Part shown: positions 1 through 64,000 of the stretch, one piece after another
Layout: each line of letters starts with the position of its first letter
Position numbering within the stretch: the first letter of the stretch is position 1
Source: Chloroflexota bacterium
Lineage (GTDB): Bacteria > Chloroflexota > Dehalococcoidia > Lucifugimonadales > Australimonadaceae
NCBI GenBank assembly: GCA_009838965.1
Contig: VXQP01000073.1
Coordinates: forward strand, 1-64,000
Direction of reading: 5' to 3'
Length of the DNA stretch: 64,000 nucleotides
The notes under the pieces: generated by a model
The model's input: the letters and a program-made list of their open reading frames with translations, nothing else
The model's database searches: none
Told to the model about the DNA's origin: nothing
Position numbers and translations under genes: made by a program

Positions 1-1
1 C

Positions 2-556
2 CCTCCCCCCTCTGGGCGGCCTCTCGCGGCGGCGCCGGGCGTGCTCTTTGGGCCTGCGCCGTGCGTCCGGCGCGGCCCCCCCGTCGACCCCTGTTCCGCT
101 GAGACGATAGACCCGCGCAACGTGCGGCGTGTCGTCCGGGCGCTGGAAGTGTGGCACGAAACGGGCGCGCCGTTCTCCCGCCAGCGCCGCAAGTCGCCGC
201 CGGGGTTCGAGCCGGTGCTGTTGGGCATCGCTCCGGAGCGCGCCACATTGCGCCAGCGCGCTGCCGAACGCGTCGACGCCATGCTGAAGGGTGGCTGGCC
301 GGATGAGGTGCGTGAACTGCTGAGCGCGGGCTACGGCCCGGAGCTACCGTCGTTCTCCAGTGTCGGCTACCGGGAGGTCGCGGCGTACGTGCAGGGAGGC
401 ATGACGCTCGACGAGACCGCGGAGCGCGTCAAGAATGCAACGCACCGGCTGATCCGCCGGCAGGCGACGTGGTTCAAGGCAACCGACGAACGCATCGCGT
501 GGAACGCCGACGCTGGCTCACTCGCGGAGCGTGCGCTGGCGACGCTTCGCGCTTGA
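2..556 (+). CDS. miaA: tRNA dimethylallyltransferase, 3' fragment
   Basis: C-terminal part of the enzyme that adds an isopentenyl group to A37 of tRNAs reading UNN codons. From about base 105 the frame matches the family: IDPRNVRRVVRALEV, then SSVGYREV, then the C-terminal RRQATWFK, ending at a stop at 554-556. The N-terminal P-loop half lies off the window. The first ~95 bases in this frame are Pro/Gly/Arg-rich and do not resemble MiaA in any of the three frames, so the contig edge may be misassembled or poorly read. The GTG at 41 is not a credible start. Identity is secure from the C-terminal half. Confidence 0.85.
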   Translation, partial: PPPSGRPLAAAPGVLFGPAPCVRRGPPVDPCSAETIDPRNVRRVVRALEVWHETGAPFSRQRRKSPPGFEPVLLGIAPERATLRQRAAERVDAMLKGGWPDEVRELLSAGYGPELPSFSSVGYREVAAYVQGGMTLDETAERVKNATHRLIRRQATWFKATDERIAWNADAGSLAERALATLRA

Positions 557-597
557 CGGAGCGCGCCCGCTCGTAGGAACCTAGCAACGCTCCTCAA

Positions 598-614
598 CGC
601 CCCCAGCGGGGGCG
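598..614 (+). terminator. GC-rich hairpin after miaA
   Basis: A 7-bp perfect stem CGCCCCC/GGGGGCG with an AGC loop lies 42 bases after the miaA stop and 26 bases before the next start. No T-tract follows, so it may be a weak or factor-assisted terminator, or simply a 5' UTR hairpin of the aldolase gene. Confidence 0.4.
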
Positions 615-639
615 CCTCGATTGAGGGGTAATCAACACG

Positions 640-1329
640 ATGAGAGCAGGTGATATGGCAGGCTATCTCGACCCCAACGACCCCGTGGTGCAGGCGTTCG
701 CGAAACTCGGCACGACGCCCGTGAGCGACGCGATGGACAGGCTCGGCCTCATAGGGCAGTGCTTCGGCATCAAGCCCGTGGACCGCGACTTCACGCTCTG
801 CGGACGCGCGCACACCGTCCGCAACGAGCCGATGACCGCCGGACACAAGGGCGAGAGCGTCGGCGACTACATCGACGAGGTCGCGCCCGGCGGCGTGGTC
901 GTCATCGACAACGGCGGGCGGCTCGACGCCACGGTCTGGGGAGACATCCTCACCATCATGGCCGATCGCAACAACCTCGGTGGCACGGTCATCCACGGCG
1001 TCTGCCGCGACTCAAACCGCGCACTGAAGCTGAACTACCCCATCTTCTCCCGCGGGACGTACATGCGCACGGGCAAGGACCGCGTCCGCGCCGACGCCTA
1101 CCAGGAGCCCGTGTCGCTCGGCGAGGTCCGCGTGCTCCCAGGCGACCTGCTGCTGGGCGACGGCGACGGCGTGCTCGTCATCGCGCAGGAGCACGAGCAG
1201 GAAGTGCTGAAGGCCGCGCAGGAGATCGATGAGGCCGAGGAGCGTATCCGCAACGAGATCATGCTCGGCGGACGCCTTGACGCAGCGCGCGAGAAATTCC
1301 GCTACCACCAGCTGCAGAGCCGGGTGTAA
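640..1329 (+). CDS. RraA-family aldolase, LigK/HMG aldolase-like
   Basis: Probable class II 4-hydroxy-4-methyl-2-oxoglutarate / 4-carboxy-4-hydroxy-2-oxoadipate aldolase (cytosolic, divalent metal), which splits the last intermediate of protocatechuate 4,5-cleavage to pyruvate and oxaloacetate. The 229 residues carry the RraA-fold signature: TPVSDAMDRLG at the N terminus, a GVCRDSNRA loop with the conserved Arg-Asp pair, and GDGDGVLVI near the C terminus. Length fits the family. The start at 640 follows GAGGGG; the ATG at 655 is an alternative. The next two genes encode a GalD-like tautomerase and a LigI lactonase, which supports the aldolase role over the RNase E regulator role once assigned to RraA. 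Confidence 0.8.
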   Translation: MRAGDMAGYLDPNDPVVQAFAKLGTTPVSDAMDRLGLIGQCFGIKPVDRDFTLCGRAHTVRNEPMTAGHKGESVGDYIDEVAPGGVVVIDNGGRLDATVWGDILTIMADRNNLGGTVIHGVCRDSNRALKLNYPIFSRGTYMRTGKDRVRADAYQEPVSLGEVRVLPGDLLLGDGDGVLVIAQEHEQEVLKAAQEIDEAEERIRNEIMLGGRLDAAREKFRYHQLQSRV

Positions 1330-1353
1330 CAACAAGCAATCCTTCCAAGCGAG

Positions 1354-1373
1354 ATTCCCGCCTCCGCGGGAAT
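1354..1373. repeat. dispersed palindrome, family A copy 1
   Basis: ATTCCCGC-CTCC-GCGGGAAT, an 8-bp perfect stem with a 4-base loop, followed by GAC. It lies in the 69-base gap between the aldolase and tautomerase genes. Further copies with the same arms are at 55523 and 56076. In RNA it would form a hairpin inside the operon. Confidence 0.85.
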
Positions 1374-1398
1374 GACGAGATAGAGGAGGTAGTTGGCG

Positions 1399-2514
1399 AT
1401 GCAGACTTCCATCCCTTGCGTATTCATGCGCGGCGGCACGTCGCGGGGACCGTACTTCCTCGCGTCCGACCTGCCGAGCGACCCTGAAACGCGCGATAAA
1501 GTCCTGCTCGCGGTCATGGGTTCGCCCGACGACCGCCAGATAGACGGCCTCGGCGGCGCCGACCCGCTCACCAGCAAGGTCGCCATCGTCAGCCCCGCGA
1601 CTCGGGAGGACTGCGACGTCGACTACCTCTTCGCGCAGGTCGTGGTGAACGAGGCGGTCGTGGACGTAAGTCCGAACTGCGGCAACATGCTCGCGGGCAT
1701 CGGGCCGTTCGCCATCGAGCACGGCCTTATTCCTGCCGCGGACGGCGAGACCGAGGTGCGCATCCACATGGTCAACTCCGGCGACAGGGCGATCGCCCGC
1801 ATCATGACGCCGGGCGGGAAGGTGGAGTACCAGGGCACGGCCCGCATCGACGGCGTACCCGGCACCTCCGCACCCATCATGATCGACGTCGAGGACACCG
1901 CGGGCTCGTTCTGCGGGGCGCTCTTCCCCACGGGCAACCGTACCGACGTGATCGACGGCATCGAGTGCTCGCTGATGGACAACGGCATGCCGGTCGTAGC
2001 GATGCGCGCATCCGACCTCGGGCGTACCGGCTACGAAACCCGCGATGAACTGAACGCCGACACGGAGTTGAAGGAGCGCATCGAGAGCATTCGCCTCCAG
2101 GCGGGGCATATGATGAACCTCGGCGACGTGACCGACAACGTCGTGCCCAAGATGTTCCTGCTATCCCCTCCCGCCAGTGGAGGGGCCATCTGCACCCGTT
2201 CGTACATCCCCAAGGTCGCCCATGCCTCGATAGGCGTCCTCGCAGCGGTGACGGTCGCGACCGCCGCCGTCTTCCCCGGAACCACAGCCTACGACTACGC
2301 TGTGCGTCCCGAGGGCCGCCGCAAGATGCTGATGCTGGAGCATCCCACCGGCGACTTCGCCGTCGAGGTCGAGGTAGGCGGCACCGAGGAGGAGCCGACC
2401 ATTGAGCGCGCCGCGCTGTTGCGGACTGCCCGCAAATTGATGGAGGGCGAGGTCTATATCCCGGCCGAGGTGTGGTCAGGGCAGCAGACGCTCGCTGGAA
2501 CGGCGGCGCGATGA
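1399..2514 (+). CDS. PrpF-family isomerase, 4-oxalomesaconate tautomerase-like
   Basis: A 371-residue member of the PrpF/DUF453 family (two diaminopimelate-epimerase-fold halves). Family members GalD and LigU interconvert oxalomesaconate tautomers in gallate and protocatechuate degradation. Visible features are IPCVFMRGGTSRG at the N terminus, the catalytic-Cys segment SPNCGNMLAGIGPFA, and a C-terminal PEGRR region. The ATG at 1399 is preferred over a TTG six bases upstream because GAGGAGG at 1383-1389 then sits at normal distance. The stop overlaps the LigI start (ATGA), so the two are translationally coupled. The position between a LigK-like aldolase and LigI makes the tautomerase role much more likely than 2-methylaconitate isomerisation. 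Confidence 0.8.
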   Translation: MQTSIPCVFMRGGTSRGPYFLASDLPSDPETRDKVLLAVMGSPDDRQIDGLGGADPLTSKVAIVSPATREDCDVDYLFAQVVVNEAVVDVSPNCGNMLAGIGPFAIEHGLIPAADGETEVRIHMVNSGDRAIARIMTPGGKVEYQGTARIDGVPGTSAPIMIDVEDTAGSFCGALFPTGNRTDVIDGIECSLMDNGMPVVAMRASDLGRTGYETRDELNADTELKERIESIRLQAGHMMNLGDVTDNVVPKMFLLSPPASGGAICTRSYIPKVAHASIGVLAAVTVATAAVFPGTTAYDYAVRPEGRRKMLMLEHPTGDFAVEVEVGGTEEEPTIERAALLRTARKLMEGEVYIPAEVWSGQQTLAGTAAR

Positions 2515-3392
2515 CAGAGCGCGAGATACGCCTGATCGCCGGACCCGACCCGAACCCCAAAAAGCCGGACCTGCAACTGCCCGCGAACGCGTGCGATGCC
2601 CACTGCCACATCTTCGGCCCCGGCGACACGTTCCCGTACCATCCCAACCGCTCTTACACGCCGCCCGACGCGCCGAAGGAAGCACTGCAGGCGCTCCACG
2701 ACCACCTCGGCATCGCCCGCGCGGTCATCGTTCACGCGAGCTGCCACGGCGCCTACATGGACGCGACGCTCGACGCCATCGCGTGGTCGGATGGGGCGTA
2801 CCGGGGCACCAGCATCGTGGAGCCGGACATCAGCGACGCGGAGCTGCGGCGCTACCACGAGGGCGGTATCCGCGCCGTGCGGTTCAACTTCGTGCGTCAC
2901 CTGGAGAGCGTGCCGGAGCCCGACGTCGTCAAGCGGATGGCGGAGCGCATCGAGCCGATGGGCTGGCATCTCGTCGTCCACCTGGACGCGGAGGACATAG
3001 TTGAGCTCTCCCCGATGCTGCTCGGATTGCCCGTGCCATTCGTTATCGACCATATGGCGCGGGTGAAGGCGGGAGACGGCCTCGAGCAGACGCCGTTCCA
3101 GGAGTTGCTGCGGCTGATGGAACGTCCGAACGCGTGGGTGAAGATCTGCGGCGGCGAGCGCGTTTCGACTGACGGGCCGCCGTTCACGGACGCAGTGCCG
3201 TTCGCGCAGGCGCTCATCGCCGCCGCGCCGGACCGCGTGCTCTGGGGCACTGACTTCCCGCACCCCAACGTACGGCACATGCCCAACGACGGCCACCTCG
3301 TCGACCTCTTCGGTATGTACACGGGCGACCCTGCCGTCCAGAAGCAGATCCTCGTCGACAACCCGGACACGCTCTACTTCGACGTCAACTGA
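2511..3392 (+). CDS. ligI: 2-pyrone-4,6-dicarboxylate hydrolase (LigI-like)
   Basis: A 293-residue TIM-barrel amidohydrolase that opens 2-pyrone-4,6-dicarboxylate to 4-oxalomesaconate. The N terminus has the HxH strand in CDAHCHIFGP followed by FPYHPNRSYTPPDAP, a segment typical of LigI. The C-terminal catalytic Asp is in LWGTDFPHP. Length matches LigI. The ATG overlaps the tautomerase stop by four bases. This is the third gene of the aldolase-tautomerase-lactonase operon; the missing steps (ring-cleavage dioxygenase, hydratase) have candidates elsewhere in the window, at 52830, 20154 and 60456. Confidence 0.85.
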   Translation: MTEREIRLIAGPDPNPKKPDLQLPANACDAHCHIFGPGDTFPYHPNRSYTPPDAPKEALQALHDHLGIARAVIVHASCHGAYMDATLDAIAWSDGAYRGTSIVEPDISDAELRRYHEGGIRAVRFNFVRHLESVPEPDVVKRMAERIEPMGWHLVVHLDAEDIVELSPMLLGLPVPFVIDHMARVKAGDGLEQTPFQELLRLMERPNAWVKICGGERVSTDGPPFTDAVPFAQALIAAAPDRVLWGTDFPHPNVRHMPNDGHLVDLFGMYTGDPAVQKQILVDNPDTLYFDVN

Positions 3393-3448
3393 CACGCGCT
3401 GGCAGAACGGGGAGGCCGGAAGCCTTACAATGAGGGCGGAGGCTTTCG

Positions 3449-4867
3449 ATGCCGCGTCTGCCTGCAGCTCGCCCCCGGTCGCGTCCAACGCTCCTTGCTT
3501 GGTTGAAAGTCGCGTGGCTTGCCATAAGCGCGCTGTTCATCGCTGCCGGGATGGTCGGCGTTGCGCTGGCCCAGGTCCAGCCGCGCGAGGCGCACGTGGT
3601 CGAGGTGGACGGCATCATCAGTCCCATCACGGACCGCTACATCACGCGCGCCCTTGAGGAGGCGGAGCGCAGCGGGGCCGAGGTCGTCGTCATCACGCTC
3701 GACACGCCCGGCGGCCTGCTCAGTGCAACGCGGGACATCACCGAATCCCTTCTGTCGGCGCCCGTACCGGTGATCGTCTACGTCTCGCCGCAGGGAGCGC
3801 ACGCCGCGTCCGCTGGGACGTTCGTGACCGCGGCCGCACACATAGCAGCGATGGCGCCCGGCACGAACATCGGCGCAGCGAGCCCGGTGAGCGGGCAGGG
3901 CGAGGACATCGACGAGACGCTCAAGGACAAGGTGTTCGAGGACACCGCCGCCCTGATCCGTGCTATCGCCGAGGTACGCGGCAGGCCGTCCGAGCCGCTG
4001 GAAGCGACCGTGCTGGAGGCAGAGTCGTACACGGCGGAAGAAGCGGTGGAGCTTGGTATCGTGGACGTCATCGCGGTCAACGTCAACGACCTGCTGAAGC
4101 AGGTGGACGGGCGCTCCGTCGTCATCGTCACGGCGGACGGCGAGCAGAGCGTGACGCTGCATACGGCGGATACCCCGGTGCGGAACATCCGCATGGGGCT
4201 GTTCGACCGCATCCTCTCCTACATCGCCGACCCGAACGTCGCGTTCCTGCTCATCTCGCTCGGCGGGTTGGGGCTGTTCGTCGAGTTCTGGAATCCCGGG
4301 CTCATCTTCCCCGGGGTCGCGGGCCTCGTCGCGCTCGTGCTGGGGCTGGCGGCGCTGGGAAGCCTCCCGGGAAACTGGGCAGGCGTGGCGCTCATCCTGC
4401 TGGCGTTCGTGCTGTTCAGCATCGAGTTCAACATCGACGGGTTCGGTGTCGTTGGCGCGCTGGGCGTCGCGAGCCTCGTCCTTGGCGGCATTCTGCTCTT
4501 CTCGCACTTCGGCACGCCGTCGCCGGTGCTGCCCGATATCAGCGTGAGTTGGTGGGCCATCACGCCGGTCGCGGTTACCATGGGCATCAGCGTGCTGCTC
4601 TTCTCGCGAGAGGTGGGACGCGTGCGCCGCGAACAGTTCAGGCGCGGTACGCCGGAGCCCATCCTCGTCGGCATGACTGGTATGGTATCGGCGGCGCTCT
4701 CTCCGGAAGGCAAGGTGCGCGTGCGCGGAGAGACTTGGAACGCCCGCGCGCTGGACAGCTCCCACATCGAGCGTGGAGCGTCCGTCGTTATACGGGCGGA
4801 GCACGGCCCGCTGCTGGAAGTGGAACGAACGGAGACAACGCGGACAGAGGAGACGCAGAAGGAGTAA
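3449..4867 (+). CDS. NfeD-family membrane serine protease
   Basis: A 472-residue membrane protein of the NfeD1b/ClpP-like type, usually paired with SPFH proteins and acting on membrane protein quality or lipid-domain organisation. A signal-like hydrophobic segment (residues ~20-42) is followed by a ClpP-fold domain: LDTPGGLL, then the catalytic-Ser region HAASAGTFV and the Lys-bearing ETLKDKVFE stretch. About four transmembrane helices (~258-390) lead to a C-terminal OB-fold with GMTGMVSAALSPEGKV. The start has GGCGGAGG eight bases upstream. TACAAT at 3426-3431 could be a -10 box. The gene is four bases from the SPFH partner. Confidence 0.9.
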   Translation: MPRLPAARPRSRPTLLAWLKVAWLAISALFIAAGMVGVALAQVQPREAHVVEVDGIISPITDRYITRALEEAERSGAEVVVITLDTPGGLLSATRDITESLLSAPVPVIVYVSPQGAHAASAGTFVTAAAHIAAMAPGTNIGAASPVSGQGEDIDETLKDKVFEDTAALIRAIAEVRGRPSEPLEATVLEAESYTAEEAVELGIVDVIAVNVNDLLKQVDGRSVVIVTADGEQSVTLHTADTPVRNIRMGLFDRILSYIADPNVAFLLISLGGLGLFVEFWNPGLIFPGVAGLVALVLGLAALGSLPGNWAGVALILLAFVLFSIEFNIDGFGVVGALGVASLVLGGILLFSHFGTPSPVLPDISVSWWAITPVAVTMGISVLLFSREVGRVRREQFRRGTPEPILVGMTGMVSAALSPEGKVRVRGETWNARALDSSHIERGASVVIRAEHGPLLEVERTETTRTEETQKE

Positions 4868-4871
4868 GCGC

Positions 4872-5741
4872 ATGGCTAATTGGGGTATCAACGTCATCAA
4901 ACAGTATCAGCGGCTCGTGGTGTTCACGTTCGGTTCGTACACGGGCACGCGCGGGCCGGGCATCCGATGGCTCTGGCCGTTCGTCAACAACGGCTCGAGC
5001 ACCGCGGACCTCCGAGAGATACCGGTGCCGATCCCCCGGCAGACGAGCATCACTCGGGACAATGCGCCGATAGACATCGACTTCTTCGTCTACATGCGCG
5101 TCATTGAGGATAGACCGCAGGACACCATCCTGAACGTGAGCGACTTCGGCGCAGCCGCGCAGGCGCTCTCTATGACAACCCTCCGCGCCGTCGTCGGCGA
5201 GATGGACCTCGACGACGTGCTCTCCAAGCGCGAGCGCATCAACTCCCAGCTCCAGGTGAAGCTGGACGAGGTCACGGTGAACTGGGGCGTGAAGGTGACG
5301 CGCGTCGAGATCAAGGAGGTCGAGCCGCCGCGCGATGTGCAGGACGCGATGAACCGCCAGCTCTCCGCCGAGCGCACGCGCCGTGCCGCCGTCACCGAGG
5401 CGGAAGGCGAACGCGACGCCGAGATCAACCGGGCCGAGGGTGAGCGGCAGGCCGCCGTCCTGCGCGCGGAAGGCTCCAAGCAGGCCGCCATCCTCGAGGC
5501 GCAGGGCGACCGTGAAGCCGCCATCCTGCGGGCGGAAGGCTTCAGCCTGGGCATGCAGCGCATCAACGAAGTCGCGATGCAGGCCGACCCCCGCACGATG
5601 AGCCTGCAGTACTTCGACACCCTCAAGGACATCGGCGGCAGCCCTTCCACCAAGTGGATATTCCCGATGGAGTTCACGTCCATGCTGCAGCCGTTCCTGC
5701 AGGGAGCGCAGGCCACTGCCTCCGGCAACAGCGAGGAGTAG
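4872..5741 (+). CDS. SPFH/band 7 (stomatin-like) protein
   Basis: A 289-residue SPFH-domain protein, expected to oligomerise at the cytoplasmic membrane and partner the upstream NfeD protease. The band 7 core covers residues ~25-200 (RPQDTILNVSDF, TTLRAVVGEMDLDDVL, VKVTRVEIKEVEPP). It is followed by an alanine/glutamate-rich coiled coil with repeated AEGERxAA / AEGSKQAA units at ~185-240. The membrane anchor is weak: the N terminus is only mildly hydrophobic. The start ATG follows GGAG four bases after the nfeD stop. The stop overlaps the next gene's GTG by one base. Confidence 0.9.
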   Translation: MANWGINVIKQYQRLVVFTFGSYTGTRGPGIRWLWPFVNNGSSTADLREIPVPIPRQTSITRDNAPIDIDFFVYMRVIEDRPQDTILNVSDFGAAAQALSMTTLRAVVGEMDLDDVLSKRERINSQLQVKLDEVTVNWGVKVTRVEIKEVEPPRDVQDAMNRQLSAERTRRAAVTEAEGERDAEINRAEGERQAAVLRAEGSKQAAILEAQGDREAAILRAEGFSLGMQRINEVAMQADPRTMSLQYFDTLKDIGGSPSTKWIFPMEFTSMLQPFLQGAQATASGNSEE

Positions 5742-6466
5742 TGAGGACAGCGTTACGGAGCAGTGCAGCGGCGGCCATCCTCGCGGTGGCCGTCGCTCTG
5801 CTTGCCGTCTCTTGCGGGTCCGAACCGACCCCTACGCCAACACCGACCATCACGGCGGAGGACGTGCGGGATAGCGGGGCCGAGGCCCTGCGCAACCTCT
5901 CGACCGTTCACTTCCTCGTGACGCACGAGGTGGGCGGCACGGACATCGGTTTCTCCTCCACGCTCACCGAGGCCGAGGGTGACGGCGTCTTCCCCGACAA
6001 GGCAGAGTTCGTGGCAAAGGCCACCAGCGCGCTCTTCGGCAATGCCGCGCTGGAACTGGACATCGTGCAGTACGGTGAGATAACGCACCTGCGCGACCGC
6101 ATCAGCATGGTCTGGCAGGCGCTCCCGGCCGGAACGCTCGCAATCAATTTCGCCAACATCAACGGGAGTATCGCGGACGCGCTCGCCTCGCTCGGCGAAC
6201 TCGACCTCACCGACGGCGGATCGGTAGACGGCGCGCCCGTGCACAAGCTCACCGGCACAACGCCCTCGACGTCGATGCGCGGGCTCGTTCCCGGCGCGCC
6301 GGAAGGCGAAACGCTGCACATGGAAGTCTGGGTCGGACGTGACGACTACCTCGTGCGGAAGGTGCGCCTGACGGGCAGGCTGGTGGAAGCCGACACGCCG
6401 GACATCGTGCGTGTGCTGGAACTTTCCCGGTTCGACGAACCCGTCACCATCGAGCCTCCGGCCTAG
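5741..6466 (+). CDS. LppX/LprG-like secreted lipoprotein
   Basis: A 241-residue predicted lipoprotein. A short charged N terminus and an Ala/Val/Leu signal segment end in the lipobox LAVS-C, followed by a Pro-Thr linker (PTPTPTPT). The mature part has the alternating beta-rich pattern of LppX/LprAFG proteins (VHFLVTHEVGG, LHMEVWVGRDDYLVRKVRLTG), which carry lipids or glycolipids across the envelope. The GTG start overlaps the SPFH stop by one base with a GAGGAG only two bases away, so translation is probably coupled. The family assignment rests on pattern recognition; a DUF6612-type lipoprotein is an alternative. Confidence 0.6.
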   Translation: MRTALRSSAAAAILAVAVALLAVSCGSEPTPTPTPTITAEDVRDSGAEALRNLSTVHFLVTHEVGGTDIGFSSTLTEAEGDGVFPDKAEFVAKATSALFGNAALELDIVQYGEITHLRDRISMVWQALPAGTLAINFANINGSIADALASLGELDLTDGGSVDGAPVHKLTGTTPSTSMRGLVPGAPEGETLHMEVWVGRDDYLVRKVRLTGRLVEADTPDIVRVLELSRFDEPVTIEPPA

Positions 6467-6475
6467 GGCAACGGA

Positions 6476-7957
6476 ATGGCCTCTCCGGAGTCCACTCGAA
6501 TGCCGCTCCGGCTCTCGCCCAATGCCACCCTCGTAGTCGTCTGCGCGGGCGTGTTCCTCGCCTCGCTCGACCAGACGTCGGTAGTCACCGCGCTCCCCGC
6601 CGTGATGGTCGACCTGGGTATCAGCATCGACCGGCTGAACGACCTCGCATGGGTGGTGACGGCATACCTGCTCGGGTTCACCGTGGCGATGCCGCTGCTG
6701 GGGCGGGCAGGGGACGTGTACGGCTACCGCCGGCTCTACCTCGGCGCGATGCTGCTTTTTGGCGTGGGCTCCGCAGCCGTCGCGCTTGCCCCGAACCTCG
6801 GCTGGCTCATCACGGCTCGCGTCGTGCAGGCCGTGGGCGGCGGCGCGCTCGTCCCGGCGGCGATAGCGCTCGCGGGCGAAGGCCTGCCCCCGGCGCGGCG
6901 CGCGATCGTGTTCGGTATCGTCGGTGCAGCAGCTGAGGCAGGTGGCGTGCTTGGCCCGCTCTACGGCGGGCTCATCGTCGACTGGATCGGGTGGCGCTGG
7001 GTGTTCTGGAGCAACCTGCCGATCGTGGCTGTGCTGGCGGTCGCACTCCTCGGCATGCCGGAAGCAGGGCGCTCCGGTGGACGACTGGACGTGACCGGCG
7101 GCGTGCTGCTCGCAGGCGGACTATCGCTGGTGACGGGTGGACTCGCGCAGCGCTCGCTGTTCGGCGGGGGCTCCGCGCTACCATACGTTCTCATAGGGGT
7201 AGGCGTACTGCTGCTGGTAGCACTGCCGTTCGCTGAGCGGCGAGCGCTCGCGCCGGTCGTGAGCACAGCGCTCTTCCGGGCTCGCAGTTTCGCAGCGGCG
7301 ATGAGCGCACAACTGCTGGCCGGCGGCGCCCTCGTGCTCATCCTCGTGACCGTCCCACTGATGACCGACACCGTACTCGGTGAACCGCCGCTCGAAGGCG
7401 GCCTGCGGCTGATGCGCTTCACCGGCGCGATACCTGTCGGCGCGCTGCTGGGCGGCTATGCCGCGTCGCGCATCGGCGTCCGCGTTCCGGCGTTGGTGGG
7501 CCTCGCGCTCGCAGCGGTCTGCTTCGTACTGCTCACCACGTGGGACGAGACGATAGCCGATCCGCGCCTCACCCTGCACCTGGCGATAGGCGGCCTCGGC
7601 TTCGGGCTGCTCATCGCGCCGTTCACCGTGGCGGCGGTGGAGGCCGCAGGTAACGAGTACCGGGCAACCGCCGCCGCGTGGATAACGGCGTCGCGGATGT
7701 TCGGCATGACGGCGGGGCTCGCGGCGATGTCCGCGCTGGGCGTGGACTATCTGCAGTCGCTCGCAGGCGGGCTGCCAGTGCCGATACAGCTGCCCGGTGA
7801 GAGTGCGGCATCGTTCTCGGAGCGCGTCGCCGTGTACGAGGAAGGCATCTCCAACGCGTCCTTCGACGTCTTCAGGCTCTTCTTCAGGTCGGGGCTGGTG
7901 CTCGTCGTCCTCGCGGCGGTGCCGTCGCTGTGGATGCGGGGCGCCCGGCGCGGCTAG
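6476..7957 (+). CDS. MFS drug/proton antiporter, DHA2-type
   Basis: A 493-residue major facilitator with about 12-14 hydrophobic segments. Helix 1 carries LASLDQTSVVTALPAVM, the DHA2 (EmrB/QacA) motif D1-like segment. Loop 2-3 has GRAGDVYGYRRLY, the general MFS motif A. Helix 5 shows GPLYGGLIVDWIGWRW, the antiporter motif C region. Probable role is proton-driven export of small hydrophobic molecules. It starts nine bases after the lipoprotein stop, so it may be co-transcribed; LppX-type lipoproteins and MFS exporters often pair in mycobacteria (lprG-Rv1410c), and the same pairing here is notable. Its 3' end overlaps zwf by four bases, convergently. Confidence 0.85.
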   Translation: MASPESTRMPLRLSPNATLVVVCAGVFLASLDQTSVVTALPAVMVDLGISIDRLNDLAWVVTAYLLGFTVAMPLLGRAGDVYGYRRLYLGAMLLFGVGSAAVALAPNLGWLITARVVQAVGGGALVPAAIALAGEGLPPARRAIVFGIVGAAAEAGGVLGPLYGGLIVDWIGWRWVFWSNLPIVAVLAVALLGMPEAGRSGGRLDVTGGVLLAGGLSLVTGGLAQRSLFGGGSALPYVLIGVGVLLLVALPFAERRALAPVVSTALFRARSFAAAMSAQLLAGGALVLILVTVPLMTDTVLGEPPLEGGLRLMRFTGAIPVGALLGGYAASRIGVRVPALVGLALAAVCFVLLTTWDETIADPRLTLHLAIGGLGFGLLIAPFTVAAVEAAGNEYRATAAAWITASRMFGMTAGLAAMSALGVDYLQSLAGGLPVPIQLPGESAASFSERVAVYEEGISNASFDVFRLFFRSGLVLVVLAAVPSLWMRGARRG

Positions 7958-9414
7958 TGGCCGCCGCAGAGCGTCTGCCAGAGAAAGCCGTCCTCCCGCA
8001 GCAGCCGCGCCGAGCCTGACGGCCCCCATGTGCCCTGTCCGTACGTTTCCGGCGGGCTCGATTCCGGCGATTCCCAGCATTTCAGGAGCGGGTCGACGAT
8101 GCTCCACGCCTCCTCGATCTGGTCTGCGCGGATGAAGAGGCTGGCGTCACCCTCCATCGCATCTTCCAGCAGCCGCTCGTACGCTTCCGGCAGCTCCTGG
8201 CCGAGTCGGAGTTCGTCCTTGTAGTGGAAGTTCAGGTCCACCGGATGCGTGATGAACCCGGCGTCGACCGCCTTGCTGTCTATCTGAAGGTGGACACCCT
8301 CGTCCGGCTGAACGCAGATGGAGAGGATGTTCGGCGCGAACCCGCTGCCGCCGAGACGCTCGAACATGGACAGAGGCGGGCTCTTGAACTGGATGATGAT
8401 CTCGGACACCTTCCCTTCCATCGCCTTGCCTGAGCGGAGATAGAAGGGCACGCCCTGCCAGCGCCAGTTGTCCACGTACAGACGCAGCGCGGCGTAGGTC
8501 GGCGTCATCGAGCCCGGCGCGACGCCCGGCTCGTCGATGTAACCCTCGTACTGCGCGCGGACGGCATGCCCACGGAACTCCTCCGGAGTCCATCGGCGCA
8601 CTGCGCGCAGAAGGTCGCCTTTCCGGTCGCGGACCGATTCGGGTGCCAGGGATTCGGGGGGTTCCATCGCCACCAGGCACATCAGCTGCATGAGGTGGTT
8701 CTGGATCATATCGCGCACGACACCGGAAGCGTCGTAGTAGCCCGCTCGGCCTTCCACGTCCACCGCCTCGGACACGGTCACCTGCACGTTGTCCACATAG
8801 TTGCGGTTCCAGAGCGGCTCGAAGATAGCGTTCCCGAAGCGCAGCACCAGCAGGTTCTGCACGGTCTCCTTACCGAGGTAGTGGTCGATGCGGAACGTCT
8901 GGTCCTCGCGGAAGACGTTGTGCAGCGCACGGTTCAATTCGCGCGCGGACTCCTCGTCCTTGCCGAACGGTTTCTCGATGATCACCCTGCGCCAACCGCT
9001 CTCCTCCGTGGTGAGCCCCGCGTCGCGCAGTCCCTCCGCCGCCAGGCGGTGCAGGGAAGGGGCGATGGCGAAGTAGAAGAGGCGGTTCGCCCCGTCGGTC
9101 CCCTCAGCCTCGGTGAGTTTGCGCCCCAGTTCTTCGAACGCCGCTGTGTCGCCCAGATCTCCGCAGACATAATGCATGCAGTGCGCGAATTCCGCCCATT
9201 CCTCAGGTGCTGCTTTCAGCCCCCCGAGGTCGCGTGCGCCCTCGCGCAGCAGGTCACGGTAGGAGGAGTCGTCGTGCTGGGCGCGGGCGAAACCGATGAT
9301 GTTCACCTCGTCGCTGACGCGGCGCTTGCGGCGCAGATTGTAGAGCGCAGGGATAAGTTTGCGCTGCGCGAGGTCGCCGGTACCGCCGAAGATGACGATG
9401 TTTGTCTTGGTCAT
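7954..9414 (-). CDS. zwf: glucose-6-phosphate 1-dehydrogenase
   Basis: A 486-residue enzyme oxidising glucose 6-phosphate to 6-phosphogluconolactone with NADP reduction. The N-terminal Rossmann motif is FGGTGDLAQRKL. The active-site signature RIDHYLGKE (substrate-binding His-Tyr and Lys) is near residue 175, and EKPFG is just before it. Length is normal. It is last in a minus-strand cluster tkt-pgi-zwf, nine bases after pgi with no obvious Shine-Dalgarno, so translation may depend on pgi. No 6-phosphogluconate dehydrogenase, lactonase or transaldolase gene is in the window. Confidence 0.95.
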   Translation of the reverse strand: MTKTNIVIFGGTGDLAQRKLIPALYNLRRKRRVSDEVNIIGFARAQHDDSSYRDLLREGARDLGGLKAAPEEWAEFAHCMHYVCGDLGDTAAFEELGRKLTEAEGTDGANRLFYFAIAPSLHRLAAEGLRDAGLTTEESGWRRVIIEKPFGKDEESARELNRALHNVFREDQTFRIDHYLGKETVQNLLVLRFGNAIFEPLWNRNYVDNVQVTVSEAVDVEGRAGYYDASGVVRDMIQNHLMQLMCLVAMEPPESLAPESVRDRKGDLLRAVRRWTPEEFRGHAVRAQYEGYIDEPGVAPGSMTPTYAALRLYVDNWRWQGVPFYLRSGKAMEGKVSEIIIQFKSPPLSMFERLGGSGFAPNILSICVQPDEGVHLQIDSKAVDAGFITHPVDLNFHYKDELRLGQELPEAYERLLEDAMEGDASLFIRADQIEEAWSIVDPLLKCWESPESSPPETYGQGTWGPSGSARLLREDGFLWQTLCGGH

Positions 9415-9423
9415 GGGTGTCGG

Positions 9424-11055
9424 TTAGAGGCTTCCCAGCAGGCGCAGCACCGCGGCCTCCGCATCCCTGCCCAGGTTGATCCGGACAACGCGCCGCCCGG
9501 TCTCCTTGAGCGCCTCATAGTCGCCGATGGCCTGGGCAGCTGCGAGGGTGCCGAACCCGAATCGTTCCCCCGGTATGGGGATGTCCGAGCGTACGTCGGC
9601 TGCCATCTGCAGGAAGAGGCCCGTATTCGGCCCACCCTTGTGCAGTTGACCGGTTGAATGAAGGAAGCGCGGGCCATAGCCGAGCGTCGTCGCGATGCGA
9701 TGCTTGCGCATGGCGTACTGGCGGAGCATGTTCACGGCGTTGGTTACGCCGTCGGTTTCCTCGACGTACGCCATGATGGAGAGGTAATCGCCCTCGGTTG
9801 CCTCTCCGAGGAGGCCTGTGACCGAGCCTTCCTCCGCATCCGGCAGCGCACCTTCGTTCACGTACGTCTCCAGCACCTGGTTCGTCACGTCCTTCGCCTG
9901 CTGCACGTTCGGTTGGTCGAAAGGGTGGATACCGAGCAGGTGTCCGGCAACCGCAGTGGCCATCTCCCAGCGGAAGAACTCCGCGCCGACGTCGTATACG
10001 TCGTCCATCTCCAGCGTGATGACCGGGTGGCCCGCATCCCTGATACGTTCCAGCCCAACGTCTGACGCCGCGTTGTCGCCTCCGGAGAGGCGCACGTGTA
10101 CGAAGAGGCGGTCGTCGCTGTAGGCATCGGTTTCGAGCAGCGGTTCGTTGACGACGGGGACGATGCCCTTGCCGTCCTTCCCTGTACTCTCAGCGATGAG
10201 CTGTTCGACCCAGAGTCCGAAACTCGCGACCTCCGGCGATGCGACGAGCGTGAGTTTGTCGCGTCCCTGGAGCGTCAGCCCCCCGATGGCAGCGCCGAGC
10301 CAGCCCCCGGGGTTGTTCCGAACGCCGGCCCCCGCCTCGCAACGTGCAGCCATCTGCGAGACGCGGTCCAGCAGTTTGCCGCAGTCCATGCCGCAGAGTG
10401 CGGCGGGCACGAGCCCGAAGAACGAACCGACGGAGTAGCGCCCCCCGAGGTCGGGCGGGTTCTCGAAGACGCGGCGGAAGCCCTGCGAAGAGCCAAGCGC
10501 TTCCAGAGACGTCCCCGGGTCCGTGATAGCGACGAAGTGCTTGCCCGCGCGCTCCACGCCGATCGCACTCTCCACGACGGTGCGGAAGTGCTTGTAGAAC
10601 GAGTTCGGTTCTATCGTGCCGCCGGATTTGGAGGAGACGATGACGAGCGAGCGTGTCGGGTCGATGGAGCGCGTTACAGTGTCGATCCTCGCAGGGACAG
10701 TGGAGTCGAGCACAGTCAGGACAGGGAAGCCCGGTGCGCTGCCGATGCACTGCCGCAGCACCTCCGGGCCCAGGCTGCTACCACCCATGCCGAGCAACAC
10801 CACGTCCCTGATGCCCTCGTTGCGGACCTCTTCCGCGAACGAGCGCAGATCACTCACGTGTTCCGTCATGTCGCGGGAGATGGTCAGCCAGCCGAGCCGG
10901 TCGGCGATCTCGGTGGGGTCGTCGTTCCAGACCGTGTGGTCCTTGTCCCAGATGCGCGCCATGACGTTGCTGCGCGCCAGCCGCGTCAGCGCGTTCGTGA
11001 CCGCCCGTTGATGCGGTCCGAGGGGAGGGGTGGGTTGTTGCGTTCGTTGCGTCAT
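9424..11055 (-). CDS. pgi: glucose-6-phosphate isomerase
   Basis: A 543-residue phosphoglucose isomerase linking fructose 6-phosphate and glucose 6-phosphate. SIS-domain motifs visible are SSKSGGTIEP (phosphate loop), GGRYSVGSFFG, HPFDQPNVQ and GQLHKGGPNTG. The last motif and the overall pattern are like the isomerase half of bifunctional transaldolase/isomerase proteins, but no transaldolase domain precedes it here. The ATG at 11055 was chosen because the open frame upstream of it (to 11163) has no family similarity. It lies 67 bases after tkt. Confidence 0.92.
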   Translation of the reverse strand: MTQRTQQPTPPLGPHQRAVTNALTRLARSNVMARIWDKDHTVWNDDPTEIADRLGWLTISRDMTEHVSDLRSFAEEVRNEGIRDVVLLGMGGSSLGPEVLRQCIGSAPGFPVLTVLDSTVPARIDTVTRSIDPTRSLVIVSSKSGGTIEPNSFYKHFRTVVESAIGVERAGKHFVAITDPGTSLEALGSSQGFRRVFENPPDLGGRYSVGSFFGLVPAALCGMDCGKLLDRVSQMAARCEAGAGVRNNPGGWLGAAIGGLTLQGRDKLTLVASPEVASFGLWVEQLIAESTGKDGKGIVPVVNEPLLETDAYSDDRLFVHVRLSGGDNAASDVGLERIRDAGHPVITLEMDDVYDVGAEFFRWEMATAVAGHLLGIHPFDQPNVQQAKDVTNQVLETYVNEGALPDAEEGSVTGLLGEATEGDYLSIMAYVEETDGVTNAVNMLRQYAMRKHRIATTLGYGPRFLHSTGQLHKGGPNTGLFLQMAADVRSDIPIPGERFGFGTLAAAQAIGDYEALKETGRRVVRINLGRDAEAAVLRLLGSL

Positions 11056-11122
11056 GCGTTTCCGTCGCTTCCGCTGTTTCGTGTCACGAACCGGGCGCAG
11101 TATAGAGCAAGTCCTACTGGTA

Positions 11123-13144
11123 CTACGCTCCACCCCGCACGAGCGATTCCGCGGCTTCTGCAACGCGTTCAGCAGTGAGACCGTATTCCTGATAGATGCG
11201 CTGGTATGGGGCGGACGCGCCGAACGTATCCACTCCTATCGAGATGCCGTCCGTGCCTACGTACCGCTCCCAGCCGATCGTACGTCCGGCTTCGACCGAC
11301 ACCCGTGCGGTGACCGATGTGGGCAGTACAGTGTCGCGGTACTCCTTGGGCTGCGCGTCGAACAGCTCCCACGACGGCATCGAGACGACCCGTGCCGCGA
11401 TGTCCTTCTCAGCGAGCGCCTTACCCGCATCGAGCGCGATCTGCACCTCAGAACCCGTGCCGATGAGGATGACCTCCGGGTTCTCGGATGACTCCCAGAG
11501 CACGTAAGCCCCGCGCAGCACACCGTCAGCAGACGGGTAGACGCTCCTGTCCAGCACAGGGAGCCCCTGGCGCGTGAACACGAGCACTGTGGGGCCCGTC
11601 TTGCGCTCGATCGCGGCGCGCCAGGCCACCGCGGTTTCAGTAGCCTCCGCCGGGCGTAGGACGACCATGTTCGGCACGCAGCGCAGCCCGATGAGCTGTT
11701 CGACCGCCTGGTGCGTCGGACCATCCTCACCGAGTCCGATGGAGTCATGCGTGAAAACGTAGATGACGCGCTGTCCCATGAGTGCGGCGAGGCGCATCGG
11801 CGGGCGCATGTAATCGGAGAAGATGAGGAACGTCCCCGTGTACGGGATGACGCCGCCGTGCAGCGCCATCCCGCCCGCGATGGAGCCCATCGCGTGTTCC
11901 CGCACACCGAAGTGCATGTTGTGCGGCACGACTTTCTCGCCATCTCCGTTCACGTAGTCGCGAAGCATGGTGTTGTTGGACGGCGCAAGGTCGGCGGAGC
12001 CGCCGACGAGCGTGTGCAGGCGCTCCGCTATCGCGTTCATCACGCGCCCTCCCGCCTCGCGGGTCGCAATCGGTTTCTCTTCGTTCGTGAAGAGGTCATC
12101 GAGTGCGTCGGCCCAGCCGTCAGGCAGGTCGCCGTTGAGATCGGCTTCCAGCTGCGCTGCCTCGGCAGGGTAGGCGGCGCGGTACTCAGACAGACGCCGC
12201 TCCCAGTCAGCCTGTGCATCGGCGCCGCGTTCCAGGGCCAGTCGCATGTGGTCGAGCGCCTGCTGCGGCACGATGAACGGCTCGTACGGCCACCCCAGTG
12301 TCTCGCGGGTGAGCGTGACCTCGTCTGCACCGAGCGGGGCCCCGTGGACACCGCCCGTGTTCGCTTTGTTCGGGCTGCCATAGCCGATCGTCGTCTGGGC
12401 CACGATGAGGCTGGGCCGTTCGCGTTCGGCCTGCGCTTCGCGCAGTGCGGCCTCGACAGCAGGCAGGTGCATGCCGTCTATCGGGCCGACGACGTGCCAG
12501 CCGTAGGCACTGAAGCGCGCACCCACGTCCTCAAGGAATGTGACGTCCGTGTCACCCTCGATCGAGATGCCGTTGTCGTCGTAGAGGTAGATGATCTTGC
12601 CGAGCTTGTGCGTGCCCGCGAACGACGCGGCCTCCGATGCCACGCCCTCCATGAGGTCGCCGTCCGAGCAGATCCCGTAGACGTAGTGACCGATGATCTC
12701 GTGGCCGGGCCGATTGTAACGCTTCGCGAGCAACCGCTCCGCGTAGGCCATACCGACGCCGTTCGCGAACCCCTGGCCGAGCGGGCCGGTCGTCACCTCA
12801 ATGCCGGGCGTCAGGCCGTACTCTGGATGGCCCGGCGTTCTGCTCTCCCACTGCCGGAACTCGCGGATGTCATCCAGCGTCACCGGGTAGCCGGTGAGGT
12901 GAAGCAGGGAGTAGATGAGCATGGAAGCGTGGCCGGCGGAGAGCACGAAGCGGTCGCGATCAGGCCAGGACGTGTCGGCTGGGTTGTGCTTCAGAAACCT
13001 GTCCCAGAGCGCGTACGCCATGGGGGCTGCGCCCATCGGCGCGCCGGGGTGTCCGCTGTTCGCCTTCTGGACGGCGTCTATGGAGAGGAAGCGGATGGAG
13101 TTGATGCAGAGTTCGTCGGGGGGAGCGCTCGTCCGGGTCGTCAT
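11123..13144 (-). CDS. tkt: transketolase
   Basis: A 673-residue thiamine-diphosphate enzyme transferring two-carbon ketol units in the pentose phosphate pathway. The thiamine-binding stretch begins [13 protein letters not shown] and ends YLYDDN. The catalytic loop has GGVHGAPLG, the pyrimidine domain has [13 protein letters not shown] and [15 protein letters not shown], and the C-terminal domain follows. Length is standard. The ATG has GGAGGC just upstream. A TAGAAT (minus strand, 13180-13175) could be its -10 box, although no matching -35 is visible. It is first of the tkt-pgi-zwf cluster. Confidence 0.95.
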
Positions 13145-13311
13145 GCCGCCTCCAATGGACAGGGTGCTATCTCTATTCTAGCGAACCCGCGCGCCGACAG
13201 GGTGAGCATTCAAGCCGAGATAGAACCGTGCTTGTGAGAATCGGTTGAGGGGAGTAGAAATACGAGGACGACTCCAGTCTCGGATCCTGACTGAACACAA
13301 AGGAGCACGCG

Positions 13312-14424
13312 ATGCTGTTCATAGACAATCAGACTGTCCAGCAGATACTCACCATTGGCGACGCCATCGATTCGCAGGACACCGCGTTCCGCGGGCTGGT
13401 CGACGGCGCAGCGATCCACCGCCCACGCATCGATATGTACGTCCCCACCGGCAGAGAGGAGGACTACTACCGCTGGGGCACGATGGAGGGCGCGAGCCGC
13501 GACCTCGGCGTGTTCGCCATCCGCATGAAGTCGGACATCGTCTCCTGGCCGGAGGACGAGAACGGCAACTGGACGGAGGAGAAGCACTGCGTCGAACCCG
13601 GCACGTACTGCGGGCTCATCTTCCTGTTCAGCACGGTCAACGGCGAGCCGCTCGCCATCATCAACGACGGCGAACTCCAGCACATGCGCGTCGGTGCGGG
13701 CGGAGGGCTCGGCACGCGCTATCTCGCACGCGAGGACTCCCGCGTCGTCGGGATGCTCGGCTCAGGAGGCATGGCGCGGACGTATCTCAGGGCGTTCTGC
13801 AATGAGCGTCCCATCGAGAAAGTACGCGTCTACAGTCCCACGAAGCGCAACCGCGAGGCGTACGCGGCCGAGATGATGGACCTGCTCGACATCGACATCG
13901 AGCCGGTGGACGACCCGGAGTCCGCCGTGCGCGGCGCGGACATCGTCTCGACCTGCACGGACGCGATGCAACCGGTGTTCAACGGCGAGTGGCTGGAGCC
14001 GGGGATGCACGTAACCAACCTGGGCGGCTACGAGCTCGACGAGACCGTGTTCAAGAAGGCGAACGTCATCATCCGGCAGGGCATCGCAGGCGCGAAGCTG
14101 GAGGAAGACCCACGCATCCAGTACGGGCGCGGCCACAGTCCCGTGGCGTTCGTGGCGGGGACAGAGGAAGAGATGAAGCGCCTGCCTCCCAGCGGAGGGG
14201 GTATGCGGCGCTTCAGCACATCCTCCTATCCAACGTTCACCGACGTCGTGAACGGCGTCGTGGATGGGCGTACCTCGCGCGACGACATCACGCTCTACCT
14301 GAACGGCGGCAACCAGGGCCTCCAGTTCGCCGCGGTCGGGAAGGTGGTCTACGACAAGGCGCGCGAGATGGGCCTCGGCCACGAGATGCCGACCGCCATG
14401 TTCCTGCAGGACATCCGCGATTAG
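13312..14424 (+). CDS. ornithine cyclodeaminase/mu-crystallin family protein 1
   Basis: A 370-residue protein of the OCD/mu-crystallin family (NAD(P)-dependent cyclodeaminases, imine reductases and dehydrogenases). The substrate domain has HRPRIDMYVP and YRWGTMEGAS; the Rossmann domain has GMLGSGGMARTYLRAF followed by VRVYSPTKRNRE. A close paralogue of equal length lies at 50358-51470, and both sit beside bicupin genes. The true reaction is unknown; ornithine cyclodeaminase itself is unlikely, since the N-terminal region differs from the classic enzyme. AAGGAG precedes the ATG. Its 3' end overlaps the GNAT gene convergently by four bases. Confidence 0.8.
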   Translation: MLFIDNQTVQQILTIGDAIDSQDTAFRGLVDGAAIHRPRIDMYVPTGREEDYYRWGTMEGASRDLGVFAIRMKSDIVSWPEDENGNWTEEKHCVEPGTYCGLIFLFSTVNGEPLAIINDGELQHMRVGAGGGLGTRYLAREDSRVVGMLGSGGMARTYLRAFCNERPIEKVRVYSPTKRNREAYAAEMMDLLDIDIEPVDDPESAVRGADIVSTCTDAMQPVFNGEWLEPGMHVTNLGGYELDETVFKKANVIIRQGIAGAKLEEDPRIQYGRGHSPVAFVAGTEEEMKRLPPSGGGMRRFSTSSYPTFTDVVNGVVDGRTSRDDITLYLNGGNQGLQFAAVGKVVYDKAREMGLGHEMPTAMFLQDIRD

Positions 14425-15359
14425 GCCAGCGCCTTCTCGAAGTAGATGAGGGCAGGCATACCTGCGCCGGAATTGTGTCGCAGGAACGGCTGCGTGCGAA
14501 CGTACCCCAACCGCTCGTAGAGGCGGACAGCGGTCTCCATCCGTGGCGTTGTGTCGAGCACCATGCGAGTCGCACCTTGTTCTGCCGCTACACGCTCCAA
14601 CCGAGACACCAGTTCCGTCGCGATCCCCCTGCTGCGCTCATCCGGGATGACATACATCCTCTTGAGTTCGGCGGTCTTGGGACCCTCCATCCGTATGCCG
14701 CCACAGCCAACCGGCCTGCCGTCGCGGCGGACGAGCATCATCTCCAAGCCCTGATGTGCAGCCGAGCCGAGCCAGCCAGTCTCCTCGCGTGTGTTGAATG
14801 ACAGAAACTCCTTCTCATAGTCAGTGAGGAGCGCCGCTACCTCCGGGACATCCGGGGTGGCGGGTTCGAACGTGATGTTCGCAGGCAGGATGCGCTTCTC
14901 GTAGCAGATGGCCCACCATTTCCCTTCGTGTTCTCCGTAGAGTGGTATCTGCGAATAGCCGAGTGCTTCGTAGAAACCTATGGCGCGCGTCTGGCGGTCG
15001 CCGGTTTCGAGAGCGACCCGCGACATCCCAAGCTCCGATGCTGCATGTTCCAGCTCAGCGACGAGCCTGCGTGCCAGCCCTGTGCCACGCTCCTCGGGCA
15101 GGGCATAGACACGCCGCAGTTCGCACATCGTCTCGTCCATCACGAGCACCCCTCCGCACGCAACCGGGGCGCCGTTCCGTCGCGCTACGAGGAAGACGCC
15201 GTTGAATGCTGCCTTCAATTCGTCGCTGAGCGCGCCGGTCTCGATGTCGCCGGCGTCCCAGTAGATGTCCAGCACCTCAGCATCGAGTAGAGCCATCAAT
15301 GCCTCGGCGTCCGGATGGGCCGGTGTGACCGCTTCGAACGTAATTTCATCTGCCATCAT
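14421..15359 (-). CDS. tandem GNAT acetyltransferase (two domains)
   Basis: A 312-residue protein with two GNAT domains in tandem. Each half has the acetyl-CoA binding pattern: LPEERGTGLARRLVAEL near residue 90 and IPDERSRGIATELVSRL near residue 250, each followed by the helix and the FYEALGY / LYERLGY loop typical of the fold. Substrate unknown. Two adjacent ATGs (15359, 15356) follow GGAGGC, and either could be used. It stands alone between a convergent cyclodeaminase gene and the terminator of the bicupin gene. The two halves probably arose by duplication; similar fused GNATs include mycothiol synthase, but nothing here shows that role. Confidence 0.82.
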   Translation of the reverse strand: MMADEITFEAVTPAHPDAEALMALLDAEVLDIYWDAGDIETGALSDELKAAFNGVFLVARRNGAPVACGGVLVMDETMCELRRVYALPEERGTGLARRLVAELEHAASELGMSRVALETGDRQTRAIGFYEALGYSQIPLYGEHEGKWWAICYEKRILPANITFEPATPDVPEVAALLTDYEKEFLSFNTREETGWLGSAAHQGLEMMLVRRDGRPVGCGGIRMEGPKTAELKRMYVIPDERSRGIATELVSRLERVAAEQGATRMVLDTTPRMETAVRLYERLGYVRTQPFLRHNSGAGMPALIYFEKALA

Positions 15360-15378
15360 ATGCCTCCGTAAACGAAAA

Positions 15379-15406
15379 GAGAGGGGCCGGTGTACCGGCC
15401 CCTCTC
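15379..15406 (-). terminator. strong hairpin terminator after bicupin 1
   Basis: A near-perfect palindrome: 12-bp arms starting GAGAGGGGCCGG with a TGTA loop. Read on the minus strand it follows the bicupin stop by 25 bases and is followed by CTTTTCGTTT, so it looks like a rho-independent terminator. It also shields the downstream GNAT gene, whose start is 20 bases further on. Confidence 0.8.
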
Positions 15407-15431
15407 GACGATTCGCTGGTGCCCTTTCGGG

Positions 15432-16556
15432 TCAGTCCTTCTCGTTCTCGAACTTGTAGTTGGGATCCGTGTAGCACTCGGGGGGCATCTCGCTCTTGAG
15501 CCCTCGCTTGCCAAGCTCTGCCTCGAATCGCTCTCGGATCTCCGGCGCCTCCTGGTGGTACTCGTACTGGTCGTCGGAGCGGTCCACCTTCTCACTCATG
15601 GCGCCCGTGAACTGGGGCAGGGGGTGGAATGCGAGATAGCGTCCCGGGTGCTCACCCACGTTGAAGTGCTGGTGGAACCAGCGGTTCGGCGGCACGAAGA
15701 TGCTGCCCTCGTGCCACGGGATGAACACCTTGTCCTGCCCTTCCGGCCACATGACGGAGAACCCTTCGCCGGCAGGGATGACGATGACGTAGGCCGGACC
15801 GTGGCGGTGGCCCTTCTTGTATGTCTTCGCGGGGAAGACGGACATGTGCGCTGTCAGCTCTGAACCGGGGTACTGCACGAACACGGTCGTGCCGCCAGCG
15901 CCGCGGCCCTTGAACGGGACGAGCCTGTCCCACGCGCGCATGTCCGGGAAGAAGTTGCCCACCCAGTACTGGCGCACCATCCCGCGCCCGGACGGGTCGT
16001 TGTCCACGACCACGGCGTCCGAGTAGAACTCGTCGGAAGAGATCAACTCCTCCTGCGGCTGGAGCGGTGTGTTGAAGAAGATGTTCGCGTCCTTCGCGGC
16101 GGACATCGCGATGGGCATGTTGTTGTAGTGCAGCAGCCGCGCGGGCTGACCGCCGGACATGCTCGCGTACTCCACCCAGTAGTTGCCGGGGATGCGGAAC
16201 ATCGCGTGGTCGGTCCACTCGAACGAGTGCTTCTCGCCGCCGTCCTTCCAGATAGTGGTAACACCGCGCCCGCTGAGGACGTAGACGACGTCTTCCAGCG
16301 TCATCTTGAACGGCGGGACGGAGCCGCCTGCAGGGACCTCGGTGATGCGCGCCTCCGAGACGCCCTCCTGACCCGCGAGCTGCAGGAACGCCGCGTTGTG
16401 CCCGCGCTCCTTCCAGTAACCGAGCTCGACGGTGCGTCCGTCCTCGATGTAGTAGTCGCGGTAGATGGGGATGTCCTGCGCCTCCATCCACCGGTCGTAG
16501 AACTGCGGCTTGCGGATGTAGGACTGCTGCTGTGCCTGTGCGGGCGCGGTGGCCAT
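15432..16556 (-). CDS. bicupin protein 1, putative 3-His dioxygenase
   Basis: A 374-residue protein with two cupin barrels. The N-terminal barrel (~80-155) has the shape (EDVVYVLSGRGVTTIW) but no HxH, so it probably binds no metal. The C-terminal barrel (~245-330) has GHRHGPAYVIVIPAGEG and later WFHQHFN. This gives three His and no Glu, the ligand set of gentisate-type ring-cleaving dioxygenases and cysteine dioxygenase. Substrate unknown. The ATG at 16556 is favoured by AGGAGG nine bases upstream. It neighbours an OCD-family gene, as does bicupin 2. It is the most divergent of three bicupins in the window. An isomerase or decarboxylase of the same fold cannot be excluded. Confidence 0.72.
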   Translation of the reverse strand: MATAPAQAQQQSYIRKPQFYDRWMEAQDIPIYRDYYIEDGRTVELGYWKERGHNAAFLQLAGQEGVSEARITEVPAGGSVPPFKMTLEDVVYVLSGRGVTTIWKDGGEKHSFEWTDHAMFRIPGNYWVEYASMSGGQPARLLHYNNMPIAMSAAKDANIFFNTPLQPQEELISSDEFYSDAVVVDNDPSGRGMVRQYWVGNFFPDMRAWDRLVPFKGRGAGGTTVFVQYPGSELTAHMSVFPAKTYKKGHRHGPAYVIVIPAGEGFSVMWPEGQDKVFIPWHEGSIFVPPNRWFHQHFNVGEHPGRYLAFHPLPQFTGAMSEKVDRSDDQYEYHQEAPEIRERFEAELGKRGLKSEMPPECYTDPNYKFENEKD

Positions 16557-16667
16557 AGGTGTTCCCTCCTGAGCGTTACGCCGGTGCAACTGTACGGGAG
16601 CGGGCAGAGCGTGTCAAAGCACCGCGTGCCTAATGGGAGTGCCTATATAGGCGTATCTGGGTCGGTT

Positions 16668-16964
16668 TCAGTTCGTGTGCAGGCGCTGCTGCCGGTGTGC
16701 GACGGTAATGACAGTTCGATCGTCCTGGGCCACGACCATGTAGCAATCGAGCCTGTCGGCAACACGGCGGTACTGACTGCCCATCATTCTCTCTGCAATC
16801 CGGTGGGCTCTCCCATCCATCGAATAGCTCATGCCCTGTCTCGTCCGGACAGCCTTGCCGAATCGGTACACGACACTAAGCACATCAAGGCCAATCCCAC
16901 GCTGATGGCGCCTGTCCTCCGCATGCTGTGACAATTCCAGTTGATTAAAATCTCTGTCTCGCAT
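16668..16964 (-). CDS. small DUF4258-like protein
   Basis: A 98-residue protein. The opening SQHAEDRRHQRGI, the central Arg/Tyr-rich strands and the closing DDRTVITVAHRQQ resemble DUF4258 / BrnT-like small proteins, some of which are toxins. The surrounding DNA (16600-17045) is visibly richer in A and T than its neighbours, and no antitoxin-like gene is adjacent, so it may be a stranded arrival. No clear Shine-Dalgarno precedes the ATG. Whether it is expressed is uncertain. Confidence 0.5.
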   Translation of the reverse strand: MRDRDFNQLELSQHAEDRRHQRGIGLDVLSVVYRFGKAVRTRQGMSYSMDGRAHRIAERMMGSQYRRVADRLDCYMVVAQDDRTVITVAHRQQRLHTN

Positions 16965-17050
16965 CTTGCTCTCTCGTCCCCACTACCGTACCTTAGCTTT
17001 CACACCCAATCAAGTAGACCATCATTTGGTGCCCACAACATGGAGTGCGA

Positions 17051-17932
17051 ATGGCAGCCACTGTTGGATTCGTAGGACTGGGACGCATGGGGAGGCCCAT
17101 GGCGCTGAACCTGCTTAGCGCCGGATTCTCAGTGCTGGTGCTGTCGCGCTCGCGTCCGCCAGTCGAGGCGCTCGTAGCAGCAGGCGCGGAGGAAGCCGCG
17201 TCGCTCGCCGACATGGCAGCACGCGCGGATGCCGTCTGCACCTGCCTGCCGGACGTTGCCACTTCGGAGGCCGTGTACCTGGGCACCGAGGGCCTCGCGG
17301 CACACGCGCGAGCGGGGCAGGTGCTCATCGAGCACAGCACGATAGCGCCGTCACTCGCAGTGCGCATAGGCGATGCTGCGGTTCAACGCGGCGCCGGCTA
17401 TCTCGATGCGCCGGTCTCCGGCGGCGTGGAGCGTGCCGAAAGCGGTACGCTCACCATCATGGCAGGCGGTGAGGCGCAGCACTTCGAAGCGGCGCGTCCG
17501 GTGCTCGACGCGATGGGTGCGAGCCTGAACCTCGTGGGGCTCGTGGGGCAGGGCAGCGTCGTCAAGCTTACGAACCAGTTGCTCGTAGGCATCCACACGA
17601 TGGCGGCGTGCGAGGCGTTCCTCTTCGGCACGTCGGCAGGGGCGGACGGCCAGCAACTGCTCGATGTGCTCGCGACCTCCTGGGGCGCCAGCGGCATGCT
17701 TACGCGCAACGGGCCGATGCTGCTCTCCGGTGACTACGGCTCGTTGGCGCCGGTACGCCTGCTCGCCAAGGACCTCGGCCTCGTGGAGGACGCCGCAGCC
17801 GACCTCGGCGTCCCGCTGCCGCTCGTGCAGCGGACGCGCGCGCTGTTCGATGAGGGCATGGCCCACGGGTTGAGCGAGAGCGACATCTCCTCGCTCATCA
17901 CGCTGCTGGCTTCACAGGTCGCGGCGGACTAG
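17051..17932 (+). CDS. beta-hydroxyacid dehydrogenase (HIBADH family)
   Basis: A 293-residue NAD(P)-dependent dehydrogenase of the 3-hydroxyisobutyrate / tartronate semialdehyde reductase family. The Rossmann motif is GFVGLGRMGRPMALNL; the substrate-binding signature is DAPVSGGVERAESGTL near residue 120; the catalytic Lys sits in GQGSVVKLTNQLL near residue 170. Substrate cannot be told from sequence. GGAG lies five bases before the ATG at 17051; a GTG at 17045 is the alternative. It stands alone, overlapping the molybdenum-subunit gene convergently by four bases. Confidence 0.88.
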   Translation: MAATVGFVGLGRMGRPMALNLLSAGFSVLVLSRSRPPVEALVAAGAEEAASLADMAARADAVCTCLPDVATSEAVYLGTEGLAAHARAGQVLIEHSTIAPSLAVRIGDAAVQRGAGYLDAPVSGGVERAESGTLTIMAGGEAQHFEAARPVLDAMGASLNLVGLVGQGSVVKLTNQLLVGIHTMAACEAFLFGTSAGADGQQLLDVLATSWGASGMLTRNGPMLLSGDYGSLAPVRLLAKDLGLVEDAAADLGVPLPLVQRTRALFDEGMAHGLSESDISSLITLLASQVAAD

Positions 17933-20151
17933 GCTCCTGGCTCCCTCAGCGCCGTCAGCACACGTTCGGCAGTGAGCGGCAGGTCCTTCATGCGAATGCC
18001 AGTGGCATCGCGGACGGCATTGGCAATGGCCGGCGCAACGGCGAGCAGCGGCACTTCCCCGATGGCCTTTGCGTTGTAGGGCGCCGCTCCGGCATCGGAC
18101 GTCACGAGCACCGTCTCCAGCGCAGGGAGATCAGCCACGTTCGGCAGCTTGAAGTCGGCCAGTGAGAGCGTCGTGACCCTGCCTGCGTCCGTCAGGAGCT
18201 CCTCCTGCAACGCGTAGCCGAAGCCCATCACGACCGCGCCGTTGATCTGGCCCTGGTGGGCGATGGGGTTGATGATGGTGCCCACGTCGTGGGCGCTGGT
18301 GAACCGCAGGAGCGTGATCTGCCCTGTTTCCTTGTCCACATCCACCTCCGCCACCTGTGCAGCGAATGCCGTGTGTTCCGGCTGGCCGGTGACCTGCGAA
18401 TGTCCTCTGCCATTGATGCTTCCACCAGCAGCCTCGACCACGCTCGTCCACGATATCGATTCAGTTCCGCCGTGCCATATCTGCCCGTCCTCGCTGGCCA
18501 GCGCATCGACCGGCCAACCCGTCTGCGACGCGGCAGCCTGCAGCAGTCCGTTCAGCGCGGCCTCCGCCGCCTCGTACACTGCCGGGACCGCCATCCGCGT
18601 CGTGCGGCTGCCCGCAACGCCTGAATCGAAAGGGACGGCATCGGTGTCCCACACCTGCACGGTAACGCTGCCGACGTCCATACCGAGCACCTCGGCGGCA
18701 ACCTGCGCGAACATTGTGTAGGCACCCGTGCCCGGTTCGAAGATGGGCGTCCTGACGACCACCGATGCATCAGCGTTCAGTACGACCTCCGCGTAGGACT
18801 CGCCGCCGCCTGCCGGACGCGCGCACATAGCGATGCCTCTGCCGGTGCCGGGGTGCTTCGGTCCGCTGTAGCCGCTCTGCTCGACCGCCGCGCGCAGCGT
18901 CTCCTCGGCTCGCACCTCCCCGAAGAGCTCGTTCATCGGCGTGCGCTGCCCCTCGCGCAGGATGTTCTTGATGCGGAACTCCAGTGGGTCCATGCCGAGA
19001 CCGTGCGCCACTTCGTCCAAGTGCGATTCCATCGCGAAGGAGCCTTGCACCTCGCCGGGGCCGCGCATATAGCCCCCCGGCAGGTTGTTCGTATAGACGT
19101 GGTACTGCTCGAAACGCGCGTTCGGGATGTGCCAGTTCGCCGCGATGCGGTCGACACCAGCCAGCGCACCGAGCGGCATCAGCCCGGCGTAAGCGCCACT
19201 GTCGAAGTACATCTCCTGCAGGTGCGCGGTGATGACACCATCGCGCGTTACGCCCGTCCTGACGCGCATAGCCGCGGCGTGCTTCGGATTGCCCGCGCCG
19301 AGCTCCTCCACCTGGTCCATCACCATCTTCACTGGACGGCCCGTCCTGACTGAAAGCAGGTAGGCCAATGGCTCGTCGAACGGCGCGGTTTTCGATCCGA
19401 AGTCCCCACCGACATGGACGGGATGGACGACGATCGACCCCTCGTCGACACCCACCGCCAACGCCAGCGCCTGCCTGAGTCCGAACGGGGTCTTGTTTGA
19501 CGACCACACGTGCGCCCGTCCGTCGCTCTCTACAGAAACGACGCAGCAGCGCGGTTCAAAGAAGGCCGGATGCGTCCTGCCGCAGCGGTACTCGTCCTCG
19601 AAGATGAGGTCTGCTTCTCCGAATCCCGCATCCACGTCGCCGATCCCGAAGCTCGCACTGAAGAAGACGTTGGATGGCTGCGCGGGCGGGCGGCGGAAGC
19701 CGTCGTATACGCCCATATCAGGATGGATGAGCCGAGCACCCGGGCGCGCCGCTTCCTGTGCGTCGAGCAACGGCTCCATTTCCTCGTATTCGACCCTGAT
19801 CATGCCGGCCGCGCGTTGCGCCGTCTCTTCGTCGTCGGCGGCGACGACCGCGACCTTCTCACCTGCGAAGCGGACGACGTCCTGTGCCAGCAGCGGTACG
19901 TCGCGTACCTGCCGTCCCTGCAACCGGCTCGCGACGTCGGCTCCGGTCAATACCGCATTGACGCCGGGAAGCGCTTTCGCCTGGGAGACGTCGATGGCTT
20001 TGACGCGAGCGGCGGGGTAGGGGCTGCGCAGCGCCTTTGCCCAAAGCGTCCCCGGCGGACAGACGTCGAACGCATAGAGCGCGCTGCCTGTCGTCTTGTC
20101 CGGCCCCTCCGTTCTGCCTGCCGGACGGCCGATGACCCTGAAGTCCGCCAC
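17929..20151 (-). CDS. xanthine dehydrogenase-family molybdopterin subunit (CoxL-type)
   Basis: A 740-residue large subunit of a molybdenum hydroxylase, which would insert water-derived oxygen into aldehydes or N-heteroaromatic rings. The N-terminal a/b domain has VIGRPAGRTEGPDKTTG. Further on are GGDFGSKTAPFDEPLAYL and GGYMRGPGEVQGSFAMES at the cofactor loop, and a C-terminal IGEVPLLAVAPAIANA with the catalytic Glu. The CO-dehydrogenase AYRCSFR loop is absent, so it is not a CODH. The GTG start lies two bases after the LigJ-like stop, so the two are coupled. The usual FAD and 2Fe-2S partner genes are not adjacent, which leaves its electron route unknown. Confidence 0.85.
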   Translation of the reverse strand: MADFRVIGRPAGRTEGPDKTTGSALYAFDVCPPGTLWAKALRSPYPAARVKAIDVSQAKALPGVNAVLTGADVASRLQGRQVRDVPLLAQDVVRFAGEKVAVVAADDEETAQRAAGMIRVEYEEMEPLLDAQEAARPGARLIHPDMGVYDGFRRPPAQPSNVFFSASFGIGDVDAGFGEADLIFEDEYRCGRTHPAFFEPRCCVVSVESDGRAHVWSSNKTPFGLRQALALAVGVDEGSIVVHPVHVGGDFGSKTAPFDEPLAYLLSVRTGRPVKMVMDQVEELGAGNPKHAAAMRVRTGVTRDGVITAHLQEMYFDSGAYAGLMPLGALAGVDRIAANWHIPNARFEQYHVYTNNLPGGYMRGPGEVQGSFAMESHLDEVAHGLGMDPLEFRIKNILREGQRTPMNELFGEVRAEETLRAAVEQSGYSGPKHPGTGRGIAMCARPAGGGESYAEVVLNADASVVVRTPIFEPGTGAYTMFAQVAAEVLGMDVGSVTVQVWDTDAVPFDSGVAGSRTTRMAVPAVYEAAEAALNGLLQAAASQTGWPVDALASEDGQIWHGGTESISWTSVVEAAGGSINGRGHSQVTGQPEHTAFAAQVAEVDVDKETGQITLLRFTSAHDVGTIINPIAHQGQINGAVVMGFGYALQEELLTDAGRVTTLSLADFKLPNVADLPALETVLVTSDAGAAPYNAKAIGEVPLLAVAPAIANAVRDATGIRMKDLPLTAERVLTALREPGA

Positions 20152-20153
20152 GC

Positions 20154-21209
20154 CTAACCCTTGAACAGCGGAAACACCTTGAGCGCGTTGTCGTTGACGA
20201 GTTTGCGCTTGTCGTCGTCGGTCAGGAACTCGATGGAGTCGATGACCGGAAGCATGTCGTCGGCGGGGCGTCCGGTGTCGGGGTTGAGCACCCCGGTGCC
20301 GCTGCCCGGGGATTCGGTGCCGAAGCACATCTGGTCGATGCCCTTGTGCTTCATCGCGGTCGCAAGGTAGTCCTTGTCGTAGGCGCAGGTATCGAAGAAG
20401 AGATTGTCTGCCCAGGTGCGCTGCTCGTTCTCGTGCGCGGCCATACCCTGATTGCCGATCCCTACCTGGCCGCCGCCCGCGATTCCGGACGATTGCGCCC
20501 GCGGGATGAAGCGACTGAGGGCGCCACCGCAGTGGCAGACGAGCACTTTGAGGTCGGGGAACCGGTCGAATACGTCACTGTGCTCCAGGAGTTGGGTCGC
20601 GAGCGCCTGCTCCGTCATGAAGTTGTACTGGTAGCTGTGGGGGATGATGGTGATGCGGGGGTCGCGCGAGATGGAGGCGTGCACGATGAGCGGCGCCTGC
20701 AGTTCGGACGATTTCCGGTAGAGCGGGAACCAGTAGGGGTCGTTCATGCCGGGAACGCGCCGGTCGCCGCCGGGGTCCGGGTTCACCGTCGCAGCGACGA
20801 ACCCCAGTTCGCTCACCGTACGCTCGAACTCCGCGAGGCAGCCCGTCGTGTCGTTGGCATAATCGATGCCCACCTGCGGCAACTGGGCGACGCCGACGAA
20901 CCTGTCCGGGTACATCTCGCACGTCTGGTGGATGACGTCGTTCGTAACGGCTGTCCAGTGATCGACGATGTGCGGCATCTCCCAGTGCATCATCGCGACC
21001 GGGCGCGGCGAGATGAACTGCACCTCCACGTTGCGCTCGTCCATCATGGCAAGGTGACGCGCCTGCGCCTCCTCCATCGCCTTCTCCGGTATCTGGAGCG
21101 AGCTGCCGACCGGCGTGCGGAGCGCAATCATGTTGTAGGCGTACGCACGGAACTGCGCGGGCGTCGAGTGGTGGCCGTGAACGTCTATGACCTTGTTGCC
21201 GTGGAACAT
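20154..21209 (-). CDS. LigJ-like amidohydrolase (4-oxalomesaconate hydratase-like) 1
   Basis: A 351-residue TIM-barrel metal hydrolase/lyase. The HxH pair is in VIDVHGHH, the central ligand region reads APLIVHASISRD, and VLVCHCGGALSRF follows. The C-terminal acid is in MCFGTESPGSG, where Glu replaces the usual Asp as in LigJ. It shares FVAATVNPDPGG with the LigJ NPDPGG loop. LigJ hydrates oxalomesaconate to 4-carboxy-4-hydroxy-2-oxoadipate, exactly the step missing from the operon at 640-3392. A decarboxylase (ACMSD-like) is the main alternative. GAGGGGG precedes the ATG. It is immediately followed by the CoxL-type gene. Confidence 0.75.
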   Translation of the reverse strand: MFHGNKVIDVHGHHSTPAQFRAYAYNMIALRTPVGSSLQIPEKAMEEAQARHLAMMDERNVEVQFISPRPVAMMHWEMPHIVDHWTAVTNDVIHQTCEMYPDRFVGVAQLPQVGIDYANDTTGCLAEFERTVSELGFVAATVNPDPGGDRRVPGMNDPYWFPLYRKSSELQAPLIVHASISRDPRITIIPHSYQYNFMTEQALATQLLEHSDVFDRFPDLKVLVCHCGGALSRFIPRAQSSGIAGGGQVGIGNQGMAAHENEQRTWADNLFFDTCAYDKDYLATAMKHKGIDQMCFGTESPGSGTGVLNPDTGRPADDMLPVIDSIEFLTDDDKRKLVNDNALKVFPLFKG

Positions 21210-21303
21210 GACGCAACCCCCTCGTGTGGCGTGTGGCGCAGTCTAGCAGGGTTGCCACGAAGAGGAGGCCGCGTCATGTCAGGCCAGGGACCGTCAGCAG
21301 GCG

Positions 21304-22185
21304 CTATCCGTCCGAGAGCGGCGCTACGCTGAAGATCACCTGGAACGGTTTGCAGTAGATGATGACTGAGTTGTAGCCGTCCGGCGACAGGCCCTCAGGC
21401 AACGGGTAGTTCTGGTTGCCGATATTGCCCTTCAGCTTGCCCAGCTCCACGTACTCGCCGCTGTGCACGTTGCCACGGCTCATCGGGTCGGGGTGGCTCG
21501 CGAGGATCACACGGAGGTCGGGGCCGTTCGTCACGCGGAAGTCCTCGAACCGGAGCACGTGCGAGCCGTCCGGCAGTGTGTACAGGGTCGCCGAGCCTTC
21601 GCCCTTGTGGAAGCTATCGGCGTCGCGGAACATGCCCTGCTTGACCGCTACAGGTCCGGCCGGCGCCATCATCTCCGGCATCATCGCGGCCATCTGGGCC
21701 ATCATCTCGGGCGTCATGTTCTGCATCACGCCGGTCATCATCTCCGGCGTCATGGTCTCCATCGCTTCAGCTACCATCTCCGGCGTCATCCCGGGGACCG
21801 CCTCAGCCATCGTCTCGGCAATCTCAGCCCGCATCTCAGGCGTCATGCTCTGTATCGCTTCGGCCATCGCTTCCGGCGTCATGTTATCCATGACCGACGC
21901 CATCATCTCGTCCGCAGTCTGAGGCGGTGCCTCAGGCATCGCCTCAGACACCTCTTCTTCCATCATGGCCATCGTCGCCATGGTCTGGTCCACCTGGGCA
22001 CGCGTCATACCTTCCGGCACTACCGCGCCGATGCTGTACGGGAACTCTTCGTCCACGGTCTTGTTGATGAACAGCGGCGAGCCGAGCCACCATGCGAGCG
22101 CCAGCACGGGTATCGCAACGATCACAGCAGCAACTATGAGCCACCCACGGTACTTGCGGATACTCTGCCCCAAACCACCCATCAT
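21304..22185 (-). CDS. membrane-anchored DM13-domain protein with Met-rich repeats
   Basis: A 293-residue protein with an N-terminal membrane helix (~14-36, VAAVIVAIPVLALAWWL). A low-complexity spacer (~85-175) holds five MTPE(A/M) units spaced about 11-16 residues, ending MMPEMMAP. A C-terminal DM13-like domain (~180-285) reads YTLPDGSHVLRFEDF, TNGPDLRVIL and a conserved Cys in VIIYCKPF. DM13 domains are proposed redox or electron-transfer modules. The Met-rich stretch resembles Cu(I)/Ag(I)-binding Met motifs, but metal binding is only a suggestion. It probably faces outside the membrane. It is a lone gene on this strand. Confidence 0.7.
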   Translation of the reverse strand: MMGGLGQSIRKYRGWLIVAAVIVAIPVLALAWWLGSPLFINKTVDEEFPYSIGAVVPEGMTRAQVDQTMATMAMMEEEVSEAMPEAPPQTADEMMASVMDNMTPEAMAEAIQSMTPEMRAEIAETMAEAVPGMTPEMVAEAMETMTPEMMTGVMQNMTPEMMAQMAAMMPEMMAPAGPVAVKQGMFRDADSFHKGEGSATLYTLPDGSHVLRFEDFRVTNGPDLRVILASHPDPMSRGNVHSGEYVELGKLKGNIGNQNYPLPEGLSPDGYNSVIIYCKPFQVIFSVAPLSDG

Positions 22186-22323
22186 TCACCCCCTTGACTC
22201 TGTGGGCTCTCAATTCCAGTGTACGACATTCCCGTCACGCACCAGGCCTCAGCACCCGGCGCCAGCTACGAGGACCTCGTGCCGTTTTGGCAAGATGTAC
22301 CGGGACACCTGGAGTGCAACGCG

Positions 22324-23292
22324 CTACGGGATCAGCAGCACTTTGCCCGTCGTGAGGCGGCCTTCCAATTGCCGGTGGGCCTCCGCCGCTTCCGACAGCG
22401 CGAAACTCGCGCCGACGCGAACGTTGAGCGCGCCCTCCGCGAGCCAGCCGAATATCTCGCTCGCGCGCCAGTCGATCTCCTCACGTGTGAGCGCGTAGCT
22501 GGCGAGGGTAGGGCGCGTAAGGAAGAGCGATCCCTTCGCATTGAGTACCTGCGGGTCGACCGGCGGTACACGTCCGCTCGACTGCCCGAAGAGCACGAGA
22601 TAGCCGCGTGGCGCGAGGCAGTCGAGGCTGCCGTCGAACGTGTCCTTCCCCACTGAGTCGTAAACCACGTCCAGTTTCGCGCCGCCGGTGATGCGGTCTA
22701 CCTCCGCAACGAAGTCCTGCTGTGTGTACAGGATCACGTCATCTGCTCCGGCCTCGCGCGCCAGCTGCGCCTTCTCTTCCGTCGAAACCGTGCCGATGAC
22801 GTGCGCGCCGCGCATCTTCGCCATCTGCGTCAGCAGCAGGCCGACTCCTCCCGCGGCCGCGTGCACGAGGCAGGTGTGGCCCAGCTGCAGCGGGAACGTC
22901 GAGGCCATGAGGTAGTGCGCTGTCATCCCTTGCAGCAGCACCGCTGCGCCCGTGGCGTCGTCCACGCCTTCCGGCAGTTTCACCAGACGGTCCGCGGAGA
23001 CCTTGACGTACTCCGCGTACGATGCGCCCGTACCCGTGTAGCCTGCATGCTCGCCGACGGCGATGTTCGTGACGCCTTCACCGACGGCAACGACCTCTCC
23101 TGCGCCCTCCTGTCCCGCAACATGGGGCAGAGCGACGTTGTACGCGCCGGTGCGCTGGTAAGTGTCGATGAAGTTGACGCCGCACGCACCGAGGCGGAGA
23201 ACGGCCTCGCCGGGCCCGGGTTCAGGCTCGGGGATGTCCTCGTAGCGCAACACCTCGGGGCCGCCGAACTCGTGGAACCGGACTGCTTTCAC
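22324..23292 (-). CDS. NADPH:quinone reductase-type oxidoreductase
   Basis: A 322-residue zinc-free medium-chain dehydrogenase of the quinone oxidoreductase (QOR) type. The GroES-like N-terminal domain has GACGVNFIDTYQRTG and GQEGAGEVVAVGEGV; the nucleotide domain has VHAAAGGVGLLLTQMAK and DVVYDSVGKDTF. Probable reaction is one-electron reduction of quinones with NADPH, useful where aromatic intermediates oxidise. The GTG at 23292 is chosen because GGGAGGGAA lies at correct distance; the open frame upstream of it has no family match. Confidence 0.88.
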   Translation of the reverse strand: MKAVRFHEFGGPEVLRYEDIPEPEPGPGEAVLRLGACGVNFIDTYQRTGAYNVALPHVAGQEGAGEVVAVGEGVTNIAVGEHAGYTGTGASYAEYVKVSADRLVKLPEGVDDATGAAVLLQGMTAHYLMASTFPLQLGHTCLVHAAAGGVGLLLTQMAKMRGAHVIGTVSTEEKAQLAREAGADDVILYTQQDFVAEVDRITGGAKLDVVYDSVGKDTFDGSLDCLAPRGYLVLFGQSSGRVPPVDPQVLNAKGSLFLTRPTLASYALTREEIDWRASEIFGWLAEGALNVRVGASFALSEAAEAHRQLEGRLTTGKVLLIP

Positions 23293-23493
23293 GCTGTTCC
23301 CTCCCTGGATCGATGCTTCCGATGAGCGCACTACAGTGTGCCATCCTGCGCCGTTCCGCGCCATCGCGCCGATCGCACAGTCTGGCTCTGAATATCACGC
23401 CCAAACGCAGAAAATCCGCATTGCAGGCGATATCCGGCGGGTGGTACCTTTCACCCATCCCAAGCGGGCGCCGCGAGCCCAGGAGGAATGGCC

Positions 23494-24228
23494 ATGGCTG
23501 CATCGACCACAACGAACCCCGCTACCAGGCTTGGAGGGTTGATCCTGATCATTGGAGTCATCCTGCTGGTCTTCGCATCGCTTGTCTTTCCCGGTGGGGT
23601 ACTGCTGGACCCGGTGGACCAGACAGACTTCCCGGCAGCCCTCGACGCGATGGCCAAGAACGCGAGCCTCGCGCACCTGGCGACCATGCTGTCGATCATC
23701 GGGATGTTCCTCTATGCGTACGCTGCGCTCACCTGGCTCCGCCTGCCCCAACAGGCGGGAGTCGGCAGTTCGCTCCTGCGGCTGGGTGTGTTCTCCAGCC
23801 TGTTCGGGTGGGCCCTCTACGCCATCGCGATGGGTATGCGGCACTTCAGCATCCACCTGATGCAGCGTGGCATGCAGTCCGGAGCCGATCAGGCGTTCTT
23901 CGAAGAGCTTGCCCTCACCGTTTATGCACCGATGGCCGGAAGCGTCATAGCGCTGGTGGCTGTGTATCCCGTCGCATCCATCCTCGTTGGCCTCGGCCTG
24001 GGCTCCCGCTTCGGGTCGATGAGCATCTACAAACTGGCTTCCTACGGCCTCGCCGTCATGGGAGTCTTGGCGGGCATCAACTTCCTGGTCCTCCAGCACG
24101 CTCCGGGGATCGAGCCTATAGTGCTCCTCAGGAACGACAATGGCTTGCTGGCGTTCGGTTCCCTCTGCTTCATCATCATCGGACTGGGGATGTACCGGGG
24201 CCGGAGCGAACTCACATCAGAGGACTGA
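23494..24228 (+). CDS. polytopic membrane protein, tandem copy 1
   Basis: A 244-residue hydrophobic protein with about six or seven membrane segments and no family I recognise. Features include FPGGVLLDPVDQTDFP after helix 1, SSLFGWALYAIAMGMRH mid-protein and a C-terminal IGLGMYRGRSELTSED. The ATG at 23494 has AGGAGG seven bases upstream; the ATG at 23488 is too close to it. A clear paralogue follows 54 bases downstream, with a duplicated leader as well. Function unknown; the two may form a heteromeric complex. Confidence 0.75.
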   Translation: MAASTTTNPATRLGGLILIIGVILLVFASLVFPGGVLLDPVDQTDFPAALDAMAKNASLAHLATMLSIIGMFLYAYAALTWLRLPQQAGVGSSLLRLGVFSSLFGWALYAIAMGMRHFSIHLMQRGMQSGADQAFFEELALTVYAPMAGSVIALVAVYPVASILVGLGLGSRFGSMSIYKLASYGLAVMGVLAGINFLVLQHAPGIEPIVLLRNDNGLLAFGSLCFIIIGLGMYRGRSELTSED

Positions 24229-24282
24229 CGCCCTTCCCGTCCGCCTATCCCAGGCGCGCGCCGCGCCCCCAGGAGTAGTGCC

Positions 24283-25020
24283 ATGGCTGCATCGACGGTC
24301 ACCCGTCCCGCTACCAGGACCGGAGGACTCGCCCTCATGGCGGCCGTCATCCTTATGCTTTTCTCAGCAGTCTTTCATCCCGGCGGCTGGCTGGTAGGCG
24401 AACCGGTGGACCAGACCGACTTTGCCGAAACCCTCCGGGTTATGGGTGACTACGCCAGCCTGGCGCACCTCGTGACGATGCTGGGGATCGTCGGGATGCT
24501 GCTCTACTCCTACAGCTTCATCACTCTGTGGCGGGTACCTCAGCAGTCCGGTCTCGTTGGCTCGAGCCTGCGGCTCGGCATCCTGTCGAGCCTGTTCGGA
24601 TGGGGACTTTACATCATCGCGATGGGCATGAGGCACATGACCATCCATCTGATGCAACGCAGCATGGAGGCCGGCGCCGACCAGGCCCTGTTCCAGGCCC
24701 TTGCCCTGAACATCTATGCGGCGATGGCCGGGATCGTACTCGCGCTCGTCGCCGTCTATCCCGTCTCATCCATCCTCATCGGCATCGGCGTTGCCTCACG
24801 CCTCCGGTCGATGGACATCACCAAGCTGGCTTCCTACGGCCTTGCCCTCATGGGAGTAGCAGCAGGCATCAACTTCCTGCTCCTTCAGCACGTCCCGGAT
24901 ATCGGTCCTGAGACCCTCCTTCTGAACAACAACTACCTGCTCTTCTTCGGCTCCTTCTGCCTGTTCATCATCGGACTGGCGATGTACCGGGGCCGGAGCG
25001 AGCTCTCCTCAGAGGACTAA
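24283..25020 (+). CDS. polytopic membrane protein, tandem copy 2
   Basis: A 245-residue paralogue of the preceding gene, matching it along its full length (FHPGGWLVGEPVDQTDFAE, SSLFGWGLYIIAMGMRH, MYRGRSELSSED). The leaders also match: both read CCATGGCTGCATCGAC around the start, preceded by a GGCGCCGCG-type stretch, so the duplication took in the 5' UTR. AGGAG sits before the ATG. No family assignment. A likely terminator hairpin follows at 25046. Confidence 0.75.
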   Translation: MAASTVTRPATRTGGLALMAAVILMLFSAVFHPGGWLVGEPVDQTDFAETLRVMGDYASLAHLVTMLGIVGMLLYSYSFITLWRVPQQSGLVGSSLRLGILSSLFGWGLYIIAMGMRHMTIHLMQRSMEAGADQALFQALALNIYAAMAGIVLALVAVYPVSSILIGIGVASRLRSMDITKLASYGLALMGVAAGINFLLLQHVPDIGPETLLLNNNYLLFFGSFCLFIIGLAMYRGRSELSSED

Positions 25021-25045
25021 AGGACAAGCGTGACCGCCGTGAAGC

Positions 25046-25070
25046 AGGGGCGCCCCGTGTGGGCGCCCTT
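25046..25070 (+). terminator. hairpin after membrane-protein pair
   Basis: AGGGGCGCCC-CGTGT-GGGCGCCCTT: a 10-bp stem with one G-T wobble and a 5-base loop, 26 bases after the second membrane-protein stop. It is followed by CCTTGTG, not a true U-tract. It also overlaps the place where the -35 of the next gene would lie. Confidence 0.55.
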
Positions 25071-25075
25071 CCTTG

Positions 25076-25084
25076 TGCTAGCAT
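25076..25084 (+). promoter_or_regulatory. extended -10 for a possibly leaderless mRNA
   Basis: TGC-TAGCAT, an extended -10 pattern, ends seven bases before the ATG at 25092. No Shine-Dalgarno lies between, so transcription would start at or next to the start codon. No -35 is recognisable. Confidence 0.4.
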
Positions 25085-25091
25085 TTGATCC

Positions 25092-27149
25092 ATGAGATTC
25101 CCACATATCGCCGCCCTGGTTCTTGTCGCCTGTTTGACTCTCCTCGCAGCCTGCGAATCCCCTGAACCAACCCCGACTCCCACTCCTACGCTCGAACCGA
25201 CTCCAACGCCTGCGCCGACGGCAACACCAACGCCGGTACCAGCGCCCACCGCAACGCCTGAGCCGGCGGCAACCCTTGCTCCCATCCCAGCCGCAGAGGA
25301 CGCCTTCCGCGAGGACAGCTGCCCGTTCAGCAACCAGCCCGGCACACCGCTCTGGGCTGCCGTGTGTGGCTACCTGACCGTCCCCGCCGACTACGACGAC
25401 CCAAGCGCTGGAACGTATGAGATCGCCGTGGCCATGTTCCCCGCAACTGGAGAACGCACCAGCGACGTCCCCGTTGTCTACCTCGAGGGCGGCCCCGGCG
25501 GGAATGCCCTGGAAGGACTGGACGTGAGCGGCGGCGTGATCCTGGAGCCGCTGAACGAGAGCCGGGACGTGATCGTGTTCGACCAGCGCGGTGCCGGCTT
25601 CTCAGAGCCAGCCCTCAGTTGCCCTGAGGCACGCGAACTCACTCGAGAGCTGATAGGCCAGGCGCTTCCTATCGCGGAGGAGAACGAGCGCTGGAACGAA
25701 GTGCTGCAAACATGCCGCGATCGTCTCGTGGAGGAAGGGGTAGACCTTTCGCTGGTCAACAGCGCCGCGAACGCAGCCGACGTCGACCGCTTGCGCACCG
25801 CGCTTGGCCACGAGCAGTGGGACCTGTACGGATCGTCGTACGGAACGCGGCTTGCACAGAACGTGATGCGTGACTTCCCGAACGGCGTGCGGCGCGTCGT
25901 GCTGGACTCCTCTTATCCCCTGGAGTTCGACCTCTTCGCGCGCCTCGCCTCCGGCTCCGAACGAGCGTTCCGCCTGCTGCTCGACTCCTGCGCTGCGGAC
26001 GCGGTTTGCAACGAGCACTACCCCGACCTCGAAGGCACGCTGATCGAGGCGTTCGACAGGCTCTCGGCTTCACCGGAGCCGGGTGAGGCGTCGTTCTCAC
26101 TCGATGGCGAACGCGTCGATACGCTCATGACCGGCGAGCGCCTCGCCTGGCTGGTGTTCGAGGCCTTCTACCAGACAGACGTCATACCCTGGTTGCCGGA
26201 GATCATCACCGAGGCTGCGCAGGGGAACGTGGAGCCTGCGAACTTCATGCTCTCCAACAGCCTCATCAATGACGCGTTCTTCTCGTTGGGGATGCACCTC
26301 TCGACGCGCTGCGCGGACCAGACCTCCTTCACAACGAAGGAGGCGATCGCGGCCAGCATCGAGGCATCGCCTCTGTTCTCCCGGCTCCAGGACCCGGAAG
26401 GGACGTACGCCCAGGACGCGATCGATACATGCGCCCTCTGGAACGTGGAACCGTCCCCGCCTGTGGAGAACGAGCCCGTTCGCAGTGACATCCCCACGCT
26501 GATACTCGCGGGCGAGTTCGACCCGGTAACGCCGCCTTCATCGGGAATGGCGGTCGCGGCGAACCTCTCCAATGCCACGTTCGTCGAGTTCCCGGCGGCA
26601 GGGCACGGGATAGTCCTCGAAGGCGACTGCGCGAAGTCGATCATCAACGCGTTCCTCGACGGAGAAGACGCACCTGACACATCATGCGTATCGGAGGAGT
26701 TCTCCTCTCCCGCCTGGGTGACGCCCCTGGGGGAGATAACCCTCACGCCGGCGAACTCCCCATTCGGCGTGAAGATCGTGGAGCCCGAAGGCTGGAAGCC
26801 GTTTGAGGACCTGCCCGGCAGGTTCTACCGGCACGAGATAGCCGGTCCCGTGCTCATCCAGACCGTGATTCCCGGTCTGACCGCTGACCAGTTCCTGGAG
26901 CAGCAGATCGTAAGCATCCCGGGCGTCGAGCCCGAGGAGTTGGACCCCGTTTCCGCCGGTGAACTCAGCTGGCGCGTGGTCCTGGTTGAGGTCGACGGGA
27001 GGCTGCAGGCGATAGCCGCAGCCCAGCCACCCGCATCCGATACGGGCGGCACCAGCGTGCTCCTCGCGGCGGTCATAGGGTTCCCGTACCAGCGTGAGGC
27101 TGTGCTGAGCGATCTGCTCCTCCCGACGCTGGACGTGTTCGGCTCCTAG
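25092..27149 (+). CDS. secreted alpha/beta hydrolase, TAP-like peptidase lipoprotein
   Basis: A 685-residue predicted lipoprotein. The signal peptide ends in the lipobox LLAA-C, followed by a ~40-residue Pro-Thr linker. The hydrolase core (~75-545) has the oxyanion loop YLEGGPGGNA, DQRGAGFS, nucleophile elbow GSSYGTRLAQ, catalytic Asp in GEFDPVTPP and His in AAGHGIV. This is the tripeptidyl-peptidase/proline iminopeptidase-like (TAP) family, acting outside the cell on short peptides or esters. A ~130-residue C-terminal beta-rich domain (EPEGWKPFEDLPGRFY onward) is extra to the family. There is no Shine-Dalgarno. Confidence 0.85.
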   Translation: MRFPHIAALVLVACLTLLAACESPEPTPTPTPTLEPTPTPAPTATPTPVPAPTATPEPAATLAPIPAAEDAFREDSCPFSNQPGTPLWAAVCGYLTVPADYDDPSAGTYEIAVAMFPATGERTSDVPVVYLEGGPGGNALEGLDVSGGVILEPLNESRDVIVFDQRGAGFSEPALSCPEARELTRELIGQALPIAEENERWNEVLQTCRDRLVEEGVDLSLVNSAANAADVDRLRTALGHEQWDLYGSSYGTRLAQNVMRDFPNGVRRVVLDSSYPLEFDLFARLASGSERAFRLLLDSCAADAVCNEHYPDLEGTLIEAFDRLSASPEPGEASFSLDGERVDTLMTGERLAWLVFEAFYQTDVIPWLPEIITEAAQGNVEPANFMLSNSLINDAFFSLGMHLSTRCADQTSFTTKEAIAASIEASPLFSRLQDPEGTYAQDAIDTCALWNVEPSPPVENEPVRSDIPTLILAGEFDPVTPPSSGMAVAANLSNATFVEFPAAGHGIVLEGDCAKSIINAFLDGEDAPDTSCVSEEFSSPAWVTPLGEITLTPANSPFGVKIVEPEGWKPFEDLPGRFYRHEIAGPVLIQTVIPGLTADQFLEQQIVSIPGVEPEELDPVSAGELSWRVVLVEVDGRLQAIAAAQPPASDTGGTSVLLAAVIGFPYQREAVLSDLLLPTLDVFGS

Positions 27150-27158
27150 CGAGCCTGC

Positions 27159-27653
27159 TCAGACGAGCAGCCGGTAGACCGGCGGGGTGAGGATCCCCGC
27201 CACGATGGGGAAGGGCAGGTTGACGAGCATCCGGCTCGTTGTGAAGGCACCGCCCAGGAACGGAAGCTCCCACATGACCGTGCGCGTGAATGGGATGGTG
27301 TTCCAGGCCGTGATGAGCGCCGCGACAGGCCCGACGCCCGCGCCCGCAAGGAAGATGGATGCAGCGAGCGGGATGACGACGTACGGTCCGCCGGGGATGA
27401 ACATCCCCACCGCCGCGCCGATGAGGATGCCCGTGAAGCCGGACTCGTCGCCGATCCAGCGGGTGATGACCTCCTGCGGCAGGATGACCTGCGTCATCCC
27501 CGCAAGCACCATTCCCAGCACGAGCATCCGCGCTACGGAGCGTAACAAGAGAGCGCTCGTTTCCACACCATAGCGCATACCGGCCAAGCCGTCCTTGCGG
27601 AAAACCAGAAACAAGGTAAGGCCGACGAGTCCGGCCAGCAGATAGAGTGTCAT
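27159..27653 (-). CDS. DUF318-type permease, half-gene B
   Basis: A 164-residue membrane protein equal to one repeat of the two-repeat DUF318/YraQ permease family (usually ~300-350 residues in one chain). It carries the signature IGAAVGMFIPGGPYVVIP and later VMWELPFLGG. Its start overlaps the end of half-gene A by four bases (ATGA), so the two are made in step and presumably assemble as a heterodimer. YraQ/ArsP relatives export organoarsenicals or other small solutes; the substrate here is unknown. Confidence 0.8.
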   Translation of the reverse strand: MTLYLLAGLVGLTLFLVFRKDGLAGMRYGVETSALLLRSVARMLVLGMVLAGMTQVILPQEVITRWIGDESGFTGILIGAAVGMFIPGGPYVVIPLAASIFLAGAGVGPVAALITAWNTIPFTRTVMWELPFLGGAFTTSRMLVNLPFPIVAGILTPPVYRLLV

Positions 27654-28243
27654 TCCGTCCGCTCCTGCTCCGCCCCGCCGATACGCGACCGTGCCGCTTC
27701 CTGCGCGCCGCGCGGCATGAGGCGGAATACGACCGGCACGAGCAGCGTCCCGACGCCGATCAGCCAGAGGGTGGAGAGTGTCTTCGCCAGCGCCAGCGGT
27801 ACGCCGAGGAAGGGCAGCTCGTAGACCAGGAAGCGGTTGGCGGTGAAGATGTTCCGCGCAACGGAGAACGCGGAGATGGACGCGATGCCCGCCCCGCCGT
27901 GCATCAGCGCCGCCGCTATCGGATACATGACGTACGGGCCACCTGGGGAGAGCACGCCCGCCGCCGCGCCGATGAGCACACCCTTCACCCCGGCTTCGTC
28001 ACCCATCCAGCGTCCGACCACTCGCGGAGGAAAGAGGACGGTCAAAAGTCCGGCAAGGATGAAGCCGAGGAACAGAGCAGGCGCGGCCTGCCGGATGATG
28101 AACAGCGAGTTCTCGCCGCCTTCACGCAGACCGTCCACACCGTGCAGGACGAACGCCGCCACTGAAACGACGGCCAGCAGGCTCACCATCGTGATGAGCG
28201 TGGTGTCGCGCCACCACGATTTCTTCTTCTGTGTTTCGCCCAT
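27650..28243 (-). CDS. DUF318-type permease, half-gene A
   Basis: A 197-residue membrane protein with the same repeat as its partner: IGAAAGVLSPGGPYVMYP, then FLVYELPFLGVPLA. The N terminus is cytosolic and basic (QKKKSWWRD), then comes a membrane helix. It appears complete rather than broken: it has a start, a stop and a 4-base overlap with half-gene B, not an interrupted frame. Together the two would equal one full DUF318 permease. Confidence 0.8.
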   Translation of the reverse strand: MGETQKKKSWWRDTTLITMVSLLAVVSVAAFVLHGVDGLREGGENSLFIIRQAAPALFLGFILAGLLTVLFPPRVVGRWMGDEAGVKGVLIGAAAGVLSPGGPYVMYPIAAALMHGGAGIASISAFSVARNIFTANRFLVYELPFLGVPLALAKTLSTLWLIGVGTLLVPVVFRLMPRGAQEAARSRIGGAEQERTE

Positions 28244-28323
28244 GCGGGCTCCGTTCGATATCTTGGGGGCCGCCCGATTCTATCGCCTCAACGGGCGTTT
28301 CACGAACGAGGCTCGTACCCGGG

Positions 28324-29031
28324 CTACTGGATGTCCATCCGGCTGAGACGCCGCACGGTGAGGAGGAAGAACACCACCGTCACCAGCCCTGCGCCAACGA
28401 CGGCAGGGGTCAGTGCGATGGTCAGGTCCTCGCCGAACACGTCGTTGATCCCGTACGCCGTGCCGAAGATGTAACTGCGGATGCTCAGGTAGCGCGTGCC
28501 GCTGAGGAAGGTCGTGATGAGCGCCTCCCAGAGCAATACATAAACGAGGCCGAACCCGAGCGCGCGTGTCGTGAGCAGCCCCAGCCAAGTGAACGCGGAG
28601 GCGTAGGCCACGACGCCAACGACCACTCCGACGGCTGCGGCCAGTGGAGCGTTACCGGTCCCGTCCGGGTCCATCATGGTAATGACTGCTGCGACAGCAG
28701 CCATGAGCGGGGCGGCGACAACCACGGTTGCGGCGAACTTGGCGAGCACGATCGTCCAGCGCGGCACCGGTTTCGTGGTGAGCAGGCTCAGCGTGCGGTC
28801 CTCCACCTCATTCCCGAACGCGCCGGTCGCGAGCACCATGACGGTGATCGGAAGCGTGACGGAGATGACGAGCCCGCCCAGCACGGGTCCGATGAGCGTG
28901 CCCTCTTCCGCGACGGTGGAGTCGAGGATGACTGCCAGTCCCAGGGGGAGCAGCGCGAGGATGATGAGCAGCGCGAGCTTGCGCCTCGTGACCGCCTGGC
29001 GCAGCGCCAGCATGAAGAGCGCTCCGATCAC
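28324..29031 (-). CDS. ABC-2 type transporter permease 2
   Basis: A 235-residue membrane protein with about six helices, the permease of the second exporter in this operon. GNEVEDRTLSLLTTKPVPRW is a typical ABC-2 permease cytoplasmic loop. The GTG start overlaps the upstream ATPase stop (GTGA); an ATG at 29013 is the alternative. It is the last of four overlapping genes, in transcription order ATPase 1, permease 1, ATPase 2, permease 2. Substrate unknown. Confidence 0.82.
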   Translation of the reverse strand: MIGALFMLALRQAVTRRKLALLIILALLPLGLAVILDSTVAEEGTLIGPVLGGLVISVTLPITVMVLATGAFGNEVEDRTLSLLTTKPVPRWTIVLAKFAATVVVAAPLMAAVAAVITMMDPDGTGNAPLAAAVGVVVGVVAYASAFTWLGLLTTRALGFGLVYVLLWEALITTFLSGTRYLSIRSYIFGTAYGINDVFGEDLTIALTPAVVGAGLVTVVFFLLTVRRLSRMDIQ

Positions 29032-29954
29032 CGCTGCACCACGTACGAGAAGACGCTCTCCAGCGAATCGTCCAGCGGTTCGATGCGGTAGAGGCGGCTT
29101 CCGATGTCCTGTGCGAGCCTCGGGGCCATGCGCTGCAGCTCGGCAACGTTGCGGGTGAGCACCTCGATGCTGCCGCTCTCGTCCAGTGAAACGGACTCCA
29201 CCGAATCCAGCGCCACGAGCGCGGCAGCCATCTCCCGCTGCTTCGACGCACCGATGCGTACATGGAACGGACGCTCGTCCAGCTTTTCGCGTATCGCGTG
29301 GAAGTCGCCCGCCGCCGCCAGCTTGCCGCTCACTACGAGCAGGATGCGGTCGGCCAGCGCCTCGACCTCTTCGAGGATGTGGGAGGAGATGAGGATGGCC
29401 TTGCCCTGCGTTGAGAGCCGGGCCACGAAATCGGCGAACTCGACGCGCTGGCGCGGATCGGTGCCGTTCAGCGGTTCGTCCAGTATGAGGACGTCCGGTT
29501 CGTGGACGATGGCCCCCGCAAGCCTTATGCGCTGCCGCATCCCACGCGAGTAGGTGCCCGTGGGCCGGTGTTGCGCATCCTCCAGGTTCGCCGCATGGAT
29601 GGCGCGGTCTACCGCCGCTTCGTCGTTCATTCCCTGCAGGCGTGCGGCCAGCCGCACGAAATCGCGCCCGGTCATGAACGGATAGAGCACGTCGTGCTCC
29701 AGCATCACGCCGATGCGCCGGTACAGTCCGATGTTGCCCTGTACCTCCTCGCCAAGTACCCGCACGCTGCCGCGCGACGGTTTGACGAGACCGCACATCA
29801 TGCTCAGCAATGTCGTCTTCCCTGCGCCGTTCGGGCCGAGGATGCCCGTCACACCGGGGTAGATGTCGAACGAGGCCTCGTTCACCGCAACGACGCTGCC
29901 GTACCACTTCGAAACGTTCTGCACCTCGACGGCCGGTCTGGACGCGGTAGTCAT
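29028..29954 (-). CDS. ABC transporter ATP-binding protein 2
   Basis: A 308-residue ATPase. Walker A is GPNGAGKTT, the signature helix is YSRGMRQRIRL, Walker B reads VLILDEPLNGTD, and the switch His is in ISSHILEEVEAL. A ~90-residue C-terminal extension (FHVRIGASKQREMA onward) is typical of ABC-2 exporter ATPases. The ATG at 29954 overlaps the permease 1 stop by four bases. Confidence 0.9.
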   Translation of the reverse strand: MTTASRPAVEVQNVSKWYGSVVAVNEASFDIYPGVTGILGPNGAGKTTLLSMMCGLVKPSRGSVRVLGEEVQGNIGLYRRIGVMLEHDVLYPFMTGRDFVRLAARLQGMNDEAAVDRAIHAANLEDAQHRPTGTYSRGMRQRIRLAGAIVHEPDVLILDEPLNGTDPRQRVEFADFVARLSTQGKAILISSHILEEVEALADRILLVVSGKLAAAGDFHAIREKLDERPFHVRIGASKQREMAAALVALDSVESVSLDESGSIEVLTRNVAELQRMAPRLAQDIGSRLYRIEPLDDSLESVFSYVVQR

Positions 29955-30928
29955 AGCCGTATCCTCCGATAGCGGTGCCACAGCAGCAGGGCAGGGATGC
30001 CCGTCCACAGCACGTACACGCCGATGGGGAATGCGTCGTGCAGCTCGGCGACGGCCATCGAGGACGGAGAGCCTTCCCCGGGTTCGAGGTCTACATCGAA
30101 CACCATGTTGTTGAGGTTGTCCGTAACGCCGCCCAGGTTGAGCAGGCCGATGTAAGGCGCGAGGTCACCTACAGGACGCGTGCACTCCGTGGTGCTCGAT
30201 ACGGTCCCTCCATCCTGCATGAACTCCTCGGATATGCATTCCTGGAAGGTCAGTCCGTCGCTGATGGAGTTGAGCAGCAGCCATGCCGCGATGATGAACG
30301 CGGCGGCATAGGCGCGTCGCGTCGTGAACGCGGCCACGGCCAGCGGCCCCACCGAGATGAACGTAGCGATGAGCACGCCCATGAACAGGATGCGCGGGAC
30401 GTCCTGCCAGTTGTCACGGATGTAGTCCACCTGGTCGCTGGCCGTGAGTATGAGCCCCGCCTGCAGGACGATCTGTCCGGCGTAGACCAGTACGAGCACG
30501 ATGGCGAAGAACGCAAGGAAGCGCGCGATGAGATAGTCGTTGGAGGTGAGCGGCCGGACCAGATACAAGGGGAGGACGTTGTCACGCCGGTCGGGACAGA
30601 GTAACTCCGGAGCCATGATCGCTCCAAAGATGATGAGGATGACGCTCACGACAGAGTAGTAGTCGGCAGGGCCGGGTATGAACTGCGATGCATCATCGCC
30701 GGCGATCGGGTCAAGGAAGGCGAGGATGGTGACGAAGACGACGGCGGGCGTTATCACCGCCAGGAACAGGCCGACGGGCAGTATCTTTGCGCGCCCCCCA
30801 CGCCCGATGCCAAGCACGGTGCGGACGCCGTTGTCGAACAGGGCCAGCCGCGCGCGGGTCCGGCCTTCCCGTGGCCCCGTGTACCGCTGGTATCCGAGGT
30901 CGAAGACTTCCGCCTCGCGTTCCCTCAC
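29951..30928 (-). CDS. ABC-2 type transporter permease 1
   Basis: A 325-residue membrane protein with about six helices. The N terminus FDLGYQRYTGPREGR is a conserved start of a class of ABC-2 permeases. RRDNVLPLYLVRPLTSNDY is the cytoplasmic coupling loop. A long extracytoplasmic loop (~225-290) holds two Cys (QECISEE, TECTRP) that could pair outside. The GTG start overlaps the ATPase 1 stop (GTGA). Confidence 0.85.
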   Translation of the reverse strand: MREREAEVFDLGYQRYTGPREGRTRARLALFDNGVRTVLGIGRGGRAKILPVGLFLAVITPAVVFVTILAFLDPIAGDDASQFIPGPADYYSVVSVILIIFGAIMAPELLCPDRRDNVLPLYLVRPLTSNDYLIARFLAFFAIVLVLVYAGQIVLQAGLILTASDQVDYIRDNWQDVPRILFMGVLIATFISVGPLAVAAFTTRRAYAAAFIIAAWLLLNSISDGLTFQECISEEFMQDGGTVSSTTECTRPVGDLAPYIGLLNLGGVTDNLNNMVFDVDLEPGEGSPSSMAVAELHDAFPIGVYVLWTGIPALLLWHRYRRIRL

Positions 30929-31827
30929 GCCGGTCTGCTCCTGAAGATGTCGGTGAGGGTACGGCGCTCCGGCGACAGTCGCCGTATACGGGCGCCGGAC
31001 TCGACCGCTGCGTCGCGGATGAGATCGTAATCGGCCTCTCGGGCCTGCTCGATGATGAGCAGCTGGCCGTCGTCCGACGTCTGCACGCCCCTCGCGGCGA
31101 GCGCGGTGACGAACTCCTCGTGACGGTCGGCGACTTCGATGAGCAGCGTCTCGGTCTCCTCGGTGAGCTTCGCGACAGCGCCCTCCTGCGCGAGCACACC
31201 GGATTCGAGCACGATGACCGAGTCAGCGGTGCGTTCCACGTCGCCCATCAGGTGGGTCGAGAGCATGACGCTGATGCCGAACGTATTGGCCGTGCGATGG
31301 ATGAGCCGCAGCATCTCCTGGCGCCCGTCCGGGTCGAGGCCCGCGGTGGGCTCGTCCAGCAGCACCAGCACGGGGTCGTGGACGATGGCTTGCGCGAGTT
31401 TCACGCGCTGCTTCATGCCGGTGGAGTATTCGCCGATGGGCCGGTATCTCTCCTCGTCCAGCCCCACGTGGCGGAGCACGTCGGCGGCCCGGGTCCGCGC
31501 CTGGCCAGGCGGTATGCCGCTCACCTGCGCCATGTGCATCAGGAACTCAGAGGCGGTCATGCTCTTGGGGAGGCAGTCGTTCTCCGGCATGTAGCCGATG
31601 CGGGCGCGCCCTTCGGTGGAGCGGTACGGCTCCTCGCCCAGAAGCATCGCCGAACCTGAGGTCGGTTGGATGAGGCCTAGGAAGAGCTTCATCGCAGTGC
31701 TCTTCCCTGCGCCGTTCGGGCCGAGCAGCCCGGTCACCCCTTCGTGAACGTCGAACGAGACACCATCGAGAGCAACCGTAGAGCCGTAGTGCTTCGTAAG
31801 GTTCCGGGCTTCGAGAAGAGCAGGCAC
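30925..31827 (-). CDS. ABC transporter ATP-binding protein 1
   Basis: A 300-residue ATPase, first of the four-gene exporter operon. Walker A is GPNGAGKST, the signature YSTGMKQRVKLAQAI, Walker B LVLLDEPTAGLD, and the switch His in STHLMGDVE. The C-terminal regulatory part ends LTDIFRSRPA. The GTG at 31827 is chosen because similarity begins there (LEARNLTKHYG). No Shine-Dalgarno precedes it, but TATACT lies six bases upstream, which suggests a leaderless transcript. Confidence 0.88.
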   Translation of the reverse strand: MPALLEARNLTKHYGSTVALDGVSFDVHEGVTGLLGPNGAGKSTAMKLFLGLIQPTSGSAMLLGEEPYRSTEGRARIGYMPENDCLPKSMTASEFLMHMAQVSGIPPGQARTRAADVLRHVGLDEERYRPIGEYSTGMKQRVKLAQAIVHDPVLVLLDEPTAGLDPDGRQEMLRLIHRTANTFGISVMLSTHLMGDVERTADSVIVLESGVLAQEGAVAKLTEETETLLIEVADRHEEFVTALAARGVQTSDDGQLLIIEQAREADYDLIRDAAVESGARIRRLSPERRTLTDIFRSRPA

Positions 31828-31833
31828 GAAGGG

Positions 31834-31839
31834 AGTATA
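31834..31839 (-). promoter_or_regulatory. -10 box of ABC operon (leaderless)
   Basis: TATACT on the minus strand ends six bases before the GTG start at 31827. This places transcription initiation at the start codon. No consensus -35 is seen. It faces the -10 of the mutase gene across 36 bases. Confidence 0.45.
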
Positions 31840-31875
31840 CAGGAAGGCGGAGCGCGAATCGGTTAACCCGCACGC

Positions 31876-31881
31876 TATACT
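31876..31881 (+). promoter_or_regulatory. -10 box of mutase gene (leaderless)
   Basis: TATACT ends seven bases before the ATG at 31889, with no Shine-Dalgarno between. A GGTTAACC palindrome at 31861-31868 lies between the two divergent -10 boxes and could bind a shared regulator. Confidence 0.45.
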
Positions 31882-31888
31882 CTCTCGC

Positions 31889-34849
31889 ATGCACCGCCCA
31901 CCGCGATTCGTCATCGCCACTCCCATCTGCGACGGCCACGACGTTGCCGCAGCGGCCATCACCCGCATCCTGCGCGCGCAGGGCACGGAGGCGGTCTACG
32001 TCGGGTTCAACAAGAGCGCCTACCAGATCGCCAAAGCCGCGTCGGAGGAGGATGCCACCGGCATCGCAATCAGCACTTACAACGGCGGCCACATGTCGTT
32101 CCTGCGCGAGGTGCTCGCCGAGCAGGTGCGACAGGGTATCGCCCACGTCCCGGTATTCGCCGGCGGAGGCGGCACCATCCTCGAGCGCGAGATTGCGCCG
32201 CTGATGCGGATGGGCGTGACGAAGGTCTACCGACCGCCGCTCGACCTCGCCGAGGCCGTGCGCGACATGACCTCGCTCGCTAACGACGCGGCGCATGAGC
32301 AGCCCGCAGCCGTCGGGAACGGCGCTGCGCCGTTCCGCGTACTCGCACAACGGCTGACCGATATCGAATGGAATGGCGCACAACCCGCAGGATCACACAC
32401 CGACGGCAGGCCCCTCGTATGGGGCATCGGCGGACGCGGTGGAGCAGGGAAAAGCACGCTCATCGACGAGCTGCTGCTGCGCTTCCTCCGTTCTACGGGC
32501 GGGCACGTCGCCGTGCTCACCGCCGACCCCACGCTCGGCGACCGCCTGCGCATGGTGCACTGCTACTCGCCGCGCGTGTTCGTTCGCTCCGTCAGCGTCG
32601 GCCCGGGCGATTCGACCGAGGAGAAGACAGCGCCGCTCGTCGCCGAACTGCGCGGGCGCGGCTTCGACCTCATCCTCGTCGAGTCGGTCGGCCTTGGCCA
32701 GAACGAGCTCGGCGTCGCACCCGTCGCCGACGCCTCCATCTTCTGCATGACGCCAGAGTACGGCAGCGACGTGCAGCTGGAGAAGGAAGCGCTGCTACGT
32801 CGGGCCGACCTCGTCGTGATGAACAAGCGCGACTTCCCACAGGCCGAGGCGCGCTACGCCCGGGTACGTCGGTTCGTCGGCGACGATGAGCGCGTATTCC
32901 TCACCGAGGCCAAGCGCTTCGGCGACCCGGGCGTCACCGCGCTGTTCAAGGAGATCGCCCGCCGCTCCGGTCTGCCCCTGTATTCCCCCTCGCCCCTGAA
33001 GGGAGAGGGATGGGGTGAGGGCGAGAGCCCGTCCCCCGTGCCGTTCTCCCGACGCGGCTACCTCGGCGCGGTCGTCGACACACACGAGGCGTACTACGCC
33101 GAGGCCGAGGATGAGGCGGTGCTCGCGTCGAACGGCGGCGCGGCGCGCGACTACCAGGCCGAGTACGACCGCATCTGGCAGACCTACGGCTTCGACGGCG
33201 ACCTCTCGGACACGGTCGTCGAGGACGGCGTCGCATACCGCGAGACACCCAGCGGCCGCGTGCCCGTCGCCCGCGAGACGACTACCGGCATCTGGACGCC
33301 CGTGCTCGGTCTGCCGGACCGCGACGCGAGCCCGCGCCAGATCGTGCGCTACCTCTACACGCAGAACCTTCCCGGCGCGTTCCCGTTCACCGAGGGCGCA
33401 TACCGCTTCCGCCGACGTGACGAGGACCCTATCCGCATGTTCGCCGGACTCGGCATGCCGGAGACGACCAACTCCCGCTTCCACCTGCTCGCCGCCGGGC
33501 ACGGCGCACCGCGCCTCTCCACCGCATTCGACTCGCTCACGCTCTACGGCCTCGACTCCGACGAACCTGGCGCGCTCGCCAAGGTCGGGGAGGGCGGCGT
33601 CGCCGTCGACACGCTCGACGACATGCTGCGCCTCTACGACGGCTTCGACCTCTCACGCACGTCCGTCTCGATGACCATCAACGGCCCCGCGCCCACGCTG
33701 ATGGCGATGTTCCTCGTCGCGGCGCGCAGGCGCGGGTTCGATTGGAAGTCGCTGCGCGGCACCGTGCAGGCCGACATCCTCAAGGAGGTGCAGGCGCAGA
33801 ACGAGGCGCTCTTCCCGCTGGAGCCGTCGCTCCGGCTCATCGCTGATATGGCCGGGTACATGATGCGGGAGGCGCCGAGCTGGTACCCGCTCTCCATCTC
33901 CGGCTACCACATCGGCGAGGCGGGTGCGAACCCGGTGCAGGAGCTCGCGTTCACGCTCGCGAACGGCCTTACGTACATCGAGACGCTGCGGGCGCGCGGG
34001 CTGCCCATCGAGGAGTTCACACGCCGCTTCTCGTTCTTCTTCACGTCAGGCTCCGAGCTGGAGTTCAACGTGCTGGGGCGCGTCGCACGCCGCGTCTGGG
34101 CGGTGGCGCTCAAGCGCTGTTACGGCGTCGAAGGCCCCGGCCTCGCGCTGCGCTTCCACAGCCAGACGTCCGGGCGCTCGCTGCAGGACTCGGAGCCACT
34201 GCACAACCTCACCCGGGTCGCGCTGCAGGCGGAGCACGCCCTCCACAACAACACCAACTCGCTCCACACCAACTCCTACAAGGAGACGTATACAACACCG
34301 CAGGAGGACGACGTCCTGCTCGCGATGGGCAGCCAGCAGATCCCGCTCGTCGAGAGCGGCGACTTCGGCTATATCGAGAACCTCAACCAGGGCGCGTACG
34401 GCCTGACGTACCTGGAGGCGGAGGTCGAGCGCGCCGTGCACCGCATCTTCCGCGAGATCGACCAACAGGGCGGCGTGCTGCCGGCCATCGAGAACGAGTA
34501 CTTCCGCACTGCCATCCAGGAGGAGGTGCAGCGCGAGCGCGGAGCGATGCGCGACGGCAGGCGCCGCGTCGTGGGCGTGAACTACCTCACGAGCAGGGAC
34601 GGGGCAAGGCCGCGTGGCGAACTCGTGCACATCCCCATGAAGGCGAAGCGCGCCCAGGCCGCCCGCACCCGCGCGTTCAAGCGCGAGCACGCCGCCGAAG
34701 CCGAAGCGGCGCTCGAACGGCTGCAGGCCGCCGCCGTCTCCAACGACAACGTCTTCGAGGCCCTGCTCGGCGCCGTGGAGCACGCCACCGTCGGTCAGAT
34801 CACCCACGCCCTCTGGGAGGTCTGGGGCCGCTTCCGCCCGAGCATGTAG
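31889..34849 (+). CDS. icmF: fused acyl-CoA mutase with G-protein chaperone (IcmF-type)
   Basis: A 986-residue adenosylcobalamin enzyme isomerising an acyl-CoA (isobutyryl/butyryl-CoA or a relative). The order is that of IcmF: B12-binding domain (~5-130, CDGHDVAA and STYNGGH), MeaB-like GTPase (~180-375, P-loop GRGGAGKST, NKRD base motif), linker, then the TIM-barrel mutase (~460-980, LPGAFPFTEGAYRF, STAFDSLTLYG, SISGYHIGEAG). It is about 100 residues shorter than usual IcmF. The linker contains YSPSPLKGEGWGEGESPSP, translated from a dispersed palindromic repeat. The zinc alcohol dehydrogenase after it converges. Its role is probably branched or short-chain acyl-CoA catabolism. Confidence 0.85.
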   Translation: MHRPPRFVIATPICDGHDVAAAAITRILRAQGTEAVYVGFNKSAYQIAKAASEEDATGIAISTYNGGHMSFLREVLAEQVRQGIAHVPVFAGGGGTILEREIAPLMRMGVTKVYRPPLDLAEAVRDMTSLANDAAHEQPAAVGNGAAPFRVLAQRLTDIEWNGAQPAGSHTDGRPLVWGIGGRGGAGKSTLIDELLLRFLRSTGGHVAVLTADPTLGDRLRMVHCYSPRVFVRSVSVGPGDSTEEKTAPLVAELRGRGFDLILVESVGLGQNELGVAPVADASIFCMTPEYGSDVQLEKEALLRRADLVVMNKRDFPQAEARYARVRRFVGDDERVFLTEAKRFGDPGVTALFKEIARRSGLPLYSPSPLKGEGWGEGESPSPVPFSRRGYLGAVVDTHEAYYAEAEDEAVLASNGGAARDYQAEYDRIWQTYGFDGDLSDTVVEDGVAYRETPSGRVPVARETTTGIWTPVLGLPDRDASPRQIVRYLYTQNLPGAFPFTEGAYRFRRRDEDPIRMFAGLGMPETTNSRFHLLAAGHGAPRLSTAFDSLTLYGLDSDEPGALAKVGEGGVAVDTLDDMLRLYDGFDLSRTSVSMTINGPAPTLMAMFLVAARRRGFDWKSLRGTVQADILKEVQAQNEALFPLEPSLRLIADMAGYMMREAPSWYPLSISGYHIGEAGANPVQELAFTLANGLTYIETLRARGLPIEEFTRRFSFFFTSGSELEFNVLGRVARRVWAVALKRCYGVEGPGLALRFHSQTSGRSLQDSEPLHNLTRVALQAEHALHNNTNSLHTNSYKETYTTPQEDDVLLAMGSQQIPLVESGDFGYIENLNQGAYGLTYLEAEVERAVHRIFREIDQQGGVLPAIENEYFRTAIQEEVQRERGAMRDGRRRVVGVNYLTSRDGARPRGELVHIPMKAKRAQAARTRAFKREHAAEAEAALERLQAAAVSNDNVFEALLGAVEHATVGQITHALWEVWGRFRPSM
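32986..33030 (+). repeat. dispersed palindrome, family C copy inside the mutase gene
   Basis: CCCTCGCCCCTGAAGGGAGA followed by GGGATGGGGTGAGGG. This is the same sequence family as the repeats at 63475 and 63948 (CCCTCTCCTGAGGGAGAGGG then GGGTGAGGG). It lies in frame in the linker between the GTPase and mutase domains and encodes SPSPLKGEGWGEGES. Confidence 0.85.
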
Positions 34850-34860
34850 GGAAGAGCCCC

Positions 34861-35952
34861 CTAACTCAGCGCGTGGTTGACGACCGGCACCATCGCCGAG
34901 AGGTCGACATGGGACTGGAGCGCCTCGTTCACCTGCGCCAGCGGGTACTGGTGCGTGATCATCTTCTCCACCGGCACGTCGATGCGCGTCCGCATCAGCC
35001 GCATGGAGCGGATGATGTTCTCCACCTTCGAGCCAACGACGCCCGCGACGGTGAGGTCCTTCGCCGCGATGCGCGACGGGTCCATCTCCACCGAGGTTGG
35101 CAGGATGAGGCCGATGACCAGGTACTTGCCGCCGTAGCGCACCATCTGGAACCCCTCGTGGACGGACGTGCGCGCTCCGGACGCCTCGACAACGAGGTCG
35201 GGGCCGCCGCCGGTCAGCTCGCGCACGCGCTCGATGCGCGACTCGGGCGTCGGGTGGTCGGCGAGGTCGATCGTCTCGTCCGCGCCGAGCTCGCGGGCGA
35301 GCGCCAGCCGGTGGGAGGGCGCGCCGATCATGATGGCGCGCGCCGCGCCTCGGGCCTTCGCCTGCACCATCGCGCCCATGCCGATCGGGCCGGAGCCCTG
35401 GATGACAACTGTGTCGCCGGGGTCGGGCGCGTTCAGCTTCCGCAGCCCGCTCATCGTCGTGTGGTTGCCGATAACGGACATCAGCGCCCGCTCAGTGCTC
35501 ATGTCGTCGGGCACACGCATGATGGCCGGGTTCGGCTCCAGCAACAGGTACTGGCCGAAGCCGCCGCGCAGCATCGTGCCGGAAGAGGGGTCGACGTGCG
35601 AGTTGCCATAGTGGATGGCGTTCGTGCAGCGCAGACTCATCAGGCAGTTGTAGCAGTGACCGCACGGCGCGGAGTGGAAGAGCACGCGGTCGCCTTCGCG
35701 GAGCGTCTCGCCGAGGATGTCCGTGCGGATGTTCGCCCCGAGCGCCGCGACGACGCCGATGTTCTCGTGTCCCCAGATGATGGGATGCGGCGCATTCGGG
35801 TTGTACCAGTTGTGCGCGTCCGTCCCGCAGACCGCGGCCATGCTCATCTGCACGAGGATGTTGTCCGGCCCCACGTCCGGCACCGGGAACTCCTGCACCT
35901 CCAACGGGCGCTCCGCTCCGACGAACACCGCAGCCAGGCAACTCTCCGCCAT
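34861..35952 (-). CDS. zinc-dependent alcohol dehydrogenase
   Basis: A 363-residue medium-chain dehydrogenase. Catalytic zinc ligands lie in CGTDAH and GHENIG. The structural zinc site APCGHCYNCLMSLRC has all four Cys. The NAD(P)-binding loop is GSGPIGMGAMVQAKARG. It would oxidise an alcohol or polyol to the carbonyl; substrate unknown. The gene converges on the mutase gene with 11 bases between stops. It is preceded by a 330-base non-coding stretch holding decamer repeats. Confidence 0.88.
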   Translation of the reverse strand: MAESCLAAVFVGAERPLEVQEFPVPDVGPDNILVQMSMAAVCGTDAHNWYNPNAPHPIIWGHENIGVVAALGANIRTDILGETLREGDRVLFHSAPCGHCYNCLMSLRCTNAIHYGNSHVDPSSGTMLRGGFGQYLLLEPNPAIMRVPDDMSTERALMSVIGNHTTMSGLRKLNAPDPGDTVVIQGSGPIGMGAMVQAKARGAARAIMIGAPSHRLALARELGADETIDLADHPTPESRIERVRELTGGGPDLVVEASGARTSVHEGFQMVRYGGKYLVIGLILPTSVEMDPSRIAAKDLTVAGVVGSKVENIIRSMRLMRTRIDVPVEKMITHQYPLAQVNEALQSHVDLSAMVPVVNHALS

Positions 35953-36053
35953 GTCACACGCTCCTCGTTCAGGCTGGCGCGAGTCTAGAAGCGGGCAGGG
36001 GGAGCGTCAACGACGCTGAGGCAAAGGCGCGAAGATCTGCACACGGGGAATTA

Positions 36054-36180
36054 CCGCTCACCTCCGCTCAATCCGCGCTCATTCACCTCTGGCCGTTCCC
36101 GCATCCAACCGGGCTGAAGCCGCGCAAAACCGCTCATCGCCGCGCATCCCCGCGCCAAAACCGCTCGTTACCGCCTGAGC
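36054..36180. repeat. degenerate decamer repeats in the 35953-36280 gap
   Basis: The longest gene-free stretch in the window. Two blocks of a loose 10-base unit CCGC(T/G)CANNN occur: 36054-36083 (three units) and 36120-36180 (six units, one of 11 bases), e.g. CCGCTCACCT, CCGCTCAATC, CCGCGCAAAA, CCGCTCATCG. The spacing equals about one helical turn. The rest of the gap (35953-36053, 36181-36280) shows nothing I recognise except the 5' end of the alcohol dehydrogenase transcript. Units are too short and imperfect for a CRISPR. Confidence 0.6.
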
Positions 36181-36280
36181 ACGCCAGACCCTGGAAAGTC
36201 GATGCCTGCCGAGTCGCCACGGCAGTAGACAGGGTACGCAGCAGAGGGACGACTGCGAAAGGGGCGGGTGTCACAAGCCC

Positions 36281-36655
36281 TCACCCGCGTGCTGAGGCAC
36301 GTGATGTCATCCGTTTCACTGCGTAGACGACTCCGATCGCCGGGATGACCGCGAACACCAGCGGAAGCTCCCAGTCGCCCTTCACTGCGCCTCCGGCGAT
36401 CAGGAGTGCGAGCGCCACGTCGGCTGCCACGTTCACCGCGAGGAGCGCGGCGACGACGCGGACCCCTTTGATCGAGAGTTGGGGCTGCGTCACCAGCACC
36501 AGCAGCCCTATGGCGGCGAGCGGATGAACGAGGACCAGCACCGCCCGTTCCCCCAGGCTTCCTGCATCCGCGAACGAGCCAACCAGGGCCGTGAACACCG
36601 TGAAGGCTACCTGGAGCACCGCGAGGACGAGCATCAGTATCCGGAACATCGTCAT
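36281..36655 (-). CDS. small four-helix membrane protein
   Basis: A 124-residue hydrophobic protein with four likely membrane helices (~5-25, 37-56, 64-90, 97-113) and a basic C terminus (VKRMTSRASARG). The first helix begins directly after the start (MFRILMLVLAVLQVAFTVF). The pattern resembles small DUF-type integral membrane proteins; I do not recognise the family. It lies 31 bases downstream of the nucleobase permease on the same strand and may be co-transcribed. A longer open frame upstream overlaps the permease and is not credible. Confidence 0.6.
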   Translation of the reverse strand: MTMFRILMLVLAVLQVAFTVFTALVGSFADAGSLGERAVLVLVHPLAAIGLLVLVTQPQLSIKGVRVVAALLAVNVAADVALALLIAGGAVKGDWELPLVFAVIPAIGVVYAVKRMTSRASARG

Positions 36656-36686
36656 GCCACAACGGTAAGCAGTCGGCGCTCGAGGG

Positions 36687-38447
36687 TCAAGGCGAGCCCT
36701 CGACGCGCACCGTGACGACGTCGATGCCGTAGTACTGCCGATGTTGCACCCCGGACGCGTAGTGCCGCAGCAGCCGGAACGACATCTCGCCCGGGTCTGC
36801 GACCGCAGGCTGCTCTTCCAGGTACGCGAGCCTGTCCTGCAGGTTTTCCCGCCCGATGACCGACGCCACGAACTCCAGCTCGACCACACCTGCGCCGGGG
36901 CGCACCGAGACGCGCAGCCAGGGCGACCTGCCTTCACCCTCGCTTCCACCCGCCGGCATCAGGCTTGCAACAGCCTCCTCGCCCGCCGAGCGCAGGCGCA
37001 TCGCGGATGACTCGTTCCATCGCATGCCTGCGGCGACATCGAGCAGGAACGCGTCGATAGCGGGCAGCGCGGCATCGTCGAGTGCAACCTCGAGACGCTT
37101 GCCCCGGCGGCCGCTGAACTCGATGAATGCCGTCAGCAGGAGCGCAACGAGCAGCCCGGCCACCACCGGGTTGCCGACTAGCGAACCCCACGACGGCCCA
37201 ATCACGAGTTCGACGACGTTCAGATGTTGCATGCCGATGCCGACAGCGAACGACAGCCCGATGACGAGCACCTTCCGCTGGTCGAGGCCTTCCTGCGTAG
37301 CGGTCTGCAGGCCGCCAACGAAGTACAGCCCGAGCAGCAGGAGCAGGTATGCGCCCATGACAGGGTCGGGAACGGTGAGCAGCAGGGCCGTGAACTTCGG
37401 CAGGAGCGCAAGGACAACGAAGACGGCCGCGACGGCGAAACCGACCCTGCGGGCCGCAACTCCCGTCAGGCCGATGAGCGAGGCGCCGAACGACGAATAG
37501 GCCATCGTGGGAGGCGTCCCGGCTATGCCTGCCAGCAACATGCCGATGCTGTTGGCGCCCACCGCGCCCTGCACCTGCCGGAAGTCGATCGCACGCTGCC
37601 TGCGCTGGGAGGCGTTCTGGATGATGACGTTGTCGCTGATGCCCTTGAGCGCGAGCACCAGTGTGAGGATGGCGAAGGTCGGCAGTAGCGTCCAGAACTC
37701 CTGGCCGAATGCCAGGTCGAGCCCGGGGAACCGGAGGTCGGGGATGCCGAACCACGGCGCGTCGATCACGCGCTGGTAGTCGTAGATGCCGAAGAGTGCC
37801 GCAACGACGCAGCCGACCCCAAGGCTGATCAGCGCGGACCACACCCGCCACATCCCGGAAGCGCGCAAGGCGAGTGCCGCGGACACCGCCAGTGTCACAA
37901 GGGCCACGACGGGGCCCGACTCCGGGGGCTTCCCTTCCGGTACGTCCGCCAGCCGATCGAATACGACCGGGATGATGGTGGCCGCGATCACCATGAGCAC
38001 CGTGCCGGCGACTAGGGGTGTGATGATGCGTCTCAGCACAGGGAGCCATGCGGCCACCGCGAACTGGAAGAGCGATGACACGACCAGGAGGGTCGCTAAC
38101 AGGGCAGGACCGCCCTGAGATACCGCCAGTGCAGTGACCGCGACGAACTGGATGGTCGGCCCCGTGACCACTGTCAGTCCGCACCCGAAGCGCCACAGCC
38201 GGACCGCCTGGATGGTCGTGATGATGGCGTTGATGATGAACGCCGCGAAGACCGCCCACGTCAGGTAGGCGTCGTCCTGCTCCGAGGCCCGCACGGTGAG
38301 GATCACGACCAGCACAGTTGGCGGCAGGATGAGCAGGACATACTGAACGGCGACTCCCAGCGCCAGGGGCAGAGGACACGGCTCGTCGGGGCCGTACCGG
38401 ATGTGTTCGTTGACGCGCACGCTCACTCCATGCTGATGCGGCGGCAT
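36687..38447 (-). CDS. NCS2 xanthine/uracil permease with C-terminal extra domain
   Basis: A 586-residue membrane protein. Residues ~25-430 form the NCS2 nucleobase:cation symporter core, with VTGPTIQFVAVTALAVS, a GTPPTMAYSSFGASLIGLTG stretch corresponding to the substrate-binding helix 10 region, and RRVGFAVAAVF. A soluble ~135-residue C-terminal domain follows (LEVALDDAALPAIDAFLL, ESSAMRLRSAGEEAVASLM, then beta strands). Its helix-then-strand order faintly resembles an RsbW-type HATPase fold. The start is uncertain: ATG 38447, or GTG 38420 with GGAG at good spacing. Substrate unproven. Confidence 0.75.
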   Translation of the reverse strand: MPPHQHGVSVRVNEHIRYGPDEPCPLPLALGVAVQYVLLILPPTVLVVILTVRASEQDDAYLTWAVFAAFIINAIITTIQAVRLWRFGCGLTVVTGPTIQFVAVTALAVSQGGPALLATLLVVSSLFQFAVAAWLPVLRRIITPLVAGTVLMVIAATIIPVVFDRLADVPEGKPPESGPVVALVTLAVSAALALRASGMWRVWSALISLGVGCVVAALFGIYDYQRVIDAPWFGIPDLRFPGLDLAFGQEFWTLLPTFAILTLVLALKGISDNVIIQNASQRRQRAIDFRQVQGAVGANSIGMLLAGIAGTPPTMAYSSFGASLIGLTGVAARRVGFAVAAVFVVLALLPKFTALLLTVPDPVMGAYLLLLLGLYFVGGLQTATQEGLDQRKVLVIGLSFAVGIGMQHLNVVELVIGPSWGSLVGNPVVAGLLVALLLTAFIEFSGRRGKRLEVALDDAALPAIDAFLLDVAAGMRWNESSAMRLRSAGEEAVASLMPAGGSEGEGRSPWLRVSVRPGAGVVELEFVASVIGRENLQDRLAYLEEQPAVADPGEMSFRLLRHYASGVQHRQYYGIDVVTVRVEGSP

Positions 38448-38502
38448 GGTACGCGGTCGGGGTTCCGTGGAGAAAGGGGTGCGCTTCGCTGAACGCCGCG
38501 CG

Positions 38503-38531
38503 TTGCCGGAACGCGCGCGCTCCCATAACAT
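38503..38531 (+). promoter_or_regulatory. sigma70-like promoter of the acyl-CoA ligase gene
   Basis: TTGCCG (38503-38508), 17-base spacer, TAACAT (38526-38531). Transcription would start near 38538, leaving a ~27-base leader with GGAGGA before the ATG at 38565. The same TTGCC -35 recurs at 48958 and 52747. Confidence 0.6.
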
Positions 38532-38564
38532 CGCGCTCGCACGACCCGTGCGGAGGACCCTTCA

Positions 38565-40466
38565 ATGGACATCGTCAACCCCATCGTCAGGAACCGGATG
38601 CGCGCAGGGCTGGAAGACTCGGACGCCTTCTGGGACAGCGCCGCGCGGGAGCTGCCCTGGCTGAAAACATGGGACACGGTCTTCGAGCACGACTACCCGT
38701 CGTTCCGCTGGTTCGTCGGCGCGCAGACCAACCTTTCCTACATGTGCGTCGACCACCAGAACGCCTCCGGTCGCGGCGGGCACGCGGCGTTCATCTACGC
38801 CAGCGAGCGGGGCGTCCGCCAAGTGCTCACGTACGCCCAACTGCAGCGGCGAGTGGAGCAGGCCGCAGCGGCGCTCCGCGGCATGGGACTGCGCAAGGGC
38901 GACCGGCTCACCATCTACATGCCGAACGCTCTCGAAACCACCATCCTGATGCTGGCGACCGTTCGCATCGGCGCGATCCACTCCATTGTCTTCGCGGGGT
39001 TCAGCGCGCCCGCGCTGGCCGACCGCATCCGCGCCAGCGGCTCGCGGCTCGTCTTCTCCGCTGACGTGGCCTACCGGCGCGGCGGCGAGGTCAACCTCAA
39101 GAGCATCGTGGACGACGCGCTCGCGCTCGGGTGCGACACCGTCGAGCACCAGGTCGTGCTCCTCCGCAACGAGGACGTGCCGATGACGAGCGGACGCGAC
39201 CTCTCATGGGACGAGTTCATCGAGCGCGGCAAGGGCTACAGCGGCGCTATCGAGCCGATGGAGGCGAACGAGCCCGCCTACATCCTTGCAACGTCCGGCA
39301 CGACGGCCACGCCGAAGCTGGCCGTCCACACGCACGGCGGCTACCCGGTCGGCGTCTACAACCAGGGCAAGTGGTGCTTCGGCCTCAACGCCAACGACGT
39401 TTGGTGGGCGACCTCCGACCTCGGCTGGGCCGTCGGCCACTCGTACATCGTCTACGGTCCGCTGCTGTTCGGCGCGACGTCCATCCTCTACGAGGGCGCG
39501 CTCGACTACCCGGGGCCGGACGTCTTCTGGCGCCTCATCGAGGAGTTCGGCATCACGGGCGTCTTCACGTCGCCCACCGCCGTCCGGCTGCTGATGCGGT
39601 TCGGCGAGGAGCCCGCCAAAGGCTTCGACCTCTCGACGCTCATCCGCATCGTCTGCGCCGGCGAGGTGCTGAACCCGCCCGCGTGGGAGTGGCTACAGAA
39701 GCGCGTGCTGGAAGACCGCATCCCCGTCATCGACAACTGGTGGCAGACGGAGACCGGGGCGCCGGTCGTGGGGAACCCGTACGGCATCGCGATGCTGCCG
39801 CAGAAACCGGGCTCCGCCGGCGTGCCGCTGCCCGGAATGGACCTCGCGGTGATGACGCCGGAAGGGCAGATGTGCGAACCGGGCGAGAAAGGCATCCTCG
39901 TGCTGCGGCGTCCGTTCCCGAACCTGACGCCTACACTCTGGGGCGACCCGGAGCGCTACGGCAATGACTACTGGGAGCGCGTGCACGGCGTCTACTTCAC
40001 CGGCGACCTCGCGGAGATAGACGAAGACGGCTACGTCTGGTTCTCGGGCCGCGCAGACGAGGTCATCAAGATCGCGGCGCACCGCCTCGGCACCATCGAG
40101 GTCGAGTCCGCGTTCCTGCGCCACGACGACGTCGCGGAGGCGGGCGTCACCGGACGGCCGGACGAGCTGCGCGGCGAGGTCATATCGTCGTTCATCGTCC
40201 TCAAGGAAGGACGCACCGCGAGCGACCAACTGCGCAAGGAGCTCATCGAGACCGTCCGTCGGGAGCTTGGCCCGTTCGCCGTCATCGGCGAGGTCAACTT
40301 CGTGAAGATGCTGCCCAAGACGCGCAGCGGGAAGATCATGCGCCGCGTGCTGAAGGCGGTGACGCTCGACACCGACCCCGGCGACATCACGACGATAGAG
40401 GACGAGGGCTCCGTCGACGAGGCCCGTGCAGCCTGGCAGGAGATGAAGAGCGAGGTCGGCGGGTAG
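38565..40466 (+). CDS. acetyl-CoA synthetase-like AMP-forming ligase
   Basis: A 633-residue adenylate-forming enzyme of the acetyl/propionyl-CoA synthetase subfamily. The N-terminal ACAS extension has FRWFVGAQTNLSYMCVD. The P-loop-like motif is TSGTTATPKLAVHTHGG, followed by WWATSDLGWAVGHSY, the WWQTETGAP core motif, SGRADEVIKIAAHRLG and the C-terminal catalytic Lys in KTRSGKIMRR, which is the acetylation site in homologues. It converts a short carboxylate, ATP and CoA to the acyl-CoA. It leads an apparent operon with an ADP-ribosylglycohydrolase six bases downstream. Substrate could be acetate, propionate or another small acid. Confidence 0.88.
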   Translation: MDIVNPIVRNRMRAGLEDSDAFWDSAARELPWLKTWDTVFEHDYPSFRWFVGAQTNLSYMCVDHQNASGRGGHAAFIYASERGVRQVLTYAQLQRRVEQAAAALRGMGLRKGDRLTIYMPNALETTILMLATVRIGAIHSIVFAGFSAPALADRIRASGSRLVFSADVAYRRGGEVNLKSIVDDALALGCDTVEHQVVLLRNEDVPMTSGRDLSWDEFIERGKGYSGAIEPMEANEPAYILATSGTTATPKLAVHTHGGYPVGVYNQGKWCFGLNANDVWWATSDLGWAVGHSYIVYGPLLFGATSILYEGALDYPGPDVFWRLIEEFGITGVFTSPTAVRLLMRFGEEPAKGFDLSTLIRIVCAGEVLNPPAWEWLQKRVLEDRIPVIDNWWQTETGAPVVGNPYGIAMLPQKPGSAGVPLPGMDLAVMTPEGQMCEPGEKGILVLRRPFPNLTPTLWGDPERYGNDYWERVHGVYFTGDLAEIDEDGYVWFSGRADEVIKIAAHRLGTIEVESAFLRHDDVAEAGVTGRPDELRGEVISSFIVLKEGRTASDQLRKELIETVRRELGPFAVIGEVNFVKMLPKTRSGKIMRRVLKAVTLDTDPGDITTIEDEGSVDEARAAWQEMKSEVGG

Positions 40467-40472
40467 GGCGCC

Positions 40473-41486
40473 ATGAGCACGACGGACGACCGCGCTCGCG
40501 GGCTCATGGTGGGCATCGCCGCGGGCAACCTGCTTGGCATCACCGTCGAGGGGCGCACGAAAGACGATGTACACCACCGCTTCCCGAACGGGATGCGCGA
40601 CATCGCCGCCAAGCCCGGCTTCCCGGACGACGACGACCTGGCGCAATCGCTCATCATCGCCGAGGCGGCTGAGGAAGGGCCGCTCGACGTCGAAGACCTC
40701 GGCCACCGCTTCTGGGAGTGGGGCGAGGTCAACGGGCTCGGCATGGGCAACCTCACGAGCCAGGTGCTCGCGCTCTTCGGTGGAAGCCCACCCCGGCGCC
40801 TCGGCTGCGGCACGATAGACGACGTCCGGCAACCGAGAGGGTTGGCCATCGAGGATGCCTCGCGGAAGGCATGGGGCGGGAAGAGCGCAGGCAACGGCGC
40901 CCTGATGCGCTGCACGCCCATCGCGATCCGGTGGCGCGACGACGCAGTGGCGCTCGCCCGGAACAGCGTTGTCAGCGCCGTACCGACGCACTGGGACGCG
41001 CGATGTGGGTGGTCGTGCGCTGCACTCAACATCGGCATCGCGGCTGCGCTGCGTGGCGAAACGATGGATGCGGACGCGCTCATCGCTGCAGTGGAAGAGG
41101 CGGTGCTGGCGTCGCTGCCTGAGCTGTCCCGGTACGGGTACGAAGCGGGGATGCCGCACAGTGTACGCATCGCGGTAGCGCAGGCCGCCAGCCTCGAGAT
41201 AGACGAGATCGAGTTCGATGGCTGGAACCTGGGGTTCACGCTCCTGGCCCTGCGGGCCGGGCTCATCTCGCTCTGGCGCGCGCCGGACTTCGAACAGGGC
41301 CTCCGCGCCGTGGTCGAGGCAGGCGGTGACACCGACACGAACGGCGCGGTAGCAGGCGCGGTGCTCGGCGCCCGGTTCGGCATCGACACCATCCCGCAAC
41401 GGTGGCGCGACCGCATCGCGGAGCTGCGCGAAGGACGTACGCCGTTGGAAGAATGCGCGGACATGCTGACAGCGGCGCGAGGGTAG
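40473..41486 (+). CDS. ADP-ribosylglycohydrolase family protein
   Basis: A 337-residue DraG/ARH-family hydrolase. The two metal-binding acid clusters are present as DDDDLAQSL near residue 50 and GGDTDTNGAVAGAVLGA near residue 285. Members remove ADP-ribose from Arg, Ser or other groups. It may regulate a neighbouring enzyme, such as the ligase just upstream, but that is conjecture. A Shine-Dalgarno is not obvious, so translation is probably coupled to the ligase. The insertion PRGLAIEDASRKAWGGKSAG includes the substrate loop GNGALMR. Confidence 0.85.
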   Translation: MSTTDDRARGLMVGIAAGNLLGITVEGRTKDDVHHRFPNGMRDIAAKPGFPDDDDLAQSLIIAEAAEEGPLDVEDLGHRFWEWGEVNGLGMGNLTSQVLALFGGSPPRRLGCGTIDDVRQPRGLAIEDASRKAWGGKSAGNGALMRCTPIAIRWRDDAVALARNSVVSAVPTHWDARCGWSCAALNIGIAAALRGETMDADALIAAVEEAVLASLPELSRYGYEAGMPHSVRIAVAQAASLEIDEIEFDGWNLGFTLLALRAGLISLWRAPDFEQGLRAVVEAGGDTDTNGAVAGAVLGARFGIDTIPQRWRDRIAELREGRTPLEECADMLTAARG

Positions 41487-41502
41487 GAGAGGGCAACCGC
41501 CC

Positions 41503-41529
41503 TTGACAGCCCACCTGCCCCTGCATACT
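41503..41529 (+). promoter_or_regulatory. promoter of the aldehyde dehydrogenase gene
   Basis: TTGACA (41503-41508), 15-base spacer, CATACT (41524-41529). The -35 is perfect; the spacer is shorter than usual. The ATG at 41570 follows CGGAGGTGAG. Confidence 0.55.
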
Positions 41530-41569
41530 GTCCCGCACGTAGTGCGTGGCATTCCCCGGAGGTGAGACG

Positions 41570-43072
41570 ATGGCAACGGCAGTCAGCAGCGTAACGCAGT
41601 ACAAGATGCTCATCGGCGGCGAGTGGGTCGATGCCACGTCGGGGCAGACCTACGACTCGATGAACCCGTACACCGGCCAGACGTGGGCGCAGATGCCCGA
41701 CGCACAGGCGGAGGACGTCGACCGGGCGGTGCAGGCGGCGCGCAAGGCGGTGAAGGACCCGGCGTGGCGCGGGATGGTGCCCGCACAGCGCGGCGCGTTG
41801 CTGCGCAGGCTCGGCGACATCGTCGCGGAGAACGCGGAGCACCTCGGCCAGATCGAGACGCGCGACAACGGCAAGCTGATCCGCGAGATGTCCGCCCAGT
41901 GCAAGGCCGTGCCGAGCTACTTCTACTTCTACGCGGGGCTCGCCGACAAGATCCAGGGCGCGACGATCCCGCTGGAAAAGACGTCCGTCTTCAACTACAC
42001 GCTCCGCGAGCCGATCGGCGTCGTGGGCATCATCATCCCATGGAACTCCCCGCTGCTGCTCCTGTCGTTCAGCCTGGCCGCAGCCCTCGCGGCGGGCAAC
42101 GCGGTCGTCGTCAAGCCGTCCGAGCACGCGTCCGCGTCCACGCTGGAGTTCGCCAAACTGGTCGAGCAGGCCGGGTTCCCGCCGGGCGTCTTCAACGTCG
42201 TGACGGGCTACGGCGCCGTCACCGGCTCCGCGATGGCGAGTCACCCGGGCATCGGCAAGCTGTCGTTCACCGGCGGGCCGGAGACGGCGCGCAAGATCGC
42301 GGAGCAGGCTGCGCTGAACCTCACGCCGACGCTGCTCGAACTCGGCGGAAAGTCGCCCAACATCGTCTTCCCGGACGCCGACCTGCAGAACGCGGTCAAC
42401 GGCACCATCGCGGGCATCTTCGCCGCCGGCGGCCAGACGTGCATCGCAGGCTCGCGCCTGCTGCTGCACGAGGACATCCACGACGAGTTCATGGAGCGGC
42501 TTGTGGCGCGCACCCGCGACATCAGGATGGGCGACCCCGCCGCGATGGAGTCGGAACTCGGCCCGCTCGCGACGACGGCCCAGCTTGCGAAGGTGGAATC
42601 GTTCGTGGAGAGCGCACGCGCGGAGGGCGCGGAGCTCGTCTACGGCGGCTGCCGCCCGGACTCGCCGGAACTGTCGGCGGGCTGGTTCTACATGCCCACC
42701 ATCTTCGGCGGCGTCCGCAACGACATGTACGTCGCGCAGGAGGAGGTCTTCGGGCCGGTGCTCGGCGTGCTGCGCTTCCGCGAGGAGGAGGAGGCAGTCG
42801 CGATGGCGAACGACACGAGGTACGGCCTCGCGGCAGGCATCTGGACCGACGACATCAAGCGCGCGCATCGCCTCGCCCGTGACCTCGACGCGGGCACGGT
42901 CTGGATCAACATGTACCGGGCGCTCTCCTATGCGTCGCCGTTCGGCGGCTACAAGGGCTCCGGGCACGGGCGTGAACTGGGCGTCGAGGCCATCAACGAG
43001 TTCACGCAGGTCAAGAGCGTCTGGGTCGAGCTCGCCGAGACGACCCCGGACCCCTTCGTGCTGCGGATATAG
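41570..43072 (+). CDS. NAD(P)-dependent aldehyde dehydrogenase
   Basis: A 500-residue ALDH. The active site is complete: ELGGKSPNIVF with the general base Glu, and GGQTCIAGSRLL with the nucleophilic Cys. The cofactor region is PWNSPLLLLSFSLAAALAAG with KPSEHAS, and the C-terminal FGGYKGSGHGRELG is typical of betaine/aminomuconate-type ALDHs. It has its own promoter and a strong Shine-Dalgarno. Its stop abuts the stop of the Pht5-like gene (43073) on the other strand. With aromatic-pathway genes next door, a semialdehyde substrate is plausible but unproven. Confidence 0.9.
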   Translation: MATAVSSVTQYKMLIGGEWVDATSGQTYDSMNPYTGQTWAQMPDAQAEDVDRAVQAARKAVKDPAWRGMVPAQRGALLRRLGDIVAENAEHLGQIETRDNGKLIREMSAQCKAVPSYFYFYAGLADKIQGATIPLEKTSVFNYTLREPIGVVGIIIPWNSPLLLLSFSLAAALAAGNAVVVKPSEHASASTLEFAKLVEQAGFPPGVFNVVTGYGAVTGSAMASHPGIGKLSFTGGPETARKIAEQAALNLTPTLLELGGKSPNIVFPDADLQNAVNGTIAGIFAAGGQTCIAGSRLLLHEDIHDEFMERLVARTRDIRMGDPAAMESELGPLATTAQLAKVESFVESARAEGAELVYGGCRPDSPELSAGWFYMPTIFGGVRNDMYVAQEEVFGPVLGVLRFREEEEAVAMANDTRYGLAAGIWTDDIKRAHRLARDLDAGTVWINMYRALSYASPFGGYKGSGHGRELGVEAINEFTQVKSVWVELAETTPDPFVLRI

Positions 43073-43990
43073 CTACGCGACGAACAGTTCTTCCAGCGTC
43101 CAGCGCCTGCGGATGATCTCCGTCTCATAGAGGTAGTCCACGACTGCGCGCACGGACGCGCCGTGCACATCGAGGCCCTGCGCACGGGGGAAGAGGCCGA
43201 TGCGCCGCAGGTCGCCCGCGAGCAGGCCCTGGTGGACGGAGTCGTCCGGCTCTTCGTCCATATAGAGCGCCGTCGCTTCGTCCATCGCCTTGCAGACGGC
43301 ATCCGCGAGTCCGGCATGCTCCGTGGCGGATTCCTCCTTCATCACAAGCAGCGTGTTGATGGGGAAGACACCCGTCTCCTCGTGGTACCGCTGCAGGAGC
43401 GGGTAAGGGTCGTCCACGAGCAATCGCACGTTGTCGGCCTGTGTCGCATTGCCGCCTGCGACCACGAGCGCGTCGATGTCGCCTGCCGCGAGCCGTGCGT
43501 CGAGGTCCGACATCTGCTCGCGGGCGAAGCGCTCCGGCTTGGGGTAGGGGACGCTGCGCAGCGAGTCGTTCTCGCCCTCGACCCACGTGATGCTGTCCGG
43601 CGCGACGCCGTGATGGTTCGCCAGGATGCCGCGCAGCCACACCGCCGGGTTCGACGCGAACCCCAGTGGCACGCCGACGCGCTTGCCCGCGAGGTCACTT
43701 ATCTCTGAGATACCAGCGCCATTGTTCACCGTGACGCCCGTGAGCGGGAAGAAGAGGTTGGGAAAGATAGGCAACGCGACGAGGGCAACGCCGTTGTCCT
43801 TCGCCACGATGAAGTTGCCGATGGTCAGTTCGCCCACGTCGTACGGGCGCGTCGTCACCATCGCCGGGAAGATGGGCGCGGGCGCGGGGCCGGCGTCGAC
43901 GAGCTCCACGTCCGGATAGTCGATGGCGACGCGCCCGCTGAGCAGGTGTCGTGTGATGAGGCGGTTCCCGACCGCTACGGTGACTGCCAT
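43073..43990 (-). CDS. Pht5-like protein 1 (4,5-dihydroxyphthalate decarboxylase-like)
   Basis: A 305-residue protein of the periplasmic-binding-protein fold, in the group annotated as 4,5-dihydroxyphthalate decarboxylase (Pht5), with PYDVGELTIGNFIVAKDNG, LPIFPNLFF and DLAGKRVGVP as markers. It has no signal peptide, so it is a cytosolic enzyme or sensor rather than a transporter component. Its ATG overlaps the cupin stop by one base (TAATG). It is last in the six-gene minus-strand operon and pairs with a second, diverged copy at 44619. Substrate and even decarboxylase activity are inferred from the family only. Confidence 0.7.
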   Translation of the reverse strand: MAVTVAVGNRLITRHLLSGRVAIDYPDVELVDAGPAPAPIFPAMVTTRPYDVGELTIGNFIVAKDNGVALVALPIFPNLFFPLTGVTVNNGAGISEISDLAGKRVGVPLGFASNPAVWLRGILANHHGVAPDSITWVEGENDSLRSVPYPKPERFAREQMSDLDARLAAGDIDALVVAGGNATQADNVRLLVDDPYPLLQRYHEETGVFPINTLLVMKEESATEHAGLADAVCKAMDEATALYMDEEPDDSVHQGLLAGDLRRIGLFPRAQGLDVHGASVRAVVDYLYETEIIRRRWTLEELFVA

Positions 43991-44577
43991 TACGGCGTTG
44001 TCGTCGTGGCGGAGGAGAATATCGCGCTGCGCCCGCTCTCGACGTCGTAGCGGTGACGTTGCACCGTGTCCAGGTCCATGCTCGTGATTCGGCAGTAGAC
44101 CGTCTCGTCGGTGGGGGAACCCTGCACGCTGTGGATCTCGCCGGGCAGGATGTAGTGGACGTCGCCCGGTCCCTGCTCCATGGTCTGCACCAGCTGGAAC
44201 GACGGCATCTCCACGTCGTCGCCGGTGTGCACGTAGGCGTAGCGGCTCTGGGTGTTGCCGCCGCTCTTGACGCCGTAGGCGACCCAGCAGTAGCCGTGGT
44301 CGTGCGGCGCGGGGCGCTTGATCTCCTGCGGGCCCTGCCGGTACGCAAGGACGACGAAGCCGGGGTTCGGGTGCCCGTACTCGGTGTCCCGGTAGATCTC
44401 GTATGTGCCGTTGTCGTCGCCGAACTTCTCGCTGTTCTCCGGCCAGCCGTTCTCGAACGCGCGCCGCAACAGCGCGGCGACGTGGTGCGCCTGCTGCACG
44501 GAGTCGCGGTGGGTGGCGAACACATCGCGGAGGTCGGCGATGAACTGCTGCTCGGTGTAGACCGCGGTCTGTGTCAT
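43990..44577 (-). CDS. cysteine dioxygenase-like single cupin
   Basis: A 195-residue cupin resembling the cysteine dioxygenase type I superfamily. The core APHDHGYCWVAYGVKSGG gives His-x-His, and HYILPGEIHSVQG gives the third His, so a 3-His iron site is likely. Thiol dioxygenases and some cupin ring-cleaving enzymes share this site. The helical N-terminal third is as in thiol dioxygenases. It sits between two Pht5-like genes, coupled by one base to the downstream copy, which argues for a role in the same pathway rather than cysteine metabolism. Confidence 0.75.
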   Translation of the reverse strand: MTQTAVYTEQQFIADLRDVFATHRDSVQQAHHVAALLRRAFENGWPENSEKFGDDNGTYEIYRDTEYGHPNPGFVVLAYRQGPQEIKRPAPHDHGYCWVAYGVKSGGNTQSRYAYVHTGDDVEMPSFQLVQTMEQGPGDVHYILPGEIHSVQGSPTDETVYCRITSMDLDTVQRHRYDVESGRSAIFSSATTTTP

Positions 44578-44618
44578 GTCGGTTCTCCTCTCTGAAGTCC
44601 TGCCGTAGCGGCGGTAGT

Positions 44619-45587
44619 TTACGTCTCCAGCGTCGTTTCGAAGAAGAGGTCCTCGACGGCGAGGGGTCCCGGGATGAGACCCTGCTCGACCTCGTAGCGG
44701 ATGAACCGTTCGAGGTTGGCGCGGTTCGCCGCAACGCCGGTCGGCCAGGGGTCTGGCCCGAGCACGCGGCGCTCCTCTTCCAGGTAGTGGCGGCCCCACG
44801 TGAGCCTGCTCCAGTTGGGGTCGTCCATGAAGTGCGTCCACTGACGCTTCGCCTGCTCGAAGCCGTCCAGCAGGCTCACCGGCGCCCACGGGTGCTGCTC
44901 CGCAACCTCGGACTTCATCGCCACCACGTGCATGATGGGGTAGAAGCCGTTGCGCTGGTAGTAGCTCACCTCTTCGGCGCGCGGGTCGTCGAACAGCCTG
45001 CCGACCTCGGACGCGCCGTCCAGGTACGGCTGGGGCGGGCGCGGCGACAGGAACGCCGACACCTCGCCTGCGACGAGTGCGTCGCCCAGCCTGCGCCCCC
45101 GGTCCATGCGCTCGATGCTCACGCCGGGCGGCGGGTCGAACGCGACCGGCTCGTCGGAGGTCGTCACCCACGTAACGCCGTTCAGCGGCACGCCGTACTC
45201 GCTGCCGAGGTCGCCCTTCGCAAGCACGGACAGCGTCGTCTGGAACGAGCGTAGCGCTACGCGCTTGCCGATGAGGTCCTTCGGTTCGCGGATGCCGGAC
45301 TGCGTGTTCACGTACATCTGCGACTGGCTGAACAGCCGCCGCGGGAAGACGGGGATGGCCGTCAGCGCCGCACCGCGCGCCTTCGCCATGACGTACGAGC
45401 CGAGCGACAGCTCGCAGACATCGAACTCGCGGTGCAGCAGCATGCGCTCGTGGCGCCTGCCGCCCACGTCGTCCTGCCCGACGATGAGCACGGTGGGGTC
45501 GATGCCCTTGGGACGCACGGTGCCCTCGACCCACGGCACGTGCCTGTCGTAGTGCTCCAGTGCGATGCTCAAGGGAACGTTCGCCAT
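44619..45587 (-). CDS. Pht5-like protein 2 (4,5-dihydroxyphthalate decarboxylase-like)
   Basis: A 322-residue protein closer to described Pht5-type entries than copy 1: EHYDRHVPWVEGTVRPKGID at the N terminus, EFDVCELSLGSYVMAKARG, DLIGKRVALRS, and FYPIMHVVAMK. No signal peptide. It starts directly after the stop of the M29/NicX-like gene with GGAGATATAG as ribosome site. In phthalate degradation Pht5 yields protocatechuate; relatives also act on other ortho-dihydroxy acids. Confidence 0.75.
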   Translation of the reverse strand: MANVPLSIALEHYDRHVPWVEGTVRPKGIDPTVLIVGQDDVGGRRHERMLLHREFDVCELSLGSYVMAKARGAALTAIPVFPRRLFSQSQMYVNTQSGIREPKDLIGKRVALRSFQTTLSVLAKGDLGSEYGVPLNGVTWVTTSDEPVAFDPPPGVSIERMDRGRRLGDALVAGEVSAFLSPRPPQPYLDGASEVGRLFDDPRAEEVSYYQRNGFYPIMHVVAMKSEVAEQHPWAPVSLLDGFEQAKRQWTHFMDDPNWSRLTWGRHYLEEERRVLGPDPWPTGVAANRANLERFIRYEVEQGLIPGPLAVEDLFFETTLET

Positions 45588-46649
45588 CTATATCTCCTCT
45601 CCGTACTCGCGCGCCATCTCCCGGATGTGGGTCTCCTGCAGCAGGGTGGAGCGGCCGTTCTCCCAGAACAGCTCGCCGTCCAGCTCTATCGTCTGGTCGG
45701 AGACGTAGGCGGAGAGGGGAGCGGGCGTCCTGCCGATGTGGAAGTGCATCACGTCCTGGTTGCTCTGCTGTCCGGGGCGTTTCGTAGCCTTGGGATGGAA
45801 CCCGCCGTGGAACGAGTCGAGCGCGTAAGCGGCCTCGGTCCCGTAGCGCGCCTCGCTCACGTCAAGCAGGTGCTGCAGTTGCACGCTCGTCCAGACCGTG
45901 TTGCCGGTCGGGTCATCCTTCTGGTTCTCGCGCGACGGCTCCTCCCGCCACTCGATGCCCTTGAGCGTGTTGTCCCGTATCTCCAGCAGCATCGGGTTGT
46001 GGAACTGCTCGCGGTCCGCCATGCCGGGATGATCGAAAGCGACGACGCCGTTCCCGTCCGCGCTGCCGATGGGCGCATACACCTCACCGGGGAAGACGCG
46101 CTCGGAGCGGCTCATCTCCGCGTCCTGCACGAAGAAGGCGTCCGCAACCTCGCTTCCCGAGGCCACGCGACCCGTAACCTCGGTGCCGCGCGGGCTCGTG
46201 ACGCGGTAGGTCGACGCCTGCGCGGTGCGCTCCTCGATGCGGTGCGCCAGCGCCATGACGAGACGCCAGTCGAAGTGGGCGTGGGGCGTGGTCATGCCCT
46301 CTGGAGCGCGGATGCGGTTGTTGATGCGCACCAGCCCCGCCGCGCCGTTCGCCCGCAGGTGGTCCAGAAGCACGGCGCGGTTCAGGTTGCAGTTCATCAG
46401 CAGCTTGTCGGCGCCCAGCACCGCGCCCGCGACCGGGGCGGGCAGCTCCTCGACGCGGCCCAGCGAGTCTACCCAGAGTGAGTAGGGGACGCCTCCGGCC
46501 TCCGCGATGGCCTGCTCCAGCAGCGCCGCGAGTTCGGTGTCGAGCGCGCCGCGCTCGTTGAGCAGCAGCACCGTCTCGCCCGGTTCGACGGTGGCGCAAT
46601 GCCTGATCAGGTTCGTTACGCCCGTTTGAACGGCTGTGGCGTCGACCAT
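45588..46649 (-). CDS. M29 aminopeptidase / NicX-like protein
   Basis: A 353-residue protein of the group that unites M29 aminopeptidases with 2,5-dihydroxypyridine 5,6-dioxygenase (NicX). Visible parts are GETVLLLNERGALDTELAA at the N terminus, a mid-region VTSPRGTEVTGRV, and C-terminal His clusters DSFHGGFHPKA and VMHFHIG followed by IELDGELFW. These correspond in place to the NicX iron ligands (a His, then His-x-Asp/His). Because the neighbours are decarboxylase- and dioxygenase-like, a ring-opening role is favoured over peptidase. AGGAGGGG precedes the ATG. Confidence 0.68.
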   Translation of the reverse strand: MVDATAVQTGVTNLIRHCATVEPGETVLLLNERGALDTELAALLEQAIAEAGGVPYSLWVDSLGRVEELPAPVAGAVLGADKLLMNCNLNRAVLLDHLRANGAAGLVRINNRIRAPEGMTTPHAHFDWRLVMALAHRIEERTAQASTYRVTSPRGTEVTGRVASGSEVADAFFVQDAEMSRSERVFPGEVYAPIGSADGNGVVAFDHPGMADREQFHNPMLLEIRDNTLKGIEWREEPSRENQKDDPTGNTVWTSVQLQHLLDVSEARYGTEAAYALDSFHGGFHPKATKRPGQQSNQDVMHFHIGRTPAPLSAYVSDQTIELDGELFWENGRSTLLQETHIREMAREYGEEI

Positions 46650-46667
46650 TGCGCCCCTCCTGCCTGT

Positions 46668-47759
46668 CTAGTTGAGCCCGTAGAAGCGCTCCGCGTTGCC
46701 GTGCAGGATGGCCGCCTTGTCCGCGTCGGTCAGCGCCGGGTTCTCGCGGATCTCGGCGATCTCCTCCTTGCACGTCTCGTGGTTGACCTCATGCGGGAAG
46801 TCGGACGAGAAGATGAACGCCTTGTTGCCGGCCACCTTCACCGCGAAGGGAAGCGTCAGTTCGCCGCCCTCGACGCCGACGTAAACCCGGCCCTCGTTAA
46901 CATGCCTCAGGATGTAGTCCGTCACGGACTCGCCGTCCCTCAGCTGCATGAACCGTTGGTTCGGGTCGTACTGGATGTGGCTGTCCCACGAACGCTGGAA
47001 GCGCTCCAGGCAGCCCACGAACCATGCGCAGCCCGCCTCCAGGAACCCGTACTTGGCGTTCGGGTAGCGGTCGAGCACGCCGTTGAACACGATCCCGGCG
47101 AAGTTGACCATCTGGCCGAACGGGTGGCCGAGCGCGTTCACCGGCGCGTAGGGGCTCATGTCGTCCAGCCCCATGTGGTCGTGCACGCCGCCGTGGATAC
47201 CGATGGCGCAGCCGAGGCGGTCGGCTTCCTCGTAGATGGGCCAGTACTTCGGGTCGCCCAGGTGGTTCTGCAACTGGAGAGCGCCGGTGCCGGGGAGCAT
47301 CGCGCCGGAGAAGCCGAGCTCCTTCACGATGCGCCGCAGCTCGACGGCGGCCTCCGCAGGCTCCTGCAGCGGGATGAGCCCCATCGCCTGGAAGCGCGAG
47401 TCCTTGCTGACGTACTCGTCGTACACCCAGTTGTTGTAGGCGCGCGCGAGTTCGATCGCCCAGTCGCGGCTGACCACGCGCCCGAACGCGAGGCCGTTGG
47501 ACGTGTAGAGCACCGTCTTGTCGACGCCCACGTCGTTCAGGAAGTCGATCCAGCCCTCGCGGCCCACGCGCGCGAACGCGCCTTCCGGCAGGAAGTGCCG
47601 GTTCGCCGCGTGCAGGTGGTCGTTGGGCGGGAAGGGCCCGCGCGTCGTCACGAAACTGCGGTCCCGGTAGTCTTCCGGCATCCGCGCCCAGATAGCGTCG
47701 TGGTCCTCGACCAGGTGGCCGTCGCCGTCAACGATGCGCTCGATGTTTTCAGTGACCAT
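46668..47759 (-). CDS. amidohydrolase-2 family protein B
   Basis: A 363-residue TIM-barrel amidohydrolase (ACMSD/resorcylate decarboxylase group). Metal-site elements are DGDGHLVE at the N terminus, GIHGGVHDHMG mid-barrel and FSSDFPHE with the C-terminal Asp. It may hydrolyse or decarboxylate a carboxylated aromatic or ring-cleavage product. It is a diverged duplicate of the preceding gene. AGGAGACG precedes the ATG; the gap to the M29/NicX-like gene is 18 bases. Confidence 0.82.
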   Translation of the reverse strand: MVTENIERIVDGDGHLVEDHDAIWARMPEDYRDRSFVTTRGPFPPNDHLHAANRHFLPEGAFARVGREGWIDFLNDVGVDKTVLYTSNGLAFGRVVSRDWAIELARAYNNWVYDEYVSKDSRFQAMGLIPLQEPAEAAVELRRIVKELGFSGAMLPGTGALQLQNHLGDPKYWPIYEEADRLGCAIGIHGGVHDHMGLDDMSPYAPVNALGHPFGQMVNFAGIVFNGVLDRYPNAKYGFLEAGCAWFVGCLERFQRSWDSHIQYDPNQRFMQLRDGESVTDYILRHVNEGRVYVGVEGGELTLPFAVKVAGNKAFIFSSDFPHEVNHETCKEEIAEIRENPALTDADKAAILHGNAERFYGLN

Positions 47760-47795
47760 GGCTTTCGTCTCCTTGGTGTCTGCCTTCGCTCGTGC

Positions 47796-48896
47796 CTAGT
47801 TCGCCGCCAGCCGGTAGAAGCGGGCCGCGTTGCGGTACATCACCGCTTCCTTGTCCTCGGCGGACATGTCTGCGTTCTCACGCAGTTCGTCCAGCTCCGC
47901 CTTGCAGGTGTTGGCGTCCACCTCGTGCGGGTAGTCGGACGAGAACAGGTACGGCTTGTTGCCGGTGAGCCGCACGGCCTCCGGCAGCGCAAGCTCGTCG
48001 CCCTCGACGCCGACGAAGATGCGGTCCTCGTCGATGTGACGGCAGATGTAGTCGGAGACGCGCTCGCCTTCGCGGATCTGCAGGAAGCGGCCGCGCGGGT
48101 CGTACTGGACGTGCGACGCCCAGGAGCCGTTGAAGCGCTCCATGCAGGTGAGCAGCCACGCCGCGCCAGCCTCCAGGAAGCCGATGCGGACGCCCGGGTA
48201 CTTGTCGAACACGCCGTTGAAGATGATGCCGGCGAACGCCACCATCTGTCCCATCGGGTGGCCGAGCGCGTTGATGGGGGCGTACGGGCTCATGTCGTCC
48301 ATCAGGAAGCCCTCGTGCGCGCCGCCGTGGATGCCGAGAGCGCAGCCGAGACGCTCAGCCTCTGCGTAGACGGGCCAGAACTTGCTGTCGCCGAGGTGCG
48401 GCTGCTGCGCGCCCGTGGACGGCAGCATCGCGCCGACGAAGCCGAGGTCCTGCACGATGCGGCGCAGCTCCTCGACCGCCGCGTCCGGCTCCTGCAGTGG
48501 CAGCAGGCCCATCGCCTGGAAGCGGTCGCCGCGCCTGAGATAGGTGTCGTACACCCAGTTGTTGTACGCCTGCGCGAGCATGACGGCCCAGTCGCGGCTG
48601 ACGATCTTCCCGAAGCCGAGTCCGCTCGTGGTGTAGAGCACCGTCGAGTCCACGCCGACCTCGTCGAGGAACTCCATCCAGCCGTCCGGTCCCACGTTCG
48701 CGAATGCGCCCGGAGGCGTGATGTGCCGGTTCGCCGAGTGGAGGTGGTCGATGGGCGGGAAGGGGTTACGCTCCGATCGCGCCTCGCCGAAACTCTTGCC
48801 CTTGAACTCGTCCGGCATGTACGAAACGATGCCGGCGATGTCCTCCATGATGTGGCCGTCGCCGTCGATGATGCGTTCCAGGTTTGCCGTAGCCAT
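47796..48896 (-). CDS. amidohydrolase-2 family protein A
   Basis: A 366-residue paralogue of the next gene in the operon, first of six. It has the same metal-site elements: DGDGHIMED, LGIHGGAHEGFLMDD and FSSDYPHEVD. Insertions and the substrate-facing loop (SERNPFPPIDHLHSANRH) are shared with copy B, so the two may act on related substrates or form a hetero-oligomer. A good promoter lies upstream (TTGCCG-N17-TACAAT). GAGGCAGG precedes the ATG. Confidence 0.82.
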   Translation of the reverse strand: MATANLERIIDGDGHIMEDIAGIVSYMPDEFKGKSFGEARSERNPFPPIDHLHSANRHITPPGAFANVGPDGWMEFLDEVGVDSTVLYTTSGLGFGKIVSRDWAVMLAQAYNNWVYDTYLRRGDRFQAMGLLPLQEPDAAVEELRRIVQDLGFVGAMLPSTGAQQPHLGDSKFWPVYAEAERLGCALGIHGGAHEGFLMDDMSPYAPINALGHPMGQMVAFAGIIFNGVFDKYPGVRIGFLEAGAAWLLTCMERFNGSWASHVQYDPRGRFLQIREGERVSDYICRHIDEDRIFVGVEGDELALPEAVRLTGNKPYLFSSDYPHEVDANTCKAELDELRENADMSAEDKEAVMYRNAARFYRLAAN

Positions 48897-48929
48897 TCCT
48901 GCCTCCTGAGATTCGTACGCGTCGCGCGG

Positions 48930-48958
48930 ATTGTACGGCGAGCGCGCGCGGGCGGCAA
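48930..48958 (-). promoter_or_regulatory. promoter of the six-gene operon
   Basis: On the minus strand TTGCCG (48958-48953), 17-base spacer, TACAAT (48935-48930). Start of transcription would be near 48923, 27 bases before the first ATG. Divergent from the bicupin 2 promoter. Confidence 0.65.
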
Positions 48959-48971
48959 ATCAGCCCCCGCG

Positions 48972-49000
48972 TGGACGCGGCACGCGTTCCCGAGCATAAT
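48972..49000 (+). promoter_or_regulatory. candidate promoter of bicupin 2
   Basis: TGGACG (48972-48977), 17-base spacer, CATAAT (48995-49000). The ATG at 49047 follows ACGGGAGG. The two divergent promoters are 13 bases apart at their -35 boxes, so one regulator could control both. Confidence 0.5.
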
Positions 49001-49046
49001 AAGGCGCATCCTGCGCCCACTGGCGCACGTCCACGGGAGGCTTACG

Positions 49047-50285
49047 ATGGTAACGAGAACCGCAGGTCTCGCTGAATGGCAAGAGCCGGAAGGCATGAAC
49101 AAGGCAGGCTTCGGCTTCTGGAAGACGCCGAAGTCCCAATACGACCTCTTCATCGAGTCCCAGGGCATCGACATCCACCGCAACATCGGCGTCCGCCGCA
49201 TCCAGGACCTGCCGCTCAAGCCGTGGAAGCGGCTCGGCGGCAACGGCGTCGCCATTCAGCTGCTCGGCACCGAGCACCTCTGGGGCATGTACGTCGTCGA
49301 GGTCCCCGGCGCGGGCGCCCTCAACCCTGAGAAGCACATGTACGAGGAGATCTATTACGTCGCGGAGGGCAGGGGCTCCACCGAGGTCTGGCAGGAGAGC
49401 AACCCCAACAAGAAGCAGGTCTTCGAGTGGAGTGCGGGCTCGCTCTTCGGCATCCCCATGAACGCCATGCACCGCGTCGTCAACGCCACCTCCAGCCCGG
49501 CGCTCCTCCTCGCCGCCACCACCGCGCCCAACATGGTCAACCTCGTCCGCGACCCCTCCTTCGTCCTCAACAACCCCTACGAGTTCACAAACCTCTTCGA
49601 CGCCGAGGACGACTACTTCAAGCCCGTCGAGGACATCTTCGCCGACCCCGTCCGCGGCCTCGCGATGCGCCGCACGAACGTCATCCCGGACATCGTCAAC
49701 TGCCACCTCCCGCGCGACAACCGCCGCTCCTTCAGCTACCGGCGCGTGGAGCCGCACATGGCCGGCGCGAACTTCTACATGAAGATAGGCCAGTACGAGA
49801 CCGGCCAGTACTCCAAGGCGCACAAGCACTCGTCCGGCGCCATCCTGGTCTGCATCAAGGGCAAGGGCTACAGCGTCACCTGGCCTGACAGGCTTGGCGA
49901 GCGCCCCTTCGAGGCGGGCCTCGGCGACGAGGTGAAGCGGCAGGACTACGAGCCCGTCGGCATGATCAGCGCCGCACCCATGACCGGCGACTGGTTCCAC
50001 CAGCACTTCGGCACGTCGCCCAACGGAATCCGCTTCCTCATCTTCGACGGCCCCTACGGTCCGGGGATGCGCAACGGCGCCGCTCCCGGCTCCGAGTCCC
50101 GCGACGGCGGGGCGCAGGACACCCGCGACGGCGGCAGGGCCATCGCCTACCCGGACCAGGACCCCGCCATCCGCGCCGAGTACGAGCGCATGATCGGCCT
50201 GGAGGGGCTGGTGAGCACCATGCCGGAGTGGGCCTACACCGACTACACCCCGCCCCCCGGCGCCGCGGACGTCGGCGGCTTCTAG
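49047..50285 (+). CDS. bicupin protein 2, putative 3-His dioxygenase
   Basis: A 412-residue double-cupin protein. The N-terminal barrel (~95-165) holds MYEEIYYVAEGRGSTEVW but lacks a His triad. The C-terminal barrel (~255-340) has KAHKHSSGAILVCIKGKG and DWFHQHF, giving a 3-His iron site of gentisate-dioxygenase type. The tail ends with STMPEWAYTDYTPPPGAAD, a motif shared with bicupin 3 (STMPEVVYTEAGAK). The true start is this ATG, not any of the much longer open frame upstream, which is antisense to the amidohydrolases. It is divergently arranged with the six-gene operon and convergent with a cyclodeaminase gene. Confidence 0.75.
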   Translation: MVTRTAGLAEWQEPEGMNKAGFGFWKTPKSQYDLFIESQGIDIHRNIGVRRIQDLPLKPWKRLGGNGVAIQLLGTEHLWGMYVVEVPGAGALNPEKHMYEEIYYVAEGRGSTEVWQESNPNKKQVFEWSAGSLFGIPMNAMHRVVNATSSPALLLAATTAPNMVNLVRDPSFVLNNPYEFTNLFDAEDDYFKPVEDIFADPVRGLAMRRTNVIPDIVNCHLPRDNRRSFSYRRVEPHMAGANFYMKIGQYETGQYSKAHKHSSGAILVCIKGKGYSVTWPDRLGERPFEAGLGDEVKRQDYEPVGMISAAPMTGDWFHQHFGTSPNGIRFLIFDGPYGPGMRNGAAPGSESRDGGAQDTRDGGRAIAYPDQDPAIRAEYERMIGLEGLVSTMPEWAYTDYTPPPGAADVGGF

Positions 50286-50306
50286 TCGCTGACAACGAAC
50301 GTAAAG

Positions 50307-50332
50307 AGAGGGCGGCTGGCCAGCCGCCCTCT
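50307..50332. terminator. perfect palindrome between bicupin 2 and cyclodeaminase 2
   Basis: A 26-base perfect inverted repeat with arms AGAGGGCGGCTGG, 21 bases after the bicupin 2 stop and 25 bases before the stop of the convergent cyclodeaminase gene. It would act for both genes. The U-tract is short on either strand. Confidence 0.75.
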
Positions 50333-50357
50333 TCGCTTGAGTCCCGTAACTCGTGCC

Positions 50358-51470
50358 CTAGTCGCGGATGTCCTGCAGGAACCACTCCGTCGGCAGTTCG
50401 CGTCCGAGGCCCTGCTCCTTCGCCTTGCGGTAGACGACCTCGCCGACCGCCGCGAACTGCAGCCCCTGGTTGCCGGAGTTCAGGTAGAGCGTGATCTGGT
50501 CCCGCGACGTGCGGCTCACCCTGCCGCTCGCGAGGTCGTTGAACGTCGGCGTCTCGTCGGTCCCCCCTGCGTTCACCCGCGCCTCGCGCAGCCTGGCGGG
50601 GAGGCGCTGCTTCTGCTCGTCCGTCCCCCCGATGTAGTCGCCGCGGTTGTACCCGTCGCCCATGCTCCGCACGTCCTCGTTGCTGGGCCGCGAGTGCGCC
50701 ACGCCCTGCTTGACGGTGACGTCCGCCCGTTCGAACACCCGCGCGTCCAGCTCGCCGCGCACGTCGGTCACGTGCTGCCCCGGCGAGAGCCAGTCTCCCT
50801 TCAGCGCGGGCTCCATCGCGTTCGTGCACGCGGAGACGATGTCCACGTCCTCCACCGCCGCCTCCGGCGTGTCGACCGCGCGCACCTCGAGCTCCAGCTT
50901 CGCCGACATCTCCTCCGCGTACCGCTCACGGTTCGCCTTCGTGGGACTGAACACCTTCACGCTGCGGATGTCGCGTACCGCCGCGAACGCCTCCAAGTAC
51001 GTCCGCGCCATCCCGCCGGAGCCGAGCATCCCCACGGTCTGCGAGTCCGTGCGCGACAGGTACCGCACGCCGAGGCCCGCTCCGCCGCCCACGCGCATGT
51101 GCTGCAGGATGCCGTCGTTGATCATCGCCAGCGGCTCGCCGTCGCGCGTGCTGAACAGCATGATCAGACCGCAGTACGTGCCCGGCTCCATGCAGTACTT
51201 CTCTTCCTTCCAATAGCCGTGCTCGTCGCGCGGCCAGTAGAGGATGTCCGACTTCATCCGGATAGCGAACACGCCCAGCGCGTCGCTCGCGCCCTCCATC
51301 GTGCCCCAGCGGTAGTAGCCGTCCGGCCGCTGCGCCGGCATGTACAGGTCGATGCGGGGCCGGTGCACGGACTCGCCGGTCGGCAGCCCGCGGAACGCGT
51401 AGTCCTGCGCGTCTATGCACTCGTCCATCGGCAGCAGCCGCTCCACGGTCGCGTTGTCTATCAACAGCAT
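50358..51470 (-). CDS. ornithine cyclodeaminase/mu-crystallin family protein 2
   Basis: A 370-residue paralogue of the gene at 13312, the same length and matching from MLLIDNATV to the C-terminal FLQDIRD. The shared HRPRIDLYMP, YYRWGTMEGAS and MLGSGGMARTYLEAF segments are conserved. The middle insert (SNEDVRSMGDGYNRGDYIGG) differs, so substrate may differ. Probably an NAD(P)-dependent imine- or amino-acid-acting enzyme. It lies 15 bases downstream of the Gfo/Idh gene on the same strand and is probably co-transcribed. Confidence 0.82.
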   Translation of the reverse strand: MLLIDNATVERLLPMDECIDAQDYAFRGLPTGESVHRPRIDLYMPAQRPDGYYRWGTMEGASDALGVFAIRMKSDILYWPRDEHGYWKEEKYCMEPGTYCGLIMLFSTRDGEPLAMINDGILQHMRVGGGAGLGVRYLSRTDSQTVGMLGSGGMARTYLEAFAAVRDIRSVKVFSPTKANRERYAEEMSAKLELEVRAVDTPEAAVEDVDIVSACTNAMEPALKGDWLSPGQHVTDVRGELDARVFERADVTVKQGVAHSRPSNEDVRSMGDGYNRGDYIGGTDEQKQRLPARLREARVNAGGTDETPTFNDLASGRVSRTSRDQITLYLNSGNQGLQFAAVGEVVYRKAKEQGLGRELPTEWFLQDIRD

Positions 51471-51485
51471 CTCTTTCTCCTTGTC

Positions 51486-52697
51486 CTAGTCCACCGTCGG
51501 GGTCTGGTGCTGGAGGAACATCTCCTTGCGCTGCTCGCCGGACTGTTCGATCGCCAGCAGCAGTTCGATCGTGGCGTTGCCCCAGCGCGCGTTGGCGGGC
51601 AGGGGACGGTCGGTCGTTATGGCGTCGTAGAACGTGTTGAGCCGTCCGTCGCGGCCGTCCTCCACCGTCACGAGCGGGATCTCCGAACGCTCCTTGTTGC
51701 CGTAGACGGTGAGCCCGCCCGGGGAGAGCCGCACGTCGGCGTCGTCGAAGCTCACCATGAGCGGCCCGCCGAGCAGCCAGCCCGCGCTCGACGGGCCGGT
51801 CGGCGGCTCCATGGGATCGGAACGACCGAGGCCGTATCGTTCAGCACGCGCCGCTGCATCCTCCCAATCAGGGTCGGTGGCTTCGGCCTGTTCGCGGCGG
51901 GCAGCAGCGTGTTTCTCGGGGTCGGGGAAGATGCCTTCCTTTCCAACGCCGTGCATGAACTCGCGCGAGTCCCAATGGTCGTATCCGCTGTAGACGGCGG
52001 TGCAGAACACGCCGTTCTCGAACTCCAGGTACGCGGCGTGCGCGCCCGGCACGCGGCGGGCGGGGTCCCACGCGGCAGACGTGCCGCGCACGCTCCGCAC
52101 CATGCCGCCGCCTATCGTGCGGATGATGTCGAACTGGTGCGGCCCCTGCCGCCAGAGGATGCCGCCGCCGGGCCCCGGCGTCAACTCCTCGTGGGAGCGC
52201 GGACGGTACAGCCAGTCCTGGTAGCGCCAGTGGTGCATCATCCGAAGCTCGCCGAACTCGCCTGTGCGCACCATCTCCCGGATGCGGAGCACGCGCGGCT
52301 CGAAGCTGTGCTTCACGTTCACCCCCAGCAGCACGCCCTGCCGTTCCGCCGACTCCGCAAGCGCCGTGCCCTCTTCCACGTTGATCGTCATCGGCTTCTC
52401 GATGAGCACGTGCTTGCCGTACGACATCGCCAGTTCGCAGTGCTGGGAGTGCAGTATGGTCGGCGTCGCGATGTAGACGAGATCGATGCGCGGGTCCTTG
52501 CACATCTCCTCAGCGCTCGTGTGGGTCGCCGCGTCCGGGAAGTCCTGCGCGAAGCGGCCGAGAATCTCCGTGTCGAGGTCCGCCGCCGCGATGATCTTGA
52601 AGCGCGGGTTGAACGCCATCCGCGGGACCATGGCGACCGCCGCGCCGCCCAGCCCGATGATGCCGATGCCCAGCACGGTCGAGTTCTCAGTGGTCAT
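51486..52697 (-). CDS. Gfo/Idh/MocA oxidoreductase, Pht4-like
   Basis: A 403-residue NAD(P)-dependent dehydrogenase. N-terminal Rossmann fold GIGIIGLGGAAVAMVPRM; the GKHVLIEKPM motif has the conserved Lys-Pro. The C-terminal domain has YQDWLYRPRSHEELTP and GGGILWRQGPHQFDIIR, with His in the PHQ active-site position. The WLYRPR and GPHQ elements are like phthalate 4,5-cis-dihydrodiol dehydrogenase (Pht4). The other candidate is a LigC-type semialdehyde dehydrogenase of the same family. The ATG has GGAGGGCG before it. It is upstream of cyclodeaminase 2 and divergent from the LigB-like gene. Confidence 0.75.
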   Translation of the reverse strand: MTTENSTVLGIGIIGLGGAAVAMVPRMAFNPRFKIIAAADLDTEILGRFAQDFPDAATHTSAEEMCKDPRIDLVYIATPTILHSQHCELAMSYGKHVLIEKPMTINVEEGTALAESAERQGVLLGVNVKHSFEPRVLRIREMVRTGEFGELRMMHHWRYQDWLYRPRSHEELTPGPGGGILWRQGPHQFDIIRTIGGGMVRSVRGTSAAWDPARRVPGAHAAYLEFENGVFCTAVYSGYDHWDSREFMHGVGKEGIFPDPEKHAAARREQAEATDPDWEDAAARAERYGLGRSDPMEPPTGPSSAGWLLGGPLMVSFDDADVRLSPGGLTVYGNKERSEIPLVTVEDGRDGRLNTFYDAITTDRPLPANARWGNATIELLLAIEQSGEQRKEMFLQHQTPTVD

Positions 52698-52746
52698 GCG
52701 CCCTCCTCCAGCGAGGCTCCGGATGCGCGGAGCATAGCACCTGCCT

Positions 52747-52775
52747 TTGCCTTGTGCCGCCCTGCGTCCTATGCT
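52747..52775 (+). promoter_or_regulatory. promoter of the LigB-like gene
   Basis: TTGCCT (52747-52752), 17-base spacer, TATGCT (52770-52775). This gives a ~48-base leader with AGGAGG before the ATG at 52830. A TATGCT on the minus strand (52736-52731) could serve the divergent Pht4-like gene. Confidence 0.6.
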
Positions 52776-52829
52776 TGCGCCACAAGCAGACCACCACCCG
52801 CGCGGCGGGAAGCCGCACAGGAGGCGAAC

Positions 52830-53786
52830 ATGGCAAGCATCGTCCTCGGCATCGGCAGTTCGCACGGCCCCTCGATACAGACCGACCCCGTGGGCTGGCC
52901 ACGGCTCGGCGATGCCGACACCCGTGACCCGCGGTTCGACTACCAGTCGCTGCTCGCCAATGCGCCGTCCGACATCGAGGCGCAACTGACGCCGGAGAAG
53001 CAGCGCGAGCGCTACGAGGCAGCCCACGCGGCCATCGGCAAGCTGCGCAGCGCGCTCGACGAGGCGAAGCCCGACGTGCTCGTCGTCATCAGCAACCCTC
53101 ACCGGGTCTGGGCCGACGAGACGCGCGCTGTCTTCGCCGTCATGCGCGCCGAGTCGCTGCCGGTCGCCGAGCGCCAGGACTTCGACCCCGACGCGCGCTT
53201 CCGCACGAACGAGGAGCGCCGCGCGCCCGTCATCAACGACCGCCCCGGCCAGCCGCAACTCGCCGGGCACCTCATTACGGCACTCAACGACGACGGCTTC
53301 GACGTCGGCTGCGGCGACGGCGTGCGCGACGGCCACGCGCTGGACGACGCGTTCGCGTACGCCCACCACTACGTCATGCCGGATGAGACCTTGCCGGTCG
53401 TGCCGTTCATGGTCAGCCGCTACCTGCCGTACCAGGCGAGCGCCGCCCGCTGCTACGCGATGGGCGGAGCGCTGCGCCGCGCCATCGAGTCCTGGGACGC
53501 CGACGCCCGTGTCGCGCTCATGGCGTCCGGCGGCCTCAGCCACCAGATCATCGACGAGGAGCTGGACCGGGGCGTTATCGCCGCGCTGCAGAGCGGCAAC
53601 GCGCAGGCGCTCGGGGCACTCGAGCGCGACCGGCTGAACGGCGCTCCCGGCACGCCGGAGATACTGAACTGGGTGACGGTCGCGGGCGCGATGTCCCCCG
53701 GCACCATGACGCTGCTCGACTACCTCCCGTGCTACCGCTCGATGGCGGGCACCGGCCACGGCCTCACCTTCGGCGTCTGGGGGTAG
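52830..53786 (+). CDS. LigB-family extradiol ring-cleavage dioxygenase
   Basis: A 318-residue class III extradiol dioxygenase catalytic subunit, the family of protocatechuate 4,5-dioxygenase and gallate dioxygenase. The first iron His is in GIGSSHGPSIQ at residue 11, the second in VVISNPHRVW near residue 90, and the general-base-type His in ASGGLSHQI near residue 235. YAHHYVM and VVPFMVSRYLPYQ match LigB beta-strand regions. It lacks a separate LigA alpha subunit nearby. It would cut protocatechuate or a similar catechol acid to the semialdehyde, feeding LigI. A PPOX-like gene follows 21 bases on. Confidence 0.85.
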   Translation: MASIVLGIGSSHGPSIQTDPVGWPRLGDADTRDPRFDYQSLLANAPSDIEAQLTPEKQRERYEAAHAAIGKLRSALDEAKPDVLVVISNPHRVWADETRAVFAVMRAESLPVAERQDFDPDARFRTNEERRAPVINDRPGQPQLAGHLITALNDDGFDVGCGDGVRDGHALDDAFAYAHHYVMPDETLPVVPFMVSRYLPYQASAARCYAMGGALRRAIESWDADARVALMASGGLSHQIIDEELDRGVIAALQSGNAQALGALERDRLNGAPGTPEILNWVTVAGAMSPGTMTLLDYLPCYRSMAGTGHGLTFGVWG

Positions 53787-53807
53787 GCAACAGAAAGGAA
53801 CCCAGCC

Positions 53808-54233
53808 TTGGAACTCTCAGAAGCGCTCCCGTTCATCGAAGCCAACCACTTCGCACTCGTCAGCACCGTCGGCGCAGCCGGACACGCGCAGGCCACCGTC
53901 GTCAGCGCAGGGTTGCTGGACGAGCAGGTGGCATTCGTCTCGCGCGCCGACACGGTCAAGGTGCGGAACGTCCGGCAGAGCGGCCACTGCTCGGTCACCC
54001 TCATCAACCCCGACAACCGCCGCTACGTGACGGTGCAGGGCGCGGCTGCGGTGCACGGCTGGGACAACACGGACGAAGCCGCGCTGCTCGACCTGCTGCG
54101 GCGCGCGTACGGCGCGGCGGGGCGTCCGTCCGACAGATGGGACGACTTCGACGCCTCGATGCGCGAGGAGCAGCGGACCGTCGTGCTCGTCACGCCGGAG
54201 CGCGTCTACGGCAGCCTGCGCCAGCGCGCCTAG
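53808..54233 (+). CDS. PPOX-class (F420/FMN) split-barrel protein
   Basis: A 141-residue pyridoxamine-phosphate-oxidase-fold protein of the F420-dependent class. The pattern FALVSTVGAAGHAQATVV, then RADTVKVRNVRQSGHCSV, then VTVQGAAAVHG, follows the flavin-binding barrel. Such proteins reduce activated double bonds or bind flavin/F420. The start is a TTG with AAAGGAA upstream. It is probably co-transcribed with the LigB-like gene. It overlaps bicupin 3 convergently by four bases. Confidence 0.8.
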   Translation: MELSEALPFIEANHFALVSTVGAAGHAQATVVSAGLLDEQVAFVSRADTVKVRNVRQSGHCSVTLINPDNRRYVTVQGAAAVHGWDNTDEAALLDLLRRAYGAAGRPSDRWDDFDASMREEQRTVVLVTPERVYGSLRQRA

Positions 54234-55492
54234 TCGGACATGACCTCCATCTTCGCGCCCGCCTCGGTGTAGACCACCTCGGGCATCGTCGAGGCCACGC
54301 CGTTCTGCCGCAGCTTTTCCTCGAAGTGCTGCCGCACGTACGGGTCCTCCAGGTGGTAGGGGATCGCGTTGCCGCCGTCCGTGATGTCGGCGTGCTGTCT
54401 GATGAGCTCCCCCTCCTCCGCGAAGTCGTTGGCGCGGTTCCGGCTCGACTCCGGGTTGCCCGGCATCGGGCCCGTGTAGTTGAAGACGCGGAACGGCTCT
54501 TTCCCGACTGCAAAATGCTGGTGGAACCAGTTGGCCGGACCGGGCGCGGCGCTGATGAGCCCGCCGGGCACGTACTCCTGTATCTTGACCAGGTCGCCTT
54601 TGCCGTTCTGCCAAGGCGTCAGGCCGCCCTCGCTGCTCGGCCACGTCCACGAGAAGCCCTCGCCCTTGCAGCAGACGAGCACCGCGCCCGACGCATGTGC
54701 GTGCGCCTTCGCGTAACGCCCGCTGGGATACTCGGCGAGCCATCCCTGGATCATCGTGTTGCCCACCTGGTTCGGAGCGACCCACCGGAAACCGGGGCCC
54801 CGGTTGTTGTCGAGCGGCAGATAGGCGTTCTGGATGTCCGGCAGCAGGTTGGACGTCACCATGGCGCGCCCGCGCACCGGCTGCGGCTCGATCTCGTCGT
54901 TCGGGTTCCAGAAGTCCTCCAGGTTCCCGCCGAGCCGGTCGTCGAAGTTGAACTCGCAGTTGAACACGAAGTTCATGTTCTGGAACGCGTTGATCGTCCG
55001 GGGCGCGGAGTTGACCGCGAGAAGCAGCGCAGGCGCCGACGACGCGTTGATGATGCGGAAGTTGGCATTCAGCGGTATCGCGAACAGGCTCCACGGCTGC
55101 CACTCGAACGCGGTCATCGCCGTATCGCCGTTCCGCCACACCTCAGTGCTGCCACGACCCTCGAGCACGATGTAGCGCTCTTCGTACATCTGGCGCTGAG
55201 GGTGCAGCGCGCCGCGTGGGGGAACCTCGACCACGAACATGCCGGTCGCATTGTTCGTGCCCGTCACCTGGATGTACGTGCCCTTGCCGCCGACCCGCTT
55301 CCATTCGGCGCGCGGCAGTTCGCGAGAGTCGCGCACACCCACGCCCTTGAAGACAGGGATGCCCTCCGACCGCTGGAACTTCTCCCACGCCGTCGCCAGC
55401 CGCACCGTGTAGCTCGTGCTGCCGCCTTCGCCTTCCTTATGCCATCCGGCGCGCTGATTGCCGGTCGGTTCCACGTACCTCGGTTCCGTCAT
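54230..55492 (-). CDS. bicupin protein 3, putative 3-His dioxygenase
   Basis: A 420-residue double cupin closely related to bicupin 2 (shared MYEE then GRGSTEVW; WFHQHF; STMPE tail). The C-terminal barrel has KAHAHASGAVLVCCKGEG and NWFHQHFAVG, again three His. The N-terminal barrel has none (QRQMYEERYIV). GAGGAG before the ATG at 55492 sets the start; further upstream the frame runs through a palindromic repeat. Its divergent and convergent neighbours are dioxygenase-type genes, consistent with a ring-opening role. Substrate unknown. Confidence 0.75.
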   Translation of the reverse strand: MTEPRYVEPTGNQRAGWHKEGEGGSTSYTVRLATAWEKFQRSEGIPVFKGVGVRDSRELPRAEWKRVGGKGTYIQVTGTNNATGMFVVEVPPRGALHPQRQMYEERYIVLEGRGSTEVWRNGDTAMTAFEWQPWSLFAIPLNANFRIINASSAPALLLAVNSAPRTINAFQNMNFVFNCEFNFDDRLGGNLEDFWNPNDEIEPQPVRGRAMVTSNLLPDIQNAYLPLDNNRGPGFRWVAPNQVGNTMIQGWLAEYPSGRYAKAHAHASGAVLVCCKGEGFSWTWPSSEGGLTPWQNGKGDLVKIQEYVPGGLISAAPGPANWFHQHFAVGKEPFRVFNYTGPMPGNPESSRNRANDFAEEGELIRQHADITDGGNAIPYHLEDPYVRQHFEEKLRQNGVASTMPEVVYTEAGAKMEVMSD

Positions 55493-55522
55493 TGCGTCTC
55501 CTCTCCTCTGCACGACTCTGTC

Positions 55523-55542
55523 ATTCCCGCGAAGGCGGGAAT
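55523..55542. repeat. dispersed palindrome, family A copy 2
   Basis: ATTCCCGC-GAAG-GCGGGAAT, preceded by GTC and followed by CTCG. It lies in the leader of bicupin 3, 30 bases above its start, and after the VOC gene. Confidence 0.85.
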
Positions 55543-55572
55543 CTCGCAGCCCTTCAGTTGGTTCAGTGCGGA

Positions 55573-56052
55573 CTACCCCTGCGCGCCGACCGTTACGTCG
55601 CGTATCTGTTTGAGGATGTCGTCGTCGCTCTGCGTAACATCTATCTCGGCGCGGAACGGCTGCGGCCACTCGACGGGCAGGCTGTAGTAGATCTCCAGCC
55701 GGTTGTCCTCCGGATCGCGGAAGTAGACGCTCGCCGTGTTGCCGTGCGTGACGACCGAATCGATCTGTACCCCGTCCTCGACGAACCGGTTGTGGAACTC
55801 GCGCACGTCCTCGACGCTGTCCACGTGGAACGACACTTGCTGCACGACTTTCACGTCGCCGTCGCCGGTCCTGCCCGGCATCAGGAGCAGTTCATGGTGC
55901 TCCTCACCCGGCCTCGCCGACAGGAACACCATCCCCCGCTCCGTGCTCTCGTCCGTCACCGTCATGCCGAGCACGCGCGTGTAGAAGTCGCGCATCGCCG
56001 CTACGTCATTCACGAACAGACCTACGTGCCCAAGCGATGTCACCTTCGCCAT
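55573..56052 (-). CDS. VOC-family protein, type I extradiol dioxygenase-like
   Basis: A 159-residue vicinal-oxygen-chelate protein. The first metal His is in LGHVGLFVND, the second in EEHHELLLMPG, and the closing Glu in NRLEIYYSLP, as in catechol 2,3-dioxygenase-like and fosfomycin/glyoxalase relatives. One domain pair only, so it would dimerise. GGAGG at seven bases supports the ATG at 56052 over the adjacent GTG. Substrate unknown; ring cleavage is plausible from the neighbours. It is followed by bicupin 3 on the same strand. Confidence 0.8.
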   Translation of the reverse strand: MAKVTSLGHVGLFVNDVAAMRDFYTRVLGMTVTDESTERGMVFLSARPGEEHHELLLMPGRTGDGDVKVVQQVSFHVDSVEDVREFHNRFVEDGVQIDSVVTHGNTASVYFRDPEDNRLEIYYSLPVEWPQPFRAEIDVTQSDDDILKQIRDVTVGAQG

Positions 56053-56075
56053 CACAACACCTCCGAGTATTCGTC

Positions 56076-56095
56076 ATTCCCGCAAAGGCGGGAAT
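56076..56095. repeat. dispersed palindrome, family A copy 3
   Basis: ATTCCCGC-AAAG-GCGGGAAT in the gap between the VOC and GNAT genes, preceded by CGTC. The remainder of that gap (to 56205) shows no gene. Confidence 0.85.
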
Positions 56096-56205
56096 CCAGA
56101 GTGGTCGGCAGGCTACACCTGCTCACATCCCATGGCAGTTCGTGGTCGAGCTACGAATCCCCATGAGAGTAATCGGCAGCACGCCTGCCGCGCAACGCCG
56201 CACTA

Positions 56206-56694
56206 TCAGTCCACGCGACGGCCCATGAAAACGACGTCGCACTCAACCTCGTCCAACTCCACTGCGCGCGACATGAGACCCCATCGTTCGAACCCGAAGC
56301 GCCGGAACAGTGCGAGGCTCGGCTCGTTATGGCCGAAGATGATGCCTATGAGCACACGCAGCCCCAGCGCGGGAGCTTCAGCGATGGCCGTTTCCAGCAG
56401 CGCCGCGGCCACGCCCTGCCGCTGGTGCGCAGGCGCGATATACACGCTGACCTCCGCAGTGATGTCCCACGCCGGGCGGTCGTAGAACGTGCCGAGACTC
56501 AGCCAGCCCGCGACCTCGCCGTCACGTTCGTCGACCCATAGCGGGTGGCGGGCGGGCGTGTGGGCCGCGAACCAAGCGCGCCGCGACTCGACGGTGACCG
56601 GCTCGAAGTCTCCCGTCGCCATGCGGCTGGGCACGGCCGCGTTATAGATGGCGACAACGGCGGGCAGGTCGGCCTCGGTGGCGATGCGTATCAT
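56206..56694 (-). CDS. GNAT acetyltransferase, Pat/Bar-like
   Basis: A 162-residue acetyltransferase of the phosphinothricin-N-acetyltransferase-like group. IYNAAVPSRMATGDFEP is the N-terminal substrate region, HQRQGVAAALLETAI the acetyl-CoA pyrophosphate loop, and FRRFGFERWG the C-terminal motif. The start codon is followed by IRIATEADLPAVV, typical of GNATs. It is a lone gene; family B inverted repeat lies in its leader. Substrate unknown. Confidence 0.85.
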   Translation of the reverse strand: MIRIATEADLPAVVAIYNAAVPSRMATGDFEPVTVESRRAWFAAHTPARHPLWVDERDGEVAGWLSLGTFYDRPAWDITAEVSVYIAPAHQRQGVAAALLETAIAEAPALGLRVLIGIIFGHNEPSLALFRRFGFERWGLMSRAVELDEVECDVVFMGRRVD

Positions 56695-56709
56695 GCGCTG
56701 GGGAGCATC

Positions 56710-56811
56710 GTCATTCCGAGCGGAGCACGGCGGAGTCGAGGAATCTCTCGGCAGGCACCTGCGCTCCCAAACCTCCCGTGAGAGGTGCTTCGACTTCGCT
56801 CAGCATGACAT
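56710..56811. repeat. imperfect inverted-repeat element, family B
   Basis: Arms GTCATTCCGAGCGGAGCACG... (56710-56750) and its imperfect complement ending TTCGCTCAGCATGAC (56778-56811) surround a ~27-base centre. This is the GTCATTC...AGCATGAC repeat type often seen in environmental genomes. It lies between the GNAT start and the end of the next gene; folded it would make a long hairpin. Confidence 0.75.
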
Positions 56812-56820
56812 ATCCCTGTC

Positions 56821-57378
56821 TCACTCTGATGATGCCTGTGCCAGCAGGTCGCGGGAGTCGAAACCGCCTTCCAGTATCCCGAAGATGATCTCCCACACGC
56901 CGCCCCGGTTCACGAGGCAGGGTACCTGGTGGTTCTGGTCCGGACTCTGCCAGACCGTGCCCGGAAACACGAGTGCGTACCGCTCCAACCCCTCTGGTAT
57001 CCCGTTCGGGTGCTCCATCAGGTACTCGGCCTGGCGCTGCCCCAACAGGCCATTGATGCCCAGGATGAGCTCTACCATCGGCTCGCCGATGAGGTCCTCC
57101 GACCCTTCGGGGAACTCGCCGCCGCGGATGTTCGCCCCTGCAACCACCGGCATCTCCGGGTCATCCCGCACGAGCGTCCAGCCTTCGTCTGCCTTGTCGT
57201 TCCGCAGGCGGGCAGGGCCGGCGGCTGCGGCCGAACCTCCCAGCGCGCCTGCAAGCGTCTCGCGCAGCCCTGCGGGGTCGTCCACCCACGCCTGCGCGGC
57301 CTCTTCATCTATGTCCGGCGGAAGCGCGGCGGTCACTGCCCCCGCGAACTCTAGGTACCAGCCGGGGACCTCTGCCAT
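56821..57378 (-). CDS. conserved-looking protein of unknown function
   Basis: A 185-residue soluble, acidic protein I do not recognise. It opens VPGWYLEFAGAVTAALPPDI, contains an Ala/Gly-rich middle, and closes FPGTVWQSPDQNHQVPC then EIIFGILEGGFDSR. No transmembrane segment, signal or metal motif is evident, but a single Cys and several conserved-looking Trp and aromatic positions suggest a real folded protein. Downstream of its stop lies repeat family B. It is the lone gene on this strand before the GMC gene starts divergently. Confidence 0.55.
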   Translation of the reverse strand: MAEVPGWYLEFAGAVTAALPPDIDEEAAQAWVDDPAGLRETLAGALGGSAAAAGPARLRNDKADEGWTLVRDDPEMPVVAGANIRGGEFPEGSEDLIGEPMVELILGINGLLGQRQAEYLMEHPNGIPEGLERYALVFPGTVWQSPDQNHQVPCLVNRGGVWEIIFGILEGGFDSRDLLAQASSE

Positions 57379-57554
57379 TCCGTTACCTCCCGGTTCAGGC
57401 GCGCTGTCGCTGCCGCGCCATCCACCGGGTGAGTATCAGCCAGCGCCCGGTTGCAGGGCAAGCGCGGGCAGCCCCCTGTGGTTCCGTAAAAGCCCCCAAC
57501 AGGAGTATGATTCCACTTGGTGTAATTTCGGACGACAACTGAGCAGGAGGCGGC

Positions 57555-59075
57555 ATGACCCAGAGGCGCTACTACGACGTAATCGTGATCGGCGGGGGCT
57601 CGGCGGGGTGCGTGGCCGCGTCCCGGCTCTCCGAGGACCCCAACCGGCAGGTGCTGCTGCTCGAGGCGGGGCCTGACCCGCAGCCGCTGCCCGGGATCAT
57701 CGCCGACGGACGCAGCAACAACCGCCCCATCCTCGAGTCCGAGTACGTCGTCATGTACCCCACCAAGCGCAAGATCGACGGCAGCGAGTACTACCCCCTC
57801 AGTGGACGCATCCTCGGCGGCGGCTCCTCCGTCAACATGATGGGCGTCGCCCGCCCCATGCAGTACGACCTCGACCGCTGGGAGTCGCTCGGCAACCCTG
57901 GCTGGTCGTACGAGGACTGCCTGCCTATCCTCAAGCGCATCGAGACCGACGAGGACTTCGGCGACCAACCCCACCACGGCAACGAGGGCCCGCTCACCGT
58001 GAAGCGCCGCATCGACTTCGAGGAGGAGCTTGCTCCCCCGATGCAGGCGTGGGTCGACCGTGCGAAGTCCCTCGGCTACCCCGTCATGAAGGACGGCAAC
58101 GGTCCTGAGCGCGCGGGCATCGTTGCGTCCGCCAGCAACGTGAAGGACGGCATCCGCCAGTCCACCGCGGTCGCCTATATCGGCCAGGCGCGCGGCAGAA
58201 GGAACCTGCACATCGTCGCGGACGCGCCGGTAGTGTCGCTCAAGCTCAACGGGCGCAGGGTAGAGGAGGTGCTCTACGAGCAGGGTGACGAAGTCTACTC
58301 CGCCTCTGCCGACACCTTCATCCTCAGCGCGGGCACCTACCACAGCCCGCAGATACTGATGCTCTCCGGCATCGGCCCCATCGGTGAGCTGGAGCGCCTC
58401 GGCATCCGCGTCACGCATGCCCTCGAAGGGATAGGGCGCAACTACCAGGACCACGCCGCCGTCAACATGACGTTTGAGGGCAAGACGGACTACACGCCGG
58501 ACTGGGTCGTCTCGGGCTTCCAACTCGTTTACAAGAGCGACCCCAGCCTGCCGACCGGCAACTTCCACATCTACATGCGCGCGCCCGTCGGCGTCGAGGG
58601 CCTCAAACCCATGATGCCCGTGGCGATGAACCTCGTCGAGCAGCGCTCGCGGGGACGCATCTACCTCGCATCCACCGACCCCCATGAGCTCCCCATCGTG
58701 GACGACGGCATGCTCCAGCACCCGGACGACATGGAGGCAGTGCGCTCCGTGATGAACTTCATGTACGAGTTCATGCAGGACGACCTCATGCGCCCCTTCT
58801 ACGGCGACCTCATCCTCCCGACGATGGACGAGGACTGGGTCGAGTTCGCCCAGTCCACCTACGACAGCCACCACCACGGCTCCGGCACCTGCAAGATGGG
58901 CCCCGCGGGGGATCCGATGGCCGTCGTTGACAGCCGCCTCAAGATGCACGGCGTCGATAACCTCTACGTCGCTGACGCCTCCGTCATGCCCGTTGTCCCG
59001 CACTCCGCCACGAACGTCTCCTGCATCATGATCGGCGAGCGCGTGTCGGACTTCGTCCGCGAGGCGGGCAGGTAG
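57555..59075 (+). CDS. GMC-family FAD oxidoreductase
   Basis: A 506-residue glucose-methanol-choline oxidoreductase. The FAD-binding site is VIGGGSAGCVAASRLSED, the ribosyl/ADP contact LLLEAGP, and the second signature GRILGGGSSVNMMGVAR. The catalytic region has HHHGSGTCKMGP and the C-terminal VPHSATNVSCIMIGER, giving His and Asn in the active site. It oxidises an alcohol, often aromatic or sugar. CAGGAGG precedes the ATG. A VOC gene starts four bases after its stop. Confidence 0.92.
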   Translation: MTQRRYYDVIVIGGGSAGCVAASRLSEDPNRQVLLLEAGPDPQPLPGIIADGRSNNRPILESEYVVMYPTKRKIDGSEYYPLSGRILGGGSSVNMMGVARPMQYDLDRWESLGNPGWSYEDCLPILKRIETDEDFGDQPHHGNEGPLTVKRRIDFEEELAPPMQAWVDRAKSLGYPVMKDGNGPERAGIVASASNVKDGIRQSTAVAYIGQARGRRNLHIVADAPVVSLKLNGRRVEEVLYEQGDEVYSASADTFILSAGTYHSPQILMLSGIGPIGELERLGIRVTHALEGIGRNYQDHAAVNMTFEGKTDYTPDWVVSGFQLVYKSDPSLPTGNFHIYMRAPVGVEGLKPMMPVAMNLVEQRSRGRIYLASTDPHELPIVDDGMLQHPDDMEAVRSVMNFMYEFMQDDLMRPFYGDLILPTMDEDWVEFAQSTYDSHHHGSGTCKMGPAGDPMAVVDSRLKMHGVDNLYVADASVMPVVPHSATNVSCIMIGERVSDFVREAGR

Positions 59076-59079
59076 GGTC

Positions 59080-59511
59080 GTGCCTGACGCAGCGGCCCCG
59101 AAGGGCTACGTCGTCCCCGGCATGACCTACCGCGACGCGCCCGCCGCCATTGACTGGCTCTGCGACGTGCTGGGCTTCGAGCGCCACCTCGTCGTGCCGA
59201 ATGGCGAAGGCGGCATCGCGCACGCGCAACTGACGTTCGGCAACGGCATGGTCATGCTTGGCTCCGCCAGGGAAGACGAAGGGACTATCGTCTTTCCCGC
59301 CGAGCCCGGCGGCAGGCTCACGCAGGCGAACCTGGTCGTCGTCACCGACATCGAGGCGCATTACGAGCGCGTCAAGGCCGCGGGCGCGAACATCGTCATG
59401 GAGCTGGAGGAGCAGTTCTACGGCGGCAGCCTCTTCGCCGTCCGCGACCCGGAGGGCCACCTCTGGCACGTCGGCTCTTACGACCCCTGGGCCGAGCCGG
59501 AGCAAGGGTAG
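59080..59511 (+). CDS. VOC-family protein, PhnB/glyoxalase-like
   Basis: A 143-residue VOC protein. It has GMTYRDAPAAIDWLCDVLGF at the start, then AQLTFGNGMVMLG, a central TQANLVVVTDIEAHYERV strand pair, and a closing FAVRDPEGHLWHVGSY. Metal-site residues are reduced compared with extradiol dioxygenases, so it may bind rather than cleave. GTG start; translated after GMC with a four-base gap, so co-expressed with it. Confidence 0.85.
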   Translation: MPDAAAPKGYVVPGMTYRDAPAAIDWLCDVLGFERHLVVPNGEGGIAHAQLTFGNGMVMLGSAREDEGTIVFPAEPGGRLTQANLVVVTDIEAHYERVKAAGANIVMELEEQFYGGSLFAVRDPEGHLWHVGSYDPWAEPEQG

Positions 59512-59525
59512 GGGAGAAGAGCCCC

Positions 59526-60308
59526 CTACGTCTCCATCAGCCCGCGCTCGGACGGGAAGAGCGCCAGCAAGCCACCGTCCACGTTGATGTTCTCCCCCGT
59601 GACGAACGCCGACATCGGGGAGGCCAGGAATAGCACCGCTCCCGCTTGGTCGGACGGCTGGCCCCACCTGCCGAGCGGTATGTTCTTCGGCTTCGCTGCA
59701 CGCGGCGCTGTGCTGCCGCCGGGCGTCGTGCCACGGTTGTCGCCGGTCTGCGTCGGCGTGATGGAGTTCACGCGGATGCCGTAAGGGGCTAGCTGTATCG
59801 CCATTGTGCGCGTCATCTGCAGCACTGCGCCCTTCGACGCAGAGTACGCGATGAACCCCGCCTTGCCACGGTGACCGGTCGTCGAGGCCGTGTTCACGAT
59901 GGCGCCGCCCTCGCCCTGCGCCACCATCCGACGCGCTGCCTGCTGGCTGCACAGCATCGTCCCGTCCATGATGACGGACTGCACCCACTTCCACTTCTCG
60001 TACTCGATGTCCAGCAGTCCCGCCTCGTTGTTGACGGCGGCGTTGTTCACCAGGATGTCGACGCGCCCGTACTCCTCATCGACACGTTGGAACAGGTCTT
60101 CCACCTGCTCGGGGGACGAGATGTCCGAGCTGAAGCCTATCGCCTCGCCGCCTTCCTCGCGGACCGATGCGGCCGCCACGTCGGCGCGGTCGTCGAGGAA
60201 GTCCACGCATACGATCTTCGCGCCCTCCCGCGCCAGCGTCCGACAGATCTCGCCGCCGATGTTCGGCCCACTGCCCGTTACGACCGCAACCTTGCCTTCC
60301 AAAAGCAT
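59526..60308 (-). CDS. short-chain dehydrogenase/reductase
   Basis: A 260-residue SDR. The cofactor-binding motif TGSGPNIGGEI is near the N terminus, NNAAVNN near residue 90, and the catalytic Ser/Tyr/Lys in STTGHRGKAGFIAYSASK. The C-terminal tail FVTGENINVDGG is standard. It oxidises or reduces a hydroxyl group of an unidentified substrate. It lies between the GMC/VOC pair (convergent) and the LigJ-like gene (divergent). Confidence 0.92.
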   Translation of the reverse strand: MLLEGKVAVVTGSGPNIGGEICRTLAREGAKIVCVDFLDDRADVAAASVREEGGEAIGFSSDISSPEQVEDLFQRVDEEYGRVDILVNNAAVNNEAGLLDIEYEKWKWVQSVIMDGTMLCSQQAARRMVAQGEGGAIVNTASTTGHRGKAGFIAYSASKGAVLQMTRTMAIQLAPYGIRVNSITPTQTGDNRGTTPGGSTAPRAAKPKNIPLGRWGQPSDQAGAVLFLASPMSAFVTGENINVDGGLLALFPSERGLMET

Positions 60309-60455
60309 CGCCGTCCTCCTGCAACGTACGAGTACATCCCGCGCCTACCGGCGCAGGCCGCATCCTACCATCGTCACAGGGTCGCCGCGCGCCATGCCCC
60401 ACCCCGTGCTAGTATCGCTTGGAATGCACTAATGAGACTACAGGAGGAGGGCCAC

Positions 60456-61448
60456 ATGATCATCGACATCCACGGACACCTGAACGCGCCGCCTGAACTC
60501 TACGCGTACAAGGCCGGGTTGCTCTCGAGCCGGGGGGCCTACTCACACTGGGGCGGCATACCGGATGAGAAGCTGCGGGCCGTCGTGGAGAACCACATAT
60601 CGACGGTGCTGGACGTCGTCGGCACAGACATGCAGTTCCTGTCGCCGCGCCCGTTCCAGTTGATGCACTCGGAGAAGCCGGGCAGGCTCGTCGAAGCGTT
60701 CTGCCGCGCCAACAACGACCTCATCGCGAAGACCGTTGAGATGTACCCGGACCGCTACCAGGGCGTCGCCGGGCTACCGCAACTCCACGGCGAGTCCGTG
60801 GACGTCGTCCTCGAGGAGGTCGACCGCTGCGTCAACGACCTCGGCTTCATCGGCATCATGATTAACCCCGACCCGTCGGAAGGGCTCGACAACGACACGC
60901 CGCCGATGGGCGACGAGTACTGGTACCCGCTCTACGAGCGCATGGTGAAGTACGACGTGCCGGCCTTCGTGCACTCCGCCTCCTGCAAGAACGTCCGCGA
61001 GTCGTACACTGGCCACTTCATCACGGAGGAGAGCATCCAGACCGTCTCGATCTGCGACTCCACCCTGTACGACGACTTCCCGACGCTGAAGATCATCATG
61101 TGCCACGGCGGCGGCTCCATCCCGTACCAGATAGGGCGGTGGCGCGCGCTCCGTTGGCGGCAGCCCAACGTCAAGCCGTTCGACGAGAGCCTGCGCCAGC
61201 TCTATTTCGACTCCGTCCTCTACAACAAGGAGGGGCTGGAGCTGCTGTTCAAGGTCGTGGGAACGGACCGCTGCATGTTCGGCACCGAGCGGCCCGGCAC
61301 CGGCTCGTCGAAAGACCCCAACACCGGCCTCTGGCTCGACGACCTCAAACCCGTCATCGAGGACATCGACTGGCTGACCGACGATGACCGTGCCAACGTC
61401 TTCGAGAACGTCGCGCGCGAGTGCTTCCCGCGCTTCGGCGCCGCATAA
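60456..61448 (+). CDS. ligJ: LigJ-like 4-oxalomesaconate hydratase-type amidohydrolase 2
   Basis: A 330-residue TIM-barrel enzyme closer to LigJ than the copy at 20154: MIIDIHGHLN, NDLGFIGIMINPDPSEG, PAFVHSASCKNVRES, IMCHGGGSIPYQIGRWR, and MFGTERPGTG with Glu as the terminal metal ligand. LigJ adds water to oxalomesaconate; a decarboxylase relative is the alternative. CAGGAGGAGG at 60441-60450 places the start at 60456 rather than the ATG at 60432. A terminator follows at 61493. Confidence 0.8.
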   Translation: MIIDIHGHLNAPPELYAYKAGLLSSRGAYSHWGGIPDEKLRAVVENHISTVLDVVGTDMQFLSPRPFQLMHSEKPGRLVEAFCRANNDLIAKTVEMYPDRYQGVAGLPQLHGESVDVVLEEVDRCVNDLGFIGIMINPDPSEGLDNDTPPMGDEYWYPLYERMVKYDVPAFVHSASCKNVRESYTGHFITEESIQTVSICDSTLYDDFPTLKIIMCHGGGSIPYQIGRWRALRWRQPNVKPFDESLRQLYFDSVLYNKEGLELLFKVVGTDRCMFGTERPGTGSSKDPNTGLWLDDLKPVIEDIDWLTDDDRANVFENVARECFPRFGAA

Positions 61449-61455
61449 GCGGACA

Positions 61456-61473
61456 GGGGACGCCGCCGTCCCC
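61456..61473 (+). terminator. short hairpin after the LigJ-like gene
   Basis: GGGGACG-CCGC-CGTCCCC, a 7-bp stem with a 4-base loop directly after the stop. No T-tract; it may aid the stronger hairpin just downstream. Confidence 0.5.
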
Positions 61474-61492
61474 ATAACCGCACTGTACGGAA

Positions 61493-61523
61493 AACGGAGG
61501 GCTCCGATTTGGCGCCCTCCGTT
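61493..61523 (+). terminator. main terminator hairpin after the LigJ-like gene
   Basis: AACGGAGGGC with complementary GCCCTCCGTT, 10-bp stem, 11-base loop, preceded by an A-run. T-rich on one side only (CCGTTCACG). Confidence 0.7.
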
Positions 61524-61622
61524 CACGCCTAAGAAATCGACCGGAAAATTGGGGTCGATAACATCTCGCGCGTTTCCCTCACTGGTCTTACAATTCGTAC
61601 TGTAGTTGAACGGAGGTGGCGC

Positions 61623-61844
61623 ATGGTCGCACCGCGGGAGTGGAAGTCTCAGGCAGCCGAACAGATCCAGTTGATGGGGGCCAGTGGCAGCAGCGAGGTC
61701 CTGTTCGGTGCAGGCAAGCGACTCATGCCTGCCGACGAGATGCTGCCCCGCCAGATGCGCCAGGAGGCGCTGCGCCGGGCGGCCAGACCACAGTCGCCCC
61801 CGCGCCCGCGCTCCATCGGGTTCCGGGCCTGGCTGCATCGCTAA
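61623..61844 (+). CDS. small basic protein of unknown function
   Basis: A 73-residue protein with a strong ribosome site (GGAGGTGGCGC before the ATG). Middle part LMGASGSSEVLFGAGKRLM, a proline-rich basic C terminus (RPQSPPRPRSIGF) and no membrane segment. I do not recognise it. It is isolated between the terminator of the LigJ-like gene and the convergent asparaginase-like gene. Coding is supported by the ribosome site and by position, not by homology. Confidence 0.5.
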   Translation: MVAPREWKSQAAEQIQLMGASGSSEVLFGAGKRLMPADEMLPRQMRQEALRRAARPQSPPRPRSIGFRAWLHR

Positions 61845-61859
61845 TCTGACGCCTCGCCC

Positions 61860-63452
61860 CTAGTGCGTGTCGAATAGCTCCTGGTAGCGAGCGATAGCCG
61901 CGAGCGCCGCTTCGCGCTCCTGCGCCGTCGGGTTGCGCGGGTCGCGCGCCTTCGGCAGACGCCCCAGCCGTAGCATCGCCGCACGCAGGAGCACCCGCGC
62001 CTTGATGGCGTCCAGGTTGCTTCCCTCTATCGTCAGGTCGTTCGCATTGGGCGGCATCGCTCCCTCCGGGTCGCCCCGGCTCACCCGCGCGACCGGCATC
62101 CCGCTGTAGACCGCGATGGCAAGCGCCGCGACCTGGCTCGGCAGCGAAGAGCCGGTCCCCGCCGCTCCCTCCAGCACGAACCCATGAAAGCGCGGAGCGC
62201 CGGGCTCATCCGACGCCTGCTGCGCCAGCCCGCGCTCGACGCGCGCCATGATGTCCACCTCCACGTCAGGGTCCGCCGTGTCCTCCTCCGCCATGTAGTG
62301 GCCGTACTTCACCATATGCACCGGCGCGATGGCGTCGCCGCGCAGCGAGCCGTCGTCGTCCTTGATGCGCACGCTCACGGACGCCGCGCTGTCGCCGTAC
62401 TCCTGGAAAGTCACCTCGGAGGGCAGTCCCTTCACCGCAACCTCGGACGTGCCCGTCGTCCGGTACGCGGGGCGGAACCAGACGCGCACCGTCTCGCCCG
62501 CGCTGCCGAGCACGCCGCCGTGCCCGCCGGTCGCGCGGTAGCCGCCCGGGCGCGCGTCACCCTTCTTGAACGTGCGTGCCGCGAATATCTGCTCGTCCAC
62601 GATGCCGACCGCACCCAGCCCCGCGCCGAGGCCGGACGTGATGTAACGCGCCGCGTCCACGATGTTCCGGTCGCCGTCGTTCGCAAGCGTCCCGTGCGCC
62701 CGCTGCGACGATATGCCTACGAAGGGCAGATCGGTGTCGAGTACGATGCTCAGCCAGTAGAGCGTCTCCTCGACGTGCGGGCTGCCCTCCAACCAGATGA
62801 AGCCGTCGTACTGCCCGGAGTCGATGGTCTGCTGCACGATGTTCACGGCGCGGGCCATCGCCGCATTCGACAGGAACTTCCCAAGCGGGCGGGGACTGTA
62901 CGGGAAGAAGTCGCGCCCCGCCGTCTCGCCCTGCTTCGTGTACCCCGCAGGAGGCAGCACGCGCACGAAGTCGTAGTCCGCGATCCTGTCCAGTTCGCTC
63001 GCCGCGCCGTCGTGGCCGCGCCCGGCCAGCCCCCTGTCTATGTTCTCGAACAGCCGCGATGCATCGGGAAAGAACGTCTGCCGCCCGCCGTAGTTGACGG
63101 CCGCGTTCGTCAGGTCCGCGTCCTCGAACGGCGTGCCGTCGGCCGAGCCGTCGGCGCGGCGCGCCATGTAGGGCAGGAGGTACGCGCCGTCCTCCGGGCG
63201 CAACTCAACCTCGTAGTACTCCTTGCCGTCGTCGTAGTACACCTCGGCGGCGTCGGACTCCAGCGGGTGCGCGCTGAACTTCGCGATGCGCACCCGCACC
63301 GGCTCATGCAGCCGCTGCGGCACGAGGTGGTCGAACCGCCCTTCGATCTGCGGCTCGTCCGCATTCCGCCCCTTGTTGCTCGTCACGAGCGTCGGTGTGT
63401 TCGCTATCGTCGACCGCGGCCCCGAGAACACCGCTATGCGTGGCTTCGCCAT
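61860..63452 (-). CDS. divergent asparaginase-family protein
   Basis: A 530-residue protein with the asparaginase/glutaminase two-domain fold. The N-terminal stretch IAVFSGPRSTIANTPT replaces the family GGTIA loop; YDGFIWLEGSPHVEETLYW occupies the place of the canonical HGTDTMEET. DEQIFAARTFKKGDA keeps the active-site Lys. The C-terminal domain has GFVLEGAAGTGSSLPSQVA. The Thr-Asp pair of the catalytic centre is thus Ser-Pro here. An extra ~100-residue middle segment and several insertions make it longer than usual (~330). The activity is probably altered. Confidence 0.72.
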   Translation of the reverse strand: MAKPRIAVFSGPRSTIANTPTLVTSNKGRNADEPQIEGRFDHLVPQRLHEPVRVRIAKFSAHPLESDAAEVYYDDGKEYYEVELRPEDGAYLLPYMARRADGSADGTPFEDADLTNAAVNYGGRQTFFPDASRLFENIDRGLAGRGHDGAASELDRIADYDFVRVLPPAGYTKQGETAGRDFFPYSPRPLGKFLSNAAMARAVNIVQQTIDSGQYDGFIWLEGSPHVEETLYWLSIVLDTDLPFVGISSQRAHGTLANDGDRNIVDAARYITSGLGAGLGAVGIVDEQIFAARTFKKGDARPGGYRATGGHGGVLGSAGETVRVWFRPAYRTTGTSEVAVKGLPSEVTFQEYGDSAASVSVRIKDDDGSLRGDAIAPVHMVKYGHYMAEEDTADPDVEVDIMARVERGLAQQASDEPGAPRFHGFVLEGAAGTGSSLPSQVAALAIAVYSGMPVARVSRGDPEGAMPPNANDLTIEGSNLDAIKARVLLRAAMLRLGRLPKARDPRNPTAQEREAALAAIARYQELFDTH

Positions 63453-63474
63453 CGAATCATCCTCCTGTTTGATC

Positions 63475-63967
63475 CCCTCTCCTGAGGGAGAGGGCTAGGG
63501 TGAGGGCCCTCTGGGTGGTGAGGGGTTCAGGCCGTCTCCGCGTTGCAACTCTGCCAGCAATGCCTCCAGCACCCCATCGATATTCTTCAGCACGTCATTG
63601 TTCCATACGCGCATCACGCGGTAACCATGACGCTCTATCTGTCTGGTCCGCCGTTCATCAGCCTCCGTTCGTTCCTGATGCTGACTTCCATCCAACTCGA
63701 CGATGAGCTTGCCCTCCTCGCACACCAAATCGGCGATGAACCATGCGATAGGAACCTGACGCCGAAACTTATACCCGCCGAGTTGCCTCGCCCTAACCCG
63801 TTGCCAGAGCGCCTGCTCCGCATCCGTGGAAGCGGACCTGAGTTCGCGGCTTCTTGCGATGGAATCCATACGTATTTCTCTGTTCCTTTACAACTCTGGT
63901 CTGCTATCCAACAGAGGGCCCTCACCCGCCTCCGCTGAGCGGCGGCACCCTCTCCCTCAGGAGAGGG
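63475..63967 (-). mobile_element. 493-bp DUF559 unit bounded by inverted repeats
   Basis: Outer arms are identical 20-mers CCCTCTCCTGAGGGAGAGGG, themselves palindromic, at 63475-63494 and, as the complement, 63948-63967. Inner arms GGGTGAGGGCCCTCTG (63498-63513) and its exact complement (63912-63927) lie inside them. The DUF559 gene fills the middle, and its last codons and stop are encoded by the left arm. The layout resembles a small transposable or homing unit, though no transposase is present and target duplications are not clear. Confidence 0.5.
63495..63869 (-). CDS. DUF559 (PD-(D/E)xK, Vsr-like) endonuclease-domain protein
   Basis: A 124-residue protein of the DUF559 family, related to very-short-patch-repair nucleases. 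Core features are RQLGGYKFRRQVPIAWFIAD, the catalytic GKLIVELDGSQHQ (Asp/Glu-x-Lys-type site) and the C-terminal ERHGYRVMRVWNNDVLKN. Its final residues (NPSPPRGPSP) and stop come from a repeat of family C. Shine-Dalgarno is weak (AAAGGAA, 13 bases away). Role unknown; nuclease activity is expected from the fold. Confidence 0.85.
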   Translation of the reverse strand: MDSIARSRELRSASTDAEQALWQRVRARQLGGYKFRRQVPIAWFIADLVCEEGKLIVELDGSQHQERTEADERRTRQIERHGYRVMRVWNNDVLKNIDGVLEALLAELQRGDGLNPSPPRGPSP

Positions 63968-64000
63968 TCAATCTACCCCCGCGCCTTACTCCGCGCCGAT

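Follow-up and report, generated by a model that had tools for sequence, protein, structure and literature searches.

A conserved six-gene operon of marine SAR202 bacteria that probably breaks down a carboxylated ring compound and encodes two apparent relatives of two-metal oxygenases

The window analysed here (64,000 nucleotides of contig VXQP01000073.1, assembly GCA_009838965.1, from a Chloroflexota bacterium) contains a conserved six-gene operon that probably breaks down some carboxylated ring compound in marine SAR202 bacteria. Its first two products, AH1 and AH2, had been taken for decarboxylases of the amidohydrolase type, but they appear to be related to the amidohydrolase-related dinuclear oxygenases (AROs; AibH2, PtmU3, SfbO), a class of two-metal enzymes discovered recently. 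SAR202 bacteria are believed to use expanded oxygenase families in the oxidation of recalcitrant organic matter of the sea. Should AH1, AH2 and their many relatives be enzymes of this kind, an oxidative role would fall to a large number of genes now annotated as 'amidohydrolase', which would alter the reading of SAR202 genomes. The features concerned are the following.

AH1: 47796..48896, minus strand; PF04909 protein with the six ARO metal ligands and D327 nearby
AH2: 46668..47759, minus strand; tandem PF04909 paralogue with the same six ligands
M29L: 45588..46649, minus strand; protein of M29/NicX fold
SBPa: 44619..45587, minus strand; Pht5-like, relative of 4,5-dihydroxyphthalate decarboxylase
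CUP: 43990..44577, minus strand; single-domain cupin of the thiol-dioxygenase (CDO/MDO) fold
SBPb: 43073..43990, minus strand; second, diverged Pht5-like protein
Promoter: 48930..48958, minus strand; sigma-70-like, TTGCCG-17-TACAAT, upstream of AH1
CUP2: 49041..50285, plus strand; divergent double-cupin, weakly gentisate/aminosalicylate dioxygenase-like, adjoining AH1 in both genera that hold the operon
OCD: 50358..51470, minus strand; ornithine cyclodeaminase/mu-crystallin family, syntenic in both genera
GFO: 51486..52676, minus strand; Gfo/Idh/MocA oxidoreductase, syntenic in both genera
ACS: 38565..40466, plus strand; acyl-CoA synthetase family, located 3' of the operon in both genera
SDR: 59526..60302, minus strand; a close homologue sits between ACS and SBPb in genome G013

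A check of the open reading frames returned the six genes as originally predicted, running on the minus strand from 48896 to 43073, with gaps of 36, 18, 0 and 41 bases in the order of transcription, followed by a 1-base overlap. The promoter placed at 48958 is one of two promoter-like sites between 42000 and 50000 (shuffled sequences gave a mean of 0.5), the other one facing CUP2, and four genomes of the genus (G000, G003, G004 and G005) share it, with a variable spacing to the start codon. The operon and its promoter have thus been confirmed, and the six genes would form one transcription unit. All six are under purifying selection (dN/dS 0.03-0.40), and the two diverged duplications noticed at the outset are real, with about 63% identity between the tandem copies AH1 and AH2 and about 27-30% between SBPa and SBPb.

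The complete gene order is found in seven SAR202 genomes from two genera, five in the first (G000, G001, G003, G004 and G005) and two in the second (G008 and G013), and it is conserved across both jointly with CUP2, OCD, GFO and ACS, as would be expected of the catabolic operon that had been proposed. In G002 the operon is cut by a contig end, and in two further genera (G006/G012 and G014) the M29-like gene stays with SBPa and/or the cupin. Frame breaks appear in two MAG copies, a frameshift in AH1 of G003 and an in-frame TGA in AH2 of G004. Matches to SBPa also occur on plasmids, where no operon of matching kind was found. As far as we know, this gene set and order are absent from described pathways, and no pathway with this set was found in the literature searched, the coverage of which is incomplete. 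The catabolic clusters for picolinate and phthalate share the logic of a decarboxylase combined with a ring-opening oxygenase, but differ in gene set and order.

AH1 and AH2 belong to PF04909, with Pfam scores of 104 and 81 bits, and in both the residues D13, H15, H190, E242, D321 and H324 (D-x-H, H, E, D-x-x-H) are invariant, corresponding to the six metal ligands D25, H27, H211, E265, D337 and H340 of AibH2 (PMC7782822). The top four solved structures for the AH profile are AROs (8SM9, 8SM8, 8SM7 and 8SM6; E 5.7e-29 to 9.4e-25, three of them at full length), ACMSD ranking behind them with a partial alignment (6.3e-22), and in a phylogenetic tree AH1 and AH2 fall in one clade with the four characterised AROs (support 0.96). 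The column of the catalytic His228 of ACMSD holds Glu242, and DxH replaces HxH. Taking into account that the decarboxylase His is a Glu and that the six ligands of dinuclear oxygenases are invariant, the assignment of AH1 and AH2 as ACMSD-type decarboxylases is not supported.

It could still be argued that the PF04909 and Pht5-like proteins are all decarboxylases, followed by ring opening of NicX and cupin type, as in picolinate or phthalate breakdown. In the pic clusters a NicX homologue does accompany a PF04909 decarboxylase (PicC), the significant matches of the AH proteins include ACMSD and other decarboxylases, and SBPa and SBPb resemble Pht5. Nevertheless, the Glu at the position of His228, the DxH and DxxH motifs of AH1 and AH2, and the loss of the NicX iron ligands from M29L make this course of events decidedly unlikely.

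A second alternative arises from the number of metals. An acidic residue at the second position past the His of DxxH (D342 in AibH2) has been reported as a marker of dinuclear sites (PMC7782822); unlike in the AROs, this position is Val in both AH1 and AH2, and the possible substitute D327, which is restricted to AH1 (AH2 has Asn in its place), aligns to D342 only through a one-residue insertion. AibH1, which has the same His/Asp/Glu set, binds a single metal (PMC7782822), and most members of the amidohydrolase superfamily have one metal and are not redox enzymes (PMC10811679). Together with the missing Rieske partner of the operon, these points would suit non-redox hydrolases or hydratases with one metal, which would act at a late step, for instance on a lactone or a cyclic amide, with O2 used only by CUP, CUP2 or M29L. 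This possibility is considered unlikely, since the best matches and the tree position of AH1 and AH2 lie with dinuclear oxygenases and AibH1 itself partners an oxygenase. Thus, an oxygenase role is preferred for AH1 and AH2, which adjoin each other as do the two paralogues of AibH1H2. It is proposed that the two would work as a pair in the manner of AibH1H2, forming an amidohydrolase-fold oxygenase in which AH1 is the more likely catalytic subunit, and that O2 would be activated by two metals (Mn/Fe or Fe2), the substrate then being hydroxylated.

SBPa and SBPb both match the solved 4,5-dihydroxyphthalate decarboxylase 9JP7, SBPa at full length (E 2.6e-56, residues 4-322) and SBPb over residues 3-251 (E 8.8e-24), which bears out the predicted homology to Pht5. 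Their reading as binding proteins for transport was set aside, because no ABC permease or ATPase gene adjoins them, no signal sequence is evident, as in Pht5, and the matches to 9JP7 are strong. In contrast to Pht5, two diverged copies are present here, with no Rieske phthalate dioxygenase alongside.

The case of M29L is more complex. Neither its single sequence nor a profile of its close family matched any entry in Pfam, NCBIfam or PDB, and when this profile was widened with remote homologues, NicX (7CN3) was the only significant PDB sequence match (E 7.4e-19). NicX is also the best fold match (Z 22.6, rmsd 3.9, 300 residues aligned), so that the proposed relationship stands by both sequence and fold. 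By contrast, three alignment methods place S279, H304, P311 and S313 of M29L at the iron ligands H265, S302, H318 and D320 of NicX; since M29L has a His in place of S302 and none of H265, H318 and D320, NicX-type catalysis by the known iron site is not supported and ring cleavage by M29L is therefore no more than a putative role. Four His residues new with respect to NicX (H281, H285, H302 and H304) are invariant, which suggests a rearranged metal site. M29L shares its fold with the M29 aminopeptidases (AmpS, AmpT, PepS), and a conserved peptidase site would have told against the original prediction; however, the columns of the Glu and His-x-Asp ligands, which other M29-like proteins of the class keep, hold Ser (S279), Pro (P311) and Ser (S313), only H302 and, in close orthologues, E189 being retained. 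This subfamily is a clear test case for the capacity of the NicX/M29 fold to accommodate another kind of metal site. In Leisingera, a relative of M29L adjoins a Rieske oxygenase gene.

For CUP, a CDO-like cupin with three His had been predicted, and both the fold (Z about 17 over 174 residues) and the invariance of H92, H94 and H149, the HxH plus His of thiol dioxygenases (CDO, MDO, mercaptosuccinate dioxygenase), agree with it. Weak, partial matches of its profile to ZinT were attributed to chance. Its closest folds are the mercaptosuccinate and 3-mercaptopropionate dioxygenases, and organosulfur use by SAR202 is reported in work that PMC6946804 cites, both of which would fit an operon that oxidises an organosulfur compound with CUP as a thiol dioxygenase. 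This is nonetheless very improbable: when CUP is aligned with one protein of the CDO family, Tyr161-Arg163-Thr165 stand where the Ser-His-Tyr triad would be, with Arg163 in the place of the His, Pfam CDO_I does not match CUP, and the neighbouring genes are of aromatic type.

Returning to a ring compound as substrate, an aerobic catabolism of a carboxylated and hydroxylated (hetero)aromatic, with the AH oxygenase pair, one or two decarboxylases and a non-heme ring opening, has in our estimation slightly less than an even chance. It retains the catabolic operon, the Pht5-like and NicX relationships and the CDO-like cupin of the pathway originally proposed, and drops from it the decarboxylations by AH1 and AH2 and the NicX iron site. 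SBPa and SBPb would remove one or two ring carboxylates in the cytoplasm, M29L, with its His-rich site, together with CUP and/or CUP2 would carry out ring opening and subsequent oxidation, and ACS, SDR and GFO would lead the products into central metabolism. A pyridine as substrate would have its sole footing in the distant homology of M29L to NicX.

A small Rieske ferredoxin is the accessory partner of AROs and has been used in finding them. No Rieske ferredoxin or reductase gene was found in or beside the operon, in which it differs from those systems, and an electron donor would therefore be required in trans; elsewhere the genome has six small Rieske ORFs. Among 75 AH relatives in this genome, 63 carry the six-ligand set, and about sixty genes may be counted as candidates like AH1 and AH2. 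A more speculative and rather unlikely proposal is an undescribed pathway in which the carboxylated ring is attacked by a NicX-fold enzyme, its all-His metal site relocated, and by an amidohydrolase-fold oxygenase pair that depends on Mn/Fe or Fe2. AH1 and AH2 would then be two of roughly 60 candidates for such oxygenases within a single SAR202 genome of 3 Mb, and this radiation of oxidative enzymes would equal the known Rieske radiation in size. In the SAR202 literature searched, including Saw et al. 2020 and incomplete in coverage, neither amidohydrolase nor COG2159 is mentioned. Of 72 AH genes, about 15 have a Rieske gene within 2.5 kb, where gene density would lead one to expect roughly 10; this association is weak and was therefore not used as evidence. 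Two further observations speak for the preferred pathway. In Halobellus, the gene of an AH homologue overlaps that of a 125-residue Rieske protein, an arrangement like that of AibG. A second AH pair of the same genome (C4:50572-52913) is followed after 61 bases by a Pht5-like gene.

As had been predicted, the six genes form an operon on the minus strand (48896 to 43073), with intergenic gaps of 36, 18, 0 and 41 bases and a one-base overlap at the final junction. They encode, in order, two amidohydrolase-like proteins (AH1 and AH2), an M29/NicX-fold protein (M29L), a Pht5-like protein (SBPa), a single-domain cupin (CUP) and a second Pht5-like protein (SBPb). These are known families in an undescribed combination, and the active sites, judged from sequence, deviate from those of the families under which the proteins would be filed. 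The promoter claimed earlier was found (TTGCCG-17-TACAAT); the surrounding 8 kb contains just one other promoter-like site, which faces the divergent double-cupin gene CUP2. Four genomes of the genus keep the operon's promoter at varying distances from the start codon, which argues for function.

The genome (G000; 3.0 Mb, 96.6% complete, the window's contig being 163 kb) has as nearest named relatives Dehalococcoidia/SAR202 metagenome assemblies, including SAR202 bin16 MPMJ01, a sponge symbiont that has been described as belonging to group VII and encoding 62 Rieske oxygenases (PMC6946804). Among 59 relatives and G000, close M29L homologues are restricted to the same family. The full order AH1-AH2-M29L-SBPa-CUP-SBPb occurs in G000, G001, G003, G004 and G005, as well as in G008 and G013, which belong to another genus; the copy in G002 is interrupted by a contig end. 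The original prediction, whose main refutation would have come from a lack of such conservation, has thus withstood this test. CUP2 and the genes for an ornithine cyclodeaminase-family protein (OCD), a Gfo/Idh/MocA oxidoreductase and an acyl-CoA synthetase-family protein are syntenic with the operon in both genera. G006 and G012 retain M29L-SBPa-CUP with an OCD gene ahead, and G014 retains M29L-CUP. All six genes are under purifying selection (dN/dS 0.03-0.40, highest in CUP). AH2 of G004 (L033:10502-11590) carries an in-frame TGA and AH1 of G003 (L032:6988-8104) a frameshift, each due to assembly error or decay.

AH1 and AH2, both assigned to PF04909 by Pfam, had been read as decarboxylases. 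Single-sequence searches return a mixture of dinuclear oxygenases and decarboxylases, the decarboxylase ACMSD among them, whereas the four best matches of the family profile are the dinuclear oxygenases 8SM9, 8SM8, 8SM7 and 8SM6 (SfbO), with ACMSD ranking behind as a partial match. The metal ligands of AibH2 are Asp25, His27, His211, Glu265, Asp337 and His340 (PMC7782822); their counterparts in AH1 and AH2, namely D13, H15, H190, E242, D321 and H324, do not vary across the two genera. Since Glu242 occupies the column of the ACMSD catalytic His228, an ACMSD-type decarboxylase seems unlikely. In a tree including the genome's paralogues and the four solved oxygenases, both proteins cluster with the latter (support 0.96), as sisters whose split predates the divergence of the two genera. 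As a caveat, the residue two after the last ligand His, where an acidic residue is the reported mark of the dinuclear site, is Val in both; allowing a one-residue insertion, this column holds D327 in AH1 and Asn in AH2, an alignment-dependent pattern resembling the split between catalytic AibH2 and non-catalytic AibH1. A further caveat is that no Rieske partner gene adjoins the operon, although a Halobellus AH homologue overlaps one.

M29L had been described as NicX-like, which holds for sequence and fold, but not for the iron ligands. Neither M29L nor its close-family profile matches anything in Pfam, NCBIfam or PDB, and a profile widened with remote homologues gives NicX as sole PDB match (E 7.4e-19). 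For the structure predicted for M29L (pLDDT 85.9), NicX is the closest match (Z 22.6, 300 residues aligned), followed by M29 aminopeptidases (Z 16-18). Three alignments, each from a different method, place Ser279, His304, Pro311 and Ser313 in the columns of the NicX iron ligands His265, Ser302, His318 and Asp320 (PMC7910607); remote M29-like homologues of the class retain Glu and His-x-Asp there, unlike M29L. M29L instead shares four invariant histidines, H281, H285, H302 and H304, with a 29% identical M29-like paralogue, and a rearranged metal site may be inferred. This paralogue (L025:7684-8715) adjoins the G006 cluster; in the column of NicX H318 it carries a His. The pattern SWHxGxHP...MHFH recurs in a 24% identical hypothetical protein on a Leisingera sp. 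M658 plasmid (L049:8001-9104), adjoining genes for the alpha subunit of a Rieske oxygenase and for a member of the carboxymuconolactone decarboxylase family.

The remaining family assignments were borne out. Both SBPa (E 2.6e-56) and SBPb (E 8.8e-24) match 9JP7, a solved 4,5-dihydroxyphthalate decarboxylase; because inspection revealed no signal sequence, and no ABC permease or ATPase gene lies nearby, they are better read as putative cytoplasmic enzymes. The structure predicted for CUP (pLDDT 90.8) has the fold of thiol dioxygenases (Z 17.4 to mercaptosuccinate dioxygenase), and His92, His94 and His149 are invariant. Aligned to one CDO-family protein, its Tyr161-Arg163-Thr165 replaces the Ser-His-Tyr triad, which gives no indication of a thiol substrate.

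The interpretation as a whole is thus supported in part. The operon fits an aerobic route, whose step order and substrate we infer: AH1 and AH2 would oxygenate the substrate, SBPa and SBPb would then strip carboxylates, at least one of M29L, CUP and CUP2 would open the ring, and neighbouring enzymes would carry out oxidation and CoA activation. An aromatic acid is plausible, since the window holds protocatechuate/gallate-type lower-pathway pieces, namely a 4-oxalomesaconate tautomerase (exceeding the NCBIfam cut-off, NF033377), an RraA-like aldolase and a LigB-type dioxygenase, some of them in one row:

655-3392: RraA-like aldolase, 4-oxalomesaconate tautomerase and amidohydrolase (lower protocatechuate/gallate-type pathway pieces)

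A pyridine, one of the substrate types suggested originally, has no specific support.

A profile search of G000 gave 83 matching places, about 75 distinct PF04909 "amidohydrolase" paralogues in 3 Mb, a number comparable to its 71 Rieske genes. Example regions are:

C4:50572-52913: PF04909 paralogues
C94:31848-34016: PF04909 paralogues

All six dinuclear-oxygenase ligands are present in 63 of the paralogues, 41 of these 63 with Asp at the following acidic position, and five are canonical HxH/His228 types; the 63 may be oxygenases, conserved ligands not amounting to proof of function. Related genomes of the family also hold many members (up to at least about 25 among the matches listed). Neither "amidohydrolase" nor COG2159 appears in Saw et al. 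2020 or in the other SAR202 literature found. A Pht5-like gene lies 61 bases beyond a second AH pair (C4:50572-51660 and 51855-52913), so the AH-Pht5 association recurs inside the genome. In two places in the window (13312-16556 and 49041-51470), an OCD-family gene and a diverged double-cupin gene are near neighbours, and a third double-cupin-like protein is encoded at 54230-55492.
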